Positions 1 to 43,689 of a stretch of DNA of 43,689 bases are shown here, in pieces. Position 1 is the first letter of the stretch, and every line of letters starts with the position of its first letter. Source of the stretch: Prevotella sp. (GTDB lineage Bacteria > Bacteroidota > Bacteroidia > Bacteroidales > Bacteroidaceae); assembly GCA_017509155.1 (NCBI GenBank), contig JAFWQE010000165.1:1-43689 (forward strand). Reading direction: 5' to 3'. Position numbers and translations under genes: made by a program. Below the pieces are notes generated by a model that ran no database searches, was not told the origin of the DNA, and saw only the letters and a list, made by a program, of their open reading frames with translations.

Positions 1-171
1 ATTCAAGTTTCGCATTCGCTCAACTTCTTGGAGTTCAGGAGTTCAGGAGTTACAGGAGTTCAGACGATAGTGCTGAAGGCTCTCTTTGCGTCAGTTTACA
101 GGGGTTGGAAGTATTGTCTGAACTCCTGTAACTCCTGAACTCCTGAACTCCATCAACTTGCGAAAGTTGAG
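1..171. repeat. 171-bp inverted-repeat element, copy 1
   Basis: This stretch is nearly identical to the reverse complement of 40087-40258, with only a few substitutions and indels. Its arms are built of GGAGTTCA/AACTCCTG repeats around a core CAGACGATA...TATTGTCTG, and the ends carry CAACTT/AAGTTG. It has no coding capacity and looks like a MITE or extragenic palindrome. The window begins at or inside its left edge, so the left boundary is not certain. Confidence 0.8.
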
Positions 172-242
172 ATATTTATACACACGAAAATGCGATAAAG
201 GGAAAGGAAGAAAAGCATTTGTTTCAAAAAAACAGCAGAAAG

Positions 243-274
243 TTTGCTCGTTACACCGATTATTCGTAACTTTG
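243..274 (+). promoter_or_regulatory. Bacteroidetes-type promoter of the GTPase/SEDS/PBP operon
   Basis: TTTG at 243-246 and TAACTTTG at 267-274 are 20 bp apart, matching the Bacteroidetes sigma-ABfr consensus TTTG-N19/20-TAnnTTTG. Transcription should start near 280, giving an 85-nt leader before the ATG at 365. I found no comparable promoter in any later gap up to 13.77 kb, so this one may drive all seven genes. Confidence 0.75.
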
Positions 275-313
275 CGCTGTTTCACGAAACGCATAGAACG
301 TATATCATCAGTT

Positions 314-345
314 GAACATCCCCCTCGGGGGCTTGGGGGGCTTCC
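314..345 (+). repeat. G-rich hairpin repeat (copy 1 of 8)
   Basis: The copy has the form GAACAT-CCCCCTCGGGGG-CTTGGGGGG-CTTCC. The CCCCC and GGGGG runs can pair into a short hairpin. It lies in the leader of the first operon gene. Confidence 0.8.
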
Positions 346-364
346 CCACTTACAGCAGACAGGC

Positions 365-1189
365 ATGGCGACAGTTCTCGAAAACGACCAAACGACCCTT
401 TTCCAATACCCGGTTAGGCAGGAGTTTTCTCGGTCTAAGGGGTGGTTTTTGCCCACTGAGGTTGTCTTCTGGGGATGTCCGTCCTGTGGGAAGACCTCGG
501 CCATCTGTGCCTTGCTCTCGCTCGAGGGCATGAGCATCGACGCCGCCGATCCCTCACCTCTCTGCACCCCCTCCCTAAACAGGGAGGGCCGGGGAGGGTC
601 TCTGGAGGGTCTGGGAGGGTCTCTCAGTTCCCAGTCTTTGTATGTCAACGCCATCCATAAACCGGCATGGTGGACCCCTCGCCGCCCCTTCACCTTCGTG
701 GAGGTGCCGCTGACGGGCAAGACGCTTCCCGATGTCGACCTCAACCGGCAGCTGTCTCAGGTTCACCTGCTCTGCATCGACTGTCGCCAAGACCTCGACA
801 TGCAGGTGGGACGTCTGACGCCTGTGCTCCGCCATCTCAGCTTCGAACGCTATCTCGATGTCACTTCTGCCCTCCGCATTCTCATCATGAAGGCCGACCT
901 TCTCAACACTCCCGAGGGCTTTCGTCAAGACTGCGCGCAGTCGCTCGTCACCGCTCAGCTGCCTCGTTTCTGGAGCGATGTGCAGGCCAGTCTGCTGCGC
1001 CACGGCATGCTGAAACCCGCAGAGGTCAGGAAGGCCCTATGGCAACCCATCGCCTTCAGTGCAGGTGAGGCTGCCGATGTGCCCGATGCCTCTCCCATCA
1101 CCCATCACCCAACACCCAACACCCAGTCGGCCCAGCACCTCTTTCAGGACGTGATACGTCCGCGATGTCTACGACGTCAGTGGTGGTAG
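365..1189 (+). CDS. Small P-loop GTPase-like protein
   Basis: This 274-aa protein probably binds and hydrolyses GTP in the cytoplasm and acts with the GTPases downstream. It has a Walker A/G1 motif GCPSCGKT at residues 37-44, a hydrophobic strand ending in VPLTG near 114-118 where a G3 motif would sit, and ILIMKAD at 172-178, like a G4 motif with M in place of N or T. The same motif order appears in the proteins at 4228 and 6328. I chose the ATG at 365 because the longer open frame back to 158 would translate the promoter and the G-rich repeat. Two in-frame stretches look like invading intergenic repeats: residues about 65-90 (R/G/S/L-rich) and a His/Pro/Thr stretch near the C-terminus from CCCATCACC units. 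Cytoplasmic; no membrane segment. The GTPase assignment is an inference from three short motifs. Confidence 0.75.
   Translation: MATVLENDQTTLFQYPVRQEFSRSKGWFLPTEVVFWGCPSCGKTSAICALLSLEGMSIDAADPSPLCTPSLNREGRGGSLEGLGGSLSSQSLYVNAIHKPAWWTPRRPFTFVEVPLTGKTLPDVDLNRQLSQVHLLCIDCRQDLDMQVGRLTPVLRHLSFERYLDVTSALRILIMKADLLNTPEGFRQDCAQSLVTAQLPRFWSDVQASLLRHGMLKPAEVRKALWQPIAFSAGEAADVPDASPITHHPTPNTQSAQHLFQDVIRPRCLRRQWW
552..627 (+). repeat. Intergenic repeat embedded in a coding sequence
   Basis: The segment around CCTCCCTAAACAGGGAGGG, followed by repeated GGGAGGGTCTC, closely matches the reverse complement of the non-coding DNA at 17189-17262. Here it is read in frame and adds about 25 residues rich in R, G, S and L between the P-loop and the G3-like strand. 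Confidence 0.7.
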
Positions 1190-1206
1190 GGCCCCACTTA
1201 TCAGTT

Positions 1207-1238
1207 GAACATCCCCCTCGGGGGCTTGGGGGGCTTCC
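1207..1238 (+). repeat. G-rich hairpin repeat (copy 2 of 8)
   Basis: Same sequence as 314-345. It is flanked downstream by a run of TCACTT(A/G) simple repeats that leads into the ATG at 1272. Confidence 0.8.
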
Positions 1239-1271
1239 CCCTTATCACTTGTCACTTGTCACTTATCACTT

Positions 1272-4190
1272 ATGAACATCCTCAACCGCCTCAGCCTTCT
1301 CTCCTATAAGACGCCCTCCTTCAGGTCCGTTGCCACCGTCGGCGCCCTCCTGCTCGCCATCGCCTTCATCATCCTCCTCCTCGCAGGTTTCAGGGTGAAG
1401 GAAAACGTTGTCGTAACCGTCGATGCCATGACCTTCCCGCTGGCATCCGGCACCCAGCAGCCAACCGCCATCACCATGGGCCAGCACAGCGACATCTGCT
1501 ACGCCGGCGTCCCCGAGAAGTACCTGATCATCACGCCCACCGCTGAAGGCTACGACTGGCGTGTCAACGAGCAGTACCACGACTCGCTCCAGTATTTCAA
1601 GGTGAACAATGAGAACCCCAACCGACACATCATCAACAACACCACCGACCAGCAGCTCACCCTCACCCTCCAACCGTCAAGCCATCACCCATCATCCACC
1701 ACCCATCACCCCGAAATCACCCTCACCGGCGCCGACGTGTGGGCGTTCTGCAAGCGCTATAAGGACCAGAAAGACTTTCCCCTCCACCTGCTCGCAGCCC
1801 CGCAGGCAAAGCCGTCGCAGGTGCTGAGCAGCTCGTTCCTCCACGTTGACGGCGGCACCATCGCGCTCGTCATACTCGACGAGCACACCCGTCTCACCGA
1901 GGGTGGCACCAACGTTTCCTACATCCGTTCGGGCAGTGTGGCCGACAAGCAGTGCAAGGTGCAGTTCTTCAACGTCAGCGAGCTCACAACGCTCATCGAC
2001 GACAGTGTGCGCCACTTCCTCCGAGCCAGTGTGAAACTCACCGAATGGGGCGCCGGACACGTCATGCTTTCAAAGCTCGACGACCGCCTGCGCGTCAGTT
2101 TCCCCAAGCCCATCACCTTTGTGGCGCCCGCCGACTCGCTGCGCAAGGCGTCGCAGGCCAGCAGCCAGACCATCACCCTGAAGCAGAGCAACAATGCGTT
2201 TCCGTCGAAGAGCGACATCTTCCTGCCGCCTTTCTCCAACGCCATCAACTTCGATGTCTGCAACCTGGAGTTCTTCCACCCCGACGATTCCATCGTGGTG
2301 CGCGACAACGCCCAGCACGCCTACAATTTGGCCAGGCCCGGTCTGTCGCTCTTCCCCACCATCGGAAAGGCCCCGTTGCGCCTTCAGTCGGGACTCCATG
2401 AGCTGCAAGGGCGCGCCGGCATCATCAATGCCACGTTCTTCCTAAGCTATCTTTCCCTGCCGCTGCTTGTCACTCTGGTGCTCATCCTTCTGGTGTGGTC
2501 GCCCATCAGTCCTGTTCGTTTCCCCGGCCGTTCGCGCCGTGGCAAGCGTGGCCGTTCGTTGTCTGGCCAGCCCGTTGTGTCGGCCAAGAACCTCTACAAC
2601 AGCCGTTTGCTGGGCCATTATCCCACCTATCTGACGCTCATCCTGCTGGCAGCGTTCGTGTTCAGTGTGTGCAAGTCGCTCATTGCCCTCAAGCTCAGCT
2701 ACACCTATCCCTATTTTGAGAAGATTACCGCCATAACACCCGTTGCCACCGCCACCGCCATCCTTCTGTTCTTCTGTCTGGCCATGCTGTTCAACACACC
2801 GCTGCGCCAGGCTGTCGCCTCCCGTTGGCGAGGGCTGGGCAGCTGGCTGGTGTGCGCCCTGCTGCTGGCTGCGCTGGCCTGGCTGTTCTTCTTCGTGGTT
2901 GATCCGCGCAACAGTCAGCACGTCATCGACTCATATTTCCACCGCGAGGTCTATTCCCTGTTGCCGTGGCATTGGCTCACGCAGTATGGCATCAACGACA
3001 CCCACCGCTCGGTGCCCTACGCTCTTTTCTTTTCCGTAGCGGTGGTGCTGCTGGTGTGGCTTGTCATCGACGTGCTGCGGTTGTCGCATGTCAGGACCTT
3101 CAAGCTGCACGCTCCCGTTCCCGTTTCCCGGCTTCGTTTCCCCACCGTCAGCTCAAAGCTGTGGATTGTCTACGCCTTCAAGATTGCGTGGAACATCCTC
3201 TGTCCCGTCCATCTGCTGGTGCTCGTCGCCGTGGCCGTCATCGGCAGTCGTTTTGGAAACTTCGGCACCGCCTTCATCTCGTTGTTCGTCATCATCGGCC
3301 TCACGCGTGCCCTGAGCCAGGTCCACCAGTATGCCACCGAGTCGGTGTCGGGCAGCATCATACGCTTCACGGCCATGCTCATCATCTCCGCCTTCTACAT
3401 TCTGGCCGCCATGGTGGGCGACAACGGCTACATGACCAACTACCTGGGCATCGTCATGTGCCTGGTCACCTTCTTCTTCCTCATCGACCGTCCGCGCCCC
3501 CTTGGGGCCAATATGCAGCAGGCCGCCCGCAAGGAGCGCCGCAACATTCAGTTTGCCATTGCCGGTCTCACCGTGGCCGTCCTTCTCCTGCCCTTTGTCT
3601 GCAGCCGGCTGGTGAACACCGACAAGGTGAACTACACCCGTCTGGCGCGCCGCGTCATGCTCTATTCCAGCTTCAACGACCTGCAACGCAACGGCTTCCG
3701 CTACAGCGAGAGCGACGCAGAGTTCATGGTCATCATGAGCCATTACATGCACAACCACGAGGGCGGCGACCCCTTGTCCAACGACCGTCACTTCCTTCAC
3801 CCGTCCGTCAGCACCGGACAGTCGCCCGTGGTGCTCAACGACCTGTCCATGCCCGCGGCCTTCTTCGCCCCCTACGGCAACATGGCCACCACCGCCGTGT
3901 TCTTCATCATGCTCATGTTCCTGGCGTGGATGGTCATGCACTTCTCCATCAGCTTCGCCGACACCCTGCACCCGCTTCTCACCAAGGCGATGCAATGGCG
4001 GCTGATGGCCATGTTCATGTGGATAGGAACAAGCCTCTACATCTACCTCTCCTACATAGACCGCCTGCCGTTCACCGGCCGTCTCATCCCCGGCTATGGC
4101 GTGGATGCCGTGGGCGAAGCGCTCGAGAGCGCCATCCTCCTTGCCTTCATGGTCACCGTGACGTGCAGGAAAAAGACCATCGAGGGATGA
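1272..4190 (+). CDS. Large FtsW/RodA (SEDS)-like polytopic membrane protein
   Basis: This 972-aa inner-membrane protein may polymerise peptidoglycan glycan strands or handle lipid II. One helix (residues about 21-40) is followed by a soluble, presumably periplasmic domain to about 385, then by at least ten hydrophobic helices. Its end, LPFTGRLIPGYG followed by AVGEALES and a last helix, matches the layout of the SEDS terminal motif (LP-x-TG-x-x-LPF-x-SYGG). SDAEFMVIM at 814-822 may correspond to the RodA segment that carries the catalytic Asp (H-T-D-F-I-F), but there E817 would align with that Asp. SEDS proteins usually have about 400 residues, so the N-terminal half is extra. A His/Pro/Ser/Thr-rich stretch near residues 136-148 comes from CCATCACCC repeats. 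The transpeptidase at 10783 is the expected SEDS partner. SEDS membership is likely but distant. Confidence 0.7.
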   Translation: MNILNRLSLLSYKTPSFRSVATVGALLLAIAFIILLLAGFRVKENVVVTVDAMTFPLASGTQQPTAITMGQHSDICYAGVPEKYLIITPTAEGYDWRVNEQYHDSLQYFKVNNENPNRHIINNTTDQQLTLTLQPSSHHPSSTTHHPEITLTGADVWAFCKRYKDQKDFPLHLLAAPQAKPSQVLSSSFLHVDGGTIALVILDEHTRLTEGGTNVSYIRSGSVADKQCKVQFFNVSELTTLIDDSVRHFLRASVKLTEWGAGHVMLSKLDDRLRVSFPKPITFVAPADSLRKASQASSQTITLKQSNNAFPSKSDIFLPPFSNAINFDVCNLEFFHPDDSIVVRDNAQHAYNLARPGLSLFPTIGKAPLRLQSGLHELQGRAGIINATFFLSYLSLPLLVTLVLILLVWSPISPVRFPGRSRRGKRGRSLSGQPVVSAKNLYNSRLLGHYPTYLTLILLAAFVFSVCKSLIALKLSYTYPYFEKITAITPVATATAILLFFCLAMLFNTPLRQAVASRWRGLGSWLVCALLLAALAWLFFFVVDPRNSQHVIDSYFHREVYSLLPWHWLTQYGINDTHRSVPYALFFSVAVVLLVWLVIDVLRLSHVRTFKLHAPVPVSRLRFPTVSSKLWIVYAFKIAWNILCPVHLLVLVAVAVIGSRFGNFGTAFISLFVIIGLTRALSQVHQYATESVSGSIIRFTAMLIISAFYILAAMVGDNGYMTNYLGIVMCLVTFFFLIDRPRPLGANMQQAARKERRNIQFAIAGLTVAVLLLPFVCSRLVNTDKVNYTRLARRVMLYSSFNDLQRNGFRYSESDAEFMVIMSHYMHNHEGGDPLSNDRHFLHPSVSTGQSPVVLNDLSMPAAFFAPYGNMATTAVFFIMLMFLAWMVMHFSISFADTLHPLLTKAMQWRLMAMFMWIGTSLYIYLSYIDRLPFTGRLIPGYGVDAVGEALESAILLAFMVTVTCRKKTIEG

Positions 4191-4227
4191 ACGTTGAAAC
4201 CCGAAACCATCAAACAGAGAAAGAGAT

Positions 4228-5889
4228 ATGAATTCAAAACTGATGAAACGTCTGCGCTATTTCTTCCGCTATCAGGTAGCTGGCAGGAAGAGAATCTTCC
4301 TCGCCGTGGTCGGAACCACATCGAGCGGCAAGTCGTTTCTACTCAATGACATCCTCACATCGCTGGGCAGCATGTCGGCCGTCTTCACACCACTGTCGGA
4401 GTTTCCCATGAAGGGTATGCCGGCAGGGACGCTGATGCCGCTGAAAGACCTTGCCACCTATTCGCCCGACGAGTACGGCGGCAGCGGCGGAACGCCCATT
4501 TATGCGTGCCGGCAGAGCAACTTCTATGGCGCCGCCGTGCGCTACAACAACAGCCGCGACGTGCACGACCTGGTGTTTCTCAACATCCCCGGCGAGATAT
4601 TCAGCAAGGCAGAAAACGGCGCTCTGTCGCGACTGCAGGCCTACATCATGCTGAAGTCGCGCATTGCCCAGCTGAAGAAGCGGTTCTATGTGTCGCGATG
4701 GGTGAACTCCGCCGGCGATGAGCGCCTCATCGTCCAGCCCGTCGTGCCCAACCCCGCCAGCGTTTCGGCAACGAACAATCCGATGTCTGCCTCGCCACAA
4801 CTGCCAACCATCAAAGGCGCGCTGTACGTGAACTACCGCGACTGGAACGAAATATTCAGCGACCTCAACGCCTCTGGCTTCCGTTTCGTCGAGAAAAGCC
4901 GCCGCAAGATCAGCGGCCGCAAGCTGCTGAAGTCGTTCTTCTTCTACGACACCGACTCCATCATGATGACCATCAACGACATGATAGAGACCGGACAGCT
5001 GCAGGAACTGCCCTTCACCGCGACCGACTTCCGCGGCCGTCTCTACGACAACGCCTTCACGTTCTTCCACTTCTGCGCCCTGGCCTCCGACATTGTGCTC
5101 TGCGACCGCATCTTTACAAAGCGCGAGGCCAACACCGACGAGATGCTTTTCGGCGACCTTGCCGACGGCCTTCAGTCGTTTCTCGACGACTGCACCGAGG
5201 ACAAGAAGAACGTCTACCTGGCGTTCCGCAACGTCGACTTCCTCATGCTTGAGAAGGAAAAGGAATACCAGAAGCTCTATAACGAGACGCTGAGCTGCCT
5301 GAGCACCGAGGGGCGCCGCAACGCCATCTACTCGCTGTTCAGCTACGCCATGCTGCATCATGTGGACCCCACGCTCAATATTCCCGAGAAAGAGTTTGCC
5401 GACTTCATCGGACTGCCTGCCGAGATGAGCGATGCCGCGAAGAAGGCCATCCCCTCCGACCCGGCGACCATCACCGACCTCATGGTCGACCTCGACGGCG
5501 CCGACGGACACATCCACATGGCGGCATCGCTGAGAAACCACATCTCGACACGCATCGGCGGCGAGGGACACGCCTTCCGAAAGCTCCTGCAGAAGACCGG
5601 ATATGCACCCGAGCAAACCAGCGATGCACGCTCGAGAATCGTGCCACACGTCTACTTCACGTGCACCCCCATCACCCAGAACTACGAAATCTACCAGAAC
5701 TATCTGGAAGGCGACATGGTGGCCAGCGACTTCAGTCGCGAGGTAGACGGCTATGTGTACAAGTTCCATGAGCAGTTCTCCCACGCCTGTTTCGGCAGCT
5801 ATCAGCTGTGTATGGACATACTTACGCAGCATCGGCTGGGCGATTTCGAGAAGGGTTCGCTGCTGATGATTGAGGAGGAGGAAGTGTAA
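4228..5889 (+). CDS. P-loop GTPase-like protein (TRAFAC/DO-GTPase type?), paralog 1
   Basis: This 553-aa cytoplasmic protein has a clear Walker A motif, GTTSSGKS at residues 29-36, preceded by a beta-strand (IFLAVV). A hydrophobic strand ending NIPGE (119-123) sits where a G3 DxxG motif is expected, and NVYLAFRNVDFL (328-339) fits a G4 strand with R-N-V-D in place of N-K-x-D. Other blocks are DIVLCDRI (288-295) and, near the C-terminus, PHVYFTCTPIT and ACFGSYQL. All of these recur in the protein at 6328, so the two are paralogs. The start is 37 bp after the upstream stop, with no promoter between them. The family is probably the one named TRAFAC-clade or double GTPase in conflict and signalling loci, but I cannot confirm that. 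There is no membrane segment, so it probably acts on the inner face of the membrane next to the SEDS-like protein. Confidence 0.8.
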   Translation: MNSKLMKRLRYFFRYQVAGRKRIFLAVVGTTSSGKSFLLNDILTSLGSMSAVFTPLSEFPMKGMPAGTLMPLKDLATYSPDEYGGSGGTPIYACRQSNFYGAAVRYNNSRDVHDLVFLNIPGEIFSKAENGALSRLQAYIMLKSRIAQLKKRFYVSRWVNSAGDERLIVQPVVPNPASVSATNNPMSASPQLPTIKGALYVNYRDWNEIFSDLNASGFRFVEKSRRKISGRKLLKSFFFYDTDSIMMTINDMIETGQLQELPFTATDFRGRLYDNAFTFFHFCALASDIVLCDRIFTKREANTDEMLFGDLADGLQSFLDDCTEDKKNVYLAFRNVDFLMLEKEKEYQKLYNETLSCLSTEGRRNAIYSLFSYAMLHHVDPTLNIPEKEFADFIGLPAEMSDAAKKAIPSDPATITDLMVDLDGADGHIHMAASLRNHISTRIGGEGHAFRKLLQKTGYAPEQTSDARSRIVPHVYFTCTPITQNYEIYQNYLEGDMVASDFSREVDGYVYKFHEQFSHACFGSYQLCMDILTQHRLGDFEKGSLLMIEEEEV

Positions 5890-5964
5890 TGGTAGCGCAA
5901 AACTGCCAATCTGGAGCAAGCAAACCACTGCTTTCGCGCGCCCGTTTTGCCGGTTTCTGGAAAC

Positions 5965-6052
5965 AAAACCATTGGAATCGTTGAACAAATCCATTGGAAT
6001 TGTTGAACAAAATTAATGGAATCGCCCAACAAATCCATTGAAATCGTTCCAG
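5965..6052 (+). repeat. Array of four 22-bp units (CCATTGG family)
   Basis: Four consecutive 22-bp units of the form AAATCCATTGGAATCGTTGAAC. Units 1-2 are well conserved and 3-4 drifted. The array is in reverse orientation relative to those at 14837 and 43005. A GCCGGTTT segment precedes it, as in the other arrays. Confidence 0.8.
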
Positions 6053-6108
6053 AAAACCGTAGAAATGCAGCCGTAAGATTGACAGATAACATTCAAGAAA
6101 ACGACAAT

Positions 6109-6306
6109 ATGAACGAGGAGAAGTATAAGACCATCATCTTTATTCCTTCATCCTTCATCCATAAACGACAACAAATGAGTGAGGAGAAGTATCAAGCCTT
6201 CATCCATCATCCTTCATCCTTCATCAAGAAAAGGCAACAGGTAAGATAGGAGAAGTATCAAGCCTTCATCCATCATCTTTCATCCTTCATCCAAGAAGCA
6301 TAAATC
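6109..6306 (+). repeat. 66-bp tandem repeat with mini-ORFs, upstream of the second GTPase
   Basis: Three 66-bp units start at 6109, 6175 and 6241. Units 1 and 2 begin with ATG and form one 46-codon frame (stop at 6247-6249). Each unit encodes the type MSEEKYQAFIHHPSSF followed by a basic tail. Unit 3 begins with GTA and has stops. The same unit recurs at 7852 and 7918. The 438-bp gap 5890-6327 holds this repeat and the 22-bp array; I see no real gene in it. Confidence 0.75.
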
Positions 6307-6327
6307 CTTCATCCATAAAAGAAACAA

Positions 6328-7674
6328 ATGACGTTGAAGAAGACAGACCTCAGCAAGATGCTTTCCGTTCTTCCGCTCTGGTGCGGCGGACGGAAGGAGG
6401 TGCGCCTGGCGGTGATTGGCAGTCGCGGCAGTGGCAAGAGCTACCTGCTGTTCGACCTCATTCACGCCTTCGCACAGCTGGGATTCGTGGCCGAACCCGA
6501 ACGTCAGGGCCGCCGACATGGCACGCTTGGCACGTTCTTCTACGACGCGCTGAGCGCCGACGGCCGCGGAATGAAACCCACCAAGCGCTATTTCTGCCAG
6601 CCCAGCAGCCATTATCGCATCGTGTTCCGCAAGGGAGCGCTCGGCCGTCTGCACCTGGATTTCCTCAATATTGCGGGCGATGTGTTCGACGGAGGAAAGC
6701 GCAAGCTGGCCATGTTCTTTGAACTGAAGCGCTGCATAGAACTCGCGGAGAAAGGCGTGTTCACGCTGAGCGAATGGCGCAATGCCGTGGGCGCGTGCGA
6801 GCTGATGGTCAACGCAGGGCAGAATCCGTCGTCGACGCTCCCTGCCGAAATGGGGTTCATGGAGGTGAGCCGCAAGGAAGTGAGCGGAAAAGCGCTGCTC
6901 AAAGACATCACCCATCTGAACACCGCCTCGTTGATGGCGGCCATCCGCAGCGAGTGGAAGCGCATCACCAGCTGGCAGGCGCTGGAGCTGGCGGAATACG
7001 AAAGCCTCGGCATCATCAACGATTTCTACGCGCTGATGGTGTGCCTCAGGGCGACCGATATCGTCGTTTGCGACCGGCTCTCGGCACCGACAGGCGTAGG
7101 AGAGCTGCTGGAGACGCTGGCCCACTACATCGCAGGCAAGGACGATGCGCCGCCGAACGTCTATCTGGCGTTCCGCGAGGCAGACCTGTTGCTGAAGCCA
7201 TCGGTGAAGGATGCCGGCGGCGACCTCTACGCAACGGCGAGCAAAGAGATAGCATCGGTGCTGAAGAACGGAGTGCACACCGCCACGTCTGTCGTCTCCA
7301 TGGACGAGCCCTTGCGCCGACATATCATGCAGAGCATAGGTGCCGGCGTGGGACATGCCTTCTGGCACCTGCTCAATGCCTGCACGGGGCAGCACAGCGT
7401 GGCGCGACAGGTGCAGCGACTCAGAAACGAGCCCACCATCTTTGAGCTGGCTGCCCGCGGCGACATGCCGCCGCACGTCTACTTCACGGCCACTCCCATC
7501 GACGCCGAGCTGCACCGCTACCGACTGCAGGAGGAAGAAAAGGACGACGCCTCCCGCTTCTACTGCGACGACGGAGGCCAGCGGCGCTGGTTCACCACGC
7601 AGCTCACGCGAGGACAGACCGGCCACCTCTGCTTCGGAAGTCTTCAGCTGCTCAGAGATATATTGGATAACTGA
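6328..7674 (+). CDS. P-loop GTPase-like protein, paralog 2
   Basis: This 448-aa protein is a shorter paralog of the one at 4228. It has Walker A GSRGSGKS at residues 31-38, a strand ending NIAGD at 114-118, DIVVCDRL at 244-251, NVYLAFREADLL at 277-288 (G4-like, R-E-A-D), and C-terminal blocks PHVYFTATPID and LCFGSLQLLRDIL. Asn where a canonical GTPase has Asp in G3 (N-I-x-G) is shared with paralog 1, so it is a family trait and not a chance loss. Two divergent partners may form a heterodimer, which would suit GTPases that activate by dimerising, but that is inference. No transmembrane segment is visible. The ATG at 6328 follows a run of repeats whose stops block any upstream extension. Confidence 0.8.
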   Translation: MTLKKTDLSKMLSVLPLWCGGRKEVRLAVIGSRGSGKSYLLFDLIHAFAQLGFVAEPERQGRRHGTLGTFFYDALSADGRGMKPTKRYFCQPSSHYRIVFRKGALGRLHLDFLNIAGDVFDGGKRKLAMFFELKRCIELAEKGVFTLSEWRNAVGACELMVNAGQNPSSTLPAEMGFMEVSRKEVSGKALLKDITHLNTASLMAAIRSEWKRITSWQALELAEYESLGIINDFYALMVCLRATDIVVCDRLSAPTGVGELLETLAHYIAGKDDAPPNVYLAFREADLLLKPSVKDAGGDLYATASKEIASVLKNGVHTATSVVSMDEPLRRHIMQSIGAGVGHAFWHLLNACTGQHSVARQVQRLRNEPTIFELAARGDMPPHVYFTATPIDAELHRYRLQEEEKDDASRFYCDDGGQRRWFTTQLTRGQTGHLCFGSLQLLRDILDN

Positions 7675-7679
7675 AAAGT

Positions 7680-7709
7680 GGAAGCCCCCCAAGCCCCCGA
7701 GGGGGATGT
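7680..7709 (-). repeat. G-rich hairpin repeat (copy 3 of 8)
   Basis: Reverse-complement copy, GAAGCCCCCCAAGCCCCCG then AGGGGGATGT, starting 6 bp after the end of the second GTPase gene. Confidence 0.8.
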
Positions 7710-7731
7710 GGGAAACTGAGTACTGAGAGGA

Positions 7732-7761
7732 GAAAGCCCCCCAAGCCCCCGAGGGGGATGT
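7732..7761 (-). repeat. G-rich hairpin repeat (copy 4 of 8)
   Basis: A second reverse-complement copy in direct tandem with the previous one, followed by GTGAGAAGTGA simple repeats. Confidence 0.8.
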
Positions 7762-7800
7762 TTTAAGTGAGAAGTGATAAGTGAGAAGTGAGAAGAAAAG

Positions 7801-7983
7801 CATCAAGCCTTCATCCATCATCCTTCATCTTTCATCAAGAAAAGACAATAGGTGAGCGAAGAGAAGCATCAAGCCTTCATCCATCATCCTTCATCTTTCA
7901 TCAAGAAAAGACAATAGGTGAGCGAAGAGAAGCATCAAGCTTTCATCTTTCATCCTTCATCCTTCATCCATCATAAAACCATC
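7801..7983 (+). repeat. 66-bp tandem repeat with mini-ORFs, upstream of the bridging protein
   Basis: Units begin with GTG at 7852 and 7918, preceded by a partial unit from 7801. The unit at 7852 encodes about 21 residues (VSEEKHQAFIHHP...) and stops at TAG (7915-7917) directly before the next GTG. The last unit stays in frame with the gene that starts at 7990. The sequence matches the repeat at 6109-6306. Confidence 0.75.
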
Positions 7984-7989
7984 AAAGCA

Positions 7990-10653
7990 ATGAATAAGAC
8001 CATTCACATCGCACAGTTTGCAGCCGGGTCACGGCTCGACAACATCGGCGACACCACGCTCTTCTATAGCGAGGGGTTCAGCAAGCGGGCCAACGATGTC
8101 AGAGGCATCTTCCTCGACAACCCGCCCGTGCTGTCGCCACGCCACGCCAGTCTTGTTTGGCGCTATTATAAAGATGTGGACAGATACATGCTCATGCATG
8201 TCCAGGGCTCGCACGTGGTGAACACCGCCATGGGGCGCAATTATCCGTTCCGCGCTGCCTACGAGGTGAGCCGCAACGAGATGAACGCCATCGACTTCGC
8301 GCTCACCGCCCTCTTCGCGGCCATGCCGCGCATCGCCACCATGCCCACAGGGCGGGCGCAGGGCGAGCGCACCATCGATGTCTATCATCCGCCGCTGTCC
8401 GGTCAGGCCGAGGCGCTGGCCTACCATCTGCTCAACGCACTGTTGCGAGGCGAAAGGCTCTATGTCACCCTGCCCGTTCCGGCCGACAGCTATCGCGCCG
8501 ACGGCATCTTCAGCGCGCCCGAACTGGCGGTCGTGCTCTCGGCCATTGAGCATCTGCCGTTGCAGCTGCGGCGCTATGCCACCTTCGGATTCTGCGTCGA
8601 CAACCGCTTCAGCTATGTGCTCGACGACGTCTTGCTGATGGTCATCCCGCAGGATAGTGGCAGTCAGATGGTGCCAGCGGCGCAGAATGCCAGCGTCATG
8701 ACGTGGCAACAGGCCGTGGGAACCCGTCCCGCCGTCGACCAGAATGCCTACAATGCCCTGCAGGGCGTGACGCTGCCCGGCGCCGACAGTCCGCTGCTTC
8801 CGCTCGATGCCCTCCACCGGGCCGTGGAGGTGGCGAAGAAACAGCCGTTGGCACTGAGCGCCGATGAGTGGCCGATATGGCTCGCACTCGGCCGACAGCT
8901 CACGGAACTGAAGGTGGAGAGCTGGCCGCAGCTGGCCGACGTCTGCCGTCGCATGGATGCGCAGACAAGGGAGAAGATGGCCGCGACATATAGAAAACCG
9001 TCGCTACGCTGGTCGCTCAAGGGCTTCGATGAGGCCTTGCTCGCACTGATGCACTACGGCGACGACGAGATGCGGCAGCTGCAGCGCGCCGCACTCCCCG
9101 CATACCTCTTCTCCGGCAGCTATGCGTTCCTCTTCAAGGAAGGCATGAACGACAGGGTCAAGGAGATGCTCGATGCCAACCTGCTCAGCGCCAGCACCCA
9201 GCAAACGTCGTCGAACACCCCGGCCATCATTATGAAATGGTACGATATCTACGCCACCAACAAGCGACTCGGGGCGACAGGCGTGCAGACGCTGTTCAAG
9301 GACCTCATGACCCGTTATGTGGCGCCCCAGCTCAGCAATCTCAGCGACATCGTGGCACTCATGGAGAAATGTCCCTTCGTGCCGGCCACGGCCTTCGTGC
9401 AGCCCGCCAAGGTCTACATGCCGCAGAACATGCAGCGACTCGCGCCCGAGCACAAGAAACTGGTGGAGCAATGGATTAGGAAAGCCGTCGACAGCATGGC
9501 GTTCACCTCCGTCGACGAGGTGGCAAAGCTGATGGAGAAGGTCAATGCCAAGGAGGTGTCGCCAGAGGCCGTGGAGCTGCAGGCACTGCGCAGCATGAAG
9601 GCAAAGGACCTGAAGGCGCTGCTCGTCGGCACGTCTCAGCAATCGGTGGTGGCGGCCTGCGAGCGACTGCTTGCACCGACCAGCCGGCTGCCGCGCTCGT
9701 GGCGCGACTTCACCATGCAGCAGGTGCTGCCCGCCGTCGGCGACGTGCTCTTCTCTTCGGTGGGCGCCATGCCGCGCGAGATGCTGCTCGACACCCACCA
9801 ATGGGCACGGCTCGGCCCGCTCAAGAAACAGGCGCCACACGTGTTTGCGCTCCTCGCCGAGCGCCTTTCACAGCTTTTCGCCACCGCACCCTACAAGGCC
9901 ATGGCCGACAGCGTGAAGAAAATGCGCTCGCAGGCGGCACTTCCCATCATCGATATCTTCATCCAATCATTAAGAAAACGCAACAAGAATATGGCAAACG
10001 AATTAGAAAAACAGTACAAGGCGCTCAGGAAGTCCTCACGCCGTGGCCAGCTCTTCCGGCTCATCGGCTGTCTGGTGGCCGGCATTCTGGTGGGCGCAGT
10101 GCTCACCTATGGCGGAATGAGTCTCTACAAATGGCTGTCGGGCCCCGAAAAGACGGAGCCGACCAGCGGCACCAGCATCCTCTGGGCCGACAACGGACAA
10201 GGCAACATGATGGCGCGACTGGCCGACATGGCCGACTGGGACAACGTCAGCGCCGTCACCGTCGACACGTTCAGCGTGAAAGACCTGTCGTTCGGACAGA
10301 CCGCCGACCTCCTTCTCCTCAACCAGCGCTACTACGCCAGCCCGACCACACCGAAGACAGAGCCCGCCAAGGCCGTCGTCTACAGTGTCGACGAGAAAGG
10401 ACAGCCCATGGCAGTTTCCAAGGCCGACACGCTGTCGTTCGACAGTTCCCACTCGCTCCTTTCCACCGTTTGCAGCCGCAACTGCCGCATCGGCGCCATC
10501 CTTGTGCAGGACACCATCGTGGTGGATGTGCCCAACAAGGAGCTGACAGCCGCAGACTCCACCGCCCTCTCCACCAAGGACGCCCGCTACTATCTGCGTG
10601 TGGTGAAGTATGTGCAGTCGCGTCTGCCCAAGGGAACCGTCATCGCCTATTGA
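7990..10653 (+). CDS. Large cytoplasmic protein with one C-terminal transmembrane helix (possibly GAP1-like)
   Basis: The 887-aa protein has about 685 soluble residues without an obvious catalytic motif, a basic and helical stretch (ELEKQYKALRKSSRRG), one strong helix at residues about 690-712 (LIGCLVAGILVGAVLTYGG), and a C-terminal domain of about 170 residues that should be periplasmic. The N-terminal 130 residues loosely recall the GAP1-N domain of GTPase-associated proteins, which fits its position after two GTPases, but that resemblance is weak. Its topology would let it carry a signal from the GTPases to the wall enzymes encoded next. I chose ATG 7990; a GTG at 7918 is in frame but would translate a copy of the 66-bp repeat. 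I do not know its reaction. Confidence 0.7.
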   Translation: MNKTIHIAQFAAGSRLDNIGDTTLFYSEGFSKRANDVRGIFLDNPPVLSPRHASLVWRYYKDVDRYMLMHVQGSHVVNTAMGRNYPFRAAYEVSRNEMNAIDFALTALFAAMPRIATMPTGRAQGERTIDVYHPPLSGQAEALAYHLLNALLRGERLYVTLPVPADSYRADGIFSAPELAVVLSAIEHLPLQLRRYATFGFCVDNRFSYVLDDVLLMVIPQDSGSQMVPAAQNASVMTWQQAVGTRPAVDQNAYNALQGVTLPGADSPLLPLDALHRAVEVAKKQPLALSADEWPIWLALGRQLTELKVESWPQLADVCRRMDAQTREKMAATYRKPSLRWSLKGFDEALLALMHYGDDEMRQLQRAALPAYLFSGSYAFLFKEGMNDRVKEMLDANLLSASTQQTSSNTPAIIMKWYDIYATNKRLGATGVQTLFKDLMTRYVAPQLSNLSDIVALMEKCPFVPATAFVQPAKVYMPQNMQRLAPEHKKLVEQWIRKAVDSMAFTSVDEVAKLMEKVNAKEVSPEAVELQALRSMKAKDLKALLVGTSQQSVVAACERLLAPTSRLPRSWRDFTMQQVLPAVGDVLFSSVGAMPREMLLDTHQWARLGPLKKQAPHVFALLAERLSQLFATAPYKAMADSVKKMRSQAALPIIDIFIQSLRKRNKNMANELEKQYKALRKSSRRGQLFRLIGCLVAGILVGAVLTYGGMSLYKWLSGPEKTEPTSGTSILWADNGQGNMMARLADMADWDNVSAVTVDTFSVKDLSFGQTADLLLLNQRYYASPTTPKTEPAKAVVYSVDEKGQPMAVSKADTLSFDSSHSLLSTVCSRNCRIGAILVQDTIVVDVPNKELTAADSTALSTKDARYYLRVVKYVQSRLPKGTVIAY

Positions 10654-10704
10654 CAATCACATATCACTCATCACTTCTCACTTCTAAGTTCTCAGTTTTC
10701 AGTT

Positions 10705-10736
10705 AGACATCCCCCTCGGGGGCTTGGGGGGCTTCC
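10705..10736 (+). repeat. G-rich hairpin repeat (copy 5 of 8)
   Basis: Lies in the 129-bp junction before the transpeptidase gene, with CAGTTCTCAGTTTT-type simple repeats on both sides. Confidence 0.8.
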
Positions 10737-10782
10737 CACCTCTCAGTTCTAAGTTCTCAGTTTTCAGTTCTCAGTTTTCCCC

Positions 10783-13602
10783 ATGAACGACCCCAGAATA
10801 GACAAGCACTTACAGAACGACAAGCAGCTGCCGCTGCGGCCGTTCCTCGTTGCAGGCATCCCCTTCCTGGTCATGCTGCTGGCCTTTCTGCTTACCTTCT
10901 TCCAAGGATGCACCGAACTGGGCAGCGCCAGCAAGCACAACATCTACGACCCCACCAGCTCCCTGAGTGAGGATGAGGGCTTCGTAGGCAAGTCCAACCA
11001 GCTGCTCAGACACCTGCTCGCCAAGGTCGACTCCAGCGTGGAGGCCACCTGCCTCGACAGTCTCAACAAGCGATACAAGGCGCTTGAGTTCGCTCTTCCG
11101 TATGGCGAGGAGCACAAGGCCTACATCGAAGCCGCCGACCTACGCCTGGTGGCCGTCCATCCAGAGTACATCAGCGACGACGATCTGCGCGTGTTCTACT
11201 ACAACAGCCGTCTGCCGCAGCTGCTCCGACTGCAGTCCCAGCAGAAGGGCGAGACCTTCTTCAGGCTCACGCTGAGCCCCGTTCCCAAGACCGTCAGGGG
11301 AGGTGTGAAGCCCATCGTCGTCAAGGACATCACCCTCATCCCGTCCATGTTCAAGGTGATGCTGACCAAGAGCCCCTGGACCGGCACCATCTATGCCAAC
11401 GACAACTGTCTCTTCAGCGACACCAACGCCGTGTTCCTCAGCTACGGAAACACCGTGCTGCCCCTGAGAACACAGAAGAAGCTCACCCGCGACAACCCCA
11501 TCTTGTTCCAGGCAGTCATGCACGACGGCACCCTGCTCGCGTCAGCGCAACCGTCCCAGACCACCAAAGAAGCATCCTCTCAGACGCCCCGACGCCCGGC
11601 GCCGATAGACTATTACGACTACTACACGAAGGCCTTTGCCACCGACGCCCAGCGAGCCGTGCGCATCGAACTGCACGACGAGCCGCTGAAGCCCCGTCTG
11701 GCCAGCTTCCTCATCAGCTGCACCCGCGACAGCGTCCTCATCTCCGCCAACACGCCCGTCAACGTGGTGGCCGACGGACAGTCGCTCACCTTCCTGCCCC
11801 CCACGACAGGCTCGCAGCGCCCGCCCGTCATTCCGTTCCGCGACGGCATGAAACTCATCGTCTACGACATGCAGAACCAGAAGATGGGCGAGTTCGCCCT
11901 CCAGCGCGAAAACCCCGCCCGCGTGCTCTCCTGTCTGGTGCATGCCAGCACCGGCACCAGCCGCTTCTACATCGCTCCCGAGCAGACCGACCTCTTCACA
12001 CAGCAGATGCTGAAGGGACTGGCCCGCCATTTCTCCAGCAGCGACAACATAGACAGCCTGCAGCTGTCCATAGACCCGCTGCTCTCGCGTGAGTTCGAGG
12101 CCGACGTAAAGCGCTATCTCCACGACCTGCAGCAGACCATCAGCCGCGAGAAGCCCGCTACGCAGGTGAAGGAACAGTATGACATGTCGGTCACCATCAT
12201 GGACCTTGCCACCGGCGACATCCTCGCATCGCCGTTCTACAACACCCTGTTCGACAGCTCCGACTTCCCCGTGGCGCTGCGCATGACCACACGCAACGCC
12301 GCCCTCTCGCGCCGTTCCATCGGCTCCGTGTTCAAGCCCATGGTCGCCCTGGCCGCCGTCGAGGCTACGCCGTCACTGCTCAACATGGACACACAGACGC
12401 CCCGTCGCTACAGTGTCAACGGCAGTCTCGACGACCCGAAGGCCAAGGCAACGTTCTTCGGACGGAGCACCTACGCCTGGGCACGCAAGTCGGCCACCCA
12501 CTGGGGAGGATGCAATTTCACCACCTTCCTGCAGCGTTCCGACGACGTATACCCCGTGGCGCTCGCCGCATTGGCCATGACAGGACAGGACATGGACGCA
12601 GCCACCATCACCACGCTCCCCCTTTCGGGCAACAGCAACTTCTTTGAGCTGGGCCGGGGACAGATGCTGAAGTTCAAGCGCTTCAGCGATGCCAACCCCT
12701 CATCGGCCACACAAGCCCCGTCAAATGGCGCCATCGACACGCGCGACCATCCCTTCACCGACTGGCTGGCCTACCTTTATAACACCAGCTACGACAAGGA
12801 TCTCTACGTCGACCTCAACCCCTTTGCCGCCCTCATCAACCGCACCGACCCCAGCCGCAAGGAAGATTTCGGACTCGAGGAAGTCAGTCCCGAGCTCACC
12901 AGTCTGCGCATGGACCGCTTCTACGACGGCGACGACTTCAAGGCGCGGCTCGTGCCGTGGGTGCTCGGACAGGGCGACAACGCCTGGAACTGCATCAAGC
13001 TCACCGAGGCATGGGCGCGGATGATAGGCAAGTACGACGTCAAGGCATCGTTCCTGCGTTCCGACACCCTCCATCCCGTTTCGCTCGTTCGCGACGGCGC
13101 CCAGTTCCCCAGCAGCTCCGTCGGACAGCGGTCGCTGAGCGCCATCAACGCCACGTGGAACAGCTTCCTCGACAAGCTCAGCAGCGCCCAGAAAGGCGGT
13201 TCGCTCCTGAAGCAGATGAACGACCGCGTGGACGCCCTCAACAAAGCCGAGCACACCTCGCTGACGCTCTTCTCGAAGACCGGAACGCCCGATGCCTACA
13301 TCCGCTATGAGTTCCCCATGCTCGGCGGCAACAACCGCTACGTCGACGTCGGCCTCTACGCCTTTGCCCTGACCGATGGCGGCCAGTATGAGCGCATCCG
13401 GCAGAACCAGCCCGCCAAGGGCATCGCCTGCGTCGTGCGCATCACCCGCTCCTATCAGTGCCGGCAGTGCCGCCCAGGCCACCAATGCCGCAGCTGCGAG
13501 AGCTTCTGGGGACTCAAGTCGGCGCACGCCCGCGACTTCTTCGCCGCCGCCTCCTCCCACCGCCTCGAGAAACTCTACCACATGACAAAGTCCTATTACT
13601 GA
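10783..13602 (+). CDS. Penicillin-binding transpeptidase-like membrane protein
   Basis: This 939-aa protein is predicted to be a D,D-transpeptidase that cross-links peptidoglycan in the periplasm, as partner of the SEDS-like protein. One N-terminal helix (about 19-42) anchors it. The transpeptidase motifs appear in order: SVFK with S515 as nucleophile and K518, SDD at 586-588 in place of the usual SxN, and KTGT at 832-835. About 450 residues lie between the anchor and the catalytic domain, and the domain carries a large insertion between SDD and KTG. The last 65 residues hold five cysteines in a CxxC...CxxC-like cluster (CRQCRPGHQCRSC), unusual for a periplasmic enzyme and suggestive of metal binding or disulphides. 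The SDD change could reduce or redirect activity. The start at 10783 lies directly after the repeat junction. The fold is likely; full activity is uncertain. Confidence 0.8.
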   Translation: MNDPRIDKHLQNDKQLPLRPFLVAGIPFLVMLLAFLLTFFQGCTELGSASKHNIYDPTSSLSEDEGFVGKSNQLLRHLLAKVDSSVEATCLDSLNKRYKALEFALPYGEEHKAYIEAADLRLVAVHPEYISDDDLRVFYYNSRLPQLLRLQSQQKGETFFRLTLSPVPKTVRGGVKPIVVKDITLIPSMFKVMLTKSPWTGTIYANDNCLFSDTNAVFLSYGNTVLPLRTQKKLTRDNPILFQAVMHDGTLLASAQPSQTTKEASSQTPRRPAPIDYYDYYTKAFATDAQRAVRIELHDEPLKPRLASFLISCTRDSVLISANTPVNVVADGQSLTFLPPTTGSQRPPVIPFRDGMKLIVYDMQNQKMGEFALQRENPARVLSCLVHASTGTSRFYIAPEQTDLFTQQMLKGLARHFSSSDNIDSLQLSIDPLLSREFEADVKRYLHDLQQTISREKPATQVKEQYDMSVTIMDLATGDILASPFYNTLFDSSDFPVALRMTTRNAALSRRSIGSVFKPMVALAAVEATPSLLNMDTQTPRRYSVNGSLDDPKAKATFFGRSTYAWARKSATHWGGCNFTTFLQRSDDVYPVALAALAMTGQDMDAATITTLPLSGNSNFFELGRGQMLKFKRFSDANPSSATQAPSNGAIDTRDHPFTDWLAYLYNTSYDKDLYVDLNPFAALINRTDPSRKEDFGLEEVSPELTSLRMDRFYDGDDFKARLVPWVLGQGDNAWNCIKLTEAWARMIGKYDVKASFLRSDTLHPVSLVRDGAQFPSSSVGQRSLSAINATWNSFLDKLSSAQKGGSLLKQMNDRVDALNKAEHTSLTLFSKTGTPDAYIRYEFPMLGGNNRYVDVGLYAFALTDGGQYERIRQNQPAKGIACVVRITRSYQCRQCRPGHQCRSCESFWGLKSAHARDFFAAASSHRLEKLYHMTKSYY

Positions 13603-13639
13603 TGCCCACCTCTCAGTTCTCAGTTCTTAGTTCTCAGTT

Positions 13640-13672
13640 AGACATCCCCCATCGGGGGCTTGGGGGGCTTCC
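13640..13672 (+). repeat. G-rich hairpin repeat (copy 6 of 8)
   Basis: Variant copy with CCCCCATCGGGGG in place of CCCCCTCGGGGG. It precedes copy 7 in the 172-bp junction before the lysozyme gene. Confidence 0.8.
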
Positions 13673-13705
13673 TACCTCTCCGTTCTCCGTTCTCTGTTCT
13701 CAGTT

Positions 13706-13737
13706 AGACATCCCCCTCGGGGGCTTGGGGGGCTTCC
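13706..13737 (+). repeat. G-rich hairpin repeat (copy 7 of 8)
   Basis: Canonical copy. The junction is arranged as CAGTTCTC repeats, copy 6, CCGTTCTC repeats, copy 7, CAGTTCTC repeats, then ATG. Confidence 0.8.
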
Positions 13738-13774
13738 CACCTCTCAGTTCTCAGTTCTCAGTTTTCAGTTTAAT

Positions 13775-14623
13775 ATGACAAACAAACGCCCAAACGCCCG
13801 AACGACCAAACGCCCCAAGCGCCGCTCTTCCGCCTCTAAGCGAGGCAAGAAGGGCTTTCTCGAGAAACTCCTCACGCCGTCGAAGGCGAGCAAGCGGAGC
13901 TTCCGCCGTCTGGGCTATGTCGCCTGTGCCGTCGCCATCGTCGCCGCCCTGTTCTTCTGCACCCCGCTCTCTTCCCACCTCTCACTTCCCACCTCTCGCT
14001 CTTCAAAGGGCTCGGCCAGATCCTCCTACCACGGCATCGACATCTCCAAACACCAGGGGCGCATCAACTGGAAGACCGTGGCCAAGGACCGCAACATACA
14101 GTTCGTCTACATCAAGGCCACCGAAGGCGCCTCCGTGGTTGACCGTCACTACCAGAAAAACCTGCATGAGGCGAGGGAGGCAGGACTGCGCGTGGGCAGC
14201 TATCACTTCTTCCGCGCCTACAAGTCCGCCATGGAACAGTTCGAACTGTTCAAACGCCACGTGAAGAAAGGACAGCAGGACCTCATCCCCATGGTCGATG
14301 TCGAGGAGACCGGCAACCGGCAGGTCAGCCGCCAACGGCTGCAGCGCAACCTCCGGGAGTTCATGGAACTGATGAAAAAACACTACGGCAAATACCCCCT
14401 GCTATACAGCCAGTACCGCTTCTACAACGAGAAGCTCGCGCCGGAGTTCAACCGCTACTTCATCTTCATTGCGCGCTACGGCAAGCGAGAGCCCGTGCTC
14501 AAGGGCGGCGGCAAGTACAACATCTGGCAGTATTCCGAGCGCGGCCGCATCAAGGGCATCGAGGGCTATGTGGACCTCGACCGCTTTGCCAACGGCACCA
14601 CCATCCGCGACATCGAGCTCTGA
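13775..14623 (+). CDS. Membrane-anchored GH25 muramidase (lysozyme)
   Basis: This 282-aa protein should cut the MurNAc-GlcNAc bond of peptidoglycan. The first 45 residues are strongly basic, a helix follows at about 47-64, then a Ser-rich linker, so it is a type II membrane protein with a periplasmic enzyme. The GH25 domain covers about 85-280: GIDISKHQG at 87-95 with D89, IKATEG at 113-118, GSYHFFR at 141-147, MVDVEETG at 173-180 with the catalytic pair D175/E177, WQYS, and a final VDLDRF. The linker comes from CCCACCTCTCACTT repeats like those in the intergenic DNA. It is the last gene of the operon, and a lytic enzyme beside a polymerase and transpeptidase points to wall remodelling. A phage origin is unlikely because no phage genes are nearby and the enzyme has its own membrane anchor. 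Confidence 0.9.
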   Translation: MTNKRPNARTTKRPKRRSSASKRGKKGFLEKLLTPSKASKRSFRRLGYVACAVAIVAALFFCTPLSSHLSLPTSRSSKGSARSSYHGIDISKHQGRINWKTVAKDRNIQFVYIKATEGASVVDRHYQKNLHEAREAGLRVGSYHFFRAYKSAMEQFELFKRHVKKGQQDLIPMVDVEETGNRQVSRQRLQRNLREFMELMKKHYGKYPLLYSQYRFYNEKLAPEFNRYFIFIARYGKREPVLKGGGKYNIWQYSERGRIKGIEGYVDLDRFANGTTIRDIEL

Positions 14624-14667
14624 ACCGTTTTTCGCCGATGTCCGCATCGAATGTGCTGAATTGGTAA

Positions 14668-14772
14668 GCCTGCGGCGCTACACGAATACGCATGAATACT
14701 CATGTAATGTCTCAAGAATTATTATCGGAACATTACATGTCTATTCATGCGTATTCGTGTAGCGCCGCAGGC
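14668..14772. repeat. 105-bp palindrome, GCCTGCGGCGCTA family
   Basis: The arms GCCTGCGGCGCTACACGAAT...ATTCGTGTAGCGCCGCAGGC are perfect inverted repeats, continued inward by ATGCGTATTCATG-type pairing. It matches 42728-42831. The 502-bp gap 14624-15125 holds this palindrome, the next array and a terminator, and no gene. Confidence 0.9.
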
Positions 14773-14836
14773 AACTTGCCATACTTCCGCCCCTATATTG
14801 TCCGTTTCGAAAAGGCAAACCGCCAGTTTTTGTAAA

Positions 14837-14924
14837 CGAATCCATTGGAATCGTCCAACGATTCCATTGGTTTCGTTCAACGATTTCAATGGATTTGTTG
14901 AACGATTCCAATGGTTTTGTTTCG
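14837..14924 (+). repeat. Array of four 22-bp units (CCATTGG family)
   Basis: Units of the form CGATTCCATTGGTTTCGTTCAA start at 14837, 14859, 14881 and 14903. The array follows the palindrome, as it does at 42728-43092, and is bordered by CCGCCAGTTTTT and TGCCGTTTTT. Confidence 0.85.
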
Positions 14925-15034
14925 CCCATCTGCCGTTTTTACTTCTTAAAAGCATCGTTTCTGCCTGACAAAACTGGCGATTCTGCCAGACGAAAGCACA
15001 GCAGACGACAGCTCAAACACCCGCTTCTTACAAA

Positions 15035-15080
15035 CAGAGCGAACAGGCCGGGCGTCTGTTGCCCGCGCTTGTTCGCTCTG
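15035..15080 (-). terminator. Hairpin terminator after the LRR protein gene
   Basis: An 11-bp stem, CAGAGCGAACA with TGTTCGCTCTG, encloses a C/G-rich loop. On the minus strand it is followed by TTTGTAAG. It lies 46 bp past the stop of the minus-strand gene. Confidence 0.55.
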
Positions 15081-15125
15081 CCTGCGGAGAACTGGTGCAG
15101 CTGCTGCGCTCCTGTTGCCTGCCAG

Positions 15126-17102
15126 TTATTTCACCACGACCTTCTTTCCGTTCCGTATATACAGTCCGCGTTGGTTGGGCTTGCCGTTGATGCGGCGCCC
15201 GTCGAGCGTGAAGAAAGGACTGTCGGCAGTGGTGTCGGCGCTGATGTTGTCGACGCCCGTGGGAAGGGCGATGGGGTACGGGACGTAGTTGCCAGTGTTC
15301 CAGTTCATAGCATTCCAGTAGTAGGTGTTCCACCCTTTTTTCCATGCATTGATGATCTGCTCCTCGGTCAATACGTTCTGCTCAGTACTGAAGAGCGGTG
15401 CCGTTGCGTTGAAGGTGCCGTTTGTGGTCACGGGCAGACAGGCTATCAGCGCGTCCATGGCAGGCCCATTGAGTCGGTTGTGGGCGCATGAGAGGCTACT
15501 GAGCGGGCTGTTGGGAGACAGGGTGAGCGAAGTCAGCTGGTTCGACGTGCAGTCCACGTTGGTGAGTCTCGTGTTCTTCGTCAGGTCGAGCTCGGCAATC
15601 TCGTTGTTGGAGCAGTTCAGTGTCTTCAGCGACGTGAAATACTCTATGCCCGTGAGGTCGGCGATGCCGAGGTTGTTGACATACAGTTCCTTGAGTGTCA
15701 GCTCGTTGATGTTGAGGACATAGTTCTGGTCTATGTCGTATTGCGTGAGGTATTCGCGGAATGCATCGTCGGGAACGCACGATTTCCTGACGACGAGTCC
15801 GCGTGCGAAGGTTACCATATCCCAGGCCACTGCTGTGCCGTTGGAGCTGACCACGGTTCCTTCGGAGATGGTGGCTCCTTTGGGTTCGCACAGGGTGAGT
15901 CCGTTATAGGTGTTGATGGAATGGAAGTTGCCGAATGATATGCCGCCCCTGGCTTGGGCGGTGACAACTGTCATTATTCCCTTGATGTCGACGCAGTCGT
16001 CGTTGTCCTTACTGTAGATGCCACCGAGCAACCCCGTAGCTTGCGCGTATGTCATATCGTTGAATGTCAGCGTGGTGGTCTTCGTGCGGTCTTCGTCAAA
16101 CACGTAGATGCTGTTCGCCTTTCTGCTGAGGAAGCCAAACCGCCCTGAGCCGGTGAAGGTGGCATTGTCGCGTATGCACACGCACGTCGTGTCAGCATAG
16201 ATGAGGCTTGTTCCCAAGGTCTCGACGGTGATGCCGTCGGTGCCGATGTCGAGTCCGTAGCTGTCGTTGTCCTTAATATTGATGGTGACGTTGTTCAGCG
16301 TGAGTTTGGAGCCGTCGAACGTGATGGTGCCCTTTTGCACGAAGTCAAGACTGGAGAGGTCGTTCTTGTTGTCGTCGGTGACGCGCACGCCGGCGATGAG
16401 GAGTTTGTATGGGGTGGCACCGTTGGTTCCCTCATAGTCGAGGATGTCGGCGGTGAGGTAGAGGGAGGAGCTTTTGCCGGTCCATTGTTTCACCTTCCAT
16501 CCCTTAGAGCTGGCGTTGGCCACCTGTGACGTGGTCATCACATTGCCTTCGGAACTGATATATGGGGCGATGACCACCAGATTGCCGCTTCTTTGCGGCA
16601 GATGACTGATGAGCGCGGTCATGCCTGCTCCCTTTATCTCGTTGTTGAAGCATTGCACAGTGCCCAGTTTGGTGTTGCTTGACAGGTCGAGCGTGGTGAG
16701 GTCGTTGTAGGAGCATTTCAGCGTGCGCAGGTCGGGGTTGTTGGAGAGGTCGAGGGTGGTGAGGTGGTTGCCCGAGCAGTCGAGGTTTCTCAGCTTGGGA
16801 TTGTTCGACACGTCGAGGGAGGTCAGTGCGCACTCGTAGCAGTAGAGGAACATCAAATCGGTGAAATACTCTATGCCCTGTAGTGTGTACATGGGCTTTT
16901 GTTCGATGCCGAGGCTGACATTGGTCACCTGCCCCAGTTCAAAGTTGCTGAGGCTGCCGTTGTGGTCAAGGTCGCAATTGTCGCTCACCCACTGGCGGAA
17001 GTTTTCACTGGGGAAGTTTGTCGCGTTGATGTATACGTCGGCCGTGGCGCCCGTGGCCCATGCCAACAGTGCAAAAAGCATCAATAGTATTCGTCTGTTC
17101 AT
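15126..17102 (-). CDS. Secreted leucine-rich-repeat surface protein
   Basis: This 658-aa protein starts with a signal peptide (MNRRILLMLFALLAWATG, cleavage after about residue 22). An EF-hand-like segment, DLDHNGSLSNFEL, follows and recurs later as DIDQNYVLNINEL. There are two blocks of leucine-rich repeats (LTTLDLSNNPDLRTLKCS type), one in the N-terminal third and one near the C-terminus. Between them is a module starting LLIAGVRVTDDNKNDL that also occurs in the proteins at 17454 and 40280. The chain ends with TLDGRRINGKP...GLYIRNGKKVVVK, a signature shared with those two proteins and resembling a short type IX secretion (T9SS) C-terminal signal. A likely role is adhesion or binding of host or polysaccharide surfaces. 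I chose the ATG at 17102 because it gives the signal peptide and fits the promoter at 17136-17166. Confidence 0.85.
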   Translation of the reverse strand: MNRRILLMLFALLAWATGATADVYINATNFPSENFRQWVSDNCDLDHNGSLSNFELGQVTNVSLGIEQKPMYTLQGIEYFTDLMFLYCYECALTSLDVSNNPKLRNLDCSGNHLTTLDLSNNPDLRTLKCSYNDLTTLDLSSNTKLGTVQCFNNEIKGAGMTALISHLPQRSGNLVVIAPYISSEGNVMTTSQVANASSKGWKVKQWTGKSSSLYLTADILDYEGTNGATPYKLLIAGVRVTDDNKNDLSSLDFVQKGTITFDGSKLTLNNVTINIKDNDSYGLDIGTDGITVETLGTSLIYADTTCVCIRDNATFTGSGRFGFLSRKANSIYVFDEDRTKTTTLTFNDMTYAQATGLLGGIYSKDNDDCVDIKGIMTVVTAQARGGISFGNFHSINTYNGLTLCEPKGATISEGTVVSSNGTAVAWDMVTFARGLVVRKSCVPDDAFREYLTQYDIDQNYVLNINELTLKELYVNNLGIADLTGIEYFTSLKTLNCSNNEIAELDLTKNTRLTNVDCTSNQLTSLTLSPNSPLSSLSCAHNRLNGPAMDALIACLPVTTNGTFNATAPLFSTEQNVLTEEQIINAWKKGWNTYYWNAMNWNTGNYVPYPIALPTGVDNISADTTADSPFFTLDGRRINGKPNQRGLYIRNGKKVVVK

Positions 17103-17135
17103 GGTTAATATGTATTTAAAGATTACTTTCCGCGG

Positions 17136-17166
17136 CAAAGATACGAAAAGTCGGGTGCAATACAAA
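17136..17166 (-). promoter_or_regulatory. Promoter of the LRR protein gene
   Basis: On the minus strand TTTG (17166-17163) and TATCTTTG (17143-17136) are 19 bp apart, a good Bacteroidetes promoter, and the -7 box lies 33 bp before the ATG. Confidence 0.75.
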
Positions 17167-17188
17167 AAGAATTCCGTCTTTTTTTTCG

Positions 17189-17262
17189 AGAGACCCTTCC
17201 CGGCCCTTCAAGACCCTCCCTGAGACCCTCCCCGACCCTCCCTGTTTAGGGAGGGAGAAGGA
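17189..17262 (-). repeat. GGGAGGGTCTC repeat, intergenic copy
   Basis: The reverse complement contains CCTCCCTAAACAGGGAGGG and repeated GGGAGGGTCTC, matching 552-627 inside the first operon gene. The inner CTCCCTAAACAGGGAG is itself a palindrome. Confidence 0.7.
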
Positions 17263-17335
17263 GAGGTGAGTGGTAAGAGGTGAGAGGATACTTCTTCCGC
17301 TTCCTCTCTCACTTTTCACTTCTCACTTTTCACTT

Positions 17336-17365
17336 CAACATCCCCCTCGGGGGCTTGGGGGGCTT
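17336..17365 (+). repeat. G-rich hairpin repeat (copy 8 of 8)
   Basis: The last copy in the window. It follows TCACTTTTCACTTC simple repeats and lies upstream of the BspA-like gene promoter. I found none between here and the end of the window. Confidence 0.8.
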
Positions 17366-17387
17366 ATCTCACATTTCACACCATTTG

Positions 17388-17419
17388 TTTGGCCGTTTAA
17401 ACAAAAAACCGTATATTTG
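17388..17419 (+). promoter_or_regulatory. Promoter of the BspA-like gene
   Basis: TTTG at 17388-17391 and TATATTTG at 17412-17419 with 20 bp between, a near-perfect match. It sits 34 bp before the ATG at 17454 and is divergent from the promoter at 17136-17166. Confidence 0.8.
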
Positions 17420-17453
17420 CAAGCGAAATCAAACAACCAAAGAAAACAAAGAG

Positions 17454-19997
17454 ATGAAGACGAAGACCAGATTCTTGTTGACGCTGCTCCTGGCGATAGC
17501 CATGGGCACGCGAGTGATGGCGGCTGAAAAGGAAGCCTACGCCGTCTATACCTCGAACGACAGCACGCTCACGTTCTACTACGACGACAGAAAGAGCGAG
17601 AAGGAAGGCATTAAGTATTCGCTGAACACGGGGAGAAACGAACCTGAATGGATAGAGGACGGCAAGAAGTTAGCAAGAGCAGTGTTTACATTGTCGTTTG
17701 CCGACTACAGGCCGACATCTACTTTTAAATGGTTCTATGAGCAACCGGCCCTTAAAACCATCGACCACATCAGCGACTACTTAAAAACCGACGAGGTGAC
17801 GATTATGGAGGCAATGTTGTATGGCTGTAAAAGTCTAAATAACCTTGACGTGAGCGGTTGGGATACGGGCAACGTGACGAACATGGCACAAGTGTTTAAA
17901 GGTTGCAGTAGCCTGACAAGCCTTGACGTGAGCAGCTGGGATACGGGCAAAGTGACGAACATGAACGGTATGTTCTATCGTTGCGTTCACCTGACAAGCC
18001 TTGACGTAAGTAGCTGGGATACGGGCAACGTGACGAACATGGAGTCTTTGTTTGAGATTTGCATGCGCCTGACAAGCCTTGACGTAAGTCGGTGGGATAC
18101 GAGCAACGTAACGAACATGAGAAATGTGTTCGCTGATTGCAGAGAACTGACAAGCCTTGACGTGAGCAGTTGGGATACGAGCAACGTAACGGACATGTCC
18201 CTTTTGTTTGTTAATTGCTTCATCTTGACAAGTCTTGACGTGAGCAGTTGGGATACGAGCAACGTAACGAACATGAGAAATGTGTTCGATGGTTGCGGTA
18301 AACTGACAAGCCTTGACTTGAGCAGCTGGGATACGAGCATCGTAACGGACATGTCCCTTATGTTCTATGGTTGTTATAGCCTGACAACCATTTATGCGAG
18401 TTCCAAATGGGTTGTAGGGAGCGGAACGGGTGACGATAGGATGTTCTATGGTTGTGGTAACCTTCGTGGCAGTGCGGGCACCACCTATGATCTCATCCAC
18501 GAGGGTGCTTCCTACGCACACATTGACGGCGGCCCGTCGAATCCCGGCTATTTTTCAGAAAAGATATACAATCTGTGGGTGGGCGGCACCAGAGTTACGT
18601 CGGCGAACAATCTGTCGCTGTCCGCCGCAGCCGGTAGTGTGACCTATGATATTGCAAAGAAAATGCTGACGCTGAACGGTGCCACCATCACCGTGACAGG
18701 ACAAAGTACACACGCTATCAGCAACGGAGACCCGTGGGAGCACAGCGTCGACGGCATTGACGGACTGACGATAGAAGTCATCGGCAACTGCCGGCTGAAT
18801 GCCCAGAGCGTCGGACTTGTCGTCAACGGCAACACTACGCTGACCGGCACGGGGCAGCTCAGCGTGAATGCTGGAGAAGAAGGTGTGTGGATTGAGGGCA
18901 AGAACCTCACAAGCAAGGTGAAGCGCCTCGCCGTAACTGCCGCGAGAGAGGCGGTGAAAGGTACCGGGTTTGGCATTTTGACGGTTGATGCGTCCACCTT
19001 TGAAGCGGCGACGAGCACGCCAGATCTGTACCATCCCATCAAGAACCTGTTCCGAATGAACCTCACCGACAGCCGGTTTGCCGACCCGGGCGGGGCGTGG
19101 AAATATGCCGATGCCACCAGATACTACTACGACGAAGACCGCGGTTTCATGATGTTCAGCGATGAAGACTACCGTGGAAAAGTGCTGATAGAACCAGCCG
19201 CAGCGCCGGTGAACTACCGACTGTGGGTCGGCGGCGCGAGGGTGACATCGGCCAACAAGGACGCCATCGGCGTGGCTTCAGGAACAGCTACGTTCAACCC
19301 AGAGACACAGACGCTGAGGCTGACCGACGCCACGATTGTGGCTGGCGGCTACGACGACGGCATCAGCAATGGACTGGAGGACCTAGAAGGAATGCCTGCG
19401 TTCAAGATTGTATGCAACGGCACCAACAGCATTGATGCCGTCAACAGCGACGGCGCCGGTCTGGCATTGTTTGGCAACACCACCATCACCGGCAGCCGTC
19501 TGGGCATCAGTGCCTACGACAAGGGCATTTATGTCGGAGACTTAGGAGAGCTGAACCTGCAGGACGCTGACGTCTATGTGGAAGGCAGCCATCCCGTTTA
19601 TTGTGGCTACAACACCTTCGTCTACGTTCGCCACTCGTGGCTGGAAGCCGACCCGGGAACGTCGCAGAACAGTCCCGTTGTCGGTGCGCGGGAGTTTGAC
19701 TTGGTGGACAGTGAATACCAGGACCCCGGTATCGGCATCGACCCAGACCAGCTGTACTACAACGAGCGGGCGGAAATGATGTATTACGACGGCGATATCT
19801 ACGACGGGCCGATATGGATTGTGCCCGTTGGTCCCGGCACTACGACAGGCGTCGATCAGGCTTCGCTCCGTCGGGACAGCGGTGAGAAGACGGACGGCAG
19901 AGGCGACTACTACACTCTTGACGGACGGAAGCTCAGCGGAAAGCCAGGCAAGAGTGGCGTCTACATACAAAACGGCAGGAAAGTGGTCGTCAGGTAA
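17454..19997 (+). CDS. BspA-like (DUF285 repeat) secreted surface protein
   Basis: This 847-aa protein begins with a signal peptide (MKTKTRFLLTLLLAIAMG, cleavage near residue 23). Residues 128-309 are seven exact 26-residue repeats of the type LTSLDVSSWDTSNVTNM, the DUF285/BspA surface repeat, followed by a degenerate eighth. Two modules starting LWVGGTRVTSAN (from residue 372) and LWVGGARVTSAN (from 588) follow. Each runs into a beta-rich segment with G-I-S-N-G and T-I-T-G-x-x-x-L patterns that look like a beta-helix. The chain ends TLDGRKLSGKP...GVYIQNGRKVVVR, as in the other two secreted proteins. It is probably exposed on the cell surface and used for adhesion. The start is set by the promoter at 17388-17419 and the signal peptide; an upstream in-frame ATG at 17280 would translate the G-rich repeat. 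Confidence 0.9.
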   Translation: MKTKTRFLLTLLLAIAMGTRVMAAEKEAYAVYTSNDSTLTFYYDDRKSEKEGIKYSLNTGRNEPEWIEDGKKLARAVFTLSFADYRPTSTFKWFYEQPALKTIDHISDYLKTDEVTIMEAMLYGCKSLNNLDVSGWDTGNVTNMAQVFKGCSSLTSLDVSSWDTGKVTNMNGMFYRCVHLTSLDVSSWDTGNVTNMESLFEICMRLTSLDVSRWDTSNVTNMRNVFADCRELTSLDVSSWDTSNVTDMSLLFVNCFILTSLDVSSWDTSNVTNMRNVFDGCGKLTSLDLSSWDTSIVTDMSLMFYGCYSLTTIYASSKWVVGSGTGDDRMFYGCGNLRGSAGTTYDLIHEGASYAHIDGGPSNPGYFSEKIYNLWVGGTRVTSANNLSLSAAAGSVTYDIAKKMLTLNGATITVTGQSTHAISNGDPWEHSVDGIDGLTIEVIGNCRLNAQSVGLVVNGNTTLTGTGQLSVNAGEEGVWIEGKNLTSKVKRLAVTAAREAVKGTGFGILTVDASTFEAATSTPDLYHPIKNLFRMNLTDSRFADPGGAWKYADATRYYYDEDRGFMMFSDEDYRGKVLIEPAAAPVNYRLWVGGARVTSANKDAIGVASGTATFNPETQTLRLTDATIVAGGYDDGISNGLEDLEGMPAFKIVCNGTNSIDAVNSDGAGLALFGNTTITGSRLGISAYDKGIYVGDLGELNLQDADVYVEGSHPVYCGYNTFVYVRHSWLEADPGTSQNSPVVGAREFDLVDSEYQDPGIGIDPDQLYYNERAEMMYYDGDIYDGPIWIVPVGPGTTTGVDQASLRRDSGEKTDGRGDYYTLDGRKLSGKPGKSGVYIQNGRKVVVR
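17835..18380 (+). repeat. Seven tandem 78-bp coding repeats (DUF285)
   Basis: Seven units with an exact 78-bp period begin at 17835 and each encodes one 26-residue surface repeat. Nucleotide identity between units is high (CTGACAAGCCTTGACGTGAG recurs almost unchanged), which points to recent duplication and the potential for changes in repeat number. Confidence 0.9.
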
Positions 19998-20027
19998 CCC
20001 ACAGTGGTACGGTCACAGGATGATGAG

Positions 20028-20064
20028 AGAAGGGCGGCAGCGCAGCAGTTGCCGTCCTTCTTTA
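20028..20064 (+). terminator. Intrinsic terminator after the BspA-like gene
   Basis: Stem AGAAGGGCGGCA / TGCCGTCCTTCT (one G-T pair) with an 10-nt loop, then TTTATG. The T-tract is short. Confidence 0.55.
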
Positions 20065-20096
20065 TGCACGTTTTCTGCATAAAATGGGCAGAGATT

Positions 20097-20126
20097 CTTG
20101 TTTTTCCCTTTTTTTCCGTACCTTTG
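20097..20126 (+). promoter_or_regulatory. Promoter of pyrE
   Basis: TACCTTTG at 20119-20126 is a good -7 box. CTTG at 20097-20100 is an imperfect -33 with 18-bp spacing. The start codon is 33 bp downstream. Confidence 0.6.
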
Positions 20127-20158
20127 CACCTGTAAATCAAACAAGAAAGGAAAAACGT

Positions 20159-20791
20159 ATGGATACACTGAAGAAAGCATTTGCGCGGAAGTTGCTCGAG
20201 GTGAAGGCCGTCCGGCTGCAGCCCGAGGAGCCCTTTACGTGGGCCAGTGGGTGGAAGTCGCCCATCTATACCGACAACCGCAAGACCCTGTCGTTCCCCG
20301 AACTGCGCACCATGGTGAAGCTGGCGCTCACGCATGCCGTGCTGGAGCATTTCCCGCAGGCCGAGGCGGTGGCTGGCGTGGCCACGGGCGCCATTGCACA
20401 AGGAGCGCTGGTGGCCGACGAGCTGAACATGCCCTACGTCTACGTGCGCCCCAAGCCAAAGGACCACGGCATGGGCAACCAGATAGAAGGTGAGCTGAAG
20501 GAAGGTGCCAAGGTGGTGGTGGTGGAAGACCTCATCTCCACGGGCGGCTCGTCGCTGAAGGCCGTCGATGCGCTGCGTCGTGCCGGCTTCGAAGTGGTGG
20601 GCATGGTGGCCAGCTACACCTACGGCTTCCCCGTGGCCGAGCAGGCTTTCCGCGAGGCTGGTGTGGAACTCATCACCATTTCCGACTATGAGCATGTGGT
20701 GGCAGAAGCCATTGCCACCGGCTATATCAAGGCCGAAGACGAGCAGCTGCTCAAAGAGTGGCGCAAGAATCCGGCAGAATGGGGCAAGTAG
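20159..20791 (+). CDS. pyrE: Orotate phosphoribosyltransferase
   Basis: This 210-aa cytoplasmic enzyme joins orotate to PRPP to give orotidine 5'-phosphate, the fifth step of de novo pyrimidine synthesis. The PRPP-binding motif VVVVEDLISTGGSSL is clear in the second half, FTWASGWKSPIYTDNR near the N-terminus matches the orotate-binding region of PyrE, and VYVRPKPKDHG matches the flexible catalytic loop. Length is typical. I chose the ATG at 20159 because the longer frame back to 20084 would start upstream of the promoter. It is the first gene of a unit that continues with the SRPBCC protein and argH, an arrangement I recall from other Bacteroidales. Confidence 0.95.
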   Translation: MDTLKKAFARKLLEVKAVRLQPEEPFTWASGWKSPIYTDNRKTLSFPELRTMVKLALTHAVLEHFPQAEAVAGVATGAIAQGALVADELNMPYVYVRPKPKDHGMGNQIEGELKEGAKVVVVEDLISTGGSSLKAVDALRRAGFEVVGMVASYTYGFPVAEQAFREAGVELITISDYEHVVAEAIATGYIKAEDEQLLKEWRKNPAEWGK

Positions 20792-20835
20792 TCCAGCATG
20801 GATGCATGATTCAGGCGCTTTGCGTCGTATGTCAA

Positions 20836-20961
20836 AGGAGTGCGGGCGTTTAGGAGTTTTCGCGGCTTTCAGCCGCAGGAGTGTGGACAATAGTCCTTTT
20901 TGCTGAAAGATGCACGACAAAGTATTGTCCAAACTCCCAGACTCCCACACTCCCAAACTCC
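20836..20961. repeat. Hairpin repeat with GGACAATAGT core, pyrE-SRPBCC junction
   Basis: TGGACAATAGT on the left pairs with GTATTGTCCA on the right, and outer arms of GGAGTTT / AACTCCCA repeats extend the hairpin. It belongs to the same family as 22868-22990, 27022-27136 and the 171-bp elements. Confidence 0.75.
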
Positions 20962-21005
20962 AAAGGAAAAGAAAAAGCCCGTGACCCCAAAACCATAACA
21001 AAGAA

Positions 21006-21419
21006 ATGAGCAAGTTTGAAAGTAACGTGAAACAGGTGCCGCATCCGCAGCAGAGCGTCTATAGGATGCTGAGCGACCTGAGCCATATTGAGCAGGTGAG
21101 AGACCGCCTGCCGGAAGACAAGTTCCAGAATCTGTCGTTCGACCGCGACTCGGTGAGCATCTCCATGGACCCAATAGGGCAGATCACGCTTAACATCGTG
21201 GACCGCCAAGAGCCCAAATGCGTGAAGTTCGAGTCGGCGCAGTCGCCCATCCCCTTCACCCTCTGGGTGCAGATGCTTCCCGTAACCGACGCCACCAGCA
21301 AGCTGAAATGCACCATCGACGCTGAGCTGAATCCCTTCATCAGGGGCATGGTGAGCAAGCCGTTGCAGGAAGCCTTGGAGAAAATGGCCGATGCCCTGGC
21401 CATGATTCCCTACGAATAA
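21006..21419 (+). CDS. SRPBCC (START-like) family protein
   Basis: This 137-aa cytoplasmic protein has the sequence pattern of the SRPBCC/polyketide-cyclase fold. An N-terminal strand is followed by a helix (QSVYRMLSDLSHIEQVRDRLP), then alternating beta-strands (VSISMDPIGQITLNIVDRQE, VKFESAQS), and a long C-terminal helix (FIRGMVSKPLQEALEKMADA). These folds bind hydrophobic ligands, but no ligand or reaction can be deduced. It is between pyrE and argH and probably on the same transcript, although the 214-bp gap contains a hairpin repeat. Complete, usual length for the family. Confidence 0.8.
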   Translation: MSKFESNVKQVPHPQQSVYRMLSDLSHIEQVRDRLPEDKFQNLSFDRDSVSISMDPIGQITLNIVDRQEPKCVKFESAQSPIPFTLWVQMLPVTDATSKLKCTIDAELNPFIRGMVSKPLQEALEKMADALAMIPYE

Positions 21420-21495
21420 TAGCCCATCATCCACCCCCATCACCCCCATTTCCAACCACCATCACCCACCACCCATCACCCATCACCCAACAAAC

Positions 21496-22839
21496 ATGGC
21501 AAACAAACTCTGGGAAAAGAACTTCGAGGTGAACGCCGAGATTGAGCGTTTCACCGTGGGTCGCGACCGCGACATGGACCTCTATCTGGCACCTTTCGAC
21601 GTGCTGGGCTCCATGGCCCACATCACCATGTTGCAGACCATCGGCCTGATTGAGAAAGACGAGCTCAGCGAGCTACTCGCCGAACTGCGTGCCATCTATC
21701 AGATGTGCCAGCGCGGGGAGTTCGTCATCGAGGACGGCGTTGAAGACGTGCACTCGCAGGTGGAGCTGATGCTCACGCGGCGGTTGGGCGACATGGGAAA
21801 GAAAATCCATTCCGGTCGCTCGCGCAACGACCAGGTGCTGGTGGACCTGAAGCTGTTTACGCGCCATGAGCTTCGCCAGGTGGCCGAGGCCACGCAGGTG
21901 CTCTTCGACGAGCTCATTGCCAAGAGCGAGCAGCATAAGGACGTGCTGATGCCTGGATATACGCATCTGCAGGTGGCCATGCCGTCATCGTTCGGCCTGT
22001 GGTTCGGCGCCTATGCCGAGAGTCTCTGCGACGACCTGCTCTTCCTTCGTGCAGCCTGGCAGATGACCAACCGCAACCCGCTGGGCTCAGCAGCAGGCTA
22101 TGGGTCGAGCTTCCCGCTGAACCGGCAGCTCACCACCGACCTTCTTGGCTTCGATACCATGGACTATAACGTGGTGTATGCGCAGATGGGACGCGGCAAG
22201 ACCGAGCGCAATGTGGCCTTCGCACTGGCTACCATCGCCGGCACACTGGCCAAGCTGGCCTTCGACGCGTGCCTGTTCAACTCGCAGAATTTCGCCTTCG
22301 TGCGACTGCCAAAGGAGTGTACCACCGGCAGCAGCATCATGCCGCACAAGAAGAATCCCGACGTGTTCGAGCTCATTCGCGCCAAGGCCAACAAGCTGCA
22401 GTCGCTGCCACAGCAGGTGATGCTCATCATGAACAACCTGCCCGTGGGCTATTTCCGCGACCTGCAGATCATCAAGGAAGTGTTCCTTCCGGCCTTTGAC
22501 GAGCTGAAGGACTGTCTGCAAATGGCGGCCTACATCATCAACAAGATGGAGGTGAACGAGCATATCCTCGACGACAAGATGTACGACCCGATGTTCTCGG
22601 TTGAGGAAGTGAACCGTCTGGCTGCCAGTGGCGTGCCCTTCCGCGATGCCTATAAGCAGGTGGGACTCAGCATAGAGAACGGCACGTTCCGCGCCGACCG
22701 GAACATCCATCACACGCACGAGGGCAGCATCGGCAACCTCTGCAACGAGCAGATACAAGAGCTCTTCCGCGACATCTATGCACAGTTCACGTTCGAGCGC
22801 GTGGAAAAGGCAGAGCACGAGCTGCTGAGAGAAAGATAA
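21496..22839 (+). CDS. argH: Argininosuccinate lyase
   Basis: This 447-aa cytoplasmic enzyme cleaves argininosuccinate to arginine and fumarate, the last step of arginine synthesis. The superfamily signature GSSIMPHKKNPD is intact and contains the loop with the catalytic Ser. Other family blocks are HSGRSRNDQV near residue 110, YTHLQVAMP, and NPLGSAAGYGSSFP. Length and ends fit ArgH. The 76-bp gap before it is filled by CCCATCACCC simple repeats and has no promoter-like box, so it probably depends on the pyrE promoter. This enzyme and PyrE both use products of carbamoyl phosphate, which may explain the linkage. Confidence 0.97.
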   Translation: MANKLWEKNFEVNAEIERFTVGRDRDMDLYLAPFDVLGSMAHITMLQTIGLIEKDELSELLAELRAIYQMCQRGEFVIEDGVEDVHSQVELMLTRRLGDMGKKIHSGRSRNDQVLVDLKLFTRHELRQVAEATQVLFDELIAKSEQHKDVLMPGYTHLQVAMPSSFGLWFGAYAESLCDDLLFLRAAWQMTNRNPLGSAAGYGSSFPLNRQLTTDLLGFDTMDYNVVYAQMGRGKTERNVAFALATIAGTLAKLAFDACLFNSQNFAFVRLPKECTTGSSIMPHKKNPDVFELIRAKANKLQSLPQQVMLIMNNLPVGYFRDLQIIKEVFLPAFDELKDCLQMAAYIINKMEVNEHILDDKMYDPMFSVEEVNRLAASGVPFRDAYKQVGLSIENGTFRADRNIHHTHEGSIGNLCNEQIQELFRDIYAQFTFERVEKAEHELLRER

Positions 22840-22867
22840 TAAATAAGGTATAAGGAAAGGTGATCTA

Positions 22868-22990
22868 TGGGAGTTTGGGAGTTTAGGAGTCTGGGAGTTT
22901 GGACAATAGTTCTTTTTCAGGCAAACCGCTAAAGATGCGAAAACCACTATTGTCCACACTCTCATACTCCCACACTCCCAAACTCCCACA
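22868..22990. repeat. Hairpin repeat with GGACAATAGT core, after argH
   Basis: GGACAATAGT pairs with ACTATTGTCC, a perfect 10-bp match. The arms are GGGAGTTTAGGAGTCTGGG on the left and CTCCCACACTCCCAAACTCC on the right. It ends 17 bp before the next start codon. Confidence 0.8.
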
Positions 22991-23006
22991 ACAAATAATC
23001 AAGAGC

Positions 23007-23573
23007 ATGATGACAAAGATAAGATGTCTGTTAGCGTTGCTTGTGTGTTTCGTGCTGGGCGGCTGCGGTGACTCGGAGTTCGAGTTCTCGGGCCACCACG
23101 CCTTTTTCGTGTTCGACAACTCTCTCCATCTGGACCCTACGCTGTCGAGTGCGATGAACGCCATGTCGCCAGGCATCTTCTGCCGCATCAGCATCAAGAG
23201 CGCTGGCCGCGTCAATTTCGACAACAACCAGGGACAGAGCAGTCAGGTCACTCTCAGCGCCTTGGAGCAGCAGTCGCACAAGATGCTCGGCGTGTACAAC
23301 GAAAGCGGTCTCATCGTGGGCTTCGCCACGCTGTCACAGCCCGTCACCTTCTGTGCCTTCGACGCGCAGTGTCCCAACTGCTACGAGGAGACCATGATGC
23401 CTCGCTACATGCTCACCATGGACACCACCGGCAAGGTTTCGTGCAAAAACTGCGGACGGACATACGACATGAACAACAACGGCATCATCAGCAGTGGCGG
23501 AAACGGCAAGAAACTGATACGCTACAGGGCAACCACCAACGGACCCTTTGGTCTTATCAGAATAGACAATTAA
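23007..23573 (+). CDS. Rieske-like lipoprotein with cysteine-only metal site
   Basis: This 188-aa protein has a lipoprotein signal (CLLALLVCFVLGGC, lipobox LGGC with C20), so it is anchored in a membrane facing the periplasm or surface. The C-terminal half reads like a Rieske domain (AFDAQCPNC at 117-125, KVSCKNCGRTYD at 143-154, then G-rich turns and L-I-R-Y), but the two ligand pairs are CPNC and CKNC where a Rieske centre has C-x-H and C-x2-H. Four cysteines suggest zinc or a rubredoxin-like iron site instead of [2Fe-2S]. Start: ATG at 23007; the next ATG, at 23010, is equally possible. Function unknown. Confidence 0.75.
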   Translation: MMTKIRCLLALLVCFVLGGCGDSEFEFSGHHAFFVFDNSLHLDPTLSSAMNAMSPGIFCRISIKSAGRVNFDNNQGQSSQVTLSALEQQSHKMLGVYNESGLIVGFATLSQPVTFCAFDAQCPNCYEETMMPRYMLTMDTTGKVSCKNCGRTYDMNNNGIISSGGNGKKLIRYRATTNGPFGLIRIDN

Positions 23574-23690
23574 AGGGCAAAAGCCCAGATAAATCGATGT
23601 TTTACCCCGAAATTTGTACGTTTTTCCATATAAAACGCGCGATTTAACATCTTTTAATTGAAAATCAATACGATATATGGTTTTTATTTC

Positions 23691-23698
23691 TATCTTTG
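23691..23698 (+). promoter_or_regulatory. -7 box of the candidate ncRNA
   Basis: TATCTTTG matches TAnnTTTG exactly. No TTTG is seen at the expected -33 position, so this is half a promoter. The DNA just upstream is very AT-rich. Confidence 0.5.
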
Positions 23699-23700
23699 CA

Positions 23701-23930
23701 TCTGGAAAAAGGAAACGATGTGCTTTTCATCTTTCAGATTTCATTCTTGAAGAGCCGCACGGCAGAGGCTGAGCATCGCGTGAGTGCCATCGTTGCATTC
23801 CGTTTCCGCGTTGGCAGGGCAACAGTCCCAGTCGCGCTGGCATTGTTAATATTTTCCAGATTCATTATATAGAGTAAATAGCTTTTTGTTTGTGAAATGG
23901 CTGCGCAGTGATGTGTGGCCATTTCTTTTT
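23701..23930 (+). ncRNA. Candidate structured non-coding RNA
   Basis: It starts 3 bp after a TATCTTTG box and contains no open frame longer than about 10 codons on this strand. TCTGGAAAA (23701-23709) is perfectly complementary to TTTTCCAGA (23852-23860) and would close a roughly 160-nt structure. Inside, GGAAACG can pair with CGTTTCC and CCAG with CTGG. It ends in an intrinsic terminator at 23894-23930. A 6S-like RNA is one possibility by size and shape, but no 6S-specific sequence was recognised. The whole gap 23574-24072 otherwise has nothing coding. Confidence 0.5.
23894..23930 (+). terminator. Intrinsic terminator
   Basis: Perfect 8-bp stem GAAATGGC / GCCATTTC followed by TTTTT. No gene ends just upstream, so it must serve the candidate ncRNA. 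Confidence 0.75.
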
Positions 23931-24027
23931 CCCCTCCAGCCATCGCCCAACCTCGTGCCATCACACAAGGACTTTGAGCCACGCAGCACACCGCACGGGC
24001 CCCAAAAAACTAAAAATGTGCTAAATA

Positions 24028-24059
24028 TTTGGCAGTTCCAATAATTAGCGCTACCTTTG
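24028..24059 (+). promoter_or_regulatory. Promoter of tRNA-Leu and the downstream lipoprotein gene
   Basis: TTTG (24028-24031) and TACCTTTG (24052-24059) with exactly 20 bp between. The mature tRNA begins 14 bp later. No second promoter separates the tRNA from the gene at 24182. Confidence 0.85.
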
Positions 24060-24072
24060 CATAGTCTTTTAT

Positions 24073-24158
24073 GCCGCAATGGTGGAATTGGTAGACACGA
24101 GGGACTTAAAATCCCTTGGCCAGTGATGGCCGTGCGGGTTCGAGTCCCGCTCGCGGCA
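24073..24158 (+). tRNA. tRNA-Leu (anticodon TAA)
   Basis: An 86-nt class II tRNA with long variable arm. The anticodon stem-loop GGGAC-TTAAAAT-CCC gives anticodon TAA. The D-loop region GGAATTGGTAGAC and the T-arm GCGGGTTCGAGTCCCGC are standard. The acceptor stem GCCGCAA / TCGCGGC has one A-C mismatch. CCA is not encoded. Confidence 0.95.
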
Positions 24159-24181
24159 CGATTCAGTAAATCTTATTCATT

Positions 24182-25861
24182 ATGCGCAAGAATCTTATTT
24201 TATTCGCATCAGCTGTCGGCCTGATGGCTCTTACTTCGTGCTCAGGAAAACTGGGTGCCCTCTCTGCCGACAATTTCAATGTTGTGCCTAATCCGCTTGA
24301 GACAGAGGCTGGCCAAGTTCCAACCACCATCAACGGAAAGTTCCCCGAAAAGTACATGAAGAAGAAGGCCGTGGTGAGCGTCATTCCCGAACTGCGCACC
24401 AGCACCGGTGAGGTGTTCCGCGGTCAGGCTGCCACTTTCCAGGGTGAGAAGGTGCAGGGCAACGACCAGACCATTTCATACAAGGTGGGTGGCAACTACA
24501 CCATGCAGAGCAACTTCAGCTATGTGCCCGCCATGCAGCAGAGCGACCTGTGGCTCACCTTCGACGCCCGCGTGGGCAAGAAGAGCGTCAGCGTGCCTGC
24601 AGTGAAGGTAGGTACGGGCGTCATTGCCACCAGTGAACTCTACAAGCAGCTGCTCACGTCGACAGGCGCATGCATCGCTCCCGACTCGTTCAAGCAGATT
24701 GTTGCACATCGTCAGGAGGCACAGGTGAAGTTCCTGGTTAACCAAGCCAACCTCCGACAGAGTGAGCTGAAGAACAACTCCGTGCAGGAATTCGTCAACC
24801 TGCTCAAGAAAATCAACCGCGAGAGCGAGAAGCTCGCCCTGCAGAACGTAGAGGTGCTCGGCTATGCTTCGCCCGAGGGCTCGTTCGATTTCAACGATCG
24901 TCTGGCCAACCGTCGTGGCGATGTGGCTGCCGACTATGTGGACAAGCAGCTCCGCCAGAACAAGCTGACCTCTGAGATTGACCAGCGCTACACCGCTGAG
25001 GACTGGGACGGCTTCCAGCAGCTGGTGCAGGCCAGCAACATCCAGGACAAGGATGTCATCCTGCGCGTGCTGTCCATGTATAAGGATCCCGAGGAGCGCG
25101 AGCGCCAGATCCGCAACATGAGCGCCGGCTATCGCGAGCTTGCCGACGGCATTCTGCCCGAACTGCGCCGCAGCCGACTCATTATCAACTACAACGTGAT
25201 TGGCCGTACCAACGAGCAGATTCAGCAGCAGTACGCCGCTGACCCGTCGGTGCTGAGCAACGAAGAGCTGCTCTATGCCGCCACGCTCACCGACAATGCC
25301 GCCCAGAAGGAGCAGATCTACAAGACTGCCGCCGCACAGTTCCCCGCCGACTACCGCGCCCTGAACAACATCGCTGCGCTGGCTTTCAACCGCGGCGACA
25401 ACGCAACGGCTCAGGACTATCTGGCACGTGCACTCCGCGTAACCAGCAATGCTCCTGAGGCAAACGCCAACCTCGGACTGCTCGCCTTGCAGCAGGGCGA
25501 CGTGGCAAAGGCCGAAAACCTCATCGCAAAGGCAGTAGGTGCCAACGGACTCAACGACGTGCTGGGCAGCCTCAACATTGCAAAGGGTAACTACGCACAG
25601 GCCGCTGCCAACCTGAAGAACTCGTTCAACAACACGGCTGCCCTGGCTGAGATTCTGAACAAGAACTACGCTTCTGCCGAGGTTATCCTGAACGGCATCA
25701 AGAACAAGGACGCGTTCACCAGCTACCTGCAGGCCATCACCGCCGCACGTCAGGGCAACAATGGTCCCGCCGCTCAGTTCCTGCAGCAGGCTCTGACCAA
25801 GGATCCCGGACTGGCTGCCTATGCCGCCAAGGACCTGGAACTGCGCAACGTCAGCAAGTAA
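24182..25861 (+). CDS. Envelope lipoprotein with OmpA-like and TPR-like regions
   Basis: This 559-aa protein has a lipoprotein signal (LMALTSC, lipobox Cys near 20). The N-terminal half is beta-rich. Around residues 200-255 is an OmpA-like segment (VEVLGYASPEGSFDFNDRLANRRGDVAADYV), the kind that binds peptidoglycan. The C-terminal third (from about 380) has helix-turn-helix units with A-N-L-G-L-L-A-L-Q-Q-G-D type sequence, like TPR repeats. It is probably an abundant outer-membrane-associated structural protein linking envelope and wall; similar proteins are common in Bacteroidales. The ATG is only 24 bp after the tRNA-Leu gene, so the mRNA likely begins as a tRNA-mRNA transcript. Its codon use is strongly biased, suggesting high expression. 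Confidence 0.8.
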   Translation: MRKNLILFASAVGLMALTSCSGKLGALSADNFNVVPNPLETEAGQVPTTINGKFPEKYMKKKAVVSVIPELRTSTGEVFRGQAATFQGEKVQGNDQTISYKVGGNYTMQSNFSYVPAMQQSDLWLTFDARVGKKSVSVPAVKVGTGVIATSELYKQLLTSTGACIAPDSFKQIVAHRQEAQVKFLVNQANLRQSELKNNSVQEFVNLLKKINRESEKLALQNVEVLGYASPEGSFDFNDRLANRRGDVAADYVDKQLRQNKLTSEIDQRYTAEDWDGFQQLVQASNIQDKDVILRVLSMYKDPEERERQIRNMSAGYRELADGILPELRRSRLIINYNVIGRTNEQIQQQYAADPSVLSNEELLYAATLTDNAAQKEQIYKTAAAQFPADYRALNNIAALAFNRGDNATAQDYLARALRVTSNAPEANANLGLLALQQGDVAKAENLIAKAVGANGLNDVLGSLNIAKGNYAQAAANLKNSFNNTAALAEILNKNYASAEVILNGIKNKDAFTSYLQAITAARQGNNGPAAQFLQQALTKDPGLAAYAAKDLELRNVSK

Positions 25862-25958
25862 ACCCTTCAAGAGGCGCCGGATGATGGATGAAGGATGAGG
25901 GGCGGCGCATCGCGCACCCCGCTCTGCTTCCGTCCATCGTCTGCCGCCGTTTATCCGA

Positions 25959-26960
25959 ATGAAGAAGACAACCCTCATATTGTGGCTCACCCTGATGCTG
26001 GTTTCGTGTGGAACACGCCGCGGTCAATTCAAGATTGAAGGCCAGTTCCTCAACCTGAATCAGGGTGAGTTCTTTGTCTATAGCCTCGATGGCACCGTCA
26101 ACGGCATCGACACCATCCGCGTGAACGGCGGTCGTTTCGCCTACCAGATAGCGTGCACGCGGCCCGGAGTGCTCATGCTGGTGTTCCCTAACTTCTCCGA
26201 GCAGCCCGTCTTCGCGGAGTCGGGCGGTTCGGTCACCATCAAGGCAGACGCCTCACATCTGAAGGAACTCACCGTGAAGGGCACCGACGACAACGAGCGC
26301 ATGACGGCCTTCCGACAGCGCATCGCCAACGTGTCGCCGCCAGAATGCAAGAAGATTGCCGAACAGTTCATACAGGACGAGCCCGAGTCGGCCGTCAGCG
26401 CCTATCTGCTGTACCAGTATTTCGTGAGGTCTGTGCCGCCCGACTATGCCAAGGCGCGCAAGCTGGCCGAGACGGTGATGAAGAGTCAGCCGAAGAACGG
26501 AACGTTGAGCAGGCTCTATCGCGACCTGAAAACGCTGCAGATAGGGCAGACCGGCTCGCAGCTGCCGTCGTTCTCGGCCACCGACATCAACGGCCGCTCC
26601 TTCACCTCCAACGACCTTCACGGCAAGGTGGGCGTCATCCACGTGTGGTCCACATGGAACTATGAGAGCCAGGATGTGCAGCGCCGCATCCGCGATGTCA
26701 AGAAGGAAAAGGGCACCCGGCTGAATGTCGTGGGCATCTGTCTCGACGGAGCCCGCCGCGAGTGTCGCAACTTCCTGAGGCGCGACTCGCTGCCCTGGTC
26801 CACCATCTGCGACGAACAGTCGTTCGACAGCCCCTTGCTTGCGAAGCTTGGCGTGCAGACCATCCCCGACAACATCGTGTTCGACAGCAGTGGCCGCATC
26901 GTGGCACGAGGACTGAATCCCGACGAAATGAAGAAGAAACTGGAGGAAATGCTCAGGTAG
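25959..26960 (+). CDS. Thioredoxin-like lipoprotein without CxxC (TlpA/DUF4369 type)
   Basis: The 333-aa protein has lipobox LVSC (MKKTTLILWLTLMLVSCG). The N-terminal half (about 25-115) is a beta-rich domain like DUF4369 (FKIEGQFLNLNQGEFFVYSL), usual in Bacteroidota thiol-disulphide lipoproteins. The C-terminal half is an AhpC/TSA-Redoxin fold: LPSFSATDINGRSFTSNDL, then VGVIHVWSTWNYES, then TIPDNIVFDSSGRIVARGL. Where active members have W-C-x-x-C, this has W-N-Y-E-S, so it cannot be a thiol oxidoreductase of the ordinary type. It follows the previous gene by 97 bp. Likely periplasmic; perhaps a binding or chaperone role, which is a guess. Confidence 0.85.
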   Translation: MKKTTLILWLTLMLVSCGTRRGQFKIEGQFLNLNQGEFFVYSLDGTVNGIDTIRVNGGRFAYQIACTRPGVLMLVFPNFSEQPVFAESGGSVTIKADASHLKELTVKGTDDNERMTAFRQRIANVSPPECKKIAEQFIQDEPESAVSAYLLYQYFVRSVPPDYAKARKLAETVMKSQPKNGTLSRLYRDLKTLQIGQTGSQLPSFSATDINGRSFTSNDLHGKVGVIHVWSTWNYESQDVQRRIRDVKKEKGTRLNVVGICLDGARRECRNFLRRDSLPWSTICDEQSFDSPLLAKLGVQTIPDNIVFDSSGRIVARGLNPDEMKKKLEEMLR

Positions 26961-26982
26961 CACTTTCCTCCAGTTTCTTTTT
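26940..26982 (+). terminator. Intrinsic terminator overlapping the stop codon
   Basis: CTGGAGGAAATGCT pairs with AGCACTTTCCTCCAG (one bulge) and is followed by TTTCTTTTT. The left arm is inside the coding sequence. Confidence 0.8.
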
Positions 26983-27021
26983 GTCGGCAGGGAAGCTGTT
27001 TTGCTGGGGTTTTGTCTTTTG

Positions 27022-27136
27022 GGGAGTTACAGGAGTTGCAGGAGTTCAGACGATAGTCTCTCCGCCTCCTCTCAGTAAATATCTCTGCTCAACTAGTATT
27101 GTCTGAACTCCTGAACTCCTGAACTCCTGAACTCCT
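27022..27136. repeat. Hairpin repeat between convergent genes
   Basis: GGAGTTACAGGAGTTGCAGG and TTCAGACGATAGT on the left are complementary to ACTAGTATTGTCTGAA and the AACTCCTG repeats on the right. The core is that of the 171-bp elements. It sits between two convergent genes, where it could end transcription from both sides. Confidence 0.75.
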
Positions 27137-27157
27137 ATACCTCCCGCAACTCCTTAG

Positions 27158-27871
27158 CTACACATCCTCCGTGAAGCCGATGGTGAGCACGCTCAGCTTC
27201 ACATCGCTTAGGGCAGTCAGCGGCTTCCCGCAGTTCACGATGGTGGCTCCGGTGGTCAGCACATCGTCGATGAGCAGGATGTGCTTGCCCTCCACGTGCA
27301 CGTCGTCGGCCAGTGCGAACGCGTTCTCCACGTTTTCCTGCCTTTCCCATGCATTCTTTTTCGTCTGGCTTCCGCTGTATTTCACGCGTTTCACCAGTGC
27401 CTCCGTCACGGCTATGCCGGTGGCCTCGCTCACGCCCAGTGCTATCTGCATGCTCTGGTTGTAGCCTCGTTCCTTCTCGCGTTCTTTGGTGAGCGGCACC
27501 GGCACCAGCAGGTCGATGTCTTCGAAGAAACCGTCGGGCGCCATCTCGCCGGCGATGAGGTGGCCTATGTACACGCCAATCTCGGGCCGGTAGCTGTATT
27601 TCATGCGGTGCACGATGTCGTCGAAGTTGTTGCCTGCCGAATAGAACATCAGCGCAGCGGCACGCTCCACAGGCAGCCTGCCCCACAGTCGTTGTGCCAT
27701 GGGGTTGTTCAGTGGATTCTTGGCATAGTCGGTGCGGGGCAGCTGCATCAGGCAGCTGGAGCAGAGCACCTGCTCCTCCAGCGACAGCCGATGGTCACAG
27801 TGGATGCATGCGCGGGGCAGGATGGCGTCGATGACGCGGCCCCAGAAGCTGTGTCTTGTGGTGTCGTCCAT
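27158..27871 (-). CDS. ComF-family phosphoribosyltransferase-like protein
   Basis: This 237-aa cytoplasmic protein has an N-terminal zinc-ribbon-like segment (CIHCDHRLSLEEQVLCSSC) and a C-terminal phosphoribosyltransferase domain with the PRPP motif ILLIDDVLTTGATI. That is the ComF/GntX layout. ComF proteins serve DNA uptake in competent bacteria, but the role in Bacteroidota is not clear. A frame extending to 27913 exists; I chose the ATG at 27871, 8 bp after the recX stop. It is the last gene of a minus-strand unit with recX and prmC. Confidence 0.9.
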   Translation of the reverse strand: MDDTTRHSFWGRVIDAILPRACIHCDHRLSLEEQVLCSSCLMQLPRTDYAKNPLNNPMAQRLWGRLPVERAAALMFYSAGNNFDDIVHRMKYSYRPEIGVYIGHLIAGEMAPDGFFEDIDLLVPVPLTKEREKERGYNQSMQIALGVSEATGIAVTEALVKRVKYSGSQTKKNAWERQENVENAFALADDVHVEGKHILLIDDVLTTGATIVNCGKPLTALSDVKLSVLTIGFTEDV

Positions 27872-27879
27872 GCCAGCGT

Positions 27880-28356
27880 TTAGAAGTCGTCGACGTCCGC
27901 ATTGTCCAGACACTGACGTATCTGCTGCATGGTGAACCCGCGCCCCATGGCAAAGCGGATGAGCTTTCCGTTCAGTTCGTAGTCGCTGGCAGCGCGTGTG
28001 GAGCGCCGCTTGCTGGCCAGCAGGGGGCGCAGCACCTCGCAGAACCGCTCGTCGTCGATGTCGCCGAGCACCTGCTGCCTGAGCGCCGCGTCGATGTGCT
28101 TCTGGCAGAGCGCCTGGTCAATCTTGCGCGGTCCCCACTTGTTGAAGGCCAGCTTGTCGTTGGCAAATGCCTGGGCGAAGCGCGCGTCGTCGACATATCG
28201 GTGGCCTACGAGGTGCTCCATGATGCGCGCCTGTGCGGCAGCGTCGATGCCCCATCGCGACAGGCGCTCGGTCATGTCGTGCTGACAGTGCTCGCCACTG
28301 GCGCACAGAGCCGTCAGCCGCGACAGCGCTTCCTGTTCGGTCATTTCCTTATTCAT
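27880..28356 (-). CDS. recX: Regulatory protein RecX
   Basis: This 158-aa helical protein matches RecX, which binds RecA filaments and limits recombination. Typical blocks are ALSRLTALCASGEHCQHDMTERL near the N-terminus, RYVDDARFAQAFANDKL in the middle (the RecX Y-x-D-D-x-x-[FY]-A motif), and GFTMQQIRQCL near the end. Length is normal. Its first 8 bases overlap the end of prmC, so the two are translationally coupled. No recA lies in the window. Confidence 0.9.
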   Translation of the reverse strand: MNKEMTEQEALSRLTALCASGEHCQHDMTERLSRWGIDAAAQARIMEHLVGHRYVDDARFAQAFANDKLAFNKWGPRKIDQALCQKHIDAALRQQVLGDIDDERFCEVLRPLLASKRRSTRAASDYELNGKLIRFAMGRGFTMQQIRQCLDNADVDDF

Positions 28357-29218
28357 GCGTGTTGAGGGTGGTTTTCATGCATCGCGTCTTGCCAAAGGGG
28401 TCGGGGCGCGATGCGGTGTCGGCGTAGCCTTCGTCGCTGAGCATGGCGGCGAGGGCGTCGCTGTAGATGGGATTGATTTCGAAAAACAGACGGCCGCCCT
28501 GTCGCAGCAGCCTGCGGCCGGCACGCGCGATGGCGCGGTAGAACAGCAGCGGGTCGTCGTCGGGCACGAACAATGCCGTGTGGGGTTCGTGGCCGAGCAC
28601 GTTGGCATGCATCAGCGCCCGCTCCTTCTGGCAGATGTACGGCGGGTTGCTGACGATGGCCGAGAGCGTGTGCTCGCCCAGCGTTCCTTCCTCGCAGAGC
28701 CTGTCGGCATCGGCCAGGATGTCGGCCTCCAGGAACTGCACCTGCGCCCCGAGCCGCCGCGCATTGTCGCGAGCCACGGCGAGGGCGTCGGCAGAGATGT
28801 CGAGGGCCACCACTTCCGCCCCCTGACATTCCAGGGCCAGCGTCACGGCGATGCATCCCGACCCCGTGCCCACGTCGAGCAGGCGCGGCGGTTGCGACGG
28901 GAGCGTGCCGCTATATTCCTCCGACACCCACTGGCAGAGCGTCTCCGTCTCGGGCCGGGGTATCAGCACGGCGGGCGACACACAGAACGTCCGCCCGCAG
29001 AACATGGCGCGCCCCAGCACATACTGCACGGGCTCGCCCTCCTGCAGGCGCTCCATCAGTGGCCGCAGCTCGTCGTCGGCCAGCCGCTCGGCTGCACCGC
29101 CCGCAATGTCGGTCAGCGACAACGCGAAGCGTTCAGAAAGGACATACCTCACGATGCTCTGCGCCTCGCGGGCGTCATAGAGCGGCGTGAGCGAATGCCA
29201 CAGGTCGGCGTAGGTCAT
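28349..29218 (-). CDS. prmC: Release factor glutamine methyltransferase (HemK/PrmC)
   Basis: This 289-aa cytoplasmic enzyme methylates the Gln of the GGQ motif in peptide-chain release factors, using S-adenosylmethionine. The SAM-binding motif DVGTGSGCIAVTLAL and the substrate-binding NPPYI motif are intact. IPRPETETLCQW is the family's linker motif. The N-terminal helical domain covers about residues 1-80. It starts 14 bp after the stop of the beta-flower gene and overlaps recX, so it is in the middle of a compact operon. Confidence 0.95.
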   Translation of the reverse strand: MTYADLWHSLTPLYDAREAQSIVRYVLSERFALSLTDIAGGAAERLADDELRPLMERLQEGEPVQYVLGRAMFCGRTFCVSPAVLIPRPETETLCQWVSEEYSGTLPSQPPRLLDVGTGSGCIAVTLALECQGAEVVALDISADALAVARDNARRLGAQVQFLEADILADADRLCEEGTLGEHTLSAIVSNPPYICQKERALMHANVLGHEPHTALFVPDDDPLLFYRAIARAGRRLLRQGGRLFFEINPIYSDALAAMLSDEGYADTASRPDPFGKTRCMKTTLNTHE

Positions 29219-29232
29219 GGCGCGCAGCCCCG

Positions 29233-29646
29233 TCAGAACATGTTGAAGAAGAAAAACGCCGCCGCCTGCCGCTGAGAGATGCCGCGGGCATGGCCGATGC
29301 AGGAGTTGCTGCTGTTGCGGATGGTGCCGTCGCTCTCCACCTTGCCCAGGTAGCGGTTCATTCCGTCGCGCACGGTGCCGTCGCTTTCTATCTTGCCGAT
29401 GTTGCGGTTCGACGAGTCGCGCACGGTGCCGTTGCTCTCAATCTTGCCCACCAGACGGTTCGACGAGTCGCGCATGGTGCCGTCGGTATAGATGCGGCCC
29501 ACCATGCGGTTCGAGCCGTCGCGGATGGTGCCGTCGCTCTCCACCTTGCCGATGTTGCGGTTGGAACTGTCGCGCAGCGTCTGCGCCTGTACAGAGGCCG
29601 TGAGCATGAGCAGCACGGCGAAAAGGAATAGTCTGAAGCGTCTCAT
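29233..29646 (-). CDS. Small secreted beta-flower repeat protein
   Basis: This 137-aa protein has a signal peptide (MRRFRLFLFAVLLMLTASVQ, cut near AQA) and then five 17-residue repeats of the type IGKVESDGTIRDSSNR plus a partial repeat at each end. A closed five-fold or six-fold beta-propeller-like fold (beta-flower) is likely, an inference from the periodicity. Each repeat carries G-K-[IV]-E-S-[DN]-G-T-[VI]-R. The C-terminal end is aromatic and hydrophobic (AAAFFFFNMF). I chose the ATG at 29646 over an upstream one because of the signal peptide. It precedes prmC by 14 bp. Function unknown. Confidence 0.8.
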   Translation of the reverse strand: MRRFRLFLFAVLLMLTASVQAQTLRDSSNRNIGKVESDGTIRDGSNRMVGRIYTDGTMRDSSNRLVGKIESNGTVRDSSNRNIGKIESDGTVRDGMNRYLGKVESDGTIRNSSNSCIGHARGISQRQAAAFFFFNMF

Positions 29647-29695
29647 AGTGTCTCGTTTTTTGAAAGGGTAAGTCGGCATGCACCGATTGTTGGGG

Positions 29696-29703
29696 CAAAG
29701 ATA
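29696..29703 (-). promoter_or_regulatory. -7 box of the beta-flower/prmC/recX/comF unit
   Basis: TATCTTTG on the minus strand, 50 bp before the ATG at 29646. No good TTTG at -33. Confidence 0.5.
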
Positions 29704-29747
29704 ATGAAAAAAAACGAATAACGCTTCCTTCTACCGGAAATAATTCT

Positions 29748-29755
29748 TAACTTTG
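29748..29755 (+). promoter_or_regulatory. -7 box of ribD
   Basis: TAACTTTG in an AT-rich stretch, 69 bp before the ATG. The -33 region is poor (TTCC). Confidence 0.5.
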
Positions 29756-29824
29756 CAAAACTTTAACCCCCCGACAGTCCGCAGTGCACCGGCACAGCGG
29801 CGCATCGGGCCAACGACACACGCG

Positions 29825-30766
29825 ATGAACCCAACCGAAACAGACATCATCTACATGCGCCGCTGCCTGCAACTGGCGGCCTGCGGGCGCATGGAGTCGC
29901 GCCCAAACCCCATGGTGGGCTGCGTCATTGTGGCCGGTGACAAGGTCATTGGCGAGGGATACCACGTGCGGTGCGGCGAGGGCCACGCCGAGGTGAACGC
30001 CTTTGCGTCGGTGAGTGCTGCCGACGAGCGGCTGCTCCCGGAGTCCACCGTCTACGTCAGTCTGGAGCCCTGTGCCCATTTCGGACGCACGCCGCCCTGC
30101 GCCGATCTCATTGTCAGCAAGCGCGTGCGCAGAGTCGTCGTGGGCTGCATCGACCCCTTTGCCAAGGTGAAGGGGCGGGGCATACAGAAGCTCCACGACG
30201 CCGGCATCGAGGTGACCGTTGGTGTCTGCGAGAAGGAATGCCGGTGGCTCAACCGCCGCTTCTTCACCTTCCACAGCCTGCAGCGACCCTACATCATCCT
30301 GAAATGGGCGCAGAGCCGCAACGGATTCATCGACCGCGACGGACAGCCCGTGGCCTTTTCCACGCCTTTCACGCAGATGCTGGTGCACAAGTTGCGCGCC
30401 GAGGAAGACGCCATCGTGGTGGGGCGCGTCACCGACGAGCGCGAGCATCCGCAGCTGAACGTCAGGAAATGGGCCGGACGGTCGCCCGTGCGCTTTGTGC
30501 TGAGCCACGACCATCCGTGGGAAGAACTGCTCGCCGAGTGCCGCCAGCAGCAGCTGCAGTCGGTGGTCGTTGAGGGTGGCGCCAGGACGCTCCAGTGGTT
30601 CCTCGGCGCCGGACTATGGGACGAGCTACGTGTAGAGACCGCCCCCATAGCCATCGCCCACGGCACAGCAGCTCCCGCCATACCGCCCACCGCCCACCTG
30701 TTCTCAAAACAGCTCCTCGACGGCAACGAAATCGCCGTCTGGACTCCCGCCATCTGCCACTTCTGA
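29825..30766 (+). CDS. ribD: Bifunctional riboflavin biosynthesis deaminase/reductase
   Basis: This 313-aa cytoplasmic enzyme performs the second and third steps of riboflavin synthesis: deamination of the pyrimidinone, then reduction of the ribose side chain. The deaminase zinc site is complete: H54-A-E56 and PCAHFGRTPPC with C83 and C92. The reductase domain starts near 148 (RPYIILKWAQSRNGFIDRDG) and has VVEGGARTLQWFL near 250-262. I chose the ATG at 29825; the frame extends to 29753 but that lies inside the -7 box. No other rib gene is adjacent. Confidence 0.95.
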   Translation: MNPTETDIIYMRRCLQLAACGRMESRPNPMVGCVIVAGDKVIGEGYHVRCGEGHAEVNAFASVSAADERLLPESTVYVSLEPCAHFGRTPPCADLIVSKRVRRVVVGCIDPFAKVKGRGIQKLHDAGIEVTVGVCEKECRWLNRRFFTFHSLQRPYIILKWAQSRNGFIDRDGQPVAFSTPFTQMLVHKLRAEEDAIVVGRVTDEREHPQLNVRKWAGRSPVRFVLSHDHPWEELLAECRQQQLQSVVVEGGARTLQWFLGAGLWDELRVETAPIAIAHGTAAPAIPPTAHLFSKQLLDGNEIAVWTPAICHF

Positions 30767-30917
30767 ACAGCACGCCGCCGCCGCTCTCCTCGCCGCCTCC
30801 GTCGCTCCTTTTCGTCGGGGCGCATCAGCCTGTCTGCGCTGTCGTCTAACCAAAACAGCCAGAAACAAGCGCCTAAAACGACAGATGAGCGCCACAAAAC
30901 CAGCAGTTTGCCGAAAC

Positions 30918-31005
30918 AAAACCATTGGAATCGTTCAGCGAATCCATTGAAATCGTTGAACAAAATCAATGGAATCGTTCAGCAAAACCATTGGATTTGT
31001 TACGA
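30918..31005 (+). repeat. Array of four 22-bp units (CCATTGG family)
   Basis: Four 22-bp units of the AAAACCATTGGAATCGTT type, same orientation as at 5965. They are followed by AACCGCCAG and two further CGCCAGTTTT-type motifs, which flank the other arrays too. Confidence 0.8.
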
Positions 31006-31258
31006 AAAACCGCCAGATTAATTGCAAAAAATCGCCAGTTTTTTCTTATAAAACTGGCGCTTTTACTGCGTAAATCCGTATTTCTGAAGCTATTAATGCT
31101 ATTTCTTCGGGGCTTAGGAGCATTGGAGTTTTTGTTTTGCATGGGCGTGGAATGGCAGAAAACACACACCCGACGTTAAGCGAACAATTAGGTTCCTGGT
31201 CTTGTTTCCTGCAGGGTCATTCCATCCGTGCGCAGCCGCTCCCTTCCCATCTCACGAC

Positions 31259-31550
31259 TCTTTATACACATTTGCATAAGCAATATAATCGGCGAGGAAT
31301 ACAACGCTTTCCATGCTTAGCGGAGAAGACGGCCCGAAGGGCCAGCAGCAACCAGCCCAGGGCAACGCCCTGGGTATCATGTTATCGCCAATGTGCGCCC
31401 CACAGGGGCAAAAGCATTGATCATCTTCATCTGGGGAAATTCTTTTGCCCCTGTAGGGCGTTAGTAACACTCGACCATAGAACCCAGGGCGCTGCCCTGG
31501 GCTGGTTGCTGCTGGCCTTCCAGGCCGATTATTTAAGATGTGTATAAAGA
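31259..31550. mobile_element. MITE-like 292-bp palindromic element
   Basis: Perfect 13-bp terminal inverted repeats TCTTTATACACAT / ATGTGTATAAAGA bound an internal long palindrome (GGCCAGCAGCAACCAGCCC with its complement GGGCTGGTTGCTGCTGGCC, and CCCCACAGGGGCAAAAG with CTTTTGCCCCTGTAGGG). It contains no transposase, so it would need one in trans. It is inserted between the left arm and the remainder of the composite element. Confidence 0.7.
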
Positions 31551-31629
31551 ACAGAAGATGTGGTGGGAGTGGCTGTGCAGAATGTCCACTTCGTTTCTCC
31601 CCTCTCTCGTCTTCGCCTTTTCTTCCTGG

Positions 31630-31756
31630 CGCAGCCAATCCCCTCCCATCTCAGGGGAGGGGCGCAGGGGTGGGGTCTGCATGATATCCTTTCACCCGAA
31701 TGAATCGTACCCCACCCCTAACCCCTCCCCTGAGATGGGAGGGGACTGGCTGCGCA
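31630..31756. repeat. GC-rich inverted repeat, about 47-bp arms
   Basis: The arms 31630-31677 and 31709-31756 are nearly perfectly complementary (CCCCTCCCATCTCAGGGGAG against CTCCCCTGAGATGGGAGGGG). It can form a long hairpin with a 31-nt loop. Confidence 0.85.
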
Positions 31757-31914
31757 CAGATGGTATAGCTCCACGGAAACAAAAACAAGAAGCCTGATTC
31801 TTCGCTAAACACTGGGTGTGCGCTTCCTATGTTGTTATGCCCTTGCAAAACATCAACTCCACTTCTCCAACGCTCCGTAGAAAGAAACCTTATGCCTCCG
31901 CGTGCAGTCGGCAG

Positions 31915-31951
31915 AAAAAAGGCAGGGCGGAAATGGTTCCGTCCTGCCTTT
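31915..31951 (-). terminator. Intrinsic terminator of susCD
   Basis: On the minus strand AAAGGCAGGACGGAACC pairs with the GGTTCCGTCCTGCC counterpart on the other arm, and the end is TTTTTTCTGCC. It lies 29 bp beyond the susD stop. Confidence 0.75.
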
Positions 31952-31979
31952 GAAGGGGTGTTGCGGTTGGGCTGTCGGC

Positions 31980-34109
31980 CTATTCCTGCTTGAAGCCGTA
32001 GCCGTTGGTGAATCCACCGTTGCTCAGCACGTTGGGCGTGAAGGGCCAGTAGTGGATGGGAGCGCTCTCGTAGTCGTACTCGTAGAAGAGGTACTTGTAG
32101 TACTCGTCTGCGTTGTCGAGGAGGGTCTGTCCCCAGTTCTCGGCCTTGTATCCGTCGGCCAGGAGGGCTGCCACTTCGTTCTCGCTGAGGCGGGTGAAGA
32201 GACCCTGAATGGCGAGGTTGGTGGCGGTGTTGCCCTTATAGTCGAGTCCGTAGGAGGCCCAGTCGTCGTTCACACCGCGCCATGACGGGTAGAGGATGGG
32301 GTCGTTTTCGCTGCCTTGCGGGCACTGTGCTGTCAGACGGTGGCCCTTGACTGCCTTGGCGTCGACCATCTTGGTGTACACCTGGTTGGAGATGACGTTG
32401 CCGTTTTCGAACTGATAGTAGCCGTTGGCCTGCAGTCCGTCGAGCATCTTCTTGGTGAGTTCCTTCACGGCCTTGATTTTCTTTCCGATGAGTCCGGTGC
32501 GGATGAGCACGGTGCGACGGTCGCCTTCTCCTGCGAATTCGAATCCGCGCTCGTCGATGATGGCCTCGAAGAGTGAGCCTTCGCGTGCGATGAATCCGTC
32601 TACGTCGGCCTTGCCAGCGGGGAATGCGCGCTCGCGGATGATGGAGAGATACTTCTTGGCTTCAGCGTCGTTGCCGAGAATAGCGCAGGCTTCGGCGTAG
32701 CCCAGGTAGATTTCAGAGAGGCGCATATAGGGACCGTTGATGCCCGACTTACGCTGGTTGGCGGTCCACACCTTTTTCTGGCGGTTCTCGTCCCATTTGT
32801 TGAAGGCGATGCCTCCACCCTTGCCCTGCGAGCCAGGAGAGAACGGGATGAGGATTTCTGTTCCGTTGGAGCCGTTGCTTGCGGTGACAGTGCAAGAGAC
32901 ATCGCGGCGCATGTCCTGCGGATCGAACATTCCGTAGTAGAAAGCGGGGTTGATGCGGCCCTGTCCGTAGTTCTTACAGGGGTAGTTGTTCTTGCTGCCG
33001 CCCGTGGAAGGACGTCCGAAGGAGTAGGGGCGTGCGTCGTTGCCGGCACCCTGTGCGATGGAAACCTCGTAGATGGACTCGTCGGCAAAGCCGTCGTCGC
33101 TGTCGTGCATCTGCTGGAAGAAATACTGATAGGGGTTGCCGTAGGTGCGTCCGCTCTCAGCCGAACGTGGGTCGGTGGTGTGGAAGACGGCAGAACCTGG
33201 GTTGTCGATAACGGCCTTGAAGTACTTCTGAGCCAGCTCATAGTACTTGCGATAGTCAGAGCGGCGGCCGTAGGAAGCGCCGTTGTTTTCCTTGCCCATT
33301 GTCTCGAAGGTGAGGGGGTTGCCCTGTCCGTCGGTGCGCTTGAGGTCGCCGCGGCGGGTCTGATAGCCTGCTGCCTCGAGGGCGATGCGTCCGATGAGTC
33401 CCTCAACGTAAGTGCGCGAGAAGTAGTTCTTGCCCGTGATGCCGGGGATGGAGCCCAGACGGTACATGAGCGGTGCGGCCTGCTGGAGCTCGTCGAGGAT
33501 GACATCGTAGATGGAGTCGCGTCCGCAGAGTGCGCCCGAGTCGGTGATGCGTCCGCTGAGGTAGGGCACGTCGCCGAAGTACTTGAGCAGTTCGCGGTAG
33601 GCTGTTGCCTTGAGTGCCACGGCCTCGCCGTAGAGCTGGCCCATGGTGCATTCCTTGCCTTCTGCCACCATTTCGTTGAATCCCTCCGACTCCTGTGTGG
33701 CCAACACGACGATGTTGGCCTTGTTGATGATGGAGTAGAGCGATGCGTAGGTGTCGGTTTCTTTCTGATAGCTGAGCAGGGCATAGTCGCCTGCGTACTT
33801 TCCGTTCTGATAGAAGCACTCGGGATAGTGGCGTCCGGGCTGAGCCTCGAACTTCTCCGGGTGGCGTTCAATGTCGGAGCCTGCAACGTCGGAAGCGTAG
33901 AAGAGGCCGTCGCCGAACACCTTGTTCTGTGCGGCGTCCATCCAGTTTGCGTAGGCTCCTTCGAGGGCGGCGCGTGCGGTTTCGCTCGTAGAGAACACGA
34001 AGGCTGCGTCGGTTTTCGATGGAGAGGATGTCTCCAGGAAGTCGCTGCACGATGCTGTTACGGCCAGCATGGCGGCGGCGCAAAGCGTTGAATATATAAC
34101 TTTTTTCAT
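31980..34109 (-). CDS. SusD/RagB-family nutrient-binding lipoprotein
   Basis: This 709-aa outer-membrane lipoprotein binds an oligosaccharide at the cell surface and covers the SusC channel as a lid. The lipoprotein signal is MKKVIYSTLCAAAMLAVTASC with the lipid-bound Cys at residue 21. SusD family features include helical N-terminal repeats (EGAYANWMDAAQ), YGEAVALKATAYRELLKYFGDVPY, and in the C-terminal part RLSEIYLGYAEACAILGNDA, FEFAGEGDRR. It is long for a SusD, typical being about 500-600 residues. The gene follows susC by 21 bp and shares its transcript. An ATG at 34127 is possible but would lengthen the signal peptide. The binding sugar cannot be read from the sequence. Confidence 0.92.
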   Translation of the reverse strand: MKKVIYSTLCAAAMLAVTASCSDFLETSSPSKTDAAFVFSTSETARAALEGAYANWMDAAQNKVFGDGLFYASDVAGSDIERHPEKFEAQPGRHYPECFYQNGKYAGDYALLSYQKETDTYASLYSIINKANIVVLATQESEGFNEMVAEGKECTMGQLYGEAVALKATAYRELLKYFGDVPYLSGRITDSGALCGRDSIYDVILDELQQAAPLMYRLGSIPGITGKNYFSRTYVEGLIGRIALEAAGYQTRRGDLKRTDGQGNPLTFETMGKENNGASYGRRSDYRKYYELAQKYFKAVIDNPGSAVFHTTDPRSAESGRTYGNPYQYFFQQMHDSDDGFADESIYEVSIAQGAGNDARPYSFGRPSTGGSKNNYPCKNYGQGRINPAFYYGMFDPQDMRRDVSCTVTASNGSNGTEILIPFSPGSQGKGGGIAFNKWDENRQKKVWTANQRKSGINGPYMRLSEIYLGYAEACAILGNDAEAKKYLSIIRERAFPAGKADVDGFIAREGSLFEAIIDERGFEFAGEGDRRTVLIRTGLIGKKIKAVKELTKKMLDGLQANGYYQFENGNVISNQVYTKMVDAKAVKGHRLTAQCPQGSENDPILYPSWRGVNDDWASYGLDYKGNTATNLAIQGLFTRLSENEVAALLADGYKAENWGQTLLDNADEYYKYLFYEYDYESAPIHYWPFTPNVLSNGGFTNGYGFKQE

Positions 34110-34130
34110 ACTATTTTTTCCTTCCATGAT

Positions 34131-37100
34131 TTAGAATGCAACATTAAGACCAAACGTGAAGGTGCGGGCACGGGGATAAGAGTTCCAGTCGTAGTTGGGA
34201 ACTGGGAAGCCATCCTGGCCGCCGGGACGTGTGTTCACGTCGGGGTCTACGCCATTATAGCCCGTCAGACAGAGGAGATTGCCACCGGTGAAGTACACGC
34301 GCAGGTTGCTGATGCCCACCTTCTGGGTGAGTGTGCGCGGCAGTGTGTAGCCGATGGTGAGTGTGTTCAGGCGCAGGTAGGAGGCGTCTTCGATGAATTC
34401 CGACGACACCATGCCGTATTCGCAGTAGGGCAGTGCGTGCTTGGCACCGGCGTTGAGTGCAGCCAGAGCCGACGGATCGGTGACGGGAACGAGGTCGCCT
34501 TTCGCGTCGATGTCGAAGATGCGCCAGCAGTCGCTGACGAAGTCGAGGCGGTTCCAGCCATAGCTCGTGTTCTTATTACCCATCATTGAGTGCATGGCAT
34601 TGGCATTATACACGTCGCCGCCAATCTGATAGGTGAAGCCGATGGATGCATCGAAGCCCTTGTAGTTGGCGTTGAAGTTGAAGCCGCCTGTGTGTTGTGG
34701 CAGCGTGTGGCCTATGACGCATGCGTCGTCTTCGGTAACGGTGCCGTCGCCGTTGGTGTCTTCAAACTTCATGACACCCGGGAAGGCAATCTGGCCTTCG
34801 GGACGGTTGTAGTACTGTCCGCCGGAATAGTTCACCACACCCTGTATGTCGGGCACGCCCTGCTTCAGCGTCCACTGGCCGTTTGACACGGTGAAGTCGT
34901 CGACAGTGTAGAAACCAGCCGTCTTGTAGCCGAAGATGGTGCCGACGGGTTCGCCCTCGCGGATGATGTAGTCGTTGTAGGGACGCTTCATGGATGAGCC
35001 CCAGTTGGTGTGGGTATCGGCATTCACGCCGTCCACGACCTTCTCCACGTTGTTCTTGTTATAGTTGTATGTGGCGTTGAAGCTGAGGTTGAAGTCCTTC
35101 GAGCGCACAATTTCGTAGAAGAGCGACAGCTCGAGACCCTTGTTGGAAGTCTCGCCAACGTTCTGGTATTGATAGCTATGACCGGTGGTTTCGGCCACGG
35201 GAACGCGCATCAGGATGTCCTTTGTGGTGTTCCAGTAGAGGTCGATGCCTCCGCGAAGCTTACCGTTCCAGAAGCTGTAGTCGATACCGAGGTTGCGCGA
35301 CACGGTGGTTTCCCACTTCAGGTCTGGGTTGGCCAGGATGTCGCCGGGCTTGAATGTCACGGTGCGCTTGTCGCCGTTCCATGTTACCTCGGGCACCCAG
35401 AACTCTTTCCAGAGGCTGGCGTCGATGTCGTCGTTACCGGCAGTACCGTAGGAGAGGCGCAGTTTCAGGTTGTCGAGCCAGTCGTGTGTGCTTGCCAAGA
35501 AAGGCTCGTCGGAGATGCGCCATCCAAAGGCGGCCGAGGGGAAGTAGCCCCAGTGGTTGTTGGGAGCGAAGTTAGAGCTGCCGTCAGCGCGGAATGTAGC
35601 GGTGAACAGGTAGCGGCCCAGCAGCGTGTAGTTGGCGCGTCCGAACCACGAAAGCGTGTGTTTCGGCTCGTTGATGGTGTTGTAGAAGTCAGAGGTCTTC
35701 TTGGTCTGGTCGTAGTAGTCGTCCTTCATGTTGTACATCTGAATGAGGCCGAAGGCGCGGTCCATGTCGAACTCCGAGGGGAATCCGGCACCTGTCATGC
35801 GGTTCGACACCGACTTGCTGGCCAGCACCTCGTTACCGGCGAGCAGCGAGAGCTCGTGGTCCTCGCCGAGACCCTGCACCTGGTAGTTGAGCGTTGTGGA
35901 CCAACGGACGCTATAACCGTTGCCTTGTGTGAGCTGAGCCTGGTTGTAGGGGTTGGTAGACTTGCCTCCGTCCCAGTATTTTGTCTCGCTCCAGTTGCGT
36001 CCCAGCGACAGTTCGCTCTTGGCCGTGAGGCCCTTGATGATGTTCCAGGTGAGTGAACCTGAGCCGCGAACGCGCTGACGCTTGTTGATGTTGGTGTAGT
36101 TGTCGATGATGGCCAGTGGGTTGAAAGCCTCCTCAACGCTCGAGCTACCCATGGAGAGAAGTGAGCTGTTGTCGGTGCCCAGTGGATGGTCGATGGGACG
36201 ATAGCCGTAGACCGAGTTGCCCGAGGCGTAGTCGAAGTTGGTGCCCTCGAACTTCATCTCGCTGTAGCGAAGGTCGGCGTCGAAGGTGAGGTTCTTGGTG
36301 ATCTTCTGCGAAATCTTGAAGTTGGCGTTCCAGCGCTGGAATCCCGACTTGATGCGAATACCGTCGTCGGTCATGTAGTTCACCGTTGCGTAGTACTTGG
36401 TGTTCTGGTTTCCGCCAGAGAGCGAGAGGTCGTGCGACCAAGAACTGGCCGTGCGCATCACGTCGTCCACGTAGTTATGCACGCCCACGTTGCGGTATTC
36501 GTTCAGGTGGTTTCCGTATTTCGATCCCAGTCCGAAGTATTCTGCAATGCCGTCTTCCTCGTTGTTGCCGTAGGCCGTTGCGTAGCTCCAGTTGTGGAGT
36601 GCGTAGCTGTAGGCGTCCATCACGTCGAGCGTCTTTGGCGCTTTCTTTGCCTGGTAGTACATGTTGTACTTCACCTTGGCCTTTCCGTCGCCCTTCGAGC
36701 CCTTCGTGGTTACCAGGATGACGCCGTTGGCACCGCGTGCACCGTAGATGGCTGTAGAGGCTCCGTCCTTCAAGACGTCCACGCTTTCGATGTTGTCTGC
36801 GGGAATGTCGCTGATGTCGCTCACCTGAACGCCGTCAACGATGTAGAGCGGGTCATTCGACTGAGTGATGGAACCGCCGCCGCGAACACGTATCGACATG
36901 GTGGCGCCTGGGCGTCCGTCCTGCGACACGACGCTAACGCCGGGCAGCTGTCCCTGCAATGCCTGCATGACGTTTGCCACTGGGTTGGCAGCCAGTTTGT
37001 CACCGCTCACCGATGCCACGGCACCTGTGAGGTCTTTTCTGCGCATGGTGCCGTAGCCGATGACCACGACATCCTCCAGCGTTGTGTTGTCTTCCTCAAG

Positions 37101-37385
37101 CACGATGTTGAAGCTTGAAGAGCTGCCTACGCTCACCGTCTTCGTCTTGAAGCCGACGTAGGAGAACGAAAGTTGAGCCGATGATGGCACCGAAGGCAGG
37201 CTGAAGTTGCCGTCCATGTCGGTCATGACGCCCGTCTGGGAGCCTTTCACCATCACGCTGACACCAATCAAGGGTTCGCCCGCAGCGTCTTTCACGTTAC
37301 CAGTGACTGCTTTCTGGGCAAAGCCTACTAGCCATAGCATGCAAAATGCCATGACCACAGAAACTCGTTTGATTCTTTGGTTCAT
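34131..37385 (-). CDS. SusC/RagA-family TonB-dependent outer-membrane transporter
   Basis: This 1084-aa protein imports oligosaccharides across the outer membrane, driven by TonB. Signal peptide: residues 1-23 (VVMAFCMLWLVGFAQ). A carboxypeptidase-regulatory-like domain (KAVTGNVKDAAGEPLIGVSV to about residue 95) is followed by the TonB box-like LEDVVVIGYGT, the plug (LTGAVASVSGDKL...VMQALQGQLPGV...SIRVRGGGSI, then DPLYIVDGV, IESVDVLKDGASTAIYGARGANGVILV), and a barrel ending in an aromatic-terminated strand (RARTFTFGLNVAF). Length is usual for SusC. Divergent from the GH43 gene at 37789, so the locus is a polysaccharide utilisation locus with a control region at 37386-37788. Confidence 0.97.
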   Translation of the reverse strand: MNQRIKRVSVVMAFCMLWLVGFAQKAVTGNVKDAAGEPLIGVSVMVKGSQTGVMTDMDGNFSLPSVPSSAQLSFSYVGFKTKTVSVGSSSSFNIVLEEDNTTLEDVVVIGYGTMRRKDLTGAVASVSGDKLAANPVANVMQALQGQLPGVSVVSQDGRPGATMSIRVRGGGSITQSNDPLYIVDGVQVSDISDIPADNIESVDVLKDGASTAIYGARGANGVILVTTKGSKGDGKAKVKYNMYYQAKKAPKTLDVMDAYSYALHNWSYATAYGNNEEDGIAEYFGLGSKYGNHLNEYRNVGVHNYVDDVMRTASSWSHDLSLSGGNQNTKYYATVNYMTDDGIRIKSGFQRWNANFKISQKITKNLTFDADLRYSEMKFEGTNFDYASGNSVYGYRPIDHPLGTDNSSLLSMGSSSVEEAFNPLAIIDNYTNINKRQRVRGSGSLTWNIIKGLTAKSELSLGRNWSETKYWDGGKSTNPYNQAQLTQGNGYSVRWSTTLNYQVQGLGEDHELSLLAGNEVLASKSVSNRMTGAGFPSEFDMDRAFGLIQMYNMKDDYYDQTKKTSDFYNTINEPKHTLSWFGRANYTLLGRYLFTATFRADGSSNFAPNNHWGYFPSAAFGWRISDEPFLASTHDWLDNLKLRLSYGTAGNDDIDASLWKEFWVPEVTWNGDKRTVTFKPGDILANPDLKWETTVSRNLGIDYSFWNGKLRGGIDLYWNTTKDILMRVPVAETTGHSYQYQNVGETSNKGLELSLFYEIVRSKDFNLSFNATYNYNKNNVEKVVDGVNADTHTNWGSSMKRPYNDYIIREGEPVGTIFGYKTAGFYTVDDFTVSNGQWTLKQGVPDIQGVVNYSGGQYYNRPEGQIAFPGVMKFEDTNGDGTVTEDDACVIGHTLPQHTGGFNFNANYKGFDASIGFTYQIGGDVYNANAMHSMMGNKNTSYGWNRLDFVSDCWRIFDIDAKGDLVPVTDPSALAALNAGAKHALPYCEYGMVSSEFIEDASYLRLNTLTIGYTLPRTLTQKVGISNLRVYFTGGNLLCLTGYNGVDPDVNTRPGGQDGFPVPNYDWNSYPRARTFTFGLNVAF

Positions 37386-37445
37386 AAAATGTTAATTTGA
37401 ATTAGTAGATATAATTTCAATTAGTTGCTTCGCAGTTTGCGGTGG

Positions 37446-37453
37446 CAAAATTA
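37446..37453 (-). promoter_or_regulatory. -7 box of susCD
   Basis: TAATTTTG on the minus strand, 61 bp before the susC ATG, in an AT-rich stretch. No clear TTTG at -33. Confidence 0.5.
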
Positions 37454-37607
37454 GTAATTTTTGTTGAATTAAAAATGTTTTTTTGATATTTATAAAAAAA
37501 AGAAAGTGCAAAAAACGTTAAATGTGCCATTTTTTAGCCTTGCGAAGCCTCTTTTTGGCCATTGACGAGTTGTTCTTGGCTGTTTTTTTGGATTAAAAGC
37601 GCGAAAC

Positions 37608-37641
37608 CTTGGCACTATCTCGGCTTTTTTTCTTACTTTTG
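37608..37641 (+). promoter_or_regulatory. Promoter of the GH43 gene
   Basis: CTTG at 37608-37611 and TACTTTTG at 37634-37641 with 22 bp between. The leader of about 140 nt holds a CCTGGAT...ATCCAGG hairpin (37689-37712) that could regulate expression. I see no gene in the 403-bp gap 37386-37788. Confidence 0.5.
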
Positions 37642-37788
37642 CAGGTGGAAAGAACCTGACGGGCTGAAAAACCTGCAAGACCGGAAGACCTGGATGGTCT
37701 GGACGATCCAGGTTCTCCAGAGTGTCCAGATGTTCCAGAGGCTATAGAGAATCCTCCAAAGCTAATAATAAATAAGATACAAACTGCT

Positions 37789-39897
37789 ATGAGAAAGAAA
37801 CTGCTAATGCTGCTGATGTCGGTGGGCTGCCTGTGCGCATCGGCGCAGCCGGTATCGTGGACGGCCGACAATGGAAACGGCACCTTCACCAATCCTCTGT
37901 TCTATGATGAGTTCTCCGATCCAGACATCTTGCGTGTGGGCGACGACTATTACCTGGCCGGAACGACCATGCACACCGTGCCCGGACTGGTCATTCTCCA
38001 CTCGAAAGACCTTGTCAACTGGGAGAACATCAGCTACTGCTTCGACCGCTTCGACTTCAACGACGACGCTTTTGCCCTGAAGAACCACAAGGAAATCTAC
38101 GGACAAGGCATCTGGGCGCCCTGCATTCGCTATGCCAACGGACAGTTCTACGTCTACTCGAACGTCAACGGCAAGGGCCTGCAGTGCTACACTTCGAAGG
38201 ATATCCGCGGCCCTTGGAAGCATCACAACATGCAGGGCCGCATTTACGACCTGAGCGTGCTCTTCGACGACGACGGCAAGATCTACGCCATCCACGGCTA
38301 TGGTGAGGTGCGCTGCACGGAGCTGAAGCCCGACATGAGCGGTCCCATCGAGGAGACCGAGCGCGTCATCATTCCCGAGGGCTCGGCAGTGGGCGAGGGC
38401 CACCATATATATAAAAAGGATGGAATGTACTATCTCATCTCCACCGACTACCGTCCCAACGGCCGCACCCTCTGCTCGCGCTCGAAGAGCATCTGGGGAC
38501 CTTACGAAACCATCACCATCACCGCCGACGAGACCTTCGGCTATCATGCCGCCTCGCTGACGCAGGTGCCGCGCGGCGAACAATACCGCATTGGCCACAA
38601 CGGCACGCAGTTCGGCATTCCGCCGGTGGACAAAGACGCCACCGCCTGCACCAATATCCATCAGGGAGGCATCGTCGAGGACCAGAGCGGACAGTGGTGG
38701 GCGCTGCTCATGATGGACTTCCACTCCATCGGCCGCACCGTCACGCTGGCGCCCATCACCTGGAAAGACGGCTGGCCTATGCTGGGACTGGAGGGCAATC
38801 TCGGCCGCGCACCGCGCACTTGGTTCAAGCCCGACATCCCCGGATCGGTGGCCGACGCCAGTCAGATGAAGGCTCCATACGAGCGCAGCGAGGACTTCAA
38901 CGGCAAGCAACTGGGCCGCGTGTGGCAGTGGAACCACAATCCCGACGACAAGAATTGGAGTCTTAAGAACGGCCGTCTGCGCCTTCAGGCCATGCCTGCC
39001 GAGCAACTGATGTGGGCACGCAACACGCTTACGCAGCGCGTCATCGGTCCCACAAGCATTGCCACCGTGGAGCTATATGTCGGCGGCATGAAGGAAGGTG
39101 ACGTGGCCGGACTGGGCAACATCAACGTGCCTTGCTCTTGGATTGGCATCGAGCAAGGCCACTATGGCTTGCTCCTGCACTGCTTTGAGCAAGCCACCAA
39201 CGACACCGTCACCTTGGGCCTCGCCTCCTGCGACGCACCATTGGAGAAGGTATGGCTCCGCATGGTGGGCGACTACGACCACGACCGCGCCCACTACGAA
39301 TGGTCGTTCAACGGCGAGACTTTCCAACCGCTGGGCCGCGAGATGCCGCTCAGTTATCAGCTCATCACGTTCCAGGGCTCGCGCCACGCCCTCTTCGCCT
39401 TCAACCGCAAGGGCATCCAGGGCGGCTATGCCGAGTTCGACAACTTCACCGTGGAGGAGCCGCAGGCCAATCGCAGCGGCAATATTCCCTACGGCAAGAC
39501 CTTCCGAATGGTCAATCTCGCCACCGGCAAGCCAGCCGTTGCCCTGACGCATGGGCTGCTCTACGACACCGACACCAACGACAACTCCAAGCTGACGCAC
39601 TTCCGCCTCATCGACAAAGGGCAGGGAAAGGTCAGCCTTCAGTGCGAAGACGGCCGCTATGTCTTCGTTTCTGGCTACGGCATTGCCGGCGATGTGCGCC
39701 TGACCAACGACCCCGCGAAGGCCGAGGAGTTCCTCTGGCAGGACTACCTCAACAACGAGTTCATGCTCATGTCCCTGCGCACGCACCGCTACATAGGCAA
39801 GAGTCCCACCACGGGAAGTCCCTACAGCATGGACTACACCGGGGCCGACCCAGCCCGCCGCAATGGCGCCGTGATGCGGTGGGAAGAGGTGAAATAG
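37789..39897 (+). CDS. GH43-family glycoside hydrolase with C-terminal beta-trefoil-like domain
   Basis: This 702-aa secreted enzyme probably removes xylose or arabinose from plant hemicellulose or pectin (GH43 enzymes are beta-xylosidases, arabinofuranosidases or arabinanases). Signal peptide about 1-19. The five-bladed propeller (about 30-330) shows the GH43 acidic residues: FSDPDI with D44, YDLSVLFDDDG with D154, and GEGHHIYKKDG with E203. A beta-sandwich domain (about 365-565, EDFNGKQLGRVWQWNHNPDD to AEFDNFTVEEP) follows, like the C2 domain of GH43 xylosidases. Residues 580-700 (KTFRMVNLATGKPAVALTHG, CEDGRYVFVSGYG, LRTHRYIG) resemble a fascin or ricin beta-trefoil. No lipobox or T9SS-type end is seen. 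It belongs with the divergent susC/susD. Confidence 0.92.
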   Translation: MRKKLLMLLMSVGCLCASAQPVSWTADNGNGTFTNPLFYDEFSDPDILRVGDDYYLAGTTMHTVPGLVILHSKDLVNWENISYCFDRFDFNDDAFALKNHKEIYGQGIWAPCIRYANGQFYVYSNVNGKGLQCYTSKDIRGPWKHHNMQGRIYDLSVLFDDDGKIYAIHGYGEVRCTELKPDMSGPIEETERVIIPEGSAVGEGHHIYKKDGMYYLISTDYRPNGRTLCSRSKSIWGPYETITITADETFGYHAASLTQVPRGEQYRIGHNGTQFGIPPVDKDATACTNIHQGGIVEDQSGQWWALLMMDFHSIGRTVTLAPITWKDGWPMLGLEGNLGRAPRTWFKPDIPGSVADASQMKAPYERSEDFNGKQLGRVWQWNHNPDDKNWSLKNGRLRLQAMPAEQLMWARNTLTQRVIGPTSIATVELYVGGMKEGDVAGLGNINVPCSWIGIEQGHYGLLLHCFEQATNDTVTLGLASCDAPLEKVWLRMVGDYDHDRAHYEWSFNGETFQPLGREMPLSYQLITFQGSRHALFAFNRKGIQGGYAEFDNFTVEEPQANRSGNIPYGKTFRMVNLATGKPAVALTHGLLYDTDTNDNSKLTHFRLIDKGQGKVSLQCEDGRYVFVSGYGIAGDVRLTNDPAKAEEFLWQDYLNNEFMLMSLRTHRYIGKSPTTGSPYSMDYTGADPARRNGAVMRWEEVK

Positions 39898-39926
39898 AGC
39901 TCGTTGACAGGGTTTTCAAGAGCCGT

Positions 39927-39971
39927 AGGAGGGGGATTTTCAGGAGTTCTCTGCAACTCTTCCCCCCTCCT
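39927..39971 (+). terminator. Possible terminator after the GH43 gene
   Basis: AGGAGGGGGA and TCCCCCCTCCT are complementary with one bulge and a long loop. There is no T-tract, so this is weak. Confidence 0.3.
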
Positions 39972-40005
39972 GCAACCGCGCTAAATGCGAAAAATCGGTC
40001 ATATT

Positions 40006-40037
40006 CTTGCCCGATTCACGGAAAAGATGTACCTTTG
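40006..40037 (+). promoter_or_regulatory. Promoter of the third secreted module protein
   Basis: CTTG (40006-40009) and TACCTTTG (40030-40037) with 20 bp between. The 171-bp repeat element lies between this promoter and the ATG, so it is part of the mRNA leader of about 240 nt. Confidence 0.65.
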
Positions 40038-40086
40038 CGGTGTGAACCATTTCCGTGGCGACACCAGAACAAACTTTCAATAATAA

Positions 40087-40258
40087 CTCAACTTTCGCAA
40101 GTTGATGGAGTTTAGGAGTTACAGGAGTTACAGGAGTTCAGACAATACTTCCAACCCCTGAAACTGACGCAAAGAGAGCCTTCAGCACTATCGTCTGCAA
40201 CTCCTGTAACTCCTGAACTCCTGAACTCCAAGAAGTTGAGCGAATGCGAAACTTGAAT
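40087..40258. repeat. 171-bp inverted-repeat element, copy 2
   Basis: Reverse-complement copy of 1-171 with a few differences. It contains CTCAACTTTCGCAAGTTGATGG at the left and ends in GCGAAACTTGAAT at 40258, 22 bp before the start codon. Confidence 0.85.
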
Positions 40259-40279
40259 AATAACAATAAAACTACGAAG

Positions 40280-42526
40280 ATGATGAAAACTACAACAATC
40301 CTTAGAAGAGCCTGCCTGAGCCTTCTGCTGCTCATGGGCATGGCCGTGAACGTTTCTGCCGCCGACTATCCGCTCTACGTGTGCGGCGTACCAATAACAG
40401 ACGCCAACCGCCAGAACCTTTCGCAGATGCTGACGATGATGGGCTATCTGAAGAGCGGCACTGTGGAGTTCGACGGCAAACGCACCATTACGCTGCGCAA
40501 TGTGCAGATGGAATTCCATGGCACTAACGTAGATAACCTTTTGGGGGCAGCTGTTTTCGTGAATGCAACGATGGATCCAAGTGGCGATGGAGCACTTCCG
40601 GGCATCGACGACCTGACATTTGTCGTTGAAGGTGATAACAAGATTACCGGTGGAACCAACGCAGGAGCTTGTGTATTCCTCGCGAATATGTCCGACCGCG
40701 TTGTGTTCAAGGGCAGCGGGAAACTCGATGTCAGCTTCCTGCGCACGTCAACCGTCTCCACGGTAGAGTCGCAAAATTATGGAATTGAGGCAATGGGCAA
40801 TGTCTCCTTCCTAAGTGGTGAATACAAGTTTAACTGCAGTGACTTAGGTATATTCTGTAATGAGGGCAACATCTTTTTCGGTGGGGGCGATGTCACCTTC
40901 ATGGGCGGCATGGCTGCCGTGTCATACGAAGGCGACGAGAGCACAGAACCTCCCGTGCTGAGTCCTTTTGCAAAATATAATCTGATCAATGCTGTTCAGC
41001 TGGTTTCCGAAGGGGGAGAAGAACGATTGGCCGATGCAAGCGGCAACGTTCTGAAAAGCGTGAGGGTCATCGAGCAGGACAATTACATCTATCTGTATGT
41101 GGGTGGCACGCAAGTGACACGCCAGAACAAGGACGATGTGCTGGGCGACGGCGGAAGCGTGACCTTTGACGGCAAGACACTCACGCTTACCGATGCCAGT
41201 ATCGGCACTTGGAACCAGTATGATGTGGACGCCTTCTCCGTGGATGATTACGGAACAGTGAACGGCATGGAGAACATGCAGGTGAAGCTGGTTGGCGAGA
41301 ACACCACGAGCGGAGACGGGTGGCACCTGTATCGTGGCACCAAGATCTATGGCGACCCTTACATTAGCAAGCGCCCCAACGCGACAATGGCGTCGCTGAA
41401 AGCTGTTGGCCGATGGAGTCATCAATTTATCGACAACCTGACCGTGAGCGAATGCTCGCTCGACTTGGAAAGCCAGTTGGGCAGCTGTCTGAGCGGATAC
41501 ACCGAAGACGCCTTCCGTGTGGAAGCCAGTGGAAGTGAAGGCATTCTCCATGTGAACAACGCCTACGTCAAGGCCCATTGCCAGCGACAGCAGAACGGCT
41601 ATTACCCCATGGCCAAACTGGTGGTGGACGCCAGCGAGGGTTGCGATGTGCTCTGCCCGGCAGGATACTCCGGCGATAATGTGCAGTATTTCTGGGACGG
41701 CTCGGTCATCATCGGCAATTGTGGTGAGACATATCCACTGAGCGTGTGTGGCATACAGCTCTGCGAAGGAAACATTCCCTACCTGAACGAGGGCCTGCGC
41801 AGCTTATTATGGCTCACAGAGGGGTCGGTGTCCTTCGACCCTGACGCCAAGACGCTGACACTCGACGACGCCAATCTCAACTATAGTGTCTATAATGGCG
41901 ACAAACAAGTTGGTGTCATCATGAACTTAGATAAAGAGGATGAAAGCGCCATCGATGGGCTGAACATCGTTCTCAACGGAGACAACCACATCAGCTTCAC
42001 CAATGCTGCATGCGGCATCTTCTCATTGGGCGAAATGAATATCAGCAACAACGGCACGCTCACCATCACAGGTGACGACGAAGACGAGACCTCTGGCATA
42101 AGAGGTGATGCCAAAGTTACCTGCACCGGCGGGAACTATGCCGTCAGCTACGTGATGCAGGGCCTCAATGGTGATGAGGTGGTCATCAATAGTGGAAACT
42201 ATGATTTGAATGCCTCCTATGCAGGGCTGGGTGTGGGAAGAAGCGATTCACACCCAATGCCACAGCTTACGCTCGGGCCAGGAATGACGATTACGAAGCC
42301 TGTGGCCTACTATTGGAGGCCTAATGGTGCTACCTACTACATTACCGATGAAGACCATAACGTTGCTCCTCATGTGGTGATTGGACGTCCTGTTGCCACA
42401 CAGGTGACCAATGCCGCCGCCGAACAGACCGCGCCGACATGGAGCACGCTCGGCGGGCAGCGCATCGGCGAGCCCACGCACAAAGGCGTATACCTGAAGA
42501 ACGGAAAGAAAGTCGTGGTCAAGTGA
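40280..42526 (+). CDS. Secreted protein with three shared beta-rich modules
   Basis: This 748-aa protein has a signal peptide (ending VNVSAAD, cut near residue 27). Three related modules begin YPLYVCGVPITDANRQNL (near 29), LYVGGTQVTRQNKDD (near 272) and YPLSVCGIQLCEGNIPYL (near 484). Each continues to a strand of the type G-x-V-x-F-D-x-K-T-L-T-L and then a segment with I-D-G-L and N-N-G-T-L-T-I-T-G patterns like a beta-helix. The proteins at 15126 and 17454 carry the same module. The C-terminus STLGGQRIGEPTHKGVYL...NGKKVVVK is the shared signature. I know no function; sugar binding is a guess from the beta-helix-like texture. The start was chosen for the signal peptide; an ATG at 40244 lies inside the repeat. 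Confidence 0.85.
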   Translation: MMKTTTILRRACLSLLLLMGMAVNVSAADYPLYVCGVPITDANRQNLSQMLTMMGYLKSGTVEFDGKRTITLRNVQMEFHGTNVDNLLGAAVFVNATMDPSGDGALPGIDDLTFVVEGDNKITGGTNAGACVFLANMSDRVVFKGSGKLDVSFLRTSTVSTVESQNYGIEAMGNVSFLSGEYKFNCSDLGIFCNEGNIFFGGGDVTFMGGMAAVSYEGDESTEPPVLSPFAKYNLINAVQLVSEGGEERLADASGNVLKSVRVIEQDNYIYLYVGGTQVTRQNKDDVLGDGGSVTFDGKTLTLTDASIGTWNQYDVDAFSVDDYGTVNGMENMQVKLVGENTTSGDGWHLYRGTKIYGDPYISKRPNATMASLKAVGRWSHQFIDNLTVSECSLDLESQLGSCLSGYTEDAFRVEASGSEGILHVNNAYVKAHCQRQQNGYYPMAKLVVDASEGCDVLCPAGYSGDNVQYFWDGSVIIGNCGETYPLSVCGIQLCEGNIPYLNEGLRSLLWLTEGSVSFDPDAKTLTLDDANLNYSVYNGDKQVGVIMNLDKEDESAIDGLNIVLNGDNHISFTNAACGIFSLGEMNISNNGTLTITGDDEDETSGIRGDAKVTCTGGNYAVSYVMQGLNGDEVVINSGNYDLNASYAGLGVGRSDSHPMPQLTLGPGMTITKPVAYYWRPNGATYYITDEDHNVAPHVVIGRPVATQVTNAAAEQTAPTWSTLGGQRIGEPTHKGVYLKNGKKVVVK

Positions 42527-42686
42527 TCACGAATTTGAGAATTACCGGAATTGGTATTCACGGGGTTCGGTCACGAATTTGAGAATTACCGAAATCGGTA
42601 TTCACGGGGTTCGGTCACGAATTTGAGAATTACCGGAATTGGTATTCACGGGGTTCGGTCACGAATTTGAGAATTACCGGAATTGG
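42527..42686 (+). repeat. 44-bp tandem repeat, 3.6 copies
   Basis: Units TCACGAATTTGAGAATTACC...GGGGTTCGG start at 42527, 42571, 42615 and 42659 with an exact 44-bp period. It begins directly after the stop codon. The 1.16-kb end of the window from here to 43689 is entirely repeats, with no gene. Confidence 0.95.
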
Positions 42687-42727
42687 AGTTTATTCATGAG
42701 ACATTGCATCAGCATTCACGATTATTC

Positions 42728-42831
42728 GCCTGCGGCGCTACACGAATATGCATGAATGCCCATGAATGTCTCATGAATTATTTTTGAAAAATTATATGTG
42801 TATTCATGCATATTCGTGTAGCGCCGCAGGC
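42728..42831. repeat. 104-bp palindrome, GCCTGCGGCGCTA family
   Basis: Near-identical to 14668-14772 with perfect outer arms GCCTGCGGCGCTACACGAAT / ATTCGTGTAGCGCCGCAGGC. Confidence 0.9.
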
Positions 42832-42844
42832 ATTTTGGCAATTT

Positions 42845-42940
42845 GCCGCAGGCAATATGCATGAATGCCCATGAATGTCTCATGAATTATTTTTGAAAAA
42901 TTACATGTGAATTCATGCATATTCGTGTAGCGCCGCAGGC
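42845..42940. repeat. Second, partial copy of the palindrome in tandem
   Basis: Repeats the right three-quarters of 42728-42831, from GCCGCAGGCAATATGCATG to CGTGTAGCGCCGCAGGC, but the left arm lacks CGCTACACGAA. Each copy is followed by ATTTTGGCAATTTGCCGCAG. Confidence 0.85.
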
Positions 42941-43004
42941 ATTTTGGCAATTTGCCGCAGTCAGATTGTCAGTTTCGGAAAGACAAACTGCCGCTTTCAG
43001 GAAA

Positions 43005-43092
43005 CGATTCCATTGATTTCGTTCAACGATTCCATTGGTTTTGTTGAACAATTCCATTGACTTTGTTCAACAAATCCATTGGCTTTGTTTCG
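43005..43092 (+). repeat. Array of four 22-bp units (CCATTGG family)
   Basis: Four units start at 43005, 43027, 43049 and 43071, same orientation as at 14837. The palindrome-array order is the same in both places. Confidence 0.85.
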
Positions 43093-43182
43093 TAAAACTG
43101 CCGTTTTCGTTGGTTCCAACTGTCGTTTTCAACGATTCTTTTTGTCGGTTTTCTATAGAAGAACAGCCATCCCATCCCATCA

Positions 43183-43689
43183 TCTCTAATTCTCTAATTC
43201 GTGACAATCAAGTTGTGCTCTTTCCTTTATCACGAATTAGAGAATTAAAGAATGATATGCAGACAAAAAATCTCTAATTCTCTAATTCGTGATAAATAGA
43301 TTATAATTCTTTGTTTGTCACGAATGAGAGAATTAAAGAATGAGAGCCGACCCCATATTCTCCAATTTTCAAATTCGTGATAAAGTGTTCGTAATCCTTG
43401 GCGTATCACGAGATTGCGAATGAGAGAATGATGGCCAAACAAAAAATCTCTAATTCTCAAATTCGTGATAAAAAGATTATAATTCTTTGTTTGTCACGAA
43501 TTAGAGAATTAAAGAATGAGAGGCGACCCCATATTCTCCAATTATCAAATTCGTGATAAAGTGTTCGTAATCCTTGGCGTATCACGAGATTGCGAATGAG
43601 AGAATGATGGCCAAACAAAAAATCTCTAATTCTCTAATTCGTGATAAAAAGATTATAATTCTTTGTTTGTCACGAATTAGAGAATTAGA
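43183..43689. repeat. 176-bp tandem repeat of CACGAATTAGAGAATTA hairpins
   Basis: The string TCTCTAATTCTC(T/A)AATTCGTGAT recurs at 43271, 43447 and 43623, exactly 176 bp apart. Each period has two hairpins whose arms are TAATTCGTGA and TCACGAATTA. A first, shorter hairpin lies at 43183-43253. The last period is cut by the window end. The core TCACGAATT also opens the 44-bp repeat at 42527. Confidence 0.9.

Follow-up and report, generated by a model that had tools for sequence, protein, structure and literature searches.

What do GTPase-like proteins, a large polytopic membrane protein and enzymes of the cell wall do together in one operon? The question is raised by seven ORFs (genes A to G), all on the + strand at about 350-14623 of a contig of Prevotella sp. 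(JAFWQE010000165.1), whose whole 43,689 nucleotides form the window analysed here. An earlier note on this DNA had described seven co-directional genes and had proposed them as an undescribed envelope system with FtsW/RodA-like and DO-GTPase/GAP1-like parts. The gene arrangement was present as described, and the motifs on which the note was based were seen again, namely P-loops in A, C and D, SxxK and KTG in F, a GH25 domain in G and, by hydropathy, membrane helices in B and E.

The operon core is conserved across genera

Searching with gene B revealed 28 loci, of which 23 could be judged and five break off within B or shortly after it. GTPase genes (C/D) follow B in 23/23 loci, E is present in all 22 loci whose sequence continues (20 times as a separate gene and twice fused to F) and F in 21/21 judgeable loci; B, C, E and F are found in every judgeable locus, whereas G, D, SH3 and TIR genes are variable members. 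The E-F fusions occur in L029 and L035, the same two loci in which an additional gene M is fused to A. Judging by their record titles, the loci come from Prevotella, Prevotellaceae, Muribaculaceae, Porphyromonadaceae, Bacteroidales and Marinilabiliaceae, and the operon core was also detected in one genome of another class, so that the recurrence across genera and the linkage of GTPases to B, both expected in the earlier note, were observed. That unrelated envelope genes lie together here by chance is very improbable, and we reject this view: although the GH25 gene is an optional member (10/20 judgeable loci) and could be a passenger, a gene order that is kept over 23 loci and in a genome of another class, fusions included, reflects too strong a linkage.

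When window genes were compared with those of the closest relative, L022, pN/pS values were 0.23-0.47 across B to G, with synonymous sites near saturation, as fits functional genes. Distance matrices of B, E and F (19 proteins each) agree with r values of 0.93-0.97, an agreement that may be due to shared descent only.

The operon is sporadic. It was found in 4/201 genomes of the family, including the source genome, in 0/12 of the other genomes listed for the same genus, in 2/296 genomes of the phylum, again including the source, and, within the class of genome G543, in G543 alone (1/98). It is a rare, well-conserved gene set of rumen and related Bacteroidota.

With regard to flanking genes, TIR proteins are encoded beside the operon at L045, where an FHA protein is encoded several genes downstream, and at L032 a TIR/NPHP3_N gene starts 12 bases after F according to our own ORF calls. 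Several other flanks resembled housekeeping genes by eye, Pfam having been run on the flanks of few loci.

The sporadic occurrence at each of these ranks and the TIR neighbours at L045 and L032 would suit a conflict (defence) system, in which a DO-GTPase/GAP1 module detects invaders or predators at the envelope and uses wall synthesis and cutting as its effector to seal, reinforce or kill the cell, and Kaur et al. (PMC7159879) do read DO-GTPase/GAP1 systems as conflict systems. GTPase switches of this type have been described mainly in predicted conflict systems. We nevertheless consider this explanation less likely, as the set of core genes does not vary, TIR neighbours amount to 2/28 loci (with the scope of flank analysis given above) next to several housekeeping-like flanks, and no relatives were found of B in viral contigs, of F in viral contigs and phages or of C in plasmids. 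A phage or plasmid system was ruled out on the same searches, and a known defence family was ruled out since PADLOC gave weak, chance-level matches only.

Gene A of the window is a short version of a longer protein

Gene A (350..1189, + strand; defined by ORF, profile and alignment) encodes a DO-GTPase-like P-loop protein in a short form of about 274 amino acids. Its ORF is open from 158, similarity to relatives begins near 350, and the ATG at 365 was taken as the first. The P-loop claimed earlier is present (GCPSCGKT); however, the window gene encodes a short version of a protein of about 600 amino acids, since the A proteins of 17 relatives comprise about 570-630 residues and that of L022 (599 residues) aligns to the window protein, of 274 residues, only up to residue 272. 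A C-terminal half is present in the relatives, and a TM segment in all three scanned by hydropathy. With 42% identity to its L022 counterpart and a pN/pS of 0.62, gene A is more divergent than B to G.

Relatives carry an extra membrane gene, M, upstream and a full-length A ahead of B, and the suggestion that upstream genes belong to the set was thus correct; M was not found on the window contig. Two copies of an intergenic repeat of family D9, without strand assignment, flank gene A, copy 1 with the core CATCCCCCTCGGGGGCTTGGGGGGCTT at 308..355 on the left and copy 2 at 1201..1248 on the right, and a deletion or misassembly is therefore possible. Given a short A and the lack of M on the contig, the local copy of the operon may be impaired. 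A comparison of M' from the distant loci with M scored 33.5 against 32.5 for the reversed control, which leaves little margin, and no match to A was seen when the extra N-terminal part that C has in L033, L043 and L044 was compared with it.

The operon GTPases resemble DO-GTPases

Gene C (4228..5889, + strand; Pfam, profile and alignment) encodes a DO-GTPase-like protein with the P-loop GTTSSGKS and NIPGE in place of DxxG, and gene D (6328..7674, + strand; alignment) its paralogue with the P-loop GSRGSGKS. Such paired C/D genes occur in 11/22 loci with sequence past C, and also in the window, where A represents a further GTPase-like protein. The C/D profile matched 20 DO-GTPases over 126 columns, but with eight ordinary GTPases from the source genome the match was confined to the P-loop (26 columns). 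Similarly, a profile of 18 A proteins matched the 20 DO-GTPases with an E of 9e-9 over 186 columns and the eight ordinary GTPases only at the P-loop (20 columns). DO-GTPases themselves matched the eight control GTPases over 174 columns, as expected within one superfamily. Against the PDB, the C/D profile found only P-loops of EngA-type GTPases.

DO-GTPases are TRAFAC-type GTPases with a Walker B Glu (GE after DxxG), and C/D proteins show this feature, with PGE or AGE in 27/28 aligned proteins; the window D protein has AGD. Gene A proteins are devoid of the DxxGE motif except for the M-A fusion of L029 (LIDMAGE). In most aligned C/D proteins the G3 Asp is replaced by Asn, and C and D lack NKxD; GTP binding is therefore not assured. 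Judged by their profiles, the GTPases of the operon are remote members of the DO-GTPase group (Kaur et al., 2020; PMC7159879), although A, C and D of the window are all under the Pfam cut-offs (window GTPase match 0.0088).

Gene E is probably a divergent GAP1

Gene E (7990..10653, + strand; hydropathy and profile), which starts at GTG 7918 or ATG 7990 and ends at 10653, encodes a bitopic protein with a GAP1-like N-terminal domain, one TM segment and a C-terminal domain; a simple hydropathy scan places the single hydrophobic segment near residues 688-706. Compared with 12 GAP1 proteins, E scored 30.8, with 15.8 for the reversed control and 0/150 shuffles reaching the score, at an HH-suite probability of 15%. 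No match to Pfam GAP1 models was obtained for any of 20 E proteins, and comparisons with GAP1-N1 alone or with two GAP1-N2 alone were not significant. E lies downstream of the GTPases, where a GAP1 is expected, and from these suggestive comparisons it is probably a divergent GAP1. Matches of the E profile in the PDB were to S100 proteins only, covered a helical stretch (best 0.002) and were judged to be due to chance.

At L045, Pfam-grade DO-GTPase2 and GAP1-N2/GAP1-M genes are located directly upstream of B, the only locus in which a true GAP1-N2 adjoins B. PF20013 was found in 2/25 operon-bearing genomes (loci L040, L043 and L048 left out), in the second of them on another contig. The canonical families occur only seldom in the sample of the phylum, with PF20013 in 0/198, PF19993 in 13/198 (3 over cut-off) and PF20012 in 3/247 (2 over cut-off). 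Three weak PF19993 matches that were inspected resembled ABC ATPases. The DO-GTPase/GAP1 assignment offered in the earlier note was largely right in view of the C/D, A and E profile comparisons, of the aligned motifs and of L045.

The operon resembles the GAP1-N2 type of published systems in having P-loop GTPases that are often paired, a GAP1-like protein after them and membrane and extracytoplasmic parts, and L045 couples canonical DO-GTPase2 and GAP1-N2 with the operon. GTPases are paired in 38% of DO-GTPase/GAP1 systems (PMC7159879). However, neither E nor any of the three window GTPases (A, C, D) reaches the Pfam cut-offs, a GASH (N1) or FNIII (N2) partner was absent from the seven window proteins at a Pfam E of up to 1, and effector genes are variable in the published systems whereas the core composition is fixed here. 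Two papers on such modules are genome analyses in which the output is predicted. The themes named by Kaur et al. are tubulin, HSP70 and kinase, and their main text mentions neither FtsW or RodA nor penicillin, transpeptidase or muramidase (PMC7159879). Literature searches found no paper on the present gene set, which, as far as these searches reach, can be called undescribed, while its GTPase/GAP1 half is akin to a published kind.

Gene B is probably a remote relative of SEDS proteins

Gene B (1272..4190, + strand; ORF, hydropathy and profile) encodes a polytopic membrane protein of 972 amino acids in which, according to a simple hydropathy scan, an N-terminal segment and a large, probably extracytoplasmic domain are followed by many TM segments. 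The description of B as a large FtsW/RodA-like protein is supported by no Pfam model and depends on a remote, suggestive similarity. While the PF01098 model found the ordinary SEDS proteins of the same genome, 0/23 B proteins were matched at an E of up to 1, and a B profile found no meaningful relative in the PDB (nothing below an E of 1.2). HH-suite probabilities of B as SEDS reached 15% at most. Compared with 17 Bacteroidales SEDS proteins the probability was 0.9%; with 28 it was 11% and 0/30 shuffles reached the score, but the reversed control was about as good (29.7 against 31.4; with a longer query 31.2 against 30.1). With 38 SEDS proteins, a set to which ten SEDS of other phyla had been added, and with distant B members on the query side, the score was 33.1, with 22.5 for the reversed control and 0/150 shuffles reaching the score.

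In SEDS proteins, RR(V/I)..GY...QS and the catalytic Asp lie in a large loop that precedes the last three TM segments, and P..G...P lies before the last TM segment. B proteins have RRV...G(Y/F)...ES, then an invariant ND and then LPFTGRL.PG, an order and position as in SEDS, with modest statistical support; the Tyr of the SEDS SYGG motif has no conserved counterpart in the aligned B proteins. From an alignment by eye, Asp857 of the ND motif (codon 3840..3842, + strand; invariant in 23/23 aligned) is proposed to be the counterpart of E. coli FtsW D297, given as the SEDS catalytic Asp in PMC8765783. Taken together, the sequence evidence is suggestive without being decisive, and B is best regarded as a probable distant relative of SEDS proteins.

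Genes F and G encode a PBP-like transpeptidase and a muramidase

Gene F (10783..13602, + strand; Pfam, hydropathy and alignment) encodes a bitopic PBP-like transpeptidase of 939 amino acids. In an alignment of the window protein with those of 20 loci, from which the split F of L030 was left out, SxxK (window SVFK, residues 515-518, 12325..12336, + strand) and KTG (residues 832-834, 13276..13284, + strand) are kept in 21/21 proteins. The second motif (12538..12546, + strand) is SDD instead of SxN in 20/21 and SNN in 1/21; SxD in place of SxN occurs in PBP2-type enzymes. Pfam transpeptidase matches had a best E of 1.4e-6, and 19/21 proteins matched at an E of up to 0.1, the window protein (0.0048) being under the cut-off. 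The large N-terminal part had no Pfam match, an F profile gave nothing at 0.1 in the PDB, and the stretch matching E. coli MrdA ends at SxxK. Gene G (13775..14623, + strand) has a hydrophobic N-terminal segment by eye and is unambiguously a GH25 muramidase (PF01183, 1.8e-42, 146 bits compared to a cut-off of 27).

The failure of B with the SEDS model and with PDB SEDS chains, the unmatched N-terminal part of F and SDD replacing SxN in 20/21 F proteins would also be compatible with an envelope sensing complex that does not polymerise, in which the polytopic B would have no relation to SEDS and F would act as a PBP-like receptor for wall fragments or beta-lactams, passing the signal inward via E to the GTPases. 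This explanation is unlikely, however, considering that all 21 aligned F proteins retain SxxK and KTG and that the motifs of B are in SEDS order and place.

A possible GTPase-controlled wall synthase

We estimate a probability of roughly one half that the operon joins a GTPase/GAP1 switch to a dedicated SEDS-like/PBP wall synthase, with GH25 optional. In such a system A and M would sense the state of the membrane or wall, and C and D would take up GTP and then act in the cytoplasm on the GAP1-like domain of E. Through E, the change would be relayed across the membrane to F and to B. Together, B as a SEDS-like polymerase and F would then lay down or repair peptidoglycan, and G would cut the wall where needed.

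As in the SEDS and class B PBP pairs FtsW-FtsI and RodA-PBP2, a polytopic protein and a bitopic transpeptidase are encoded in one operon, with SEDS-like motifs in order in B and catalytic motifs in F. In contrast to those pairs, B is about 1000 amino acids long, begins with a large domain and is not recognised by the SEDS model, and B and F are not adjacent but separated by the GTPases and E. In the actinobacterial rodA-pbpA-pknB-fha operon, a SEDS-PBP pair is encoded beside a signalling module of kinase, phosphatase and FHA proteins; the position of a signalling module next to the pair is similar, but here GTPases and a GAP1-like protein would form the signalling part.

Since ordinary SEDS proteins are encoded elsewhere in the genome, the operon would be an extra, dispensable synthase and not a housekeeping one. 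Tentatively, it might represent a third kind of SEDS-PBP synthase beside elongasome and divisome, gated by GTPase/GAP1 and working on demand only. If this is true, peptidoglycan synthesis can be an output under the command of DO-GTPase/GAP1 modules. The link to a transpeptidase and a SEDS-like protein, which is constant and in part a gene fusion, makes wall synthesis a testable output for such modules. The operon also provides a naturally occurring example of a SEDS-PBP pair that may be governed by a nucleotide switch.

Gene content and recurrence of the operon

The window comprises an entire contig of 43,689 bases from a genome of 229 contigs (82% complete, 6% contaminated), and ORF calling revealed seven + strand genes, A to G, between about positions 350 and 14623. 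Gene G (13775..14623) is a GH25 muramidase (Pfam, 1.8e-42), and a search of PHROGs matched GH25 endolysins. Sub-threshold Pfam matches were obtained for F (10783..13602; Transpeptidase, 0.0048) and for C (4228..5889; DO-GTPase2, 0.0088), and no useful Pfam match for A (350..1189), B (1272..4190), D (6328..7674) or E (7990..10653). F also matched the NCBIfam model PBP_1a at 9e-6, far below the model cut-off, and a PADLOC search of the window gave weak matches only. The ordinary SEDS genes of the source genome are located on two other contigs, away from the window.

Searching 201 family genomes with the membrane protein B gave 4 positives, the source genome included, and no positive among the 12 other genomes listed for the same genus. 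A profile search of 296 phylum genomes found B in the source genome and in G543, a genome of another class in which it was the only positive among 98. C as a single-sequence query detected only the source genome among 295 genomes of the order. In a species-genome collection, a non-exhaustive scan with two short peptide patterns identified 28 loci with B, two of them (L043 and L048) from one isolate; their titles name MAGs of Prevotella, Prevotellaceae, Muribaculaceae, Porphyromonadaceae, Bacteroidales and Marinilabiliaceae, and five are from rumen or omasum.

Downstream linkage was counted by ORF mapping with profiles, leaving out five loci (L031, L040, L046, L048 and L049) where the sequence stops in or just past B. 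GTPase genes follow B in all 23 judgeable loci, with one membrane gene in between in L033, L043 and L044. E is present in 22/22 loci with sequence running on, as a separate gene in 20 and as an E-F fusion in L029 and L035, and F in 21/21, being split in L030. GH25 follows F in 10 of 20 judgeable loci, a count for which L044 was too short and some other loci cover only about 1.2 kb past F. Upstream, a full-length A (570-630 aa) was found in 17 loci and M, a membrane protein of about 270-300 aa, in 16; L029 and L035 have M and A joined in a single protein located after F. Gene order is kept even in G543 (B, membrane protein, two C-like ORFs, E, F). The operon is thus a recurring unit, and correlations of 0.93-0.97 between B, E and F distances over 19 sets fit joint inheritance or plain shared descent.

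Relationships of the individual proteins

An alignment of 28 C/D proteins matched 20 DO-GTPases, taken from eight plasmid systems and two genomes of the same class, with an E-value of 1.8e-7 over 126 columns, and an alignment of 18 A proteins matched them at 9e-9 over 186 columns. Eight ordinary GTPases of the source genome, employed as control, matched at the P-loop alone (26 columns for C/D, 20 for A). Most C/D proteins have LNIPGE in place of the canonical DxxG, with Asn for the G3 Asp in most aligned members, and the Asp is retained in L045, L029 and L036 (MDIAGE, LDVPGE). At the NKxD position they carry forms such as FRxxD, in which the Asp is kept, and the fused A of L029 shows LIDMAGE and TKYD. 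Since the profile matches extend past the P-loop, whereas the control match is limited to it, and considering the motif forms, we assign A, C and D as DO-GTPase relatives, some with drifted nucleotide motifs.

All 21 aligned F proteins (20 loci plus the window) retain SxxK and KTG. At the second motif, where PBP2-type enzymes have SxD, 20 carry SDD and that of L045 carries SNN. A C-terminal stretch with four cysteines occurs in 15/21 and is absent from L029, L033, L035, L036, L044 and L045.

No member of the B family matched the SEDS model PF01098, and a profile search of the PDB gave no chain at a useful E-value. By eye, four features of B occur in SEDS order: a DxG ahead of a transmembrane segment, RRV...G(Y/F)...ES opening the loop that precedes the last three such segments, an invariant ND ahead of the next one, and LPFTGRL.PG ahead of the last. 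RRV...GYQ..QS, HTDFIF and P..G...P of Escherichia coli FtsW are proposed counterparts of the last three. The Gly of the SEDS motif SYGG has a conserved counterpart in B, but the Tyr does not. When the profiles of 26 B proteins and 38 SEDS proteins were compared, the score was 33.1 at a probability of only 15%; the reversed control scored 22.5 and none of 150 shuffles reached the real score (best 26.7). A previous comparison of narrower scope had scored no better than its reversed control. Judged from sequence, B is probably related to SEDS proteins (probability about 0.7).

The first 80 or so residues of E, a bitopic protein, align with the N-terminal ends of 12 GAP1-N1/N2 proteins at a score of 30.8 over 74 columns and a probability of only 15%; the reversed control scored 15.8 and 0/150 local column shuffles reached the real score (best 21.5). 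Pfam GAP1 models matched none of 20 E members. In L045, the two genes directly upstream of B encode a DO-GTPase2 protein (1.8e-7, above cut-off) and a GAP1-N2 protein with GAP1-M (5.8e-31 and 1.8e-9), and therefore the known DO-GTPase/GAP1 module and the operon adjoin at least once. Of 25 operon-bearing genomes searched, 2 matched the canonical model PF20013, the second match (L124) lying on another contig; none of 198 phylum genomes did. This L124 cluster of DO-GTPase2 and GAP1-N2 (contig 14 of G816) has an HSP70-like gene, recognized by eye, as neighbour, resembling the HSP70 theme in the description of DO-GTPase/GAP1 systems (Kaur et al., 2020; PMC7159879). The main text of that paper lacks the terms FtsW, RodA, penicillin, transpeptidase and muramidase. 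PMC11237479 mentions a DO-GTPase in psp operons. No publication on the operon gene set was found in the literature searched, which omits most subscription journals and preprints.

Condition of the window copy

With L022, the closest relative, pN/pS amounted to 0.38 for B, 0.23 for C, 0.47 for D, 0.35 for E, 0.26 for F, 0.33 for G and 0.62 for A, at synonymous sites near saturation. Window A has only 274 aa, the match with L022 A (599 aa) ending at residue 272, and a copy of an intergenic repeat stands on each side of the gene. A query with the L022 protein found no M in the source genome, which is incomplete and whose contig begins there. Because of the short A between repeat copies and the missing M, this operon copy may be damaged or misassembled.

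The repeat, a C-run/G-run core with TCTCAGTT-like units on its flanks, lies between several operon genes, including either side of the shortened A (308-355, 1201-1248, 10699-10746, 13635-13682, 13700-13747 and 17330-17377; inverted at 7670-7761). Direct repeats of 78-base units (26 codons) occupy 17787-18410 within ORF 17454-19997, and others of 88-base units the right contig end (43182-43689).

Neighbouring genes and proposed role

Flanking genes were Pfam-tested in few loci only. L026 (4345-6938) has two opposite-strand genes upstream of the operon, one for a GYF_2/CD225 protein and the other for a kinase/CD225 protein, and L038 (5021-6898) has similar GYF-like proteins, by eye. Around the L045 operon (L045, 4667-6599, and L125, 208-1522), two TIR proteins, one by Pfam and one by eye, are encoded upstream on the opposite strand, and several genes downstream lie those for a membrane peptidase resembling M50 and for an FHA/zinc-ribbon protein; a weak M50-like match follows F in L081.

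Beyond the established linkage, order, fusions, intact transpeptidase motifs and DO-GTPase relationship, we propose that A together with M would act as sensor and C and D as switch, that E would transmit the change across the membrane, and that B and F would work on peptidoglycan, with G, where encoded, as the cutting enzyme. Where E is fused to F, the GAP1-like domain lies N-terminal to the PBP membrane segment and would thus be cytoplasmic, if the PBP is outside. A role in conflict is a possible alternative, in line with the sporadic spread, with a TIR and NPHP3_N gene in L032 (21852-23024) that by ORF calls starts 12 bases past F, in the manner of a final operon gene, and with the TIR genes near L045. 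That the composition of the operon is fixed speaks for an envelope function. SH3 proteins adjoining the operon in L027 and L029, and by eye in L035, suggest contact with the wall.
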